A stretch of 41,215 bases of DNA, taken from a virus. How positions within the stretch are numbered: position 1 is the first letter of the stretch; every line of letters begins with the position of its first letter. Location of the stretch: the IMG/VR virus record IMGVR_UViG_3300031569_000013, positions 1 to 41,215 of that record; one strand, written 5' to 3'. Below are positions 1 through 41,215 of this stretch, piece by piece. A model generated the notes under the pieces. That model worked only from the letters and a program-made list of their open reading frames with translations, searched no databases and was not told where the DNA came from. Made by a program: the position numbers and the translations under genes.

Positions 1-11
1 AAATAGAAATT

Positions 12-257
12 ATGAAAGAAAATAAACTAATAGCAGTATTTATGGGTATGGAAGACTATCAAGAGATGGGCGAGTATGTCACACCTAACTACCACACCGA
101 ATGGAATTGGTTGATGCCTGTAATACAGAAATGTAGACAAGAGAACCGATTGGAGTATTTTGATAGGGTATACTATGCCATTGAAGAATGCGATATAAAC
201 GTAACCTACAAAGCAGTAGCAGAATTTATTAAAGAATATAACAAACAGAAAATATGA
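12..257 (+). CDS. Small phage protein, ABA-sandwich-like
   Basis: This 81-residue protein has the pattern of the phage 'ABA sandwich' family: an N-terminal beta strand ending in MG (KLIAVFMG, residues 5-12), a Y-H-T-x-W-x-W-L-M-P core (residues 27-36), and a C-terminal AVAEFIKEYN helix (residues 69-78). Members are common in phages of Bacteroidetes and their function is unknown to me. The ATG lies 11 bases from the window edge, so the upstream control region is missing. Its end overlaps the next ATG by four bases, which suggests translational coupling. The family assignment is by motif memory and is moderately secure; the role is open. Confidence 0.75.
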   Translation: MKENKLIAVFMGMEDYQEMGEYVTPNYHTEWNWLMPVIQKCRQENRLEYFDRVYYAIEECDINVTYKAVAEFIKEYNKQKI

Positions 258-490
258 ATTACGATAATTGGAAATTAGATACTCCACAATATAATGAAAT
301 AGTAAGTTCTTGTTGCGGATCTCAATACGTTTTGTCTATTGATTTTGAAAATGATATAGAAACGGAAAATAAATATTTATGTAATAATTGCCAAACTTTT
401 TGTGAAGTAATAAAAGACTATGAGTACGACCAAAACAAAAAAGATGATTATTACGAAAACTTATCTGATGAAATAAGGTTAAACCAATGA
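254..490 (+). CDS. Small zinc-ribbon-like protein
   Basis: This 78-residue protein has a CC pair at residues 20-21 and a CxxCxxxC group at residues 43-50 (CNNCQTFC), which together could form a small zinc-binding ribbon. The remainder is acidic and rich in Tyr and Asn. It starts by ATGA overlap with the gene before and ends by ATGA overlap with the lysis enzyme after, so it belongs to a tightly coupled operon. The zinc site is inferred from cysteine spacing only. A role in nucleic-acid or protein binding would be usual for such ribbons, but nothing specific can be said. Confidence 0.7.
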   Translation: MNYDNWKLDTPQYNEIVSSCCGSQYVLSIDFENDIETENKYLCNNCQTFCEVIKDYEYDQNKKDDYYENLSDEIRLNQ

Positions 491-996
491 AAAACTATCC
501 TTTAATATTAATAATGTTATTGGGTGTAAGTGAAAAAGAACACAACAATATACATTTAAAAGAAATTGTAAAATTAGAAAATATAAAAACAATTTCTGCT
601 ATAAAAATTAAACCGAAAAATATTCCTATAAAAATAAAAAAAGATTACTTGATTGATGCTATTATAAATGTAGAATCAAGAGGAGATAGTTTGGCTTATG
701 CAAAGGAAGAGAATGCAGTCGGTATTTTACAAATAAGACCAATAATGGTTAATGAAGTAAATAGACTTTTAAGAAAACAAAAGATCAAAAAAAGATATTG
801 CAATAAAGACAGATGGAACAAAACAAAGTCTATTGAGATGTTTAACATAGTCAAAGACTATTACTATAAAGACTCAAGTAATGAGGTTATTGCAAGATGT
901 TGGAATGGTGGAAGAAAAGGTTATAAGAGAAAATCAACTATTAATTATTGGGAAAAAGTTAAAATAGAATTAGGATATTTAAAAGAAATAGACTAA
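487..996 (+). CDS. SLT-type lytic transglycosylase (endolysin candidate)
   Basis: This 169-residue protein probably cleaves peptidoglycan glycan strands. It has a short hydrophobic N-terminus (residues 4-13) that may act as a signal or signal-anchor, a basic linker, then a compact transglycosylase domain. The catalytic glutamate is probably E63 in the motif NVESRGD (61-67), followed by the family's AVGILQI (77-83), then WNGG (139-142) and YWEKV (154-158). These blocks occur in the order expected for the SLT/goose-lysozyme-like fold. It lies next to a two-helix membrane protein (1012-1266), giving a plausible lysis pair. Its place among early + strand genes, rather than with the virion genes, is unusual; a virion-borne enzyme would be expected in the other arm. 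Confidence 0.82.
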   Translation: MKNYPLILIMLLGVSEKEHNNIHLKEIVKLENIKTISAIKIKPKNIPIKIKKDYLIDAIINVESRGDSLAYAKEENAVGILQIRPIMVNEVNRLLRKQKIKKRYCNKDRWNKTKSIEMFNIVKDYYYKDSSNEVIARCWNGGRKGYKRKSTINYWEKVKIELGYLKEID

Positions 997-1011
997 ATTT
1001 ATACTTTAATT

Positions 1012-1266
1012 ATGATATACGAAAAAAAACTAACAAAAGAAGAAATTGAAATATGTATAAGATTTATTAAAAAATTACTCCTTTTAATTCTTTATTTAAT
1101 TAATTTCTTCTCCTTAATATGGTTGTTATATGCTATGGGAGAAAATGAAATAAAAGTTAAAACAGATATTCCTAGATTTATATTTCATTTAGTAACATTT
1201 TTTGTTGTTGTATTACTGTATATCGAAAGTAAATTATTAATAAAAAACATAAATAAAATAAAATGA
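1012..1266 (+). CDS. Two-helix membrane protein, holin candidate
   Basis: This 84-residue protein has two strongly hydrophobic stretches, about residues 20-42 and 55-72, joined by a short polar loop, with charged ends (N-terminal EKKLTKEEIE, C-terminal KNINKIK). Size and topology fit small phage holins, and it sits 15 bases after the transglycosylase gene. No sequence family was recognised, so the holin call rests on topology and position only. It could equally be an unrelated inner-membrane protein. Its ATG is in the context AATTATG and its stop overlaps the next start (ATGA). Confidence 0.65.
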   Translation: MIYEKKLTKEEIEICIRFIKKLLLLILYLINFFSLIWLLYAMGENEIKVKTDIPRFIFHLVTFFVVVLLYIESKLLIKNINKIK

Positions 1267-1535
1267 AAGTAAAAATTCAACAAAGAAGTATTTATCACAA
1301 GTTTGCAGAATTAGAAATTGAAATTCCTGACAATGTTAAAGATATTCAAGATTATTTGCTTAACAACGAAAATAAATGGGTAGAAAATATAGATCATAAA
1401 ATAAATGAAGCAGAGTTTACTTATGGTTTTGGAACAGACTCCTATGCTAATTCTCAGTACAATTCTTTTATGAACGAACCCGAAGAAGAATCTGAATGGA
1501 TATATAAAACAGATGATGAGAGTGGACATTTATAA
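1263..1535 (+). CDS. Hypothetical protein
   Basis: This 90-residue acidic protein begins with a beta-like KVKIQQRSIYHKFAELEIEI segment, followed by an Asp/Glu-rich second half ending in DDESGHL. No catalytic motif or membrane segment is visible. It starts by ATGA overlap with the membrane protein upstream, which supports it as a real translated gene. Similar short acidic proteins are common in the early regions of flavobacterial phages; the function is unknown. Confidence 0.65.
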   Translation: MKVKIQQRSIYHKFAELEIEIPDNVKDIQDYLLNNENKWVENIDHKINEAEFTYGFGTDSYANSQYNSFMNEPEEESEWIYKTDDESGHL

Positions 1536-1556
1536 TATTAATCAATTAAAATAAAA

Positions 1557-1862
1557 ATGATACACATAACAGACGATAACTTTGTTTGGTTAGATGTAAC
1601 CAAAGATTGTCATTCTTGGAATAGAACTCAAGAATTATTTATGGGAAATGCTTTATATGAAGTTACTGATGAGGGTAGAGACTCTTTAATTGAAGAACCT
1701 GAATATGTGGATAAATCAATAAAAAGAGGTAATAGAATTTGTATTGAAGTAGGACATTTGCCTAAAAATAAAAGACCTTTAAATATTTGGACAGACACTA
1801 AAAAAAGATTAATAAATGGATATTGGTATGTAAAAATATCCGATCTAATAAATAAAAAATGA
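1557..1862 (+). CDS. Hypothetical protein
   Basis: This 101-residue protein has a mixed alpha/beta composition with several Trp residues (for example FVWLDVT near residue 10 and GYWYVKISDL near the C-terminus). No known domain was recognised. It begins 21 bases after the previous gene and overlaps the next by four bases (ATGA), consistent with an operon. A TAACTTTG string (1577-1584) lies inside its coding region and is treated as chance. Confidence 0.65.
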   Translation: MIHITDDNFVWLDVTKDCHSWNRTQELFMGNALYEVTDEGRDSLIEEPEYVDKSIKRGNRICIEVGHLPKNKRPLNIWTDTKKRLINGYWYVKISDLINKK

Positions 1863-2140
1863 AAACAGAAGATTTAATAAAAGAAGTTGGGCGAGAAGTA
1901 GTGATGCTATTGCTTGAAAAAAACAAAGCGTATGGAGATACTGCAAATAAACCACCAAAAATATTTTCTAAACTATCTGCAAAAGAAGGTATACTAGCTA
2001 GGATAGATGATAAGTTAAGCCGAATTAAAACTGTAGGACTTAACGACAAAACAGAAGATACTATGCTAGACTTAATAGGTTATCTTATTTTATATAGGGT
2101 TCAATGTAAAAAGGATGGACAAAATTTGGAAAAGAAGTAG
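1859..2140 (+). CDS. MazG/Nmad-like all-alpha protein
   Basis: This 93-residue helical protein carries the pattern KNKAYGDTA (residues 21-29), then ARIDDKLSRIK (about 45-55), then EDTMLDLIGYLILYRV (about 64-79). This arrangement resembles the family annotated as DUF1599 or 'nucleotide modification associated domain', which is related in pattern to MazG-type NTP pyrophosphohydrolases: an acidic helix pair able to bind a metal and nucleotide. A role in nucleotide-pool cleaning or in making modified nucleotides is therefore possible. No partner modification gene such as a thymidylate synthase homologue is seen in the window. It starts by ATGA overlap with the previous gene. Family resemblance is fairly clear; activity is inferred. 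Confidence 0.7.
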   Translation: MKTEDLIKEVGREVVMLLLEKNKAYGDTANKPPKIFSKLSAKEGILARIDDKLSRIKTVGLNDKTEDTMLDLIGYLILYRVQCKKDGQNLEKK

Positions 2141-2182
2141 AAAACATTTACATTTATATATTAACAAATCAAATCAAATAAA

Positions 2183-2368
2183 ATGGGAATTTCCAAAAAA
2201 ATGTTCGATCAAGAACAAGAAAAAAAATCTGTTACATTAGAGCAGTACTTAGAAAATGAATTAAAAGAAGCAGAGTATTACGCTGAAAGTCAGAGAGAAG
2301 TATTAAGTAACATATTTAATTCTTGGGAAGAGATCTTCGGAGAAAAAAGTAAAAATACAAACAATTAA
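2183..2368 (+). CDS. Hypothetical small protein
   Basis: This 61-residue acidic, helix-prone protein (SVTLEQYLENELKEAEYY in its middle) has no recognised domain. It lies after an AT-rich gap of 42 bases, the largest gap in this part of the operon, and eight bases before the next gene. The composition and co-directional packing suggest it is translated; the function is unknown. Confidence 0.55.
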   Translation: MGISKKMFDQEQEKKSVTLEQYLENELKEAEYYAESQREVLSNIFNSWEEIFGEKSKNTNN

Positions 2369-2376
2369 ATTTAATA

Positions 2377-2679
2377 ATGAAACAAAATATATTCAATACC
2401 TACGTTAGTGAAGTATGCAAAATTTTTAATGTAAAAAAGAAAATGCTTTTTACTAAAACAAAAAAGAGAGATGTAGTAGATGCTAGACAGTTGTTGTATT
2501 GGCTATGTAGAAGAAGACCTATGAATATAGTTTATATTAAAGAATATATGCTAGAAAATGGATATGATATAAGTCATTCAGTAATTCATTATGGTATAGC
2601 AGTAGTAGAACAAAAAGTTTCTAATGATGCAGACTATGTTGAAACAATAAACTCCATTTTAGATGAAGCTGAAGTATAA
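2377..2679 (+). CDS. DnaA domain-IV-like DNA-binding protein
   Basis: This 100-residue protein resembles the DNA-binding domain IV of the initiator DnaA without the AAA+ ATPase part. The stretch VKKKMLFTKTKKRD (19-32) matches the position of the family's start, VDARQLLYWLCRR (34-46) the RQ-x-x-MYL helix, and ISHSVIHYGIAVVEQKV (65-81) the signature H-[ST]-V-[IL]-x-A helix that inserts into the DnaA box. The match is recognisable but more diverged than that of the second such protein at 11030-11581. It precedes the recombination genes and could bind the phage origin, compete for host DnaA boxes, or act as a regulator. The call is by pattern only. Confidence 0.6.
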   Translation: MKQNIFNTYVSEVCKIFNVKKKMLFTKTKKRDVVDARQLLYWLCRRRPMNIVYIKEYMLENGYDISHSVIHYGIAVVEQKVSNDADYVETINSILDEAEV

Positions 2680-3112
2680 GTTAGAAGATATTTTTAATCA
2701 ATCTGTTAAAGATGATTACGCTATTTCAGTTGATGGAATGGGGTATGAGGCTAGAATGGTATATGGAATAAAAATAATCAAAGATTTAACGACTGAAAAT
2801 ATAGAAATTTTAAATACAACTCAAGGAGGAGATTATTATAAATCATTAAATGAATATGAGGTAGATATTTTTCTTGAAAAAGGTTGGAGGCAAGGTGTTT
2901 ATATGTTATCTTTGTCTAACTATCGTCTAAAACTAGACTTAATTGAAATTAAAATACATAAAGAAATCAATGGAAGATCTAGTATTAAGCAAATAAAAAC
3001 ACTCAAATCTCAAAGAGAAAGAATTTTGAGTAAATACACAGAAATCAATAATAAATTAAATATAATCAATTATGGTAGCAGTAAAAAAAACAAAAACAAA
3101 ATCGGTATTTGA
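2663..3112 (+). CDS. Hypothetical protein
   Basis: This 149-residue protein has an alpha/beta first half and a lysine-rich, coiled-coil-like C-terminal half (about residues 90-135). It overlaps the previous gene by 17 bases and the next by 41 bases. The long 3' overlap means its last residues are encoded in another frame of the annealing-protein gene. No known domain was recognised. Its invariable company with recombination genes here may hint at a DNA-metabolism role, but this is only positional. Confidence 0.65.
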   Translation: MKLKYKLEDIFNQSVKDDYAISVDGMGYEARMVYGIKIIKDLTTENIEILNTTQGGDYYKSLNEYEVDIFLEKGWRQGVYMLSLSNYRLKLDLIEIKIHKEINGRSSIKQIKTLKSQRERILSKYTEINNKLNIINYGSSKKNKNKIGI

Positions 3113-3722
3113 AACACTATCGTCAGTAAACGTAAATAAATACGTTGAGAAAAAAAATAATTTAACTTATCTATCTTGGGCATATGCTTGGGCAGAAACC
3201 TGCAAAGTATATCCTGATGCAACATATACTATATATGAAAATCCTGAAACAAAAGAGAACTACGACTACGATCCTGAGTTAGGGTTTATGTGTAAGACAT
3301 CTGTTACAATAGGTGGTAAAACATTACCAATGTGGCTACCCGTTATGGATGGTTCTAATAAAGCTATGAAAAAACAAAAGTATACGTTCACTAGCAGATA
3401 CGGAGATAAAGAAGTTCAGTCAGCTACTATGTTTGATATTAACAAAACAATTATGAGATGTTTAGTTAAGAACTTAGCTATGTTTGGAATGGGTGTTTAT
3501 ATATACGCAGGAGAAGATATGCCTATGGTTGAAGTAGAAACAAAGTCAGAAACAACTATGAAGCCACCTTTAACTTTAAGAGATGAAAAGTGGGAGTTTA
3601 TAGCTAAATTTGTTAAAGAAAATAAATCTTTAGGTTTAAAAAAACTTTTAGATAAAGTAGCTACAAAATATACTTTGTCCGCTTCAGTTCAAAATGAAAT
3701 TAAAAAAATAATTTCTAAATAA
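3072..3722 (+). CDS. Sak3-like single-strand annealing protein
   Basis: This 216-residue protein matches the DUF1071/SSAP_Sak family of phage single-strand annealing proteins. The landmarks are YLSWAYAWAE (33-42), a V-T-I-G-G strand (78-82), the highly characteristic MWLPVMDGSNKA (87-98), and FDINKTIMRCLVKNLAMFGMG (121-141, mostly helical). Such proteins coat single-stranded DNA and anneal complementary strands during phage recombination and replication. It is followed one base later by an exonuclease of the type that makes 3' single-stranded tails, forming a Red/RecET-like pair, and then by an SSB-like protein. The start overlaps the previous gene by 41 bases; a later in-frame Met before the YLSW motif is absent, so this start is preferred. 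Confidence 0.88.
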   Translation: MVAVKKTKTKSVFETLSSVNVNKYVEKKNNLTYLSWAYAWAETCKVYPDATYTIYENPETKENYDYDPELGFMCKTSVTIGGKTLPMWLPVMDGSNKAMKKQKYTFTSRYGDKEVQSATMFDINKTIMRCLVKNLAMFGMGVYIYAGEDMPMVEVETKSETTMKPPLTLRDEKWEFIAKFVKENKSLGLKKLLDKVATKYTLSASVQNEIKKIISK

Positions 3723-3723
3723 T

Positions 3724-4467
3724 ATGAACGAATCAAATAGCGAGGTCTTAAATAGACTTAGGGATGATGAGCAATATTATGGATCATTCGGAAAACAGTA
3801 TTTATCAAACTCAGATATTGGAACTCTACTTACTAATCCAAAACAATTTAGAGTTCCGCAAGAGGATAATGTTAACTTTCATAAAGGAAGGTATTTTCAT
3901 CAACTAATATTGGAACCTGAAAAAGCAAAAGAAACTGAGTTTGTTGATATTGGATCAAGAAACACAAAACTATATAGAGAACTAATAGAATCTCATAAGC
4001 AAGATATTGTTATGCTTGAAAAGGAAGGGCAAGAAATTAGAGATTGTGTAGATACTATGATGGGCAACTTTCCTTTTTTTGAAGGAATAAGACAAGAAGG
4101 TTGTGAATATGAGGTTCCCGCCATAAAAGAAATAGAGGGTTTATTATGGAAAGGAAAAGCAGATATTGTTTGTCCTGACAAGTTAATAGATTTAAAGTCT
4201 ACAAGTAATATAAAAGATTTTAAATGGTCAGCTAGAAAATACAATTACGATAGTCAATGTTATATATATCAAGAGTTATTCGGTAAACCATTAGTTTTTT
4301 ATGTAGTAGATAAAATTACTAAAATGCTAGGCATCTATCATCCGTCACCTGATTTTTTAGAGAGAGGTAAAAATAAAGTGGTCGAAGCAGTCAAGGTTTA
4401 TAAAAAATTCTATGGTTCAGACTCTAAGTTAGATATTAATGAATTCTTTATAGAGGATGTTCTTTAA
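3724..4467 (+). CDS. RecE/lambda-exo-like PD-(D/E)XK exonuclease
   Basis: This 247-residue protein is probably the exonuclease partner of the annealing protein. The motifs fit the PDDEXK exonuclease family (exodeoxyribonuclease VIII/DUF3799 type): KGRYFHQLILEP (54-65) is the GxxxHxxxL helix, an acidic strand E128-E130, GKADIV (144-149) supplies the catalytic Asp147, DLKST (156-160) supplies the D-x-K core with Lys158, and YDSQCYIYQ (175-183) is the QxxxY helix. It would resect duplex ends to produce single strands. Its 3' end overlaps a 41-residue ORF. Confidence 0.87.
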   Translation: MNESNSEVLNRLRDDEQYYGSFGKQYLSNSDIGTLLTNPKQFRVPQEDNVNFHKGRYFHQLILEPEKAKETEFVDIGSRNTKLYRELIESHKQDIVMLEKEGQEIRDCVDTMMGNFPFFEGIRQEGCEYEVPAIKEIEGLLWKGKADIVCPDKLIDLKSTSNIKDFKWSARKYNYDSQCYIYQELFGKPLVFYVVDKITKMLGIYHPSPDFLERGKNKVVEAVKVYKKFYGSDSKLDINEFFIEDVL

Positions 4468-4582
4468 AAGTAAACGGTTCAAGTGGTTCAAAGTTCCAAT
4501 GGAATGCAAGACTCGTGAGGAAAAAGAAAAACTTATCCTTAAAATAAAAAACAATTTGGAGCAAACAATTAAAATCAAATAA
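4457..4582 (+). CDS. Small basic protein (41 aa)
   Basis: A 41-codon frame begins at the ATG inside the exonuclease stop region (11-base overlap) and stops one base before the next gene's ATG. The product starts MFFKSKRFKW and continues with a Lys/Glu-rich helix-like half (REEKEKLILKIKNN). It fills exactly the otherwise unexplained 116 bases between exonuclease and SSB-like genes, which is the main support. No function is recognised. Confidence 0.55.
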   Translation: MFFKSKRFKWFKVPMECKTREEKEKLILKIKNNLEQTIKIK

Positions 4583-4583
4583 T

Positions 4584-4862
4584 ATGTCAGTACAAAAAGA
4601 AAAAATCTTTGCAGAGGGATTTTCATTTAAAAAAAGAGAAAATTCTCCTGATTGGATAATTGGAAATCAAGCTATCAAAGTAGATGAGGCCATTGCTTTT
4701 CTACAAGCCAACCAAAAAAAAGGGTGGGTAAACATTGATATTAAGCAGTCACAGAAAGGAACTTACTATTGTGAGTTAGATACTTGGGAAGCTACACCAA
4801 GAACAGAAACTCCACCTGCTCCTGCTGTAAATACAAAAGCTGAAGCTGATCTTCCTTTTTAG
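4584..4862 (+). CDS. SSB-like protein with acidic DLPF tail
   Basis: This 92-residue protein has a beta-rich body (residues 1-70) with aromatic residues well placed for single-stranded DNA contacts (F11, F13, W22, W48, Y60, W69), then a flexible Pro/Thr/Ala linker (72-86) and the C-terminal end EADLPF. The ending closely copies the acidic-hydrophobic tip of bacterial SSB (DDDIPF), which recruits replication and repair proteins. The body does not look like a full OB-fold SSB and is shorter, so it may be a compact phage version. It follows the annealing protein and exonuclease and is the last gene before a strong terminator. The function is inferred from tail and context. Confidence 0.65.
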   Translation: MSVQKEKIFAEGFSFKKRENSPDWIIGNQAIKVDEAIAFLQANQKKGWVNIDIKQSQKGTYYCELDTWEATPRTETPPAPAVNTKAEADLPF

Positions 4863-4885
4863 TGTTAATTAAAACAATTATTTTC

Positions 4886-4917
4886 AGGAGGAACTTTAAA
4901 GGTTCCTCCTTTTTTTA
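4886..4917 (+). terminator. Strong intrinsic terminator
   Basis: A perfect 9-bp stem, AGGAGGAAC (4886-4894) with GTTCCTCCT (4902-4910), encloses a 7-base loop and is followed by a run of T. It sits 23 bases after the SSB-like gene on the + strand and should stop transcription of the first early operon. The AGGAGG here is part of the stem, not a ribosome site. Confidence 0.9.
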
Positions 4918-5083
4918 CACTAAAAATGTTAAATGTCAAAAAATATTTCTATATATATACTTTTATATATTATATAATTTTCTTTTCTTTACCTATATAA
5001 GAAAAAAAACTAACATAATCAACATTACTACTGATAATCAATAAGTTACAAAAATTAAATCAACATTAAATCAACATAAACCT
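4918..5083 (+). promoter_or_regulatory. AT-rich control gap, candidate origin or promoter region
   Basis: This gap between the terminator and the primase-helicase gene is almost pure A/T in its first half (alternating TATATA tracts near 4950-4977) and carries three direct repeats in its second half. Because transcription from upstream should stop at 4917, a promoter for the primase operon must lie here; near matches to the -7 element (TAATTTTC, TACTTTTA) occur but none is exact. The mix of AT-rich stretch, iteron-like repeats and adjacent primase also fits a replication origin. Confidence 0.45.
5017..5079 (+). repeat. Three AATCAACAT direct repeats (iteron-like)
   Basis: AATCAACAT occurs at 5017-5025, 5058-5066 and 5069-5077. 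The first two copies extend to AATCAACATTA. The last two are spaced 11 bases apart, about one helical turn, as expected for cooperative protein binding; the first lies 41 bases before the second. They end five bases before the primase-helicase ATG. They may be binding sites for an initiator or repressor. Confidence 0.6.
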
Positions 5084-7513
5084 ATGTCGCAATCAAAAAA
5101 CAAGGTAACAATATTCAAAAACATTAAAGAAACAGAGACTCCATTCCATAGAGAAATAGGCTTAGTCATAAAAAGAATTAAAGATGGAGCAACAAAAGAT
5201 TTAGTTAAGCAAATTAGAAAAACAAAAGACAAAACCGAACGTAACGAATTAAAAAAACTACTACCTGCGGTGTGTTTTTCAGGGGTATTCAACAAAAGAA
5301 AAGATCAAGCAATACAAGAACATAGTGGGTTTATATGTTTAGATTTTGATGGGTATGAAAAAAGAAAAGTATTGTCAGAACACAAAGAGAAACTTAGTAA
5401 AGATCCTTATGTATACTGCGTATTTGTATCTCCTTCAGGAAATGGACTTAAAGCACTTGTAAAGGTTCCTGCGGACAAAGAAAATCACGTTAATTATTTT
5501 AATTCTTTAGGAATATACTTTGATTCTGAATACTTCGACAAAGCCTGTAAAAACATTTCTAGGGTATGTTACGAGTCTTATGATCCTTTAGTTCATATTA
5601 ACGAAAATTCTTCTTTATGGGACACTATTGCGGAGCCTGAGTACAAGGAGGTTGTAAAACATAAGGACACTCCTACTATACCTATTACAGATGAAAATAA
5701 AATAGTAGAAATACTAACTAAGTGGTGGGAGAAAAAATATCCTATGATAGAGGGTCAAAGAAATCAGAATGTCTTTGTTCTAGCTATGGCCTTTAATGAT
5801 TATGGAATAGCTAAATCACTTGCGGGATATATATTAGGTCAGTATGTTAATAAAGACTTTACTGTTAGTGAAATTAATAGGACTATTGATTCTGCATATG
5901 CTAACACTTCAAAATTTGGAACTAAATATTATGAAGATGAAGACCAAGTAAATATTATAAAAGGAAAATTAAGAAAGGGAACATCAAAAAAAGAAATACG
6001 TAGTCAACTAAGTGATTCAGGTGTTGATGATCAACTAATAGATTCTGTAATAAATAGAATTGACAAAGAAAATGCCAAACAAACATTTTGGGAAAAAAAT
6101 GAAAAAGGTGTTATTAAAATAGTTCATTATAGTTTTAAAAAGTTTTTAGAGGATAACGGATTCTATAAATATTGTCCTGAAGGAGGTAAAAATTATGTGT
6201 TTGTTAAGGTTACTAATAACTTAATAGACCACTCTAATGAAAAAGAAATAAAAGATTTTGTTCTTAATTTTTTAATGGACAATGATGACTTGAGCATATA
6301 TAACTACTTTGCAGATAACGTAAGGTATTTTAGGGAAGAATTTTTAACTATTTTAGGAACTATAGATATATACTTTGTAGAGGACAAAAAAGATTCTGCG
6401 TACTTATACTATCAGAATTGTGCAGTTAAAATAACAAAAGAACTTATTGAGCCAATAGACTATTTAGACTTAGGTGGGTATGTTTGGAAAGACCATATTA
6501 TAAATAGAAAATTTAATATATGTGATGAGTATGTTTGTGACTACTCAGTATTTATAAATAACATATGTGCCAATGACAAAGAAAGAATTAAAACTATGGA
6601 ATCTACTATAGGCTTTATGATGCACGGATATAAAAATTTAAGTTACTGTCCTGCTATAATATTAAATGATGAAGTAATATCAGACAACCCTGAAGGAGGA
6701 ACAGGAAAGGGTCTTTTTATGAATGCACTTACACAAATGAAAAAGTTAGTAGTTATAGATGGTAAAGCATTTGCATTTGAAAAATCATTTCCTTATCAAC
6801 TTGTATCAGCAGATACACAAATACTTTGTTTTGATGATGTTAAAAAACACTTTGATTTTGAAAGGCTTTTTAGTGTAGTGACAGAGGGTTTAACTTTAGA
6901 GAAAAAGAATAAAGATGCTATTAAAATACCATTTAGTAGGTCTCCTAAAATTGGAATAACTACTAATTACGCTATAAAAGGAACAGGTAATTCTTTTGCT
7001 AGAAGAAAATGGGAGATTGAATTACATCCTGCATACAATAAAAATTTTACTCCCTTAGATGAATTCGGTAAACACTTCTTTGCAGATTGGGATGATGATG
7101 AATGGTGTTTATTTGATAATTATATGACTTCTTGCTTACAAGATTTTTTGAACACAGGACTTGTATCTAGTAAATTTGTTAATCTCAAAATAAGACAATT
7201 ATCTGCTGAAACATCTCACGATTTTATAGAGTGGTGCGGATTAGTTGAAGGTCATCAGAAAAATGAAAGTTTAGTGAAAGGATCTAAATTAGTTATGCAA
7301 GATTTATACTTTGACTTCATAAACGAATATCCGGATTATGGGCCAAAGGCAAAAATGACAATAAGCAGAACAAGATTTTATAAGTGGTTAATTTCTTATT
7401 CAAGATATATAAGTCAAGGATTTAACCCTGAAGAAGGAAGAGATACCGCAGGAAGATGGTTTAGAATATTAACAACAAAAGATATTGAGATACAGTCAAA
7501 ACTACCAATATGA
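5084..7513 (+). CDS. Primase-helicase (VirE_N-like plus SF3 helicase)
   Basis: This 809-residue protein is the likely replicative primase-helicase. Residues about 20-185 match the BT4734/VirE N-terminal domain, a primase-polymerase-like fold: ICLDFDG (84-90, metal-binding Asp), SPSGNGLKALVKV (116-128) and a later SRVCYESYDP (159-168). A helical linker (about 200-290) resembles PriCT-type domains. The C-terminal half is an SF3-type AAA+ helicase: Walker A in PEGGTGKG near 536-543, Walker B in ILCFDD near 580-585, a sensor-like ITTN near 625, and an arginine-finger-like FARRKW near 638. Together they could open the origin, unwind DNA and prime synthesis. It is the first gene after the repeat-bearing gap. 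No DNA polymerase gene is in the window. Confidence 0.88.
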   Translation: MSQSKNKVTIFKNIKETETPFHREIGLVIKRIKDGATKDLVKQIRKTKDKTERNELKKLLPAVCFSGVFNKRKDQAIQEHSGFICLDFDGYEKRKVLSEHKEKLSKDPYVYCVFVSPSGNGLKALVKVPADKENHVNYFNSLGIYFDSEYFDKACKNISRVCYESYDPLVHINENSSLWDTIAEPEYKEVVKHKDTPTIPITDENKIVEILTKWWEKKYPMIEGQRNQNVFVLAMAFNDYGIAKSLAGYILGQYVNKDFTVSEINRTIDSAYANTSKFGTKYYEDEDQVNIIKGKLRKGTSKKEIRSQLSDSGVDDQLIDSVINRIDKENAKQTFWEKNEKGVIKIVHYSFKKFLEDNGFYKYCPEGGKNYVFVKVTNNLIDHSNEKEIKDFVLNFLMDNDDLSIYNYFADNVRYFREEFLTILGTIDIYFVEDKKDSAYLYYQNCAVKITKELIEPIDYLDLGGYVWKDHIINRKFNICDEYVCDYSVFINNICANDKERIKTMESTIGFMMHGYKNLSYCPAIILNDEVISDNPEGGTGKGLFMNALTQMKKLVVIDGKAFAFEKSFPYQLVSADTQILCFDDVKKHFDFERLFSVVTEGLTLEKKNKDAIKIPFSRSPKIGITTNYAIKGTGNSFARRKWEIELHPAYNKNFTPLDEFGKHFFADWDDDEWCLFDNYMTSCLQDFLNTGLVSSKFVNLKIRQLSAETSHDFIEWCGLVEGHQKNESLVKGSKLVMQDLYFDFINEYPDYGPKAKMTISRTRFYKWLISYSRYISQGFNPEEGRDTAGRWFRILTTKDIEIQSKLPI

Positions 7514-7752
7514 CAGAATCAGATGAATTAGATATGGCTTATACTAATTCTTTTAATATTATAATTTTAGATTATGATTGGGAAGAGATTGTAGAAGGAA
7601 AGTATCCATTCTTTGCTCATAATATTGCTAGAAGATTTCCAAAAAAATATGAATTAGAAAGATTAATAAAACACTTTCTTGAAAAAGAAGATTACATAAA
7701 ATGCAAAAGTTTAAAGGAGTATTTAGAGAGGGTGTACGAGAACGAAATATAG
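7510..7752 (+). CDS. Hypothetical protein
   Basis: This 80-residue acidic protein starts by ATGA overlap with the primase-helicase and is overlapped at its end by the helicase gene if that gene uses its first ATG. The C-terminal half looks helical (RLIKHFLEKEDYIKCKSLKE). No domain was recognised; coupling with two replication enzymes suggests an accessory role. Confidence 0.6.
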   Translation: MTESDELDMAYTNSFNIIILDYDWEEIVEGKYPFFAHNIARRFPKKYELERLIKHFLEKEDYIKCKSLKEYLERVYENEI

Positions 7753-9179
7753 GATATTCTGATTATCAAATGCACAGACAATGTTCTTTGTATTTTGGGG
7801 TAATGAATAAAACTAAAAAAGTAAAAGTAGGGAGAGGAAAAAATGCAATTTTTAAAGAGGAAAAAATTTATATTGAAAATGCTGAAACAGAAAAATTAAA
7901 TTTACATAGTTTAGAACACTATAAAAACCTTATGACAAAACCATCAAAAATAAAATTTAGAGACTATCAAAAAAAAATAATAGTTCAAGGATCAGAGTTG
8001 TTAATTTTAAACAACTTTCTATACTTAACAATGGAAGTAAGAACAGGAAAGACCCTTACTAGTCTAGGTATAGCTCAACTATTAAATAGTAAAAATGTTT
8101 TGTTTGTTACAAAAAAAAGAGCTATAAGCAGTATTGAAAATGATTTTACATTACTAAGACCTGACTTTGATTTAACCGTTATTAATTATGAATCTTTACA
8201 CAAAGTAGAAGACGTTGGAAATTTTGATTTGGTCGTTTGCGATGAGGCACATTGTATGGGAGCTTTTCCTAAACCTAATAGGAATTCTAGATATATTAAA
8301 GAAGTTATAAAACACAATCCATATGTCATCTTATTGTCAGGAACACCAACTCCCGAATCTTATAGTCAAATGTATCATCAAGTTTGGGGAATAAAAAACA
8401 ATCCTTTTAAAGAGTATTCTAACTTTTATAAGTTTGCAAAAAGGTTTATTAAATTAAGTCAGTTAAAAATAAACGGTATGATGATTAACACCTATAAAGA
8501 TGGGTTAATAGATATTTTATCTGAGATGAATAAGTATACTATATCTTATACCCAAAAAGAAGCAGGGTTTAAGGTTGACACTAAAGAACATATTCTTAAT
8601 GTAAGAATGAAAGACAAAACTTATGATATTGCTAAAAGATTAAAAAAAGATTTAGTAATAGAAGGAAAAGAAGAAACCATATTAGCTGACACCTCTGTAA
8701 AACTTATGATGAAACTGCATCAGATTTATTCAGGAACTATAAAGTTTGAGTCAGGAAAATCTATGATAATAGACTTATCTAAAGCTAAATTTATAAACGA
8801 TAATTTTTACGATAAGAAAATAGGTATATTTTATAAATTCAAACAAGAACTTGCCGCAATAAAAGAGGTTTATAAAGACAATATTTGTACTGACCTAGAT
8901 ACATTTGAAAACACAGACAAGTCTATTGCTCTTCAGATTATTTCCGGTAGAGAAGGAATTTCATTAAAACAAGCGGAAGCATTAGTTTATTATAACATTG
9001 ACTTTAGTGCGACAAGTTATTGGCAATCTAGAGACAGAATGACAACTAAAGAAAGATTAAAATCAGATGTATATTGGATATTCTCAGAAGGCGGAATGGA
9101 AAAAGACATCTATAAAGCAGTAATAAAAAAGAAAGACTATACAATTAATCATTTTAAAAAAGATTATGCCATATATTAA
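7701..9179 (+). CDS. DEAH/SNF2-like helicase
   Basis: This 492-residue protein is an SF2 helicase or DNA translocase. Motif I is VRTGKT (about 112-117), motif II is CDEAH (about 179-183), motif III is LLSGTPTPE (about 212-220), and a motif VI-like QSRDRM appears near 443-448. The layout is that of short phage SNF2/DEAH helicases. It may unwind recombination or replication intermediates together with the nucleases downstream. The first ATG (7701) gives a 52-base overlap with the previous gene; ATG codons at 7770 and 7803 are alternatives that remove the overlap and keep all motifs, so the start is uncertain. Confidence 0.85.
   Translation: MQKFKGVFREGVRERNIGYSDYQMHRQCSLYFGVMNKTKKVKVGRGKNAIFKEEKIYIENAETEKLNLHSLEHYKNLMTKPSKIKFRDYQKKIIVQGSELLILNNFLYLTMEVRTGKTLTSLGIAQLLNSKNVLFVTKKRAISSIENDFTLLRPDFDLTVINYESLHKVEDVGNFDLVVCDEAHCMGAFPKPNRNSRYIKEVIKHNPYVILLSGTPTPESYSQMYHQVWGIKNNPFKEYSNFYKFAKRFIKLSQLKINGMMINTYKDGLIDILSEMNKYTISYTQKEAGFKVDTKEHILNVRMKDKTYDIAKRLKKDLVIEGKEETILADTSVKLMMKLHQIYSGTIKFESGKSMIIDLSKAKFINDNFYDKKIGIFYKFKQELAAIKEVYKDNICTDLDTFENTDKSIALQIISGREGISLKQAEALVYYNIDFSATSYWQSRDRMTTKERLKSDVYWIFSEGGMEKDIYKAVIKKKDYTINHFKKDYAIY
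9158..9175 (+). repeat. 18-bp direct repeat, copy 1
   Basis: AAAAGATTATGCCATATA spans the end of the helicase gene and contains the ATG of the 63-residue ORF. An identical copy lies at 9366-9383, 208 bases further on. Confidence 0.9.
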
Positions 9180-9357
9180 AAAATCAGAATACGAGTTTAT
9201 CCAAGATAAATTAAGATGGAGTAAAGACATAATTGAACATCATAGAATGTTTGAAGAGTACATTCGTGAACACAATTATGAATTGTGGAGTTTTGCTCAT
9301 TCCGATATAAGTAGAAAAACAGGAGCAACAAAACCTTGGGATAAGGGAACAATTTGA
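9166..9357 (+). CDS. Hypothetical small protein
   Basis: This 63-residue protein begins MPYIKKSEYEF, overlaps the helicase stop by 14 bases and ends 16 bases before the HNH gene. The middle is helix-like with several Trp, Glu and His residues (HHRMFEEYIREHNYELW). No domain was recognised. It lies exactly between the two copies of an 18-bp repeat, so it may have been inserted with, or displaced by, the neighbouring HNH gene. Confidence 0.55.
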   Translation: MPYIKKSEYEFIQDKLRWSKDIIEHHRMFEEYIREHNYELWSFAHSDISRKTGATKPWDKGTI

Positions 9358-9365
9358 GAACTATT

Positions 9366-9383
9366 AAAAGATTATGCCATATA
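9366..9383 (+). repeat. 18-bp direct repeat, copy 2
   Basis: This copy is identical to 9158-9175 and contains the ATG (9374) of the HNH endonuclease gene. The two copies give both downstream proteins the same first three residues, MPY. Confidence 0.9.
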
Positions 9384-9877
9384 AAGATAAAGAAAAACAA
9401 AAAGAGTACTTACGTATGCACTACGAAAGGAATAAGGAAAAAAATAGAGATGCTAAAACAAAAGCCATAAAAGAATGGAGACTTAATAATAAAGAACGCG
9501 TGTCTTCTTACAATGCCGATTACGCTAAGAAACATAGAGATGATATAAATAAAAGAGAAAAGAATAGAAGACATAATGACCCTTTATACAGGATAAAACT
9601 AAATTTAAGAAGTAGAATAAGAAAGACTATTATTAATAAGACAGGAAAAACTACAGACATATTAGGATGTGGTTACGATGAAGTCAGAGATTATATTAGT
9701 AATAAATTTAAAGAAGGAATGAGTTGGGATAATTATGGTGAGTGGCATATAGATCATATTAAACCATTAGCTATGGCTAATACAGAAAAAGAAACATACG
9801 AGTTATGTCATTACACTAACCTACAGCCATTATGGGCTATTGAAAACTTACAAAAAGGATGGAAAAATTTAAATTAA
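9374..9877 (+). CDS. HNH endonuclease
   Basis: This 167-residue protein has a long basic helical N-terminal part (residues 1-85, rich in Lys, Arg and Glu) and a C-terminal HNH nuclease: WHIDHIKP (124-131) supplies the metal-binding His/Asp-His, and HYTNLQPLWAIENLQKG (146-162) supplies the Asn residues of the second half. The cysteine pairs that brace some HNH folds are absent. Free-standing phage HNH genes of this type are often homing endonucleases, mobile between related phages, or nicking enzymes. The 18-bp duplication at its start supports recent movement or rearrangement here. The nuclease call is firm; the homing role is inferred. Confidence 0.87.
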   Translation: MPYKDKEKQKEYLRMHYERNKEKNRDAKTKAIKEWRLNNKERVSSYNADYAKKHRDDINKREKNRRHNDPLYRIKLNLRSRIRKTIINKTGKTTDILGCGYDEVRDYISNKFKEGMSWDNYGEWHIDHIKPLAMANTEKETYELCHYTNLQPLWAIENLQKGWKNLN

Positions 9878-9896
9878 ATTATAAAAACAAAACAAT

Positions 9897-10058
9897 ATGA
9901 AAAAACTAGCAATAATAGGAGGTCTTAGTTTAATGACCGCAGGAAGTACATATATGATGTGGCATCCACACGCACCACAATTTGATTTAAACCCAAACAC
10001 TTTAGCCATAGCAACAGGAGGTTTTTTTGTTGCAGTAGGACTTACGTACAGATTTTAA
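9897..10058 (+). CDS. Small two-segment membrane protein
   Basis: A 53-residue frame starts MKKLAIIGGLSLMTAG, which looks like a signal or first membrane helix, then a short polar stretch with MMWHPHAPQFDLN, and a second hydrophobic segment (about 35-50) ending in YRF. It fills the 190-base gap between the HNH and first nuclease genes. It could be a small holin-like or envelope protein, but no family was recognised. Confidence 0.6.
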   Translation: MKKLAIIGGLSLMTAGSTYMMWHPHAPQFDLNPNTLAIATGGFFVAVGLTYRF

Positions 10059-10067
10059 AAAAATATT

Positions 10068-10481
10068 ATGAGTAAAAAATTTGAAACAAAAGAAGACTTG
10101 GAAAGACAACGCAAAGCGATTAGTCTGTTCTGTGAAAAGTTTGTAGCTAGTTATGAGGAACTTGATGAATGGGACATAGATTATTTAGTTACTAAAGATG
10201 AAAAAAAATGTTACGTTGAAGTTAAAGGCAGAAAAAGAAACATAAAAAACGCTTTTCCTTTACCGGTGGCTGCTAGAAAAATGGTTAAACTTTGTGATAA
10301 AAAAGTACCTGCAATTATTATATGGGCCTGTTATGACGGATTAATATATGCAAATATAAAAGACTTAGAATCTACAGGAAAAATTAGTGGAAGACTTAAA
10401 GAAAGAGAGGGTTCGTATAATGATACAGAATATATGTTATATTTTGATGATCAAGATTCTTTTTTTACCATAAATAACTAA
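10068..10481 (+). CDS. PD-(D/E)XK nuclease-like protein
   Basis: This 137-residue protein has the core of a small PD-(D/E)XK nuclease: an N-terminal helix (residues 9-27), an acidic strand ELDEWDIDYLV (31-41) providing the Asp, and CYVEVKGRKR (48-57) providing the E-x-K pair (Glu51, Lys53). A later hydrophobic strand (AIIIWACYDG) fits the fold. Such enzymes act as repair or junction nucleases. It is the first of three similar small nucleases within 2.4 kb (also 10500-10739 and 11996-12412). The target DNA structure is unknown. Confidence 0.72.
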   Translation: MSKKFETKEDLERQRKAISLFCEKFVASYEELDEWDIDYLVTKDEKKCYVEVKGRKRNIKNAFPLPVAARKMVKLCDKKVPAIIIWACYDGLIYANIKDLESTGKISGRLKEREGSYNDTEYMLYFDDQDSFFTINN

Positions 10482-10485
10482 ATTG

Positions 10486-10493
10486 TATCTTTG
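10486..10493 (+). promoter_or_regulatory. TATCTTTG, -7-type promoter element
   Basis: The site matches the Bacteroidetes -7 consensus TAnnTTTG and lies six bases before the ATG of the VRR-NUC gene, between two genes. A -33 TTG at the usual distance is not visible. A 14-base string containing it (10484-10497) recurs at 11347-11360 inside a gene. Late genes on the other strand carry the same element. Confidence 0.4.
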
Positions 10494-10499
10494 TTATGA

Positions 10500-10739
10500 A
10501 TGACAGAGCAGCAGATACAATCTAAAAGAATAAAGCAGTTGGAAGAAGAAGGATATTATGTTCTTAAATTAATTAAGACCAATAAGAATGGAATACCTGA
10601 TATTTTAGCAATACCAAAAAATGTTAAAGTATTATTTAGTGAAGTAAAAACACCAAAAGGGAAGGTATCTAAATTACAGGAATATAGGTTAAAAGAATTA
10701 GATAAATATGGATTTAGAACTGAAGTATATAGAGGATAA
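10500..10739 (+). CDS. VRR-NUC domain nuclease
   Basis: This 79-residue protein is a minimal VRR-NUC enzyme, a branch of the PD-(D/E)XK nucleases. The motifs are an N-terminal helix (Q5-E17), GIPDIL (31-36) with the catalytic Asp34, FSEVKTPKG (46-54) with Glu48 and Lys50, and SKLQEYRL (57-64) with the conserved Gln60. Single-domain viral VRR-NUC proteins can cleave Holliday-like junctions, so a resolvase role before packaging is plausible. The end overlaps the next gene by 32 bases. Confidence 0.88.
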   Translation: MTEQQIQSKRIKQLEEEGYYVLKLIKTNKNGIPDILAIPKNVKVLFSEVKTPKGKVSKLQEYRLKELDKYGFRTEVYRG

Positions 10740-11097
10740 ATTATCTTATGAAATTGATGAGTGGTTTTTTTCTCAATTAGAATTATTTTCTATACCTGAT
10801 GCTACAGTTATTATAGGTCAAATACTTTCTATTTTAGATGAACTTCCTGAAAAAGATGAGTGGTCACAAGAAGTTGCAGGGGTAGTGCACAAGGAAAGTC
10901 CTGTGTTTTTTGTAATTGAATATTTAAAAGAAACAGTAAGTATACCAATATTAATAGACATCAACGAAATAGAAGTTGATGAATATTTAGATTTTATATC
11001 AAGTCAAAAATCAATCAAATACTATTATAATGAAAGAAGAAATAAATATCCTGATGAGGAAGCACGAGGAGTTCAGTTATTTGAAAACAATAATTAG
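10708..11097 (+). CDS. Hypothetical acidic protein
   Basis: This 129-residue acidic protein has alternating helices and hydrophobic strands (ATVIIGQILSILDELPEKDE near residues 31-50). No catalytic motif was seen. It overlaps the VRR-NUC gene by 32 bases and the DnaA-like gene by 68 bases, so its ends share sequence with two other reading frames. The long overlaps and shared direction suggest coupled expression. Confidence 0.6.
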   Translation: MDLELKYIEDKLSYEIDEWFFSQLELFSIPDATVIIGQILSILDELPEKDEWSQEVAGVVHKESPVFFVIEYLKETVSIPILIDINEIEVDEYLDFISSQKSIKYYYNERRNKYPDEEARGVQLFENNN

Positions 11098-11581
11098 AGA
11101 CTTACTAGGTGTAGATGTTTTAGAAGATAAATCTAGAGTTCAACAAGTTGTAAATGCCAAAATGATATACGCATATATTCTTAAGGAAAAAGGATATGGA
11201 TGTAGTGTTATAGCTAAATCAATGGGAATGAACCACGCAACAGTTTTACACTACTTCAAAACAATTCCTTGGTATTTAAAAAGTGACATTCACCTCAAGA
11301 AAAACTACGACAGAATAAAAAAAGAGTACTATAATGAAACTGACCCTGTATCTTTGTTATCAGAAAATGAACTAAAAACAGACATAATTTCTTTGAAAAT
11401 TGAAAATAAAAACTTATCTTCGGAAATAAAAAGATTAAATTCTGTTATTTCTAGCTTGACTAAAAACAAAGAAAAGCTACAAGATTTGTTCAAATGTGTA
11501 GAAAATAGGACAAGAAAAGGAACAGAACAACAGTTGTTATATAAATTAAATAGGTTTTACAATGGTGTTTACGACAAGTGA
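11030..11581 (+). CDS. DnaA domain-IV-like protein with coiled coil
   Basis: This 183-residue protein resembles DnaA domain IV without the ATPase part. Residues 40-80 carry the helix NAKMIYAYILKEKGYG, then the helix-turn-helix CSVIAKSMGMNHATVLHYF, a close copy of the DnaA signature x-G-x-x-H-[AST]-T-V-x-H. A heptad-like coiled coil follows (about 115-155), which could mediate pairing. It may bind DnaA-box-like DNA as an initiator helper, competitor or regulator. It overlaps the previous gene by 68 bases; a second ATG at 11054 would shorten the overlap. It is the better of two such proteins in this arm. Confidence 0.75.
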   Translation: MKEEINILMRKHEEFSYLKTIIRDLLGVDVLEDKSRVQQVVNAKMIYAYILKEKGYGCSVIAKSMGMNHATVLHYFKTIPWYLKSDIHLKKNYDRIKKEYYNETDPVSLLSENELKTDIISLKIENKNLSSEIKRLNSVISSLTKNKEKLQDLFKCVENRTRKGTEQQLLYKLNRFYNGVYDK

Positions 11582-11810
11582 TATTGACAAAGTTCTCTCT
11601 TATAAAACTTGGAACACTAAAAAGAAAGTTGACGAACTTCTTAGAATGGACTGCTCAATGTACTGTAACTTAGGAAGTGATTCTTCTAAAAGTGACAAAG
11701 GAGAAGTGAGAGTTTCTTCAAGAAAAATCTATTTAGGAATTAAAAGTATAGATGAGTCCACAGGAACTTTGTTTTTACAAACAATGGACTCTAATAAAAA
11801 TAAAACCTAA
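11562..11810 (+). CDS. Hypothetical protein
   Basis: This 82-residue protein begins with a helical MVFTTSDIDKVLSYKTWN stretch, then a small Ser/Lys-rich middle and a beta-like end. It overlaps the DnaA-like gene by 20 bases and is followed one base later by the next ATG. No domain was recognised. Confidence 0.6.
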   Translation: MVFTTSDIDKVLSYKTWNTKKKVDELLRMDCSMYCNLGSDSSKSDKGEVRVSSRKIYLGIKSIDESTGTLFLQTMDSNKNKT

Positions 11811-11811
11811 T

Positions 11812-12006
11812 ATGCCATTAGAGCCGTCTGCTTATGATAAAGAACGCATAGCACACATCAATCACTTGATGGACACAATAAACGACTCTACTTCCGAAAT
11901 ATATGAATTACTTATTGATCGTGAATTTAATTCACTAAAAAAAGAAATAAAAAATTTAATGTCAATTCTAAAAGACATTTCAACTTCTGTAGAAGATGAT
12001 ATATGA
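11812..12006 (+). CDS. Hypothetical helical protein
   Basis: This 64-residue, mostly helical acidic protein starts MPLEPSAYDKERI. The ATG at 11812, one base after the previous stop, is preferred to an upstream in-frame ATG at 11752, which would run 59 bases into the previous gene. The rest reads as two helices (HINHLMDTINDSTSEIYELL and LKKEIKNLMSILKDI) that could pair. The end overlaps the next gene by 11 bases. The function is unknown. Confidence 0.6.
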   Translation: MPLEPSAYDKERIAHINHLMDTINDSTSEIYELLIDREFNSLKKEIKNLMSILKDISTSVEDDI

Positions 12007-12412
12007 TGGAAAAATATTTTTAGAAAAAGACTTGTTTTCTCTTTTAAAAAAGAACTTTATTCCTGATTTACAAAGAACAAAAAAAACAAATTCTTCTTAT
12101 GATTGTTATTCTACTAAATTTAATTTAGACATTGAATTAAAATGCAGACGAACTCATTATGACGATTTAATTATAGAAAAATCTAAATACAAATCTTTAA
12201 TGAATAGGTGTTTAGATTTGCAAACCATACCTGTATATATAAATTCTACACCTAAAGGAATATGGGCATTCTACATTGCTGAAATTAGAATGACTTGGAT
12301 TAAAAAAAACTTACCAAAACAAACAGACTTTTCTAAAAAATACCATATTAAAAAAGATATTAGTTATATAAATATAAAAGAAGGAATAGATTTAGTTGCT
12401 CTTTTTCCTTGA
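11996..12412 (+). CDS. PD-(D/E)XK nuclease-like protein
   Basis: This 138-residue protein has a short N-terminal helix, a basic loop, then the strand pair YDCYSTKFNLDIELKCRR (35-52) with the pattern D-x-E-x-K (Asp45, Glu47, Lys49), and a later VYINSTPKGIWAFYI strand (80-94). This order fits a small PD-(D/E)XK nuclease such as a junction resolvase. It is the last gene of the + arm, and its final 21 bases overlap the end of the last gene of the - arm. The fold call is by motif only. Confidence 0.7.
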   Translation: MIYDGKIFLEKDLFSLLKKNFIPDLQRTKKTNSSYDCYSTKFNLDIELKCRRTHYDDLIIEKSKYKSLMNRCLDLQTIPVYINSTPKGIWAFYIAEIRMTWIKKNLPKQTDFSKKYHIKKDISYINIKEGIDLVALFP

Positions 12413-12532
12413 CTTATTAGGACTTAAGCTTTCAGGTATGTATCCTTTCTTATAAGACTTACTCCAATCTTCAGCCATTTCAGGCTTATTAGCATACATC
12501 CATCTTTTTTGTTTTTCACTTTTAAAAGGCAT
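12392..12532 (-). CDS. Small basic protein (46 aa)
   Basis: A 46-codon frame reads MPFKSEKQKRWMYANKP and goes on to a Lys/Ser-rich end (SPNKSRKKSN). This beginning is familiar from short proteins in many phages, which supports it as real. It starts 11 bases after the stop of the 2298-residue virion gene and ends inside the last + strand gene (21-base tail-to-tail overlap). The function is unknown; the basic, aromatic N-terminus could bind nucleic acid or protein. Confidence 0.72.
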   Translation of the reverse strand: MPFKSEKQKRWMYANKPEMAEDWSKSYKKGYIPESLSPNKSRKKSN

Positions 12533-12543
12533 ATATAAATATT

Positions 12544-15500
12544 TTAGTTTCTACTACCTCTGCCACCGCTTCTACCGGATGTTCTACCACCTCTTCCACC
12601 TTTACTACCTCTGCCACCGCTTCTACCGGATGTTCTACCACCTCTACCGGTTGTTCCACGGCCTGTTGAAGGATAATAATTATTTTCTCTATCTTTTAAT
12701 TCTTGTTTTAAATTTCTTAATCTTTTTTTCTCTTCTTTTAACTGTTGTTCTGACTCATAGTCAGGAGAGTTTGGACCAAAAGTATCATACCATAAACGGT
12801 AGTTGTACCTTTTCATATCACTTCTTGAATTATAAATACCAAGCTTTTCTTTTTCTCTTTTCTTTTTATCCTTTAAATCGTTAGAAGCTTTATTCATTTC
12901 AGAATAAATATCTCTTAAAACTAATCTCCTTACATCTCGGTACATTGGGATTAAGCCTGTGTTTCCTAAAATCTCAAGTGGAAGTCTATACATAAGTTCT
13001 GCTTCCTCTAAAGCCTTTCCTTCCGGAGTTTTTTTAGGAGCTGAAGTAGCTTTTTTAACTGCAAAGTCTAAAGTTTTAATTGCAGGGCCAAAAGCTGCAG
13101 CCATATTAGTTGCTATTTCACCTATACTTGTTCCTCTACCATCTTTATTGTTAGGTATTATTTGATAAGATAATCCATCTTTGTAAACATCATATTCCCC
13201 ATCCCTAAGAGGCCCACCATATTCTCTGTTTAAAGGCTCTATTATGCCTGCATTCATTATCCCTTTAGTAATGTTACCAAAGTCTCTTCCTAAAACCAAG
13301 CTTGTTACAGAAGAAGCAATTGCTTGACCTAGTTGTTTTTCCAAATCTTTAGGCTCTTCTTCTTCTCCTGCTATTGACGATAACATTTCACCAAGAACAT
13401 TAGCCATCATAGTATACATAATCATACGAGTAGCTGAACCGGCCATCAAGGCTGCTCCTTTTGTTTTAGTTAGGCTTCCCATACCTACTGCATTAACAAT
13501 TCCTGTTCGAGCAGTAATGTATTCATATATAAGAAAGGTAGTCATAAAGCCATTAAATGCGTTTATAGCAGTTTTAATACCACTATCATTTGCTTTTTTA
13601 GTACCTTTTAATATCCCCATAAAAGGATTAGAATTACCACCTGTCATTACTCCATTTTGATCAGCTAATTCTGTTGCAGTTTTTAATGCCTCTTTATTTT
13701 CTTTCATATAAACTTCATCATTAGCAGCTATTTTTTCCATATCAGGATCTACACCTGTAATAGCTTTAAATTCTGATTTAAAAGTACCAAACCACATTGG
13801 CCTCATTACCACCTTGTCAGGAGTAGATATTAAACCATCTGCAACCGTAGCTACAGCACCTTGATATTTAGCTCCTGTCCTATTCCATATTTGAGCTATT
13901 TTATTTGATATTTTTCCCTTAGACCTAGATGCTTTTGGATTAGAAGATTGATTTATAATATTTGCATCAATCATTCTCCCTGACATATCTTGATTAGAAT
14001 ACAAACGAGTGACAAGTTTACTTCCAAGATTTTTCATAGATAAAGGAGCTGAGTCGCTATTTAAAAATTTCATTCCTATTTTAGCTCCTGTAACAAAAGA
14101 AATAGGAGCTGTCATTATAGCAAAAAAAGTATTGGAAGTTAATTCTGCAACAAACCTTGTTCCACTTGCAAGTATAGCACGATAGCCATTTTTCTGTAAC
14201 CAATTTAAAGCGTCTTCACCTAAAGTTGTTTGTTGATAAGCATTAGTTAATAAGTTCTCAACCACTTCTTCATTAGCCTGCTTAATAGCGTTAAACTTTT
14301 CTCTTAAGTCAGAGTCCATTCTTGTTTTATCTCCTTTTAAAAATTTTTCAGCTTCATTTATTGTTCTTCTTGCAGTCTTAATTGGCTCTGTCATATGAAA
14401 ATCTAGAAGTACTCCTTTTGATCCTCTTGATGCGGAAGCATATACATTAAAGTTTAAAGGAGAAACAGATCCTGTTCTTTTTATTAAAGACTTAGCCTTT
14501 GTAGATGGTTTTAATCCTTTATTAAATTGCTCAATATAAGATTGTCCACTCGCTACTCCTAATGAGTTTTCTATGTTTGCACCTTTTTGAGCTTCACTTA
14601 ATACATTTAAATGAACATAGTTGTTTCTAAGAGTAACATTATCTCCTCTTATAATTGAAGAAGTGTATTCTGCTGTTTCAGCTAAACTTAAATTAACTTC
14701 TTGAATGGTTTCAATAGATTCTTTTTCCGCTTTATTAAAACTATTATAAAGTTTTTCATTATCAATTTCTCCTGTTTCTTTATTTTTAAATTTTTCTAAA
14801 ATTTCTGCTAACATTATTGCGTCATCATCGGTATAACTAGTTTCTCCCGTGTCAATTGATTCAATTGTTTTTTTAATATAAGCAGCCGCTTGATTTTTAG
14901 TTTCAGGATTATTTAAATTTGAATCGTGTTCAAGCTGAATCATATAAACCATTTGCTTAAAACTAGACCTTAAAGTTTCATTTGAATTTCTTTTAAAAGA
15001 TTTAGAAACTTTTTGTTCAGCTTTCTCAAGTTTTCCTAATATTTTTTTGTACTCATAAGTAAATGCTTCTTGTGCTTTAGCAGACCTATTAAATACAGAA
15101 TTAAAAATATTTTTTGTTTTTGAATCACCAAAAATCTGATCTACATAATAAAGAGGGTTTCTTCTAATAGCTTCTAGTACAGCTCCTCTTTTAGTTATTT
15201 TACTTTTTAATCTAGAATATAATTTAGATATAGGAAGTATTTTACCCTTCTCAATTGATTTTCCCAAAATCGCCCCTTGAAGAACTGCTTCCATTTTTGA
15301 GTTCATAGTAACAACTAAAGAAGGTAGAAATCCGTTGTTAATATTATTAATTAACTTTAAAACTTGTTTTAATTCCTGAGTACTTAACCCATTTAACGCA
15401 TCTATATCATTGATTAATGAGTTAAATTTATCAGCAGCAGCTCTTTCTAGCCTAGAAGGTAAAGATGAGATTTGTAAAGCTTTTGTTTCATTAATTTGCT

Positions 15501-18500
15501 CTATTACACTTTGTTTTTCTAATTCTAATTCAGCTTTTGTTTTTTCTTTTACAGGTTTAGATGGTAATATTTCTGATTTATATTTTTTCATTATCTCAAC
15601 TTCATCAGCATCAACCTCTCCATCTTTTAACATTTGTTTCAAAGTGGCTGCATAATCAACATCACCTTTATCATTTAAAATTTTGTTTTCGTATGAATTA
15701 AATACATCACTTAATCTAGGGATTTCTGAAATCTCTAAATCAATTGCGTCTAATATTTTTTTAGTTGTTTTTTCAACTTCAGCAATGTCTGAAGGAGACA
15801 AAACAGATGATCTTTCTCCAAATACATTAATTAGATTCAAGTAATCTTGGAATACTGACTGAGGAATTGAGGCAGGATTTTTTATAGAAAAAATTTTATT
15901 TAAGTTAGGAGAAACCGATTTTGCAATACCGATTTTTGTTCTAATATTTTTTAATGCAGTAGGTCTTTTTTTTCTAGCAATTGAAACTTCTTCTGCAAAG
16001 TTTGCGTTTTCAAAAACTCTGCTCATATAGTCAACAAAACTATCAACAGAAGCATCATTTAACATATTAACTTTAGTAAATCTTTTTATAATAGCAGCAG
16101 CTTGTTTAGTAGTTATTTTTCCTTTTTCAACCATCTGAGAAACTTCTTCTGCTAATATTTTGCTTGCATTAACAAATGATTTTATAGCATCCTTTGCTCC
16201 TCTATTTAAAGATTTTATTTGTGAGGCAATTGCTTGTTTTTCAGTTAAAGTAATTTTAGAGGGTTCTTTAACATTTAGTCCTAAACTTTTTTCTGCTTTT
16301 TTAATTGCAGCTTTAGGGGTTGGAGCTTTCTTTTCTTTTATACCTATTGACTCCCTAACCTTTCTAACCATAGCTTCTCTCTGAATGTCACTAGAGTTTT
16401 CGTATACTTTCGTTTTTTGCAAATAGTCTATTGCAGCTTTTTCAATTTCTTTTGGATTAGTACTTTCTTTTGTGTTTCTTGACTTTTTCTTTTTAACTAT
16501 GTTTTTAATTTTGTCCATCACCCTTTCAAAACCACTAATGTTTTCAATTGGTTGTATTTCAACTTCTGAAACCACTTCAGCAGAACTTGTTTCACCTTTA
16601 GCTAATTGTTCAGCTATATTTTTAAATGTTTCACTTCCGTACTTATTAAATTTAGGGTTGTTAGCATTACTCAATGGTTTTGTTGGTGTAAATGTCTTGC
16701 CTGTTTCAGGATTAAAAGCACCCTTAATAAATCCACCGTTTTTAGCAAATCCCAACATAGGAACCCATTGTCCTTTAGAGTCAGCACCTGTTCCTCGACC
16801 CGTAGAATTATACATTAAAAACTTATCCCCATTACTAGTTTTTATTTCTAAAATTTGTCTTCCGTCTACTACACCTAAATCTCTGCTTATCTCCCAAGTA
16901 ACAGTTTCAGAATCTAATTTTTGTCCTAAATTAATTACTTTATTAACTTCAGTTGGCAAGTTATCAAAGTCAGTTAAAGAATTAACAGGAGTAGTAAACT
17001 CTCCAAAAACTTCTAAGTTATCATTAATGCTTTCATATATTTTAGGAGATGCATCCTCGGTTTCTTCAACCATACCCAACTCCTTTTTTTGTTCTGTAGT
17101 TAATCTTTCCTTCATCTTAGGATTCATAACATCTTCCATTCCAATTACTTCTACATCTCCAACTATATTTCCAAAAGAACCTTTTACAAAATCTTCATTA
17201 TTTACGCTGTTGCTAGAAGGTATGTTTTGACTACCTGCATTATCTCCATCTACTTTTTGAACTACACTTCTGCTTCCATCTTTATTGGTAGTAACCTCTA
17301 CAGTTTTAACTCCTTCTCCTTCTTCAGTTTCAATAGTAAACACCTCTTTACCTGTAGGTATCTGTGAGTCTTTGACTGTTTTAGGTTTTTCTTGTTCCGA
17401 AATTCCTAATTCTTGTTTTTGCTTGGTAGTTAATCTTTCCTTCATTTTAGGATTCATAACATCTTCCATTGCTAATACTTCAGCTTCACCAACTATATTA
17501 TCATAAGCACTTTCTACATATCCTTTAGTCTCAAGAGTGTTGTCTTTTGACAAAGTTTCGCTACCTGCATTACCTCCATCTACTTTTTGAACTATTTTTC
17601 TGCTTCCATCTTTGTTAGTGGTTACTTCTACAGTTCTAACCCCTTCTCCTTCTTCAGTTTCTAATGTATATATTTCCTTACCCGTTGGTATTTGTGAATC
17701 TTTATATATTTCTGTTTCTTCAATAACAGCTTCTGTCTCCTCAACAGCTTCTGCTTCTAATTGATTTTCTTGAAGATTTTTTATTTGAGATTTTAAATCT
17801 GCAATTTTGTTTTTTCCCGTAACAGTTCCTAGAACTCTCCCCTCTAATTCTTGTACTTGTCTTTCTAAAGTTACAATTGCATCTACAGTTGGGCCATTAA
17901 GATCAGGATTAGCTGCCATTACTGACTGTTTAGTTCTTCCTTCTAATATTTTATTATGAAGCTTTTCTTTTCTTCCTTCAAAATCGTTGTCTATTTCAAT
18001 TTTTAAATTTGGAGCAGTTAATTGCTCATAGGTCATTCCATCAATAAGTGCATCTACTTCTTCTACTGTAGCTTTTTTGCCATTAACTTTGTATTTTGGT
18101 TTTTGATACCTTACTGCTATTAAATCTTTTACAGATCCCGGAGCTTCTGCAATACCTTCTAATAATATTTCGCCTGTGTCATACTCTTGCCCTTGGTCTC
18201 CATATAAATTAGTTGCTGTAATACCTGCGGTTTCACCTATTGAACCCCCTACCGACTCTACTAATGCTGCTGAACCAATCGCTTTTCTTTTTAAAGCTTT
18301 AGATGCAGCCTTAGACCCTACACTCCCTGCTTTTGTTAAAAAAGGTTTTGCAATTTTACCACCTAATTTTCCTGTTAAGGCATCTATTGTACCAATTGCT
18401 ACTCCTCTTGCAACTGCATCAAACCTTAATTCTTCAACAATCTCTTCGTTTTGTAGTAAATTTTGAACATTTTTTGCAGTTAACTCTTCCCCTCTCTCTT

Positions 18501-19440
18501 CAAGCCTTGCTTTTAATAATTCTCCATAAGTTAATCCTGTTTCTAATACCGTACTCGCTGCTGCAAAAGCATAAGGCAAACTAGCTGCTGCACCTGCAAC
18601 TGCACCCGGTGCTGCACCAACACCACCTGCTAATGCACCTGTACCTGCTCCAATAGTTGCTCCTGTTGCTATAGCAGCACTACCTGCTGCTAATGAATCT
18701 TCATTGGCCATAGCCGAAAAAGAACTTACTATAACTTCAGGAACTATACCGGGATTAAGCATAAGTCCTTTTACAAATCCCCATACACTATTTCCCTCTG
18801 CTTTTTCTTCGTTATAAATTTTTTGATAATTTTGCATTTCTTGAGAAGGGCCTAACTTTACAGCACCTTCATTTTTAGAAATAAATTCTTGAATATCCTC
18901 TAATGACGCATTACTTCCCCCCATAAGTAAGTCGTTACCACTCTCTGCAATTTGACCATTTTCAAAACCGGCTTGAGCTGCACGACCCATATCGTCAATA
19001 AAATCTCCAAGACCTGCATCTGTTCCAAAGTCAATTGCATTTAAAAAAGCTCCGAAATTACCTTTAAAAAAGTTTTCTTCTTTAGGTTCTAGTAACCCTG
19101 TAACCGGATTCAATAGTGAATCTCCACCTGAAGAACTTGAAACTACTTGTGGCGATTCTTTTTTTTTTATTACACCGTTTTTTACGTCATTATAAAAGTC
19201 TTCTCTTCCGAAGCGTTTAATAAGGTCTCCTTCGGAAAAAACTTTACCATTTGGAGTTTGATAAAAATTAGAATTAGCTTGTAAAGAAGTATTTCCATTT
19301 ATGTCATCTTCTTCATTGTACTCTAATAAGACACCTTCATTGACGAAATCATCAAAATCAGAATCAAATCTTTCTAAAGCATCTTGTTCGCTTATTTTTT
19401 CTCCGGTTCCTTCTATTATATAGTAAGTTTCGTCTTTCAT
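12544..19440 (-). CDS. Giant internal virion (ejected) protein
   Basis: This 2298-residue protein is probably packed in the head and ejected into the cell, the counterpart of T7 gp16 by position and size class but without visible sequence match. Visible parts: an acidic N-terminus; an Ala/Gly-rich hydrophobic stretch (about 247-295) able to enter membranes; acidic regions with two copies of a roughly 100-residue repeat (about 578-682 and 685-788); long helical middle; membrane-like segments near 1750-1793 and 1983-2022; and a Gly-Arg tail (about 2260-2298). No lysozyme motif like that of gp16 was found. The two genes upstream (708 and 261 residues) complete a gp14-gp15-gp16-like trio. The virion call is firm from context; the ejection role is inferred. 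Confidence 0.72.
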   Translation of the reverse strand: MKDETYYIIEGTGEKISEQDALERFDSDFDDFVNEGVLLEYNEEDDINGNTSLQANSNFYQTPNGKVFSEGDLIKRFGREDFYNDVKNGVIKKKESPQVVSSSSGGDSLLNPVTGLLEPKEENFFKGNFGAFLNAIDFGTDAGLGDFIDDMGRAAQAGFENGQIAESGNDLLMGGSNASLEDIQEFISKNEGAVKLGPSQEMQNYQKIYNEEKAEGNSVWGFVKGLMLNPGIVPEVIVSSFSAMANEDSLAAGSAAIATGATIGAGTGALAGGVGAAPGAVAGAAASLPYAFAAASTVLETGLTYGELLKARLEERGEELTAKNVQNLLQNEEIVEELRFDAVARGVAIGTIDALTGKLGGKIAKPFLTKAGSVGSKAASKALKRKAIGSAALVESVGGSIGETAGITATNLYGDQGQEYDTGEILLEGIAEAPGSVKDLIAVRYQKPKYKVNGKKATVEEVDALIDGMTYEQLTAPNLKIEIDNDFEGRKEKLHNKILEGRTKQSVMAANPDLNGPTVDAIVTLERQVQELEGRVLGTVTGKNKIADLKSQIKNLQENQLEAEAVEETEAVIEETEIYKDSQIPTGKEIYTLETEEGEGVRTVEVTTNKDGSRKIVQKVDGGNAGSETLSKDNTLETKGYVESAYDNIVGEAEVLAMEDVMNPKMKERLTTKQKQELGISEQEKPKTVKDSQIPTGKEVFTIETEEGEGVKTVEVTTNKDGSRSVVQKVDGDNAGSQNIPSSNSVNNEDFVKGSFGNIVGDVEVIGMEDVMNPKMKERLTTEQKKELGMVEETEDASPKIYESINDNLEVFGEFTTPVNSLTDFDNLPTEVNKVINLGQKLDSETVTWEISRDLGVVDGRQILEIKTSNGDKFLMYNSTGRGTGADSKGQWVPMLGFAKNGGFIKGAFNPETGKTFTPTKPLSNANNPKFNKYGSETFKNIAEQLAKGETSSAEVVSEVEIQPIENISGFERVMDKIKNIVKKKKSRNTKESTNPKEIEKAAIDYLQKTKVYENSSDIQREAMVRKVRESIGIKEKKAPTPKAAIKKAEKSLGLNVKEPSKITLTEKQAIASQIKSLNRGAKDAIKSFVNASKILAEEVSQMVEKGKITTKQAAAIIKRFTKVNMLNDASVDSFVDYMSRVFENANFAEEVSIARKKRPTALKNIRTKIGIAKSVSPNLNKIFSIKNPASIPQSVFQDYLNLINVFGERSSVLSPSDIAEVEKTTKKILDAIDLEISEIPRLSDVFNSYENKILNDKGDVDYAATLKQMLKDGEVDADEVEIMKKYKSEILPSKPVKEKTKAELELEKQSVIEQINETKALQISSLPSRLERAAADKFNSLINDIDALNGLSTQELKQVLKLINNINNGFLPSLVVTMNSKMEAVLQGAILGKSIEKGKILPISKLYSRLKSKITKRGAVLEAIRRNPLYYVDQIFGDSKTKNIFNSVFNRSAKAQEAFTYEYKKILGKLEKAEQKVSKSFKRNSNETLRSSFKQMVYMIQLEHDSNLNNPETKNQAAAYIKKTIESIDTGETSYTDDDAIMLAEILEKFKNKETGEIDNEKLYNSFNKAEKESIETIQEVNLSLAETAEYTSSIIRGDNVTLRNNYVHLNVLSEAQKGANIENSLGVASGQSYIEQFNKGLKPSTKAKSLIKRTGSVSPLNFNVYASASRGSKGVLLDFHMTEPIKTARRTINEAEKFLKGDKTRMDSDLREKFNAIKQANEEVVENLLTNAYQQTTLGEDALNWLQKNGYRAILASGTRFVAELTSNTFFAIMTAPISFVTGAKIGMKFLNSDSAPLSMKNLGSKLVTRLYSNQDMSGRMIDANIINQSSNPKASRSKGKISNKIAQIWNRTGAKYQGAVATVADGLISTPDKVVMRPMWFGTFKSEFKAITGVDPDMEKIAANDEVYMKENKEALKTATELADQNGVMTGGNSNPFMGILKGTKKANDSGIKTAINAFNGFMTTFLIYEYITARTGIVNAVGMGSLTKTKGAALMAGSATRMIMYTMMANVLGEMLSSIAGEEEEPKDLEKQLGQAIASSVTSLVLGRDFGNITKGIMNAGIIEPLNREYGGPLRDGEYDVYKDGLSYQIIPNNKDGRGTSIGEIATNMAAAFGPAIKTLDFAVKKATSAPKKTPEGKALEEAELMYRLPLEILGNTGLIPMYRDVRRLVLRDIYSEMNKASNDLKDKKKREKEKLGIYNSRSDMKRYNYRLWYDTFGPNSPDYESEQQLKEEKKRLRNLKQELKDRENNYYPSTGRGTTGRGGRTSGRSGGRGSKGGRGGRTSGRSGGRGSRN
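12552..12645 (-). repeat. Tandem 51-bp repeat encoding Gly-Arg tail
   Basis: Two identical 43-base blocks, 12552-12594 and 12603-12645, are offset by 51 bases and encode two copies of a 17-residue unit with the core GRTSGRSGGRGS at the very C-terminus of the giant virion protein. A third, partial unit (TTGRGG) precedes them. Confidence 0.9.
17076..17707 (-). repeat. Tandem duplication of about 310 bp inside the giant gene
   Basis: Two adjacent blocks of roughly 310 bases (about 17394-17707 and 17076-17386) encode two similar segments, each running from DSQIPTGKE through VEVTTNKDGSR and VQKVDG to MEDVMNPKMKERLTT. The copies differ at scattered residues, so the duplication is not very recent. 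Limits are approximate. Confidence 0.85.
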
Positions 19441-19443
19441 AAT

Positions 19444-21570
19444 TTATCTACACAAATATTTCTTCCCTGATATTTTATCAGTTTGCCTCCCTTGTACACA
19501 TTTAGTTAAATCAGAATCTTTTATAGAAGAAGGAGGTTTAGTTAAACCACTTGTTTTAGCTATTGTTTTACTTTGTCCTGAAAATCCTTTATTCTTTGCC
19601 ATTAACTCTGCTTTGCCATCTACAGTTGTCATTACGTGATTGATCCACGATTCTAAAGCCTGTTGCATTGCCGCAGCCCTTTGCTTCTCTGAACCTCCAA
19701 GTGGAGAAGGGTCTACTTCTAATTGAAATACTTTAGGGAAATTTGGATCACCCTCATATCCATCAAAAGTAATAGTCATCTCGTCATCATCTACTTTATT
19801 AACCTTTATTCCATACTCACCATAAGCGTCTTCCAAATAAGGAATTACCTGATCTGATGTTGCATCAGTAAAGAATGGATCATCTTCGTCATCAGTTTTT
19901 GGCAAAACGCTACTAGTAAATTGGGATATTTCAGTATTGTAAACTCCCGCACCTTTTCTACCTGCTACTGCACCTTCCCAATTTGGGGTATATGCGAGTT
20001 CGTTTCCATCATCATCTTTTCCAAATCCACCCTGTTTAAGTTGCTCTTCCGGTTCTAAACCTGATAATTCTTTTCCTAAAGCGGCCCATTGTGCGTCAGT
20101 ATATTCTTTCTCTAAATCAATAACTACATTTTTATCTTCTTTTTCATATGTTATCAACAGTTGTGTTCCATCCGCACTAGGAGCTATAGATGTTAGTCCC
20201 ATCTCATCTGCTAATCTTGAATCTCCAAGTAAGCTTTGAAGTAGTAAGTTTCTTTCTTTTGGGTCTGCACTTTTTAACCTATTCCAAGTTTTTTGAGTAG
20301 ATTGTTGTTTTTTCAAATCAGCTTTACCATCTCTTACGTCTTTTGGTTGTATTACCGGGTTTTTATTCACTTCTTGAACCTTAACTTCTTCTGTATAATC
20401 TACACCTATATCCATTTGTGCTCTAAGAACTTCTTCAGAAACCCTTTTTTGTTCATCGGTTAGCAAAGGAACTATACGACCTGCCTTGTTTTCAAAAAGA
20501 ATCATATTAGGATCTGTTTTAGCTTTAGCAATATTTGCAGGTGTATTCATTGCTTCATAATATTCTTCTCCTGTTGCAGGGTTTGTATTTTTAAAATCTA
20601 AAAGTACAGATGATCCTGCTAAAGTATTTCCTTCAAGTTGACTCTGTATATAATTATTTTGTGATTCTTGAAATAATGTAATAGAAGTAAAATCCGCTAA
20701 AGTAATAGGTTTTTCTCCGGCTGCTTTTCTAGCTGCATTAACACTATCTAACTGAGCTTGTTTGTCAGCAGCACTCATACTTTCCCATTTTCCACCCGAT
20801 TTGCTCCTTACATCTGATATGCTTTTGAAAATACCTTTTTTATAGGTATTTCCTAAATTTTGTATTACTATTTTTTGTTCTCCAAGCATTTCGTTAAATC
20901 CTTCGGAAGCACCCATAACATCAAACTTAGTTATCTTTTGTTTGATTCTATTTTCTAAAACTTGAACAGACTCTATATTGTCCGGATCAGGAATTAAAGG
21001 TCCGTTAGGATTGCTAGGATCAGCAGGAATCATCTTTGCCATTGAAACAATACCGGTTAAGGGATTAATTACCATTGAAGATTGACCGGCTCCTTCTCCA
21101 AAGTTTCCAAATCCTTCAACAGTTTCCATTAACCAATTCTGCGTACTTGAAGCTTGTTCTCCCGGAGGTAACTCTGAATCGTTCATAGCCATTTTTGTTT
21201 CCCATTCAGCATTGTAATTCTCTAATAAACTAAATGCTTGGTCAGTCCCATCTACAAGATTTTGATTCATAAGAGTATACTGTCTTACACTCATTTGGCC
21301 GGATTTTAATAGTCCGGTCATTATAAGTTTTTGCTCCTTTAACTTTTCTGAACCGTCTATTGCAAATTTATTTAAATCTGAATTTCCACCTTTAGGTACG
21401 TCATTTAATCTTGCTGTGTATTCCCTAGAAGCAGTATCAATTGCTGTTCTAGTTTCTTCTCTTACTCTATTCTCCTCTTTTAATACATCAGTTAAGTTGT
21501 TACCAACTTCATTCCAATCTATTTGAGTATTAGCTGTGTCTCTTGCAACTCTTTTATACGCAGTAGCCAT
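19444..21570 (-). CDS. Internal virion protein, gp15-like by position
   Basis: This 708-residue protein is largely helical in its first third (residues 1-130, charged and repeat-poor) and acidic later, with no membrane segment or catalytic motif that I recognise. It ends in a short basic Cys-containing tail (KKYLCR). It lies between the 261- and 2298-residue proteins, four bases before the latter, matching the order gp14-gp15-gp16 of T7-like ejected proteins; its length is close to that of T7 gp15 (747). The function is inferred from order only. It could instead be a soluble tail component. Confidence 0.65.
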   Translation of the reverse strand: MATAYKRVARDTANTQIDWNEVGNNLTDVLKEENRVREETRTAIDTASREYTARLNDVPKGGNSDLNKFAIDGSEKLKEQKLIMTGLLKSGQMSVRQYTLMNQNLVDGTDQAFSLLENYNAEWETKMAMNDSELPPGEQASSTQNWLMETVEGFGNFGEGAGQSSMVINPLTGIVSMAKMIPADPSNPNGPLIPDPDNIESVQVLENRIKQKITKFDVMGASEGFNEMLGEQKIVIQNLGNTYKKGIFKSISDVRSKSGGKWESMSAADKQAQLDSVNAARKAAGEKPITLADFTSITLFQESQNNYIQSQLEGNTLAGSSVLLDFKNTNPATGEEYYEAMNTPANIAKAKTDPNMILFENKAGRIVPLLTDEQKRVSEEVLRAQMDIGVDYTEEVKVQEVNKNPVIQPKDVRDGKADLKKQQSTQKTWNRLKSADPKERNLLLQSLLGDSRLADEMGLTSIAPSADGTQLLITYEKEDKNVVIDLEKEYTDAQWAALGKELSGLEPEEQLKQGGFGKDDDGNELAYTPNWEGAVAGRKGAGVYNTEISQFTSSVLPKTDDEDDPFFTDATSDQVIPYLEDAYGEYGIKVNKVDDDEMTITFDGYEGDPNFPKVFQLEVDPSPLGGSEKQRAAAMQQALESWINHVMTTVDGKAELMAKNKGFSGQSKTIAKTSGLTKPPSSIKDSDLTKCVQGRQTDKISGKKYLCR

Positions 21571-21606
21571 ATATCTATTTATTTATATTATCTTTTTTAT
21601 CTTCTA

Positions 21607-22392
21607 TTACCTACCACCAAAACCATACTGTTGTTGCAGATCAAATTGATTTGAAAACTCAGTAGTCCCAAATGTTGCTTGTTTTTGAGCCGGTGACATA
21701 CTTTTTGAGTATTGTCTAAATTGCCTATTGCTTAATGCACCGGCTTGAGTAGGACTCAAATAACTAGCACCCCCTGATGCGTTAAAGTCGGCTTTAGCTG
21801 TAGGACTTAATTCAGTCATACCCCCAACTGCAGCTTTTGTATTAGAAGTTTTTTGAGAATAAGCTCCTCCTAATGAAACAGCACCCCCTACAGCACTAAC
21901 TGTAGATTGTATCCCTGCTTGTTTAGCAGCTTCCGAGGCGGCTTGTGCTTCTGCTGCTTTTTGTTGATTACCCGCTACTTCTTCTAAATCTAAAGAAACA
22001 TTTAAATCTCTAAGCCTAGAATCTTCTTCAAGAATAGCACCTTCAATATTTGTAAGTTCGTCTCCCATAGCAGTTCTAACACCTGCTTGCCCCGCTTGTT
22101 GTGAAGCAAGAATTCTACCTGCGGTAGCTGCTCCACCTCTTTCGCTTTCAACACCCGCTTCTAAAGCTTGAGCACCTGCTGCTAAATTTGCTTCGCTTTC
22201 AAGCTCATAACCTTCTTTTTTAATAGACATTTCTTCAGCAAAATTTACTTCTAATCTACCTCTAGCTGCTTGCATTGCTGCATCTGCCTCTCTCTCAGCT
22301 TTTGCTTGAAGTTTTTTTTGTTTTGATGCTTGAGCAAAACTCATTGCTGCACTTCCTAATCCTATTACTACTCCGGCTATTGCTGCTGACAT
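21607..22392 (-). CDS. Internal virion protein, gp14-like
   Basis: This 261-residue protein opens with a hydrophobic, glycine-rich segment (AAIAGVVIGLGSAAMSFAQA, residues 3-22), followed by long Ala/Glu-rich helices (25-170) and a second small-residue hydrophobic patch (GIQSTVSAVGGAVSLGGAYS, about 171-190). The C-terminus is Gln/Ser-rich and disordered. This composition closely recalls T7-type gp14 and the corresponding proteins of marine podoviruses, which form the outer-membrane channel for DNA entry. The first 16 bases overlap the upstream cupin-like gene. Confidence 0.72.
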   Translation of the reverse strand: MSAAIAGVVIGLGSAAMSFAQASKQKKLQAKAEREADAAMQAARGRLEVNFAEEMSIKKEGYELESEANLAAGAQALEAGVESERGGAATAGRILASQQAGQAGVRTAMGDELTNIEGAILEEDSRLRDLNVSLDLEEVAGNQQKAAEAQAASEAAKQAGIQSTVSAVGGAVSLGGAYSQKTSNTKAAVGGMTELSPTAKADFNASGGASYLSPTQAGALSNRQFRQYSKSMSPAQKQATFGTTEFSNQFDLQQQYGFGGR

Positions 22393-22895
22393 AATTCTTT
22401 ATTTTTTTTTATTACATATTCGGGAAGTTCTTTAAAATCTTCCGTGTACAATTCTTTTTCTGCTTCTTCAACTGTTTCTGCATCTGTTTTATAAACACAA
22501 ACCCAAACACTATCTTCGTGTATATAAGCTATTCTTTGCGTTCCTATCTCTGTTTGCACTACCATAGGTGCTTTAATTCTATTTACCTCGCCTTTGTCGT
22601 TTATAATTGACATTTCTCCACTCATATAAAAAGAAGGGTGATTAGTTTTATGAATAAAACTTAAAACCAACATTCCTTTAGGCATAAATATTTCTCTTGT
22701 ATATATACCATCTTTTATATGATGCTTTAAAGGCATTGCACTTTCCATCTCTTTTGTGTGATGATGAATAGTTTCTTCAATTGAAAGCATTTGCTCTTTA
22801 AAGTTATTAATTCTTTCCCACAATAACCCTCTGTTTTGATTGATGTTTTCTAAAACAGTTTCCGGCTTATTATGTTTTTTTGTAAGAACACTCAT
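22377..22895 (-). CDS. Cupin-like virion-region protein
   Basis: This 172-residue protein has a beta-rich middle typical of a small phage cupin-like family: PLKHHIKDGIYTREIFMPKG (55-74), then SFIHKTNHPSFYMSGEMSI (about 79-97), and IAYIHEDSVWVCVYKT. His residues in the HKTxH and IHED positions are where cupins bind metal, but activity is not established. The N-terminal part is helical. Similar proteins lie among tail genes of many marine phages; their role is unknown. It has its own TATCTTTG element seven bases upstream of the ATG. Confidence 0.7.
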   Translation of the reverse strand: MSVLTKKHNKPETVLENINQNRGLLWERINNFKEQMLSIEETIHHHTKEMESAMPLKHHIKDGIYTREIFMPKGMLVLSFIHKTNHPSFYMSGEMSIINDKGEVNRIKAPMVVQTEIGTQRIAYIHEDSVWVCVYKTDAETVEEAEKELYTEDFKELPEYVIKKNKELCQQQ

Positions 22896-22902
22896 ATTAA
22901 CA

Positions 22903-22910
22903 CAAAGATA
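22903..22910 (-). promoter_or_regulatory. TATCTTTG, -7-type promoter element
   Basis: Read on the - strand the site is TATCTTTG, an exact match to TAnnTTTG, with the cupin-like gene's ATG seven bases downstream. A transcript from here would have almost no leader. It sits in the 21-base gap between two tail genes. No -33 TTG is visible. Confidence 0.5.
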
Positions 22911-22916
22911 CTAATT

Positions 22917-23717
22917 TTAAGGAAATGATTTCATCACATCTGCTAAAACCGCAAACAACTCAATTTTAGAAGTATTAGAATTTGTTAATTTAAAAACACC
23001 GTAATGTCCTAAAACACCGTGAGATTCAGCAACTGAATTTTTAATATAAAGTGTATACACCTCTTGAGATGGTATTGGTACTGCACCTGTGGTAGTATTG
23101 TCTATAGTTAATGTGTTTGCTCCAAAAGATAAATTTTGATTTATATCAATTATTTGACCTGCTAAAATAGGGTTAGGATGCCCATAATAAACCATATCTC
23201 CTATGCTTAAAATATTACCTATAAATAAAGTGGTAGGATAACTTAATATTTGAGTAGTTCCTGTTGTTACAACTGTGGTTGTATTGCCCAATCCATTCAA
23301 AGAACGTAATGCATAATTATCTAACAATGCAGGTGTGCTTCCTGAATTTCTAATATAACCAAAATATGAACCCTCTTTTTTTTCAAAAAATTCATTATTT
23401 ATAAATCCTGTCGTTTGTTGATCACTTTCCAAAGTAACTCCCCAAGAGTCATCACCTTCTAAATTTATAGTTTTAAAAAGTTTATTTTCTAGAGGTTGAT
23501 CATTAAATACAGAAGTTAAGGTTGAAGGGTAATCAATACCATAATAATTATTTCTTAACTCATTTGTGTTGTGTCTATACAAATTGCCGTTTCTAAAAGT
23601 ATAAAAAAAGTTATTCATACCTATCATCCAATCAGGAGCATAAGAATAAAAAGAAGGGAATCCTTTAGAACCCGGATCATATGTTAATGTATAGTTTTGA
23701 TTTGATGCTGTTGCCAT
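22917..23717 (-). CDS. Tail-tip protein, uncharacterised
   Basis: This 266-residue beta-rich protein has a distinctive aromatic region: GFPSFYSYAPDWMIGMNNFF (19-38), then GNLYRHNT (44-51) and PLENKLFKTINLEGD (75-89). I recall similar sequences beside tail stabilisation genes in other Bacteroidetes phages, including crAss-like ones, where they are tail components. The second half has Thr/Gly-rich strands like a fibre or adhesin. It is 11 bases after the 379-residue gene. A tail-hub, muzzle or receptor-contact role is likely but not decided. Confidence 0.68.
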   Translation of the reverse strand: MATASNQNYTLTYDPGSKGFPSFYSYAPDWMIGMNNFFYTFRNGNLYRHNTNELRNNYYGIDYPSTLTSVFNDQPLENKLFKTINLEGDDSWGVTLESDQQTTGFINNEFFEKKEGSYFGYIRNSGSTPALLDNYALRSLNGLGNTTTVVTTGTTQILSYPTTLFIGNILSIGDMVYYGHPNPILAGQIIDINQNLSFGANTLTIDNTTTGAVPIPSQEVYTLYIKNSVAESHGVLGHYGVFKLTNSNTSKIELFAVLADVMKSFP

Positions 23718-23728
23718 ATTTTATTTTT

Positions 23729-24868
23729 TTAACAATTTGTAGTGTCACCACATTCTCTTATAATATCACTCATTAATACTGCATTTGTATTCACTCCACT
23801 ACCAATACTTGTTATTGTTCCGCACTTAGTAACACCACTAGGTCCTGTTGTTGGATTAAGTGTTTGATACTGTACAGTATCTCCTACAATAAAACTTCCT
23901 TGAGTTAGTTCAGTCATAGTAAAAGTACCCCCACCATCACAATCGCTAATAGTTAATGTAACACAGTTTTGACCCGTTACATCCACAATCCCATCTACTA
24001 CACCAACATAAGCACCTGTTGGTAATTTATAATATCCATCTGAAGCTTTAATAGCTCCATTTTGATCAACAAACAAATAGTCATATCTATTTACATTACC
24101 CGGAGTAGATAATGTATTTACAGGTACGTGATATAACAAACCATCTAAAGTTGCAGAACAAACATTTTGTAGTGTTTTTGGTGTTGAATTTGTCAAAACG
24201 CTAGTAAGTGCTGTTGGACATTGTATGTCTATATCCCAACCTGTCGTAGGACAAGGAGCAAAAACACTAATATCAATTACATTTGGAGCTGCTTGAGTTT
24301 TTGGAATAACCATAACAGAATTTCCGGGAGCTCCGTTAGTAAGAACATTATTTCCTGCAGGAATAGTATAAGTAACAGTATTACCTGAACCTACAAAATT
24401 AGTACCATCAAATAAAAATTCATCTCCTGTAAAAGTACCTCCTGAAATTGAACAATCTCTAGAAATACCTCCAATAACAGTAGGAGATGTACCAACAGTC
24501 CCTTGTAATTTTCCAAAGTTAGGTGAACTAAGTTTGTTGTAATTTACACCACCAAATGTTGCTAATAATCCGTCAGGAATTAATCCTACATAAAATGTAA
24601 TAATAATAGCACCAATATCTGTTGCTGTTCCACCAACATCTATATTAAGCTTATATACTCCGGCTGTACCTGTAGCGGCTATTACACCTCCGCAGGGAGT
24701 AGCACAACTTACACAAGCTGTTTGAGGTAATAATGAACAAGAAACTAATTCTCTAGAATTTACACCATCAGAATAAAATCCATCTGCAGCACAAATTGTT
24801 AAAGCTGCATCCGAAAATATTGCAGTTGAGTTAGCTAATGATGTTCCGTCTAAATAATAAGTTGCCAT
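23729..24868 (-). CDS. Cysteine-rich tail/adhesin-like protein
   Basis: This 379-residue protein is rich in Thr, Gly, Val and Cys, with a beta-strand composition and no charged helices. It opens with YYLDGTSLANSTAIFSDAAL, a beginning I recall from flavophage tail-region proteins, and has cysteine clusters (CVSCATPCGG near 52-61). The last 75 residues share a module with the C-terminus of the upstream 1553-residue protein: SDC, D-x-VQYQ, CGTI and a final CGD-x-TNC. It is likely a tail fibre or receptor-binding component. The direct receptor and fold are unknown. Confidence 0.65.
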   Translation of the reverse strand: MATYYLDGTSLANSTAIFSDAALTICAADGFYSDGVNSRELVSCSLLPQTACVSCATPCGGVIAATGTAGVYKLNIDVGGTATDIGAIIITFYVGLIPDGLLATFGGVNYNKLSSPNFGKLQGTVGTSPTVIGGISRDCSISGGTFTGDEFLFDGTNFVGSGNTVTYTIPAGNNVLTNGAPGNSVMVIPKTQAAPNVIDISVFAPCPTTGWDIDIQCPTALTSVLTNSTPKTLQNVCSATLDGLLYHVPVNTLSTPGNVNRYDYLFVDQNGAIKASDGYYKLPTGAYVGVVDGIVDVTGQNCVTLTISDCDGGGTFTMTELTQGSFIVGDTVQYQTLNPTTGPSGVTKCGTITSIGSGVNTNAVLMSDIIRECGDTTNC

Positions 24869-24878
24869 AATTTAATTT

Positions 24879-27800
24879 TTATATATTACAATTAGTTTCG
24901 TCTCCACAATTAAATGTTGCTCCTGTGCTATATAATGTTGCAGATGGAGTCTGTGGATAACCCCCACTATCTAAAGTAATAATTGTCCCACAAAATATTG
25001 TTCCTCCTGCAGTCATTTGATATTGAACAACATCAAAAAGAGAATAAACACTAAAAGTATCTGTAACTTTTCTAAAATTACCTGTAACACAGTCTGACAA
25101 TATCCAAACAGGAGCCGCAGGTTCTATTCCTTCACAACCACAACAAGCGTCATTAATAGTGGCTCCAAAACACAAATCAACAGCAGTACTATCTCTAAAA
25201 TCCCAAAGTAAATATAAATTGCTACCTACAGACGGCATAATAAAATCAGCACTAAAAGCAGTATTTCCTTGTGAGGGAACATTAATAGGTGTAGCTACAG
25301 CACTTGCTGCTATTAAAGATAAAATATCAGAAGAATTGTTAGCATAATTAGTATCTGTTCTTAAATATTTAAATTTATCTGAACTTACAGAAAAATTATA
25401 ATCATCAGTTCCTATTTTATTAGACAACATTGTTACAGTAGATCCGTTAGTTGGTATAACTCCTCCACCTTGCGGTCCTGTTATAGTGTCAAACAATGAA
25501 ACAATAGGGAAAGTTCCTGTGTTAAAAACAACTGATTCTGTGTGTAGTGGCGATACAAAAACCCCATCTGCCCATCTGTATTCGTCTGTAGTTTGTAATC
25601 CTGTGTCAACAGCACTTGAAACGTGAATTAAATATATATTTATAGTTTCTGCTGAAGGACATTTAACTGTAAGAGTTATAGTAGCAGACCCAAAAGAAGT
25701 AGCTTGAATAGATACTTCATTATCTAAAACAGTACTTTTGTTAAAAGTTAGTGTACCTCCGGTATTAACATCACCTGTAGTATTAGTTGTTCCTTTGTAT
25801 GTTGCATCTATTCTAAATGTACTCACTAAGCTTGAAGCTTCAACGCTATAGTCAATATCAACAGGGCCAACAAATGCACCTAAATCATAACATACGTCAA
25901 ACCCGTTTGAGGTTGTTATGTTTATGGTTTTTGTTAAACCACATTCTATACAAGGAGTTTTTAAAGGAATTGATCTTGAATTAGAAGACAATACGTATTC
26001 CTTCATATAAGGATCAAACCCTCCTAATTTTTGAGTTGTAAATGCATCTTGAAATAAATCTCTAAACCAACTTCTCATACCAAATTCTGAAATAGGACTT
26101 AAGGAATCATTAGAATAGCTAGTTCCGCTTAACTGAATTACTGTACCTCTTTTAGCGTCAGTAAAATATTTATGAGGACCATACTGTGAAAAACTTTCCG
26201 GATTTGCAGAAATTCCATATTCTTCTATTCTAGCAATTTGTGTTCCTAAAACTTCAGGAACTGATGTTAAAGAGTTTCCTGCACCTGCGTCAGAAAGTAA
26301 ATTTTTGCCTGCAAGAACATAAGATATTTTATCCTCTTGTAATACAAGTATATCCGTTTCTCTTGCTTGTAATTTCATAACAGGACCAAACTCTTGTTCT
26401 AAAGCTTTAAAATTTAATAATCCTGTGTTGAACTCATTTAACTTATTAATGTTTGACTCTGCATTATAAACCCCACTATATGTTAAATCAGCAAATCTTC
26501 TTGTTTCAGAATATTCTTTAGAGTCTGTTGTAGTTGCTCTATTTCCTAAAACTAATGGTTTTCCAATTACAGAATCTTGAATTTTATAACTTTCAACACC
26601 ATTTCCAAAAGCAAAACAATTAAAAAAATCTGTTTTAATAACTGCAGGTGTATTGGTAGCAAAAACTTGATTTTGTAAATCAGATTGATGTTGACCAATA
26701 GAATCAATAGCATATGATTCTGAAGATTCATACCATAAATCCGGCTCGGCATCTTGAGGTAAAGATTCAAAAACAATTAATCCTGATGCTCTTATTACTT
26801 GGATCTTAACCGCAAGTATTATATTTTTTCTAGCATTTGCTCCTTTTCCGTTACTAGGACCATATCCCTCACTACTTTGAAATCTTAAAAAAGTTCTTTG
26901 ATTAGCAGTACCTGCATTTTGTACTTCAAAACACGTAAACATTTGACTAAAATTACAACCTACAGGTAAACTATTGTTATTTGGTAAATAATTTAGACCT
27001 ACATCAGGCTGACTTTCTGTAGCATTTGCTTCTAATGCTGCTGCAACATTATCTCCATCAAACCAATTTTTAAAGTTAGTATAATCTTGTGATGCAGTTA
27101 ATGTCTGTTCTACTCTAAAAAATCTTTCAGGAACACTCTGAGCTCCTCTTCTAAAATTTTCAATATCTATAGTTATACGAGAACCTGCCGGTATTGTATA
27201 ATCTACAAAATTTCCCGGAGTACTAGTATCGGGAGTATCAACGGGGTATCTTATAACCTTGCAACCATTGCCTCTTTCACGGTATTCTCCGTAATCAACT
27301 ACAGGTAAATCCCCTACTTCTGTAGAGAAATTGTTGGCTCTAATTTTCATATAAACTCCTGCAGGAACAGGTATTTCTGTACCTTGAGAATCAACAGGTT
27401 TAGGATTTAAAAAATCTTTAAACTCTGTTGATTTTGCTAAAACTGTTGTAAAAGTGCAAACATTTCTAGGTCCGGAAGTATCAACCTTTACAATCATTTC
27501 ATCTCCCTCTTGTATTTTTTGAGAGTTCTGACCTTCTAGTAGAAAAAAATCATTTCCTGAACTAGCATCTCTAAAAAACAAATTAGCATAAATTGTGTTA
27601 TAATCTTTTTTATCAGGCTTAATACAAAACTTGTATCTAGTTGCCCATTCAGGACCAACTTGAGTAGTAGGTATAGTTACGTTTAAAGTGTTTTGATTTT
27701 CAGATTCCGAACAAGCAATGTGAGCAGTATTGTTAGGACTCACTAAAGCAGTAGTCATTCGGTTAAACTCATCCATATAAATAATTCCTATTTCATAACC

Positions 27801-29540
27801 TCTATTACTGTGTAAGCTTGTTGGATTTCCAATTTCTTGAAAAGAAATATCATTTAAAGTAATTTTATAATATTCAAATACAGTAAATGTAATATTAGTA
27901 GGATCATCTACAAACTTCATTGCAGGTAATTGTAAAGACAAAACACTAGATGATGTGCTGCTTATAATATTAATAGGTTGACCGGCTGCACTAATTCCAC
28001 TTTCAAGCTTAAAAACAGGAGTTGTTCCTGACAACTCATTAGTAACATTACAATTAAAAAGGTCAGTATACGTAGCTCCCAAACAAGAGTTTGCTACGGT
28101 TAAAATATTTGTGATATTTCCAATTTTTTCTACAAAATCTAAAGATGTTGCTAAATCAAAAACACTAGAAAAACTAGTGGGTAATATATAATTAAAATCA
28201 ATATTTACAGAAGAAGTTGTTTCTGTAGGAAAAGGAGTATTTCCGGAAAAAGAATTGTGTTCAAACCTTAGTAAAATACCAAAAGAAGCTCCTTGTTTTA
28301 AATCAAGACCACTAAAATCAATATCTACTTGACTGTTTGGAATGTTTTGTGTTCCTGTATCAAAAGTATATGTGCTTGAAGATAAACTTGAGCTAACATC
28401 TTTACTTCCAATTTCTGTATTTTCTTGATTTACAAAATATTCTAATTTAGTTGGAACTTTGTTTCTTTGTAAATCATAGTTTTCTAAATAATTTCCATAA
28501 GTAATTCTGTTACCCATCAAAGTTTGTGATTGTGCTAATTTTGGAACACCATCAAACAGTCTTAATATTTCTGAAGAAGGTAGCACAGTAAATATTTTAC
28601 TATTGTTAAAAGTATATGTATATTCCGTATCATCAGCTAACCCATCTTTTAGCTTATTTAGTTTCTCTATAACTTTTATTACAGAACTATTCATATCTTT
28701 AAATAGCAAATCCACACTCTTAACTAAAGGTCCTCCTGAATTATAAATTATATTACATTGATTTGTACTATTTACCATTCCTTCATTAAGGGCGGTTATA
28801 TTGCTGTATGTAAAAGGTTTAGGTATAAATGAAGGTTCTGAAAATTGAGAAGTTGCAGAGTATTCTCCATCTGCATATCTATATCTATAAGCAAAACTTA
28901 TAAATCTAGTTTCTAAAAAATTATCTTGAGTTGATGTTGAAATAGGAAATACTTTTGGAGAATTTATAGGTGGTTTTTTTATAACAAGTAAAGATTCTGC
29001 TGAAGTTAAATCTTCAGTAGCATTAGGATTAGGATAATTAGTAGTAACATTTATTTGTCTAGGAGGATTATAATCATCTGTAAAAAATAATAAATTTTCT
29101 ACTTTATTAACTCCTGTTATTAAAAATTCAGGATCAAAATTTAATGTTGTTTTAGTTGCGGTAGAATCATTAGGATCTGCTATAGAAATAACGTGATATG
29201 TAATTATACTTTGTGTAGTATTAAAAGATACAATCATATCTAATTTTCCTGTAGGACTAGAAGAAAATGAGGAGTCGTGAACAAACCAATAAATAGTTTC
29301 TAAAGCTCCATCTTCAAAAGCACCTATGCATTTTGCATTAGCACTTAATGAAATATTATTATATTTTAAAGTTGTTAACTGAGTATTTCCTTTAGAATTT
29401 TCAATTACACCAATTTCAGCTTGTTCAGTTGAACCCATACGAACATTAAGTGCATCAACGTATTCACCATTTGGTATAAGACGTTCATCCAAGGACTTGT
29501 TCATTTTTCCTGCGGTGAAATTTCTAATTATTTTTCCCAT
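24879..29540 (-). CDS. Tail stabilisation/nozzle-like protein
   Basis: This 1553-residue protein begins with IIRNFTAGKMNKSLDERL, PNGEYVDALNVRMG and VIENSKGN, the hallmark of the large 'stabilisation' proteins of Bacteroidetes podoviruses and crAss-like phages, probably related in role to the tail nozzle (T7 gp12-like). Other family landmarks are TDDYNPPRQINVT (about 153-165), YRYRYADGEYSATSQFS (about 218-234), and GGFDPYMKEYVLS (about 1174-1186). A beta-sandwich-like region lies near 1205-1300 and a cysteine-containing module ends the chain (about 1478-1553), similar to that of the next gene. It is expressed together with two connector genes. Confidence 0.8.
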   Translation of the reverse strand: MGKIIRNFTAGKMNKSLDERLIPNGEYVDALNVRMGSTEQAEIGVIENSKGNTQLTTLKYNNISLSANAKCIGAFEDGALETIYWFVHDSSFSSSPTGKLDMIVSFNTTQSIITYHVISIADPNDSTATKTTLNFDPEFLITGVNKVENLLFFTDDYNPPRQINVTTNYPNPNATEDLTSAESLLVIKKPPINSPKVFPISTSTQDNFLETRFISFAYRYRYADGEYSATSQFSEPSFIPKPFTYSNITALNEGMVNSTNQCNIIYNSGGPLVKSVDLLFKDMNSSVIKVIEKLNKLKDGLADDTEYTYTFNNSKIFTVLPSSEILRLFDGVPKLAQSQTLMGNRITYGNYLENYDLQRNKVPTKLEYFVNQENTEIGSKDVSSSLSSSTYTFDTGTQNIPNSQVDIDFSGLDLKQGASFGILLRFEHNSFSGNTPFPTETTSSVNIDFNYILPTSFSSVFDLATSLDFVEKIGNITNILTVANSCLGATYTDLFNCNVTNELSGTTPVFKLESGISAAGQPINIISSTSSSVLSLQLPAMKFVDDPTNITFTVFEYYKITLNDISFQEIGNPTSLHSNRGYEIGIIYMDEFNRMTTALVSPNNTAHIACSESENQNTLNVTIPTTQVGPEWATRYKFCIKPDKKDYNTIYANLFFRDASSGNDFFLLEGQNSQKIQEGDEMIVKVDTSGPRNVCTFTTVLAKSTEFKDFLNPKPVDSQGTEIPVPAGVYMKIRANNFSTEVGDLPVVDYGEYRERGNGCKVIRYPVDTPDTSTPGNFVDYTIPAGSRITIDIENFRRGAQSVPERFFRVEQTLTASQDYTNFKNWFDGDNVAAALEANATESQPDVGLNYLPNNNSLPVGCNFSQMFTCFEVQNAGTANQRTFLRFQSSEGYGPSNGKGANARKNIILAVKIQVIRASGLIVFESLPQDAEPDLWYESSESYAIDSIGQHQSDLQNQVFATNTPAVIKTDFFNCFAFGNGVESYKIQDSVIGKPLVLGNRATTTDSKEYSETRRFADLTYSGVYNAESNINKLNEFNTGLLNFKALEQEFGPVMKLQARETDILVLQEDKISYVLAGKNLLSDAGAGNSLTSVPEVLGTQIARIEEYGISANPESFSQYGPHKYFTDAKRGTVIQLSGTSYSNDSLSPISEFGMRSWFRDLFQDAFTTQKLGGFDPYMKEYVLSSNSRSIPLKTPCIECGLTKTINITTSNGFDVCYDLGAFVGPVDIDYSVEASSLVSTFRIDATYKGTTNTTGDVNTGGTLTFNKSTVLDNEVSIQATSFGSATITLTVKCPSAETINIYLIHVSSAVDTGLQTTDEYRWADGVFVSPLHTESVVFNTGTFPIVSLFDTITGPQGGGVIPTNGSTVTMLSNKIGTDDYNFSVSSDKFKYLRTDTNYANNSSDILSLIAASAVATPINVPSQGNTAFSADFIMPSVGSNLYLLWDFRDSTAVDLCFGATINDACCGCEGIEPAAPVWILSDCVTGNFRKVTDTFSVYSLFDVVQYQMTAGGTIFCGTIITLDSGGYPQTPSATLYSTGATFNCGDETNCNI

Positions 29541-29541
29541 A

Positions 29542-30465
29542 TTACTTTAACCACTTATCTCTACCCCTTAAGTTTTGTAAAAGTCTTCCGGGATGTATAT
29601 TACTAATTCTAATTTTTGCGTTTCTTAAAAGTGCTGATTGACGCTTTCTAGTTCTACTAACTATATATTCTTGAACCCCCACCTTAGAACCTAATATAGC
29701 ATACTCTATGTAAGCATACAAATAGTCTTCAAACATTTTATTTACTGAAACCAAACTGTCATCTCCGCTTTCCATACCATCAGAAACATATTCTAATACT
29801 ACCAATCCACCTGATACACCTGAACTAAAATTAATAACTCCTCCTTTTTTATTTATACTAAAAGTAGGATTAGCATTAGCGGTTTCCGTGTTAAGACCAT
29901 ATCTTCCTTCAAGATTGTGTTGAAAATACCAAGTCCCATCTATATTCCACCCAAACTTTCCATTCATAGGAGAATTTGAATTCAAATATATAGTTGGTGA
30001 ACTTCCAAACATTCTTGACATATCTAAATCTGAAAATTCAGGCTTTAATGAGTTTCCATCTTGATCAAATAAAATTCTACATTCGTTATCTTGTAAGTAA
30101 GCACCACTCCAATTTGTTTGAATATTCTCTCCTAAAGGATATAATATCCCATCTATCTCTTGTGATATTCTTACCCAATTAACAAAGTCAGGAGGTAATA
30201 CAAATCTTAAAGTGTCACATACACTTAACTCTAATATTTTTATCTCTTTAAAAGCATCATAATTTAATTCTTGTATTGCTCTTTTAGCGTGAAATAAAAC
30301 TTTATATCTTTCTTCGTTATTTACAAGACTATGGTTCCCTGCATACATTAACATAAAATTGTTAATTATATCTTCTAAAGATATATACTGATAAGAACCC
30401 CAATTTTTTTGGCTAGGGTTAAGTCCTCCATTTTCATAATATTGATAGTCTGTTATATATCCCAT
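29542..30465 (-). CDS. Head-tail connector or ring protein
   Basis: This 307-residue protein has features seen in connector-region proteins of Bacteroidetes podoviruses: a helical start (SLEDIINNFMLMYAG near 28-42), a strand-rich centre with FVLPPDFVNWVRIS (about 92-105), and a basic C-terminal helix rich in Arg (SRTRKRQSALLRNAKIRIS near 270-288). It lies two bases from both neighbouring virion genes, between the other connector and the tail stabilisation gene. The order portal-capsid-connectors-tail supports an adaptor role. Confidence 0.65.
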   Translation of the reverse strand: MGYITDYQYYENGGLNPSQKNWGSYQYISLEDIINNFMLMYAGNHSLVNNEERYKVLFHAKRAIQELNYDAFKEIKILELSVCDTLRFVLPPDFVNWVRISQEIDGILYPLGENIQTNWSGAYLQDNECRILFDQDGNSLKPEFSDLDMSRMFGSSPTIYLNSNSPMNGKFGWNIDGTWYFQHNLEGRYGLNTETANANPTFSINKKGGVINFSSGVSGGLVVLEYVSDGMESGDDSLVSVNKMFEDYLYAYIEYAILGSKVGVQEYIVSRTRKRQSALLRNAKIRISNIHPGRLLQNLRGRDKWLK

Positions 30466-30467
30466 AA

Positions 30468-31430
30468 TTATTTTTCTGATGCGTTACTAGCTGAATCTAA
30501 AGTTGTTGCGAATTGAACTGCTCCTGCCTCTCTAATAGACATCCCTGCATATTGTAAAATTTTATTTATCAAATTAACTTCATCATCGTTAGGTAGCTCA
30601 AAATCTTGATAATCTGCTGCACTTTGATTAAACGCAGGTTCTCCATTTACTAAATCTACATATGTCCATTTTGGAACTTTAGGAAATCTTATATATTGAC
30701 ATTCTACTCCACCCATTGCATCTATAGTATTTGGAAACAATGAAATAGTAGGTTCTTGTAAACTATAAGCAGGAAACATTAAAGTTGGTTTTGTTATAAC
30801 AGAGTTATTTAACATAGTTATTTTACTGTTGCTAACTTTTTCTGCTTCTTTTATAGGACTAGGAGAGTATACAATATAGTTTTGATTATTACTTAAAAAC
30901 CCAACATTATCAGGATTGCCATCCACATCAACTAATGTAAGTTCAATTGTTTGAACTTGAGAAACGAAACCAACTCTATTAGAAGTTGTGTTTGCTACAA
31001 TATCTCCTATACTAATACCTAGTGCTACAAAATCTTTTGTGGTGTCTATTAAAGATTGAATTTGTACTTGATTTGTAGTTCCGCTAACTTCTTCTTTACT
31101 ATATACCAATACTTTATTAAGTAAATAATAATCATCATTAGTAGTTACTAAGCTTGGAGTAAAAAATTTGTTTTGATAATTGTGAACTAAAAATTTTGTT
31201 TCAGAAAAAGTATCAATTACCTCTTCCAATCCTTTAGTAATATCCGCATATCCTGTACCGGACTGCCTTCCATTTTCTTTTAGTATTTGATAGTTGTATG
31301 AGTAAAAATAATTTTCAAATAAATCTAACTGTGCTTGTTTAGCAAATAAGTTAAAATCAGATGGGGATATGTATCCGTAATTATTTTTATTCAGAACCGA
31401 CATTACCGTTTGTCTAACTGAGTTAATCAT
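30468..31430 (-). CDS. Head-tail connector or ring protein
   Basis: This 320-residue protein begins with a helical stretch (MINSVRQTVMSVLNKNNYGYISPSDFN, read as a short helix and YISPSDFNLFAKQAQ), a pattern I associate with adaptor proteins in phages with this gene order. The middle is beta-rich and the C-terminal region has a helix ending in Ala/Ser/Glu. It is the first gene after a terminator and a TATCTTTG site, so the connector-tail block may be transcribed separately from the head block. The function is inferred from position. Confidence 0.65.
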   Translation of the reverse strand: MINSVRQTVMSVLNKNNYGYISPSDFNLFAKQAQLDLFENYFYSYNYQILKENGRQSGTGYADITKGLEEVIDTFSETKFLVHNYQNKFFTPSLVTTNDDYYLLNKVLVYSKEEVSGTTNQVQIQSLIDTTKDFVALGISIGDIVANTTSNRVGFVSQVQTIELTLVDVDGNPDNVGFLSNNQNYIVYSPSPIKEAEKVSNSKITMLNNSVITKPTLMFPAYSLQEPTISLFPNTIDAMGGVECQYIRFPKVPKWTYVDLVNGEPAFNQSAADYQDFELPNDDEVNLINKILQYAGMSIREAGAVQFATTLDSASNASEK

Positions 31431-31446
31431 CTATAATTCTTTTATA

Positions 31447-31454
31447 CAAAGATA
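31447..31454 (-). promoter_or_regulatory. TATCTTTG, -7-type promoter element
   Basis: Read on the - strand the site is TATCTTTG, 16 bases before the ATG of the first connector gene and just after a terminator. The combination of terminator then promoter is the clearest case in the window for a real transcription start. No -33 TTG is evident. Confidence 0.6.
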
Positions 31455-31456
31455 AA

Positions 31457-31491
31457 CAAAATAAAAAGACCCCTTCAAAAAGAAGAGGTCT
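31457..31491 (-). terminator. Intrinsic terminator between head and tail blocks
   Basis: A hairpin at 31467-31491 has an outer stem AGACC/GGTCT and an inner stem CTTC/GAAG separated by one mismatch, with an A5 loop. On the - strand it is followed by a T-rich stretch (TTTTTATTTTG). It lies 28 bases after the stop of the 248-residue gene. Confidence 0.85.
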
Positions 31492-31519
31492 CTTAAAATT
31501 ACTTGATATTATAAATATA

Positions 31520-32266
31520 TTATAATAAAGATTCTAAATGTTTTAATGTTTCTATATTATCATCATCTTTCATATATGAAACTACTAAATCAATTCCGTC
31601 TTTCCCAAAAGGAACATTAAGCATTTTTGTCTTATTTGTTTTAGTGCTAAACCATACTTCTTTATTACTTTTTCTAAAAGTTAATAATCCTTGATCAAAG
31701 AACTGCTGAACAGTACCTTGAATTTTTAATTCAGGGTCATTAATTACATCTAAAAAATCTTCAGGATTATTTTTAGCATAAACTAAAACATCTCTTTTTA
31801 ATTCTGAAGTAGAAACTTTACTTGAATCTTTGTTGAATAGAACTCTACAAACATTCTCTAGCTGTTCAATAGACAAAGACTTTGCTTCTAATAGTGCGTC
31901 AGCTTCAACCATTAAGTCTTCAACTTCACTTTCTGCATCTTTAGCTTTATCTACTTCAATAAACTTCTTTTGATTTAAAGGATGATAATGTAAAAATGCT
32001 TGAAGTATTTGATTTGACTTAGGAACGTGTAAAAAACCATCTTCAAAAATAATAGGAGATAATAAAGCATTACCATCTTGTTCATCTTCAAAAGGAGATT
32101 TTTGATTACTTGCGTATCTTAAAGCACGGTTTTCACCTGTGTCTTCATCAAAATACATTAAAGGGTATCTTTTGTTGTTTCTAGTAGGCAGCATAAAAGA
32201 AAGTGGTGCTGCATCTGATGTTAACTTATATTGTTTGTCAACAAATATTTTTTTTGTTTTTTTCAT
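31520..32266 (-). CDS. Head-associated protein, uncharacterised
   Basis: This 248-residue protein sits between two terminators, downstream of the capsid gene. It begins with a strand region (KKIFVDKQYKLTSDAAPLSF), has a motif-like ALLSPIIFEDGFLHVPKSN region (about 67-85), an acidic helical middle (104-130), and ends with a helix. The sequence fits a virion-associated or assembly protein but no family was recognised. Expression would rely on readthrough of the capsid terminator, since no TAnnTTTG site was found in the 72-base gap upstream. Confidence 0.6.
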   Translation of the reverse strand: MKKTKKIFVDKQYKLTSDAAPLSFMLPTRNNKRYPLMYFDEDTGENRALRYASNQKSPFEDEQDGNALLSPIIFEDGFLHVPKSNQILQAFLHYHPLNQKKFIEVDKAKDAESEVEDLMVEADALLEAKSLSIEQLENVCRVLFNKDSSKVSTSELKRDVLVYAKNNPEDFLDVINDPELKIQGTVQQFFDQGLLTFRKSNKEVWFSTKTNKTKMLNVPFGKDGIDLVVSYMKDDDNIETLKHLESLL

Positions 32267-32296
32267 TATTATAAAATTAGATTAAAATTAAAATTT

Positions 32297-32325
32297 AAAA
32301 AAAAGGGAGGAATAAACCTCCCTTT
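32297..32325 (-). terminator. Strong intrinsic terminator after the capsid gene
   Basis: A perfect 9-bp stem AAAGGGAGG (32302-32310)/CCTCCCTTT (32317-32325) closes a 6-base loop, and on the - strand it is followed by a run of eight T. It lies 13 bases after the capsid stop codon and would cap and stabilise a capsid message. Confidence 0.9.
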
Positions 32326-32338
32326 AATTATATACTTC

Positions 32339-33781
32339 TTATGAATTAAATAAGAAGAAGTTGTTAGCACCTAAAGTACATACTGCTCTTTCAGATAAGA
32401 AGTTTACCTCCATTGCATCTAAATCAGAAGTCTCTGCTCCACCTGCTGAACCTGTAATCCAAGTCTTGTAACGTCTGTCTTCAGTTTCTGAAGCTCTATA
32501 TCTAACGTGCAAGAATGGTCTCTTAGCGTTTTTTCCTAATACTTGATCATACACAGATGTAGAACCGGCAGGAACTAAAAGTCCATTAACTCTACCTGAA
32601 CCTGCTACTGCAGACATTCCGCCTCGCATAGTTGGATCATTTAGATATTTCCAATCAGACTTATAAAAGTCATAACCTCTTCTAAATCCTGTAAAACCTA
32701 AGTTTAGAGCCATTTCTTTTTCGTTGTCAAATAAACCATAAGAAACACCACCTGCTGCATTAGATGATTGCTTAGATAACATATCGTCAATATCAAAAGA
32801 ATAATCTCTATCAACAAACACTACATTTTCTTCAATAGCACCTTGCTTGTCAAGTCTAGAAATAATAGTATCCCACTCTACTAAAGTAGTAGGGTTTCCT
32901 GCTCCATATACATTTCCTCTTGTTTCTACAACATAGAAAATACCATCAGAACCTGCACCTGTAGCACCTGCTGCTGCACCGTTTCCAATTGCTGTGTCAA
33001 CACCTGAACCTTGCTCTGCCGGTACTGCTTCAATCATTGCAGTCTCAAGATAATCGTCAAAACGTAATCTTGTTTCGTGCTCAGACTTCAAATACCATAA
33101 GTATCCGTTTGCTCCATTTTCAGTAGTAACTTCAATCCATCCAATTTGAGCCATATCAGAACCTGATACTTTATACTTGTCTTTTAGTATAATTGGCTTA
33201 TTTTCAAAAATGAAATCATCAGCTTCTAAAGAACCTTCCATTCCGTTAGTTCCTTTTTGAAATTCAGAACCGTAAACAAATACAGAATATTTCTGACCTG
33301 CTAAAGTAGTTAAACCTGCTGCTTCATAAAAAGCTACAGTAAAAGTTTTAGCAGCTCCTGCTCCTATTGCTGTTACTAAACCTTTTACACTTCCTGCACC
33401 TGCATTATCAGAAATCATTACAGTTTGACCTATTCTGATTGCGATATTGTTTTGTGCACCAAATGCAGGTACACCTGCATCTCCTACAGTAAAAACTGCA
33501 TTATTTGCTCCTGCTGCTACCGGAGTAGTTACATCTGTGTATTTAGTATGCAGTCTTCCTTGTTCTGCCCATTTTATAAGGTCAGAGTTAGACGGCATCT
33601 CTGCTCCCACCATTCTTAAGAATGATGATATTGTTCTATTACCATATCTTTCAAATTCTTTTTCGTAAGTATCAGGTAGATACTGATTTAAGAAATCAAA
33701 ATTGGTAATGTAGTTTGTCTTTACGGGCACTCTTTGTGCACTTGGTTGTAAATCAAAACCGGGTACGTTTTGTACTGCCAT
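32339..33781 (-). CDS. Major capsid protein
   Basis: This 480-residue protein is the likely HK97-fold major capsid protein. It follows a scaffold-like gene and has a helical N-terminal arm (TYEKEFERYGNRTISSFLRM, about 38-57) and then MPSNSDLIKWAEQGRLHTKY, sequences that I recall from capsid proteins of Bacteroidetes podoviruses and crAss-like phages. The middle has Ala/Gly/Thr-rich strands and the C-terminus a typical basic region (KRPFLHVRYRASETEDRRYK). It is closed by a strong terminator. Confidence 0.82.
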   Translation of the reverse strand: MAVQNVPGFDLQPSAQRVPVKTNYITNFDFLNQYLPDTYEKEFERYGNRTISSFLRMVGAEMPSNSDLIKWAEQGRLHTKYTDVTTPVAAGANNAVFTVGDAGVPAFGAQNNIAIRIGQTVMISDNAGAGSVKGLVTAIGAGAAKTFTVAFYEAAGLTTLAGQKYSVFVYGSEFQKGTNGMEGSLEADDFIFENKPIILKDKYKVSGSDMAQIGWIEVTTENGANGYLWYLKSEHETRLRFDDYLETAMIEAVPAEQGSGVDTAIGNGAAAGATGAGSDGIFYVVETRGNVYGAGNPTTLVEWDTIISRLDKQGAIEENVVFVDRDYSFDIDDMLSKQSSNAAGGVSYGLFDNEKEMALNLGFTGFRRGYDFYKSDWKYLNDPTMRGGMSAVAGSGRVNGLLVPAGSTSVYDQVLGKNAKRPFLHVRYRASETEDRRYKTWITGSAGGAETSDLDAMEVNFLSERAVCTLGANNFFLFNS

Positions 33782-33812
33782 AATTTTTATTTTTTAAGTT
33801 TTGTTAATGTTA

Positions 33813-34967
33813 TTATTTATTTCTACTTCTAATCTTTAAACCTCTTCCGTGGTCGTTGCTTAAAGATTTAATTTGCATACCTGATTTTGTATTGCTTACT
33901 TCCGGAACTTTTTGAGTAGTCATATTTACATTTTTCATTTTCCTCATAGTTTCATCTGCCGAAGCAGATTTCCCTTGTTCATAAAAGAATTTAGCAAACT
34001 TTTCAGGATGCATCGCCATTGCTAACGACCTGTGATAACCTGCAGCATCTTTAATAGTACCATCTTCATTAGTGTGCTTTCCTATAAAGCCACTAGGATC
34101 AGAGTGTATTTTTTTCAATTCTGCGGCATCTCCGGGTGAAAAATAAACTTTGTTGTCATCAATCGTAAACTCAAAACCTTTGAACTCACTAAACACCTCG
34201 TCTGTTTTTTTTAAATAAGCTTCTTTTCTTCTAGAAGTTATTTCCTCGTTGGTTTTTGCTTCAGCTATATATTGCTTATATGCTAAATCTTCTTCTGTAG
34301 ATCTTGGAGTAACTTCCCGGCTTGACTCAAGGGGGATTTTATACTTCTCCTGTTGTTCTGCAAAAAAATCTTTAGCTTTCGCAATAGTCTTTTTCTTTGC
34401 TAATTTTATTTTCTTTATTTGCTTTTCATCATCAACATCTTCATCAAATGAAAAATCTTCCATTAAATCACTAATATCGTCAGGGTCTAACCCTTTTTCG
34501 GTAGCAGTAAGATAATCTCTTAGCAAGTTGTCAGGTTTCATTTCATCATAGTTCTTCTGTAATTGATAGAAGTCATTGATTCCACGACCTGTTTCTTTTT
34601 TATATTTTAGATATTGGGAAACATCTTCGGGAAGTGGTTCTGTTTCTTCCCTAGCTTGATTAAAATCATCTAATGATTTAATTTCTTTCCCATATCTATT
34701 TCCAATAAATTTAAGAACTTCTTCTTCACTTAACTCTGAAGATGGAGTTATAATTTCTTTTTCCTGTTGTTTAGTTTCCTCTACAGGATTTTCTACTACA
34801 GGTGTTTCTATTTTAGTTTCTATTTCAACTTTTTTAGTTTCAATAGTGTTTGTTTCCGGAGAGTCTACTGCAGAAAATTTTTCTTCGTGCTTTTCTAATA
34901 ACTCTTTTTCTACTTCTTGTACTGATTTTGAATCAGTTTCACCTACGGCTTTTACTTTTATTTCCAT
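33813..34967 (-). CDS. Scaffold-like protein
   Basis: This 384-residue protein is strongly acidic and helical with low complexity (Glu/Lys-rich 15-80, then helices 85-240), and has a basic tail (GRGLKIRSRNK). It lies directly upstream of the capsid gene, where scaffolding proteins usually are. The basic C-terminus is the usual capsid-binding end of scaffolds. A TAACTTTG site lies 23 bases before its ATG. No protease motif was seen. The role is inferred from composition and position. Confidence 0.75.
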   Translation of the reverse strand: MEIKVKAVGETDSKSVQEVEKELLEKHEEKFSAVDSPETNTIETKKVEIETKIETPVVENPVEETKQQEKEIITPSSELSEEEVLKFIGNRYGKEIKSLDDFNQAREETEPLPEDVSQYLKYKKETGRGINDFYQLQKNYDEMKPDNLLRDYLTATEKGLDPDDISDLMEDFSFDEDVDDEKQIKKIKLAKKKTIAKAKDFFAEQQEKYKIPLESSREVTPRSTEEDLAYKQYIAEAKTNEEITSRRKEAYLKKTDEVFSEFKGFEFTIDDNKVYFSPGDAAELKKIHSDPSGFIGKHTNEDGTIKDAAGYHRSLAMAMHPEKFAKFFYEQGKSASADETMRKMKNVNMTTQKVPEVSNTKSGMQIKSLSNDHGRGLKIRSRNK

Positions 34968-34990
34968 ATTGTATTAAATTTAATTTTATA

Positions 34991-34998
34991 CAAAGTTA
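34991..34998 (-). promoter_or_regulatory. TAACTTTG, -7-type promoter element
   Basis: Read on the - strand the site matches TAnnTTTG and lies 23 bases before the scaffold gene's ATG, inside a 58-base gap after the portal gene. It could drive the scaffold-capsid pair, which ends at a strong terminator. Confidence 0.5.
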
Positions 34999-35025
34999 AA
35001 CTAAAAATTTTTATGTTTTAAGTAG

Positions 35026-37461
35026 TTATCTTGGATTAAATTCTGCTAAATCAAAACCATCTAAACTATCCTCATTAGATTCAAAATTTTGAGGAGGTAA
35101 ATTATTTTTTCTTTGATTAATTAATCTAGACTGCTCAGTAGATTGTTGAGATATTCTTTCAGATTTAGCTTGCTCTCTTTGATCTTCTCTACCTTTAAGT
35201 TGTTGAGCATCCATTGATCTTAACTGCATATTTAACTCAAATTCTTGTTGCATTAATTGAGCTTTTAAAATTGCTTCTTGTTTCATTTTTTCAATTTCAA
35301 ACGCTACATCTCCTTGTCTAAATTGTAGTTTTGCTTGAGTTTCCATTTGCAACTTTTGCTGATTAGCCTGAATTGTCATTTCTTGTTGCTTTATAGCTTG
35401 TTGTGCTTGCATTGCTTGTTGCTGCATAGCCATTTTCTCTTCTCTTTGTTGTTTTGAAGTTCTTTTTAATTTTAAAAGTTGATTAGCAAGTTTTATGTTT
35501 TTTATTTCTCTTATATCAATAGCGTCTTCAAGATTTATGTCTCCTTTAGATAATGCCATTTGAATATTTTGTTCTAACTGCTGTCTTTGTTCTTCATCAG
35601 GAGATAGTTCAATAAATATTCCAAAATCATAAATATATAAATCACTAATGTCTCCTAATATAGAAACATTATATTTTCCTATTTGATTTATAAATTCTTC
35701 TTTAAAATCAGAATACTGTAATATGTCAGCAACTCTATATGTTATTGCTTCAGCTAAACTTTTGTATATAAACAAGCTTCCGTCTAAAATATGTCTTGTA
35801 GCTACATTAGAATTTAAAGCTGCCATTTTTTGTAAGCCAACCAAAGAGTTAGGGTCGGGCATACTTCCATCTCTAGCTTCATTTAGACCTGTAACTGTTC
35901 TAATCTGATTTAAATAATGATTATAATTAGTTAAAAGCATTTGTGTTTTTGATGCACCGGAACTAGATTGTAATTCTTTTATTGGAACTTTTCCTTGATT
36001 ATAATCCCCTTCTTGAGTATAGCTTCTTCCAATAACCGAACCTGTTTGAAAATACATTCTTAAAGCATCTTCGGGATTATATGCATTTCCTGTTCCTAAA
36101 TCAACTTCATTAAGTCCATCAGCATCTATAAACACACCATCAGGTACAACTCTAGATATTACTTGTTGTAATTTTAAATGAGTAATTTGAATTAAATCAG
36201 CAAAAGGTATCATTCTTCTAACTAAAGATTCAATAGCTCCTTTATACATTCTTGGAGCAGTACATACATAATTTGGTATAGCATACTGAGAAGCTGATTG
36301 AGGTCTAACCATATTCTCCATTAGTTTCCATTGAAGCAATATGTTTGTACCCATAACCATAACACCCTCATACCATACGTCAATAGTTTTAGATTCTTTT
36401 GTGAAATTGCCTTCTTCTTGCATTTCAGCAGGGGGATTGAAAGAGTCATCTTTTTCAATCATACTTACATTTCCGTTGTCTTTTACTTTCCTTTTGTAAA
36501 CAACTTTTTTTGTTGTTTTATAATTAAAGTACATTAAAGTAGCAGTATCTCTATAAAAAATATCATTATCATAAATTTGTGATACATTATAATAGTCATA
36601 CCACGATTGTGAAGATTGTGATATTTCTTCTAAATCATCTTTTGTTAATGTTGGGTCTATTTTAATTAATTCAGTAATTGCTACTGTTTTAATTTCTCCC
36701 CAATAAAAACAATCTTTAAAAAAAGGATCTTCAGTATAGCTATATACAATATTAGCAGGGTCTACATAATTAATCTTAACACCATCCCCTAATAAAAATT
36801 CGTGCTTTGCACACGCAATTCCTAGTACAGTCATATCATAGTCTAATCTTTTTCTAATATCATTGTAGTGGTTAGACTCAAACAAAGTGCTAATAGCTTC
36901 TTCTTCTGCAATTTCTATTGCAGGCTTGTACTTAAGTTGCATATATAATGCAAGTTCTTCATCATCTTGAGGAAGTGTGTCAGGATTTACCGTGAAAGGG
37001 TCAACACCTGTTTTTGTTTGTATAGTTTCAAGTAAAGGTTTTGCCAACATTTGACCTTCAATCATTTGTTGATATTTACTTCTTTTTGATTGCGACAACG
37101 CATCTTGTGCAAAAGCTTTAGGTTCAAATTGTCTGTCTTGTAAACCATTAACAACAATGTCTACAAATTTAGGCAATATAGGAACGGGTGTCCAATCTAA
37201 ATTTAGATAAGATAAATCTCCATCAATTGCTAATTCGTTTTTATATTTTCCTACAGATTGTTCGCCTCTTGCGTATAATCTGAGTCTATGGAAATCTCTC
37301 CATTGACTGTAGAACCTGCAACTATTTCCGTCTCTTTTGAACCACTCATATTGAATAGCTTGTCCGATTTGTAAACCAAACTCATCAGTAGCTTTGACAC
37401 TATCTGAAACAAACTGATTAGGGAAACCTGCAGATGATATATTAATGTCTACTCTCTTCAT
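35026..37461 (-). CDS. Portal protein
   Basis: This 811-residue protein is the likely portal through which DNA enters and leaves the head. It starts by ATGA overlap with the large terminase gene, the classical order. The long alpha/beta body has portal-like parts, for example YLNLDWTPVPILPKFVDIVV (about 85-104) and a region with GLNEARDGSMPDPNS (about 521-535), as in portals of Bacteroidetes podoviruses. Residues about 667-777 form a Gln-rich coiled coil (QQQAMQAQQAIKQQEM), which would extend into the head as the portal barrel. The C-terminal end is acidic. Confidence 0.82.
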   Translation of the reverse strand: MKRVDINISSAGFPNQFVSDSVKATDEFGLQIGQAIQYEWFKRDGNSCRFYSQWRDFHRLRLYARGEQSVGKYKNELAIDGDLSYLNLDWTPVPILPKFVDIVVNGLQDRQFEPKAFAQDALSQSKRSKYQQMIEGQMLAKPLLETIQTKTGVDPFTVNPDTLPQDDEELALYMQLKYKPAIEIAEEEAISTLFESNHYNDIRKRLDYDMTVLGIACAKHEFLLGDGVKINYVDPANIVYSYTEDPFFKDCFYWGEIKTVAITELIKIDPTLTKDDLEEISQSSQSWYDYYNVSQIYDNDIFYRDTATLMYFNYKTTKKVVYKRKVKDNGNVSMIEKDDSFNPPAEMQEEGNFTKESKTIDVWYEGVMVMGTNILLQWKLMENMVRPQSASQYAIPNYVCTAPRMYKGAIESLVRRMIPFADLIQITHLKLQQVISRVVPDGVFIDADGLNEVDLGTGNAYNPEDALRMYFQTGSVIGRSYTQEGDYNQGKVPIKELQSSSGASKTQMLLTNYNHYLNQIRTVTGLNEARDGSMPDPNSLVGLQKMAALNSNVATRHILDGSLFIYKSLAEAITYRVADILQYSDFKEEFINQIGKYNVSILGDISDLYIYDFGIFIELSPDEEQRQQLEQNIQMALSKGDINLEDAIDIREIKNIKLANQLLKLKRTSKQQREEKMAMQQQAMQAQQAIKQQEMTIQANQQKLQMETQAKLQFRQGDVAFEIEKMKQEAILKAQLMQQEFELNMQLRSMDAQQLKGREDQREQAKSERISQQSTEQSRLINQRKNNLPPQNFESNEDSLDGFDLAEFNPR

Positions 37462-39731
37462 CTAATAATTTCGCTTTTTGTACCTTTATTACTATACCTT
37501 GCAAAGTTAACCTTTATTTTTGAAACTTTTTTCTGCACATTATAAAGATGACTTTGAGTTGCCATAATAGCTAATCCCGAACTAATAGAAGCATCAAATT
37601 TTGTTCTATTAAAAATATCAAATCTTGCCCAATCATTTAAAGTTCTACTAAAAATACAGTCCCCCATTTCTTCTTCATTTTTAAACCCTATGTGTTCTTC
37701 TATATAAGACTCTATAGCTGCTGCGTGTGCTTGTTTAACATCTTCACTAGAGTTTGGTATACCACCTAGCTCTTTCTCTGTCTTAGAAAGCTTAGTATAA
37801 ACTTTGTCGGGTCTGTTCATACAAAAATTTCTATATCCTCTATTTTTAAAATGATATAAAAGTCTAGGTTTGTTATTTTCTATTAATATAGGCATACCAT
37901 AAAACACACAAGCCATTAACACATCTTCAAAAAATATTTCAGCAGTTTGAGGTCTAGCAATATATTCAAGAAAAAATTGATTACTTGGAGCTTCGGCCAT
38001 ACTAAACATTGTTTTTCCGTGTAAAGCTCCATTAGAACCACCTCCGCCAACTACACCGGATATGTCATAACTATCACAACCAAATGCACCTATGTGTTTA
38101 TTGCCCGGATATTTTAGTCCGTTTCTTTCTTCAATTCTATTTTGTAAATTTTCATTTGGAGTCCAAGAAACATAAAATCTTCCTTTTGGATTAGGATTAA
38201 AAATAACTTTAGTATCTTTAATGCCGTTTTTCCAAGAAAGAGAACCTTTAGTTAAATGATGTTCCTCTATTAAAGAGTCATTATAATCTATCTGTTGATA
38301 TATTTTAGTAAGATTAAATAAAGATTGTTTGCTTTCATCTCTAAATGCGTGAGATTCTGTTCTAGGAAACTGTCTGTAAAATTCATTAAGAGCATCTGCA
38401 TCATTTTTTAAAGACTCCACTTCGTTCTGCCAATAATCTATTGCTCCTTGATTTATTTTTAAACCGTCTATACCAACAACAGGATTAGAAGGTGTTCTTA
38501 AGACAGGCATTCCATACTTGTCAATAAACCCTTCCATATTCCACTCCATAGGAATAAATAAACTATATAGTCCACTTTTAGTTTGACCATTTGCATTTCT
38601 TTTTTTTATATTAGAATCTTCATATAATTTTTTAAAATTACCACCTCCTTTAGATAATGCATTTGAAGTAGACCCCATCATACATTTACCTATTATTTTA
38701 CTACCTAATCTTAAACAAGTTTTTGTAACTCTCCAATTGTTTAATATGTTATTTGGCTTGATCCATTTTCCACTTTCATCGTGAACTAGTAACAATAACT
38801 TTTCTCCATCATAAGAGTTATCATCTGTGTTTTTCCAATCTATTGTAGTGTCTAGTCCATATAGCTCATCGTCTGTTAAATCAAACATATTTTTTTTAGT
38901 AATCTTAGAGGCCGGTATTCTAAAAGCTAATTCTGTTTTTGGTTTATCCATACCATCTTGAATAGGTTTAAAAAAGAAGGGTAATCTATTGGCAATAGGA
39001 ACTACTTTGTCGGTAAACATTTTTTTAGCATCAGAACCTGTTTTGGATAAAACACCTATTCTTGAGTCTTTAGCTAAAGTTCCTGTGTTAACGCATTCAG
39101 ACGAACTCATAAAAGAAAATCCTGAACGTCTTATTTTTAAATAAGTCATTCCAAAAGAACGAGTATCAGCCTTGCAAGCTTCCCAAAAAATAAACAATAA
39201 TCTATTAGCTTCTCTAAAATCAGGATAACCCACATCTATAGATGTCCATTGAAGATACATATAATGAGCACCTGTTATATAGGTAGGAACTCCATTTGAC
39301 ATAAACCACATCCCTTGCTCTCTTCTGTCAAATTCTTCTTCTATATAATCAACCCATTGATTTTTAAACTCAGTAGACATATCATTCCATTGAAATATAG
39401 ATTGAATTTTACTTAAAGATTTTGGAATTTCTTTTCTTTCCCAATATTGTTCAGGTTTGGATTTGTTACGTGAATAGGATTTTTTAGGTTCTAATGGCAA
39501 TGCTATTTTAAAACCTTGTAAATCAATTACTTTACCAATTTTTCCTGTTTTAGATATTACTACAAAGTCATACTTTTCATTATATCCATATTTCCAAGAA
39601 CTTGCTTTATTTTTATTAGATAAAACACTATTAGAAACAACATTACTTAATAATGTATATATATTATTTTGAGTTTCTTTCTGCAAATCCTTGTTTTGTA
39701 TCTGTTCTATTAGGTCCTTTTTCAACAGCAT
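37458..39731 (-). CDS. terL: Terminase large subunit
   Basis: This 757-residue protein is the likely DNA-packaging motor. It has an N-terminal addition (1-140), the aromatic EQGMWFMSNGVPTYITGAHY region (138-157) shared by terminases of Bacteroidetes phages including crAss-like ones, a P-loop position KIRRSGFSFMSS (199-210) that lacks the usual GK[ST], a clear Walker B LLLLVHDE (312-319), and a coupling motif GSTSNAL (353-359). The nuclease part includes GCDSYD (551-556, probable metal-binding Asp553) and PILIENNK (614-621). Its start overlaps the gene before by 68 bases; the next Met is too far downstream to be a sensible start. Confidence 0.87.
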   Translation of the reverse strand: MLLKKDLIEQIQNKDLQKETQNNIYTLLSNVVSNSVLSNKNKASSWKYGYNEKYDFVVISKTGKIGKVIDLQGFKIALPLEPKKSYSRNKSKPEQYWERKEIPKSLSKIQSIFQWNDMSTEFKNQWVDYIEEEFDRREQGMWFMSNGVPTYITGAHYMYLQWTSIDVGYPDFREANRLLFIFWEACKADTRSFGMTYLKIRRSGFSFMSSSECVNTGTLAKDSRIGVLSKTGSDAKKMFTDKVVPIANRLPFFFKPIQDGMDKPKTELAFRIPASKITKKNMFDLTDDELYGLDTTIDWKNTDDNSYDGEKLLLLVHDESGKWIKPNNILNNWRVTKTCLRLGSKIIGKCMMGSTSNALSKGGGNFKKLYEDSNIKKRNANGQTKSGLYSLFIPMEWNMEGFIDKYGMPVLRTPSNPVVGIDGLKINQGAIDYWQNEVESLKNDADALNEFYRQFPRTESHAFRDESKQSLFNLTKIYQQIDYNDSLIEEHHLTKGSLSWKNGIKDTKVIFNPNPKGRFYVSWTPNENLQNRIEERNGLKYPGNKHIGAFGCDSYDISGVVGGGGSNGALHGKTMFSMAEAPSNQFFLEYIARPQTAEIFFEDVLMACVFYGMPILIENNKPRLLYHFKNRGYRNFCMNRPDKVYTKLSKTEKELGGIPNSSEDVKQAHAAAIESYIEEHIGFKNEEEMGDCIFSRTLNDWARFDIFNRTKFDASISSGLAIMATQSHLYNVQKKVSKIKVNFARYSNKGTKSEIIR
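37502..37509 (-). promoter_or_regulatory. TAACTTTG, possible -7-type element
   Basis: Read on the - strand the site matches TAnnTTTG and is 40 bases before the portal ATG, but it lies inside the terminase coding region, so it may be chance. Confidence 0.25.
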
Positions 39732-39945
39732 CTAAAGCTTCTTTTTCACTTTCAATTCTATTTAATATTTCAAACGCATCAAATATAGCTAGTTTCTTAG
39801 TAGCCGCAGCATTTTTTAATCTATCTGCTGATATGTCATCTTCAGGGTCGTGTTTAATAATCGCTTCCTTGGAAACTTTTATTAGTTGCTCCACCGCCCT
39901 GTACCCTGCTTCTATTATTTTTAATTTTATTTCTCTTGATTTCAT
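39664..39945 (-). CDS. Small terminase-like helical protein
   Basis: This 93-residue helical protein (EAGYRAVEQLIKVSKEAI, then ISADRLKNAAATKKLAIFDA, then FEILNRIESEKEALD) lies directly upstream of, and overlaps, the large terminase gene. Its position and all-helical nature fit a small terminase subunit. No DNA-binding helix-turn-helix is obvious. It overlaps a 55-codon ORF by 92 bases. Confidence 0.6.
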   Translation of the reverse strand: MKSREIKLKIIEAGYRAVEQLIKVSKEAIIKHDPEDDISADRLKNAAATKKLAIFDAFEILNRIESEKEALDAVEKGPNRTDTKQGFAERNSK

Positions 39946-40021
39946 TTTTTATACGTTTTGTTTTTTTTAAAGGAACGTCATCAAATTCTTCATAATCCAT
40001 CCAATCCCATTCTCTACTCAT
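39854..40021 (-). CDS. Small protein (55 aa)
   Basis: A 55-codon frame starts by ATGA overlap with the stop of the 187-residue gene and reads MSREWDWMDYEEFDDVP, then a basic KKTKRIKNEIKRNKIKNN. The acidic Trp-rich start followed by a basic end looks like a real small protein, and the ATGA coupling supports it. The 92-base overlap with the following gene is long, so the 3' half could be an artefact of the overlapping reading frame. The function is unknown. Confidence 0.5.
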   Translation of the reverse strand: MSREWDWMDYEEFDDVPLKKTKRIKNEIKRNKIKNNRSRVQGGGATNKSFQGSDY

Positions 40022-40581
40022 AATGATAAGGTTATTTGATGATCATATATTCTGTAATAAGTTTTATCGTCAATAATAAACTCATATTCACTTTCGGGTT
40101 TAAAAGAAACTTTAGTCCCTTCTTTTATCCCTTGTTTTTTTAAATATTCATTAGGATATTTCATAATACCTAATAAAGGTTCTTTTGAAATAGGCTTATA
40201 TATATATGAATCTTCTACTTCAGCAGGTTCTACAAAACAATATTTGTCATAAGCATTCCATCCATTTTTATTTTTATACATAAAAAATTGGTCTAACTCT
40301 ACAAAAAACTTATTATCTTGAAAAAAACTTTTTCCACTTTGTTGATTTCCTTTAATATCATTGTAATATTTAAAAACATTATGATGAACCAATAAAGTAT
40401 CTCCTACCTCTATAGATCCTTTATAGCTTATAGGTAGTTCTAAAACTTCTGCATATCTGTTTGAAAATTTGTGGTCTTCTATAGAAGTACTAACAATAAA
40501 GTCAATATTGCCAATTTTTTTGGTATTGTTATACCTTTTTCCTTCTATAGGTTTAACAATAAATGAGAAAGGTGATTTCAT
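40018..40581 (-). CDS. GroES-like beta protein, tentative
   Basis: This 187-residue protein has a strand-rich N-terminal region in which VGDTLLVHHNVF (59-70), WNAYDKYCFVEPAE (about 108-121), and a final EFIIDDKTYYRIYDHQI recall a phage family sometimes annotated as co-chaperonin GroES-like. The VGD-x-x-x-V-H core is similar to GroES GD-x-V-x-V. It lacks the family's clear mobile loop, so the assignment is weak. It could help fold capsid or tail proteins. It is coupled to the next gene by ATGA. Confidence 0.5.
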   Translation of the reverse strand: MKSPFSFIVKPIEGKRYNNTKKIGNIDFIVSTSIEDHKFSNRYAEVLELPISYKGSIEVGDTLLVHHNVFKYYNDIKGNQQSGKSFFQDNKFFVELDQFFMYKNKNGWNAYDKYCFVEPAEVEDSYIYKPISKEPLLGIMKYPNEYLKKQGIKEGTKVSFKPESEYEFIIDDKTYYRIYDHQITLSL

Positions 40582-40589
40582 TTTTTATT

Positions 40590-40775
40590 TTATGAGCCAC
40601 AACCTATACAGTCCATATGAGAATCTGTAGGCTTAACTCCATTTAATTTCATTTTAATATTATGTGAAGCATCTTTTAAGTTAAGAGTTTCTTCCCAATT
40701 TAAGTCTTTATTTTGTAATTTTTTTTCTATAACTGCTAATTCAGAAACTAACTCTGCTTGTAAAATTATATTCAT
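40590..40775 (-). CDS. Hypothetical small protein with CxxC end
   Basis: This 61-residue protein starts at 40775 (MNIILQAELVSELAVIEKKL) rather than at an upstream in-frame ATG (40853), because the 40-residue gene before it ends just one base upstream. The N-terminal half is a coiled-coil-like helix and the end is MDCIGCGS with a CxxC pair able to bind a metal. The function is unknown. Confidence 0.62.
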   Translation of the reverse strand: MNIILQAELVSELAVIEKKLQNKDLNWEETLNLKDASHNIKMKLNGVKPTDSHMDCIGCGS

Positions 40776-40776
40776 T

Positions 40777-40899
40777 TTATTTTTTAACTTTTGCGTAAAC
40801 ACTATTTTGTATTTGCTTATTTGATGGGAATCCAAACTTCTCAGGCTTTCCACCCATAGCTTTATTTGCTCCTGTAAAATAAGGTTTTAATGTTTTCAT
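40777..40899 (-). CDS. Small protein (40 aa)
   Basis: A 40-codon frame starts MKTLKPYFTGANKAMGGKPE and ends in a basic KVKK. It starts three bases after the 74-residue gene's stop and ends one base before the next ATG, fitting snugly between them. No domain was recognised. Confidence 0.6.
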   Translation of the reverse strand: MKTLKPYFTGANKAMGGKPEKFGFPSNKQIQNSVYAKVKK

Positions 40900-40902
40900 A
40901 TC

Positions 40903-41127
40903 TTAAAAGTTTATATTATATTCTATTGATATTGGAACCATAGAAGTGAATTCTTTCCACAACAAAACCTCATCATCTTGTTGTATATATATAACAATAG
41001 AGTCTTTGTCATAGTCAAATTTAATTAAATGAATTCTATAATTTCCTCCTAATATTTCTTGTCCTACTAAATAATGCATAGCACCTGACTTATAATCAGG
41101 GCCTATAGAAATTTTTCTTATATCCAT
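40903..41127 (-). CDS. Hypothetical protein
   Basis: This 74-residue protein, MDIRKISIGPDYKSGAMHYL, followed by beta-strand pattern regions (YRIHLIKFDYDKDSIVIYIQ), appears to be an all-beta small protein. I recall similar proteins in marine phages near the packaging genes, of unknown function. Its ATG overlaps the stop of the truncated gene at the window edge by one base (TAATG). Confidence 0.62.
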   Translation of the reverse strand: MDIRKISIGPDYKSGAMHYLVGQEILGGNYRIHLIKFDYDKDSIVIYIQQDDEVLLWKEFTSMVPISIEYNINF

Positions 41128-41215
41128 TATTCTACCAAATAAATCGTTATTTCAGAGGGCACAGGATCACTTAAAACAGCACTTCCTGTTGGAGATTGTC
41201 CAACTGTATCAAATT
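41127..41215 (-). CDS. Truncated gene at window edge (C-terminal 28 residues)
   Basis: An open - strand frame enters from the right edge and ends at 41127. The visible tail is SPTGSAVLSDPVPSEITIYL and the final VE. No start codon is in the window, so the product is unknown. Its stop overlaps the next start, consistent with the same operon. Confidence 0.55.
   Translation of the reverse strand, partial: FDTVGQSPTGSAVLSDPVPSEITIYLVE

Follow-up and report, generated by a model that had tools for sequence, protein, structure and literature searches.

What is the function of the longest non-coding gap among the early genes of this phage, and which protein reads it? The window, by which we mean the whole stretch of DNA that was analysed, is a virus record of 41,215 bases (class linear), with early genes on the + strand up to ~12.4 kb and late genes, including those for the portal and the terminase, on the - strand. 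An earlier note had suggested that the gap before the primase-helicase gene is either an iteron origin or an operator, and the iteron origin now appears to be better supported. We propose that replication probably starts in this gap, which the phage's own primase-helicase would recognise through short repeats.

The phage and the gap

The closest record that we found in the phage collection is MW202828, a circular podovirus of 60,850 bases (Manatee Spring). More remote relatives of the primase are found in phages of Flavobacterium, Nonlabens, Cellulophaga, Polaribacter, Maribacter, Tenacibaculum, and Bacteroides, so the host is likely to be a member of the Bacteroidota. Three contigs with related primases (L191, L192, and L193) belong to two metagenome-assembled genomes that are labelled Aliivibrio and Pseudomonadales; we assume that these are possibly misbinned phage contigs.

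The primase-helicase (Table 1) matches BT4734-like_N at residues 56-168, and its match to DUF5906, from which its helicase class would follow, is slightly below the cut-off. Its N-terminus has a weak match to a PrimPol model, far below the cut-off, and no Toprim match at E 0.001. Its C-terminal domain has neither a Pfam match nor a significant sequence match in the PDB, so a DNA-binding fold for this domain is only putative. The 92-amino-acid protein that is encoded just before the gap did not match anything in Pfam or PHROGs; given its C-terminal tail (ADLPF), it is probably a single-strand DNA-binding protein. At the left end of the window (487-996) is a protein with a weak match, slightly below the cut-off, to the transglycosylase SLT domain.

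Table 1. Coordinates of the candidate origin, its parts, and nearby genes. Positions are in the window unless another locus is named.
Feature	Position	Strand	Basis
DnaA-domain-IV protein A	2377..2679	+	PF08299 match; predicted model best vs 3pvp/1j1v
Sak annealing protein	start 3072	+	
Exonuclease	start 3724	+	
Small 92-aa protein, C-terminal tail ADLPF	4584..4862	+	tail read from sequence
Whole intergenic element, candidate origin copy 1	4863..5083	+	stop of 92-aa ORF to primase ATG
Terminator hairpin and T tract of upstream operon	4886..4917	+	hairpin 4886-4910, 11 pairs, loop of 3, T tail
Two degenerate inverted iterons (ATGTTAAATGTCA)	4926..4938	-	read from sequence
AT-rich tract, candidate unwinding region	4940..5006	.	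composition
Iteron 1, degenerate (AAACTAACAT)	5007..5016	+	
Iteron 2 (AATCAACAT)	5017..5025	+	
Palindrome element TGATAATCA-ATA-AGTTA	5032..5048	+	
Iteron 3 (AATCAACAT)	5058..5066	+	
Iteron 4 (AATCAACAT)	5069..5077	+	
Primase-helicase, proposed initiator and iteron reader	5084..7513	+	BT4734-like_N 56-168; covariation
Primase C-terminal 120 residues (690-809), residue 738 Met in the window	7151..7510	+	covariation
Helicase	start 7701	+	
DnaA-domain-IV protein B, long C-terminal helix	11030..11581	+	PF08299 below cut-off; model best vs 1j1v/3pvp
tRNA-Arg (TCT) behind copy 2, example from a relative	L165:1679-1753		

At 221 nt, the gap is indeed the longest non-coding gap on the early strand (among the gaps between 25 early-strand ORFs), as the earlier note had it; the second-largest is 190 nt (9878-10067) and is occupied by a 53-amino-acid ORF (9897-10058, MKKLAIIGGLSLMTAG...). 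This ranking ignores a mechanically called 60-amino-acid GTG ORF (4862-5044) that spans most of the gap. Because just 11 of 56 non-redundant gaps contain an ORF of at least 50 amino acids, we consider this ORF unlikely to be a gene.

The gap was said to be AT-rich, and the 80 nt from 4940 are 88.8% A+T, which is reached by 0.05% of the window's 80-nt windows. The three reported copies of AATCAACAT are present, with the last two 11 bp apart, and there is one further exact copy in the window (at 15654). The last 110 nt of the gap contain three instances of CRACAY, as compared to 0.16 in dinucleotide shuffles (0 of 2,000 shuffles reached three). Three features were absent from the note: the fourth, degenerate, repeat (5007-5016); the palindrome; and the inverted repeats. 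The reported terminator is present as well. Of the 56 non-redundant gaps, 47 have a hairpin followed by a T run (folding in the relatives was limited to stretches that precede T runs), but the hairpin alone is not beyond chance: a scan of positions 1-13000 found two terminators, as compared to 2.8 in shuffles. An Rfam search of the window did not find any matches.

Conservation in related phages

Using the primase to scan IMG/VR, we identified 205 relatives and retained the best 80 of them. The start codon could be set in 75 of the 80 loci (omitting L003, L042, L061, L065, and L066) as well as in the window. When ORFs were called mechanically, the gap measured 184-248 nt in 56 of these 76 loci; in most of the others, it is interrupted by internal ORFs. 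There were 75 gaps with enough DNA, or 56 after removing redundancy; L081 and L011 were left out of the repeat counts (n = 54).

When aligned, these gaps have a common order, from which individual members deviate: the terminator, often inverted repeats that resemble ATGTYRAATGTCA, a pyrimidine or AT tract, iterons, a palindrome, and more iterons. The first two iterons are 9 bp apart. The palindrome (TGATWATCAnnnAGTTA) is followed by two or three iterons that are 11 bp apart, the last of which finish at or near the start codon of the primase. CRACAY occurs 2.76 times per gap versus 0.25 times in shuffles, and at least two instances are present in 47 of the 54 gaps. The inverted motif RTGTYG occurs 0.44 times per gap versus 0.03 times in shuffles, with at least one instance in 23 of the 54 gaps; the inverted pair in the window falls outside this stricter motif. 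Thus the repeats are conserved, and the comparison with related phages does not refute the proposal. Two traits of iteron origins are present, namely direct repeats at fixed spacing and an adjacent AT-rich tract (judged by composition only). The suggested check of GC skew gave no such signal: at fourfold-degenerate sites, strand composition does not change at the gap (34 loci, p = 0.30).

Among the matches listed in a search of the open-access literature, no title or start of an abstract describes such an element; subscription journals are mostly outside this scope.

A second copy of the element

The palindrome occurs again elsewhere in the related genomes. We built a sequence-only model of the element (90 nt, trained on 28 primase gaps) and searched for it in 38 records, which include two pairs of near-copies (G009/G010 and G007/G008). 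Of the 38 records, 37 have one or more matches at E 0.1, and 26 have two matches on the same strand at E < 1e-4. (Copy 1, the primase copy, of many of these two-copy records was used to train the model; copy 2 never was.) Copy 2 lies upstream of copy 1 by 9.2-12.3 kb in 25 records and by 16.0 kb in one, with seven records counted as circular. As for the other twelve records, the window and five others end too close to the primase copy to reveal a second copy; G001 and G012 have a weaker second match (E 4e-4 and E 0.006); and G021, G022, G023, and G033 have one or no match at E < 1e-4. In six more distant phages, the model had no match at E 1 in five; the sixth, Maribacter phage Panino, has a match (E 5.6e-5) inside a coding sequence, which we take to be due to chance.

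Copy 2 has the same layout, usually including the inverted repeats and the tract. A tRNA-Arg (TCT) gene is present in 10 of 15 scanned copy-2 regions (two near-copies), one of which has two extra tRNAs, and 5 of the 15 have none. In the seven regions that we inspected (L165-L170 and L172), the tRNA is directly behind copy 2 or within ~100 nt. Several loci have a site resembling a promoter -7 box that faces left, ahead of copy 2. In MW202828, groES- and groEL-like genes are annotated next to copy 2 (L164:40671-42561).

A repeat-palindrome-repeat layout that adjoins a tRNA gene in many relatives could also be a recombination or attachment site, with arm repeats around an inverted core. We consider this highly improbable and put it aside, as matches to recombinases are absent: a tyrosine integrase was found in none of 38 records, some of which are fragments, but in 14 of 14 control genomes, and a serine resolvase was found in none of the 21 records searched, again including fragments, but in 10 of 14 control genomes.

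Alternatively, the gap might control transcription of the primase operon as an operator or promoter, with the primase-helicase or some other regulator bound at the iterons and replication starting elsewhere. With a terminator before the gap and a gene after it, the primase operon needs either a promoter or read-through, and because the gap must also allow transcription of this operon, we keep a possible operator role for copy 1. Also, in several relatives, the first early gene is preceded by a palindrome that lacks iterons, and two copy-2 regions (L165 and L166) have a rightward TAnnTTTG box immediately before the array or the tRNA, so a role in transcription is possible there. TAnnTTTG is the -7 box of Bacteroidota promoters. 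However, this box is absent from the last 180 nt of all 75 primase gaps, as compared to its presence in 189 of 1,520 random and mostly coding 180-nt stretches from these loci, so we set aside a host promoter as the identity of the gap. Furthermore, copy 2 has the same layout with no same-strand protein gene behind it: to the right of copy 2, the first ORF of 60 amino acids or more is encoded on the opposite strand in 14 of 14 placed loci (L165-L177 and L180). (The count is restricted to ORFs of this size; in L175, a 65-amino-acid ORF overlaps copy 2.) The apparent reader of the iterons, the primase-helicase, also argues against a purely regulatory site. Overall, we view the operator explanation as unlikely.

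The lone palindromes (L165:2388-2404, L166:2571-2587, and L170:2382-2398) match TGATWATCAnnnAGTTA with one mismatch and precede the first early ORF by ~28-100 nt. In some relatives, boxes that resemble TATATTTG are close to the lone palindrome. The first early ORF of one of these relatives (L165:2505-3401) encodes an ArdC-like anti-restriction protein (PF08401 and PF18818).

Covariation of the repeats with residue 738 of the primase

Variation in the repeats points to the primase-helicase as their likely reader. Position 6 of the iteron is either A or G (CAACA or CGACA), and arrays are either pure or mixed. Of the 56 arrays in the first set, 12 are mixed and 44 have a single letter (the latter include one array that has no scored repeat). 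In the held-out set described below, 42 of 84 arrays are mixed, and we therefore scored an array as G if at least half of its repeats carry G. We will refer to the preferred letter as the dialect.

We compared the dialect to the alignment columns of seven proteins (2,039 columns in total) across 51 loci, of which 28 are G and 23 are A. (Five of the 56 loci had fewer than two scored repeats and were left out.) Residue 738 of the primase ranked first of the 2,039 columns, with a corrected information of 0.69; the next column has 0.45. All 28 G loci have Lys at this position, while 21 of the 23 A loci have another residue (Met in 14, Leu in 3, Gln in 2, His in 1, and Ile in 1) and two have Lys. 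Other high-scoring columns in the C-terminal region of the primase are 729, 737, 774, 788, 793, and 799. Columns of the exonuclease and the annealing protein also score highly, as expected from shared ancestry.

Two further scans provided a held-out set of 87 contigs, from 160 rows, after removing contigs that were used earlier or were repeats. (L232, L261, L266, L269, and L286 were left out because of partial matches or scant upstream DNA.) Requiring at least two repeats removed three contigs and left 84. Among these, Lys was found with 68 G arrays and 1 A array, and other residues were found with 11 A arrays (Thr in 4, Met in 3, Phe in 2, Leu in 1, and Val in 1) and 4 G arrays, all of which are mixed arrays with Thr. 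If we consider only pure arrays, Lys is found with 36 G and 1 A, and other residues with 5 A and 0 G. The association persists among the 62 non-redundant contigs (Lys with 50 G and 1 A, others with 8 A and 3 G; p = 4e-7) and if primases that are at least 85% identical to one in the first set are excluded (n = 40; Lys with 29 G and 0 A, others with 8 A and 3 G; p = 2e-6). Across both sets, the exceptions are three Lys genomes with A arrays and three non-redundant Thr genomes whose mixed arrays were scored as G.

We also asked how the association compares to expectations from the phylogeny of the primase, using a tree of 113 primases from both sets that was built from residues 1-690 only. By parsimony, the dialect changes 10 times on this tree, and the state of residue 738 (Lys or not) changes 6 times. 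The observed information (0.57) was not reached in any of 5,000 simulations, whose 99.9% point was 0.35, and residue 738 again ranked first among the columns of the primase. In contrast, residue 738 was not ranked first in a per-position covariation analysis of 27 loci. (Sixteen loci had been excluded by name and others could not be anchored, which cost 14 of the 28 G loci.) We infer that shared ancestry accounts for this outcome.

Copy 2 provides another view of the dialect. The two copies share their dialect (Spearman correlation 0.92 across 23 genomes, ignoring kinship among them). Two genomes were scored later: the two copies are concordant in G032 and discordant in MW202828, which has Lys, AAAG in copy 1, and GGGGG in copy 2. 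Residue 738 predicts the dialect of copy 2 in 24 of 24 genomes (15 with Lys and G, 9 with others and A), or 26 of 26 with G032 and MW202828 added. Not included are G020 (Ser), which has no scorable repeat in copy 2, G010 (a near-copy of G009), G001, and G012.

Taken together, we think it likely that the element is a two-copy iteron origin that is read by the C-terminal domain of the primase-helicase. The mixed arrays, the discordant copy 1 of MW202828, and the two copy-2 regions with -7 boxes temper our confidence in the origin slightly and make the operator explanation a little more likely.

The DnaA-like proteins

The phage also encodes two proteins that resemble domain IV of DnaA (A and B), so the iterons might instead be altered DnaA boxes (TTATCRACA versus TTATCCACA) that these proteins read. 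PF08299 matches in 37 of 38 records, above the cut-off in 26, and A and B are found jointly across this phage group, on either side of the primase. The predicted models of A (pLDDT 89.7) and B (pLDDT 90.2) are both best matched by DnaA domain IV bound to its box (3pvp and 1j1v), with no match reaching E 0.001. Protein B keeps the equivalent of Arg399 of E. coli DnaA and carries the motif NHATVLH, which we take to correspond to DHTTVLH in E. coli DnaA. Some iterons (TTATCGACAT) are one position away from a DnaA box.

Despite the resemblance of WWATCRACA to TTATCCACA and the conservation of A and B, covariation favored the primase: the best column is 0.28 in A and 0.27 in B, versus 0.69 for residue 738. 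Base-specific contacts of DnaA are attributed to residues 399, 423, 432-435, and 438-439 in a portion of PMC5043019, and the residues that are equivalent to 432-435 of E. coli DnaA do not strictly track the dialect. At DnaA position 433, protein B leans towards Asp with G and Asn with A, with many exceptions, so we did not use this as evidence. The gap in the window does not contain TTATCCACA with up to one mismatch, and the whole window contains 8 such sites, as compared to 12.9 expected by chance; exact boxes lie far from the gap, at 1706-1714 and 24952-24960. Runs of TAC/TAG, as in the DnaA-trio motif (described in part of PMC10797057), are present in 9 of 54 primase gaps and several copy-2 regions and are absent from the gap in the window, so we do not claim a DnaA-trio as part of the element.

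Thus, among the proposed binders, covariation favors the primase-helicase over the two DnaA-like proteins, and it seems quite improbable that the latter read the origin. The palindrome is a candidate target for A and B.

Comparison with known origins

The satellite phage P4 has two separate iteron regions, ori and crr, whose repeats differ in sequence from those of the gap. In P4, the alpha protein uses a winged-helix domain to bind the origin repeats and also carries out unwinding and priming, according to a section of PMC4234260. Similarly, one protein would bind the repeats, unwind, and prime here, with covariation pointing to its C-terminal domain as the binder. However, P4 has a Toprim-type primase (in the same section of PMC4234260), whereas ours matches BT4734-like_N, and the winged helix is known in alpha, whereas our C-terminal domain lacks a Pfam match or a significant PDB sequence match.

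Phage SPP1 has two origins, 12 kb apart, that are bound by G38P, and the second is thought to block forks and to trigger a switch to sigma replication (part of PMC3485210). As with oriL and oriR of SPP1, the two copies of our element are distant (9-16 kb apart); they would share a single reader, and their dialects mostly agree. In SPP1, the initiator (G38P), the loader, and the helicase are separate proteins (as stated in that part of PMC3485210), while here the primase-helicase would itself be the reader. The element might therefore act like P4 alpha and SPP1 combined, by analogy, but we assign it to neither type because the primase differs from that of P4 and the initiator differs from that of SPP1.

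The domain order is similar to that of the pRN1 ORF904 type (an archaeo-eukaryotic primase, an SF3 helicase, and a C-terminal winged helix). For those proteins, the relevant portion of PMC4234260 suggests assembly at a stem-loop and describes the pRN1 origin as lacking an iteron structure; here, we propose an iteron array. Finally, like bacterial oriC, the element has repeats that resemble DnaA boxes beside an AT-rich tract, and two proteins with DnaA domain IV are encoded. In contrast to oriC and DnaA, the repeat carries A or G at position 6, there is no TTATCCACA in the gap, the DnaA matches cover domain IV only, and the dialect follows the primase.

Proposed mechanism and significance

We suggest that the C-terminal domain of the primase-helicase binds the WATCRACAT repeats that flank the palindrome, as covariation implies. 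The adjacent AT-rich tract would then open, the helicase and primase parts of the protein would start replication, and the 92-amino-acid protein with the SSB-like tail would coat the strands. Binding at copy 1 might also regulate the primase gene. Copy 2 would be read by the same protein, consistent with the observed agreement in dialect, and it may act as another origin, as a helper site, or as a barrier to forks.

More speculatively, and with considerable doubt, a large group of uncultured podoviruses may rely on a PrimPol-like primase-helicase of their own to recognise the origin, with residue 738 setting the dialect (Lys reads G, and mostly hydrophobic residues read A). The phages would then fall into groups with compatible origins, and these would have switched several times. 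Through its duplication, the element would link early replication from one copy with a later mode of replication at the second, and the two DnaA-domain-IV proteins might read the palindrome and set the timing or block initiation by the host.

An unread gap in the genomes of uncultured phages has become a specific hypothesis about an origin, its reader, a residue, and a repeat, and because the residue tracks the repeat, recognition by phages of their own origins can be tested. If our proposal is correct, then initiators that combine a primase and a helicase may use iterons, where part of PMC4234260 suggested a stem-loop for the archaeo-eukaryotic ones. Origin recognition by a fused primase-helicase could then be read from metagenomes, and phages could be grouped by the dialect of their origins.
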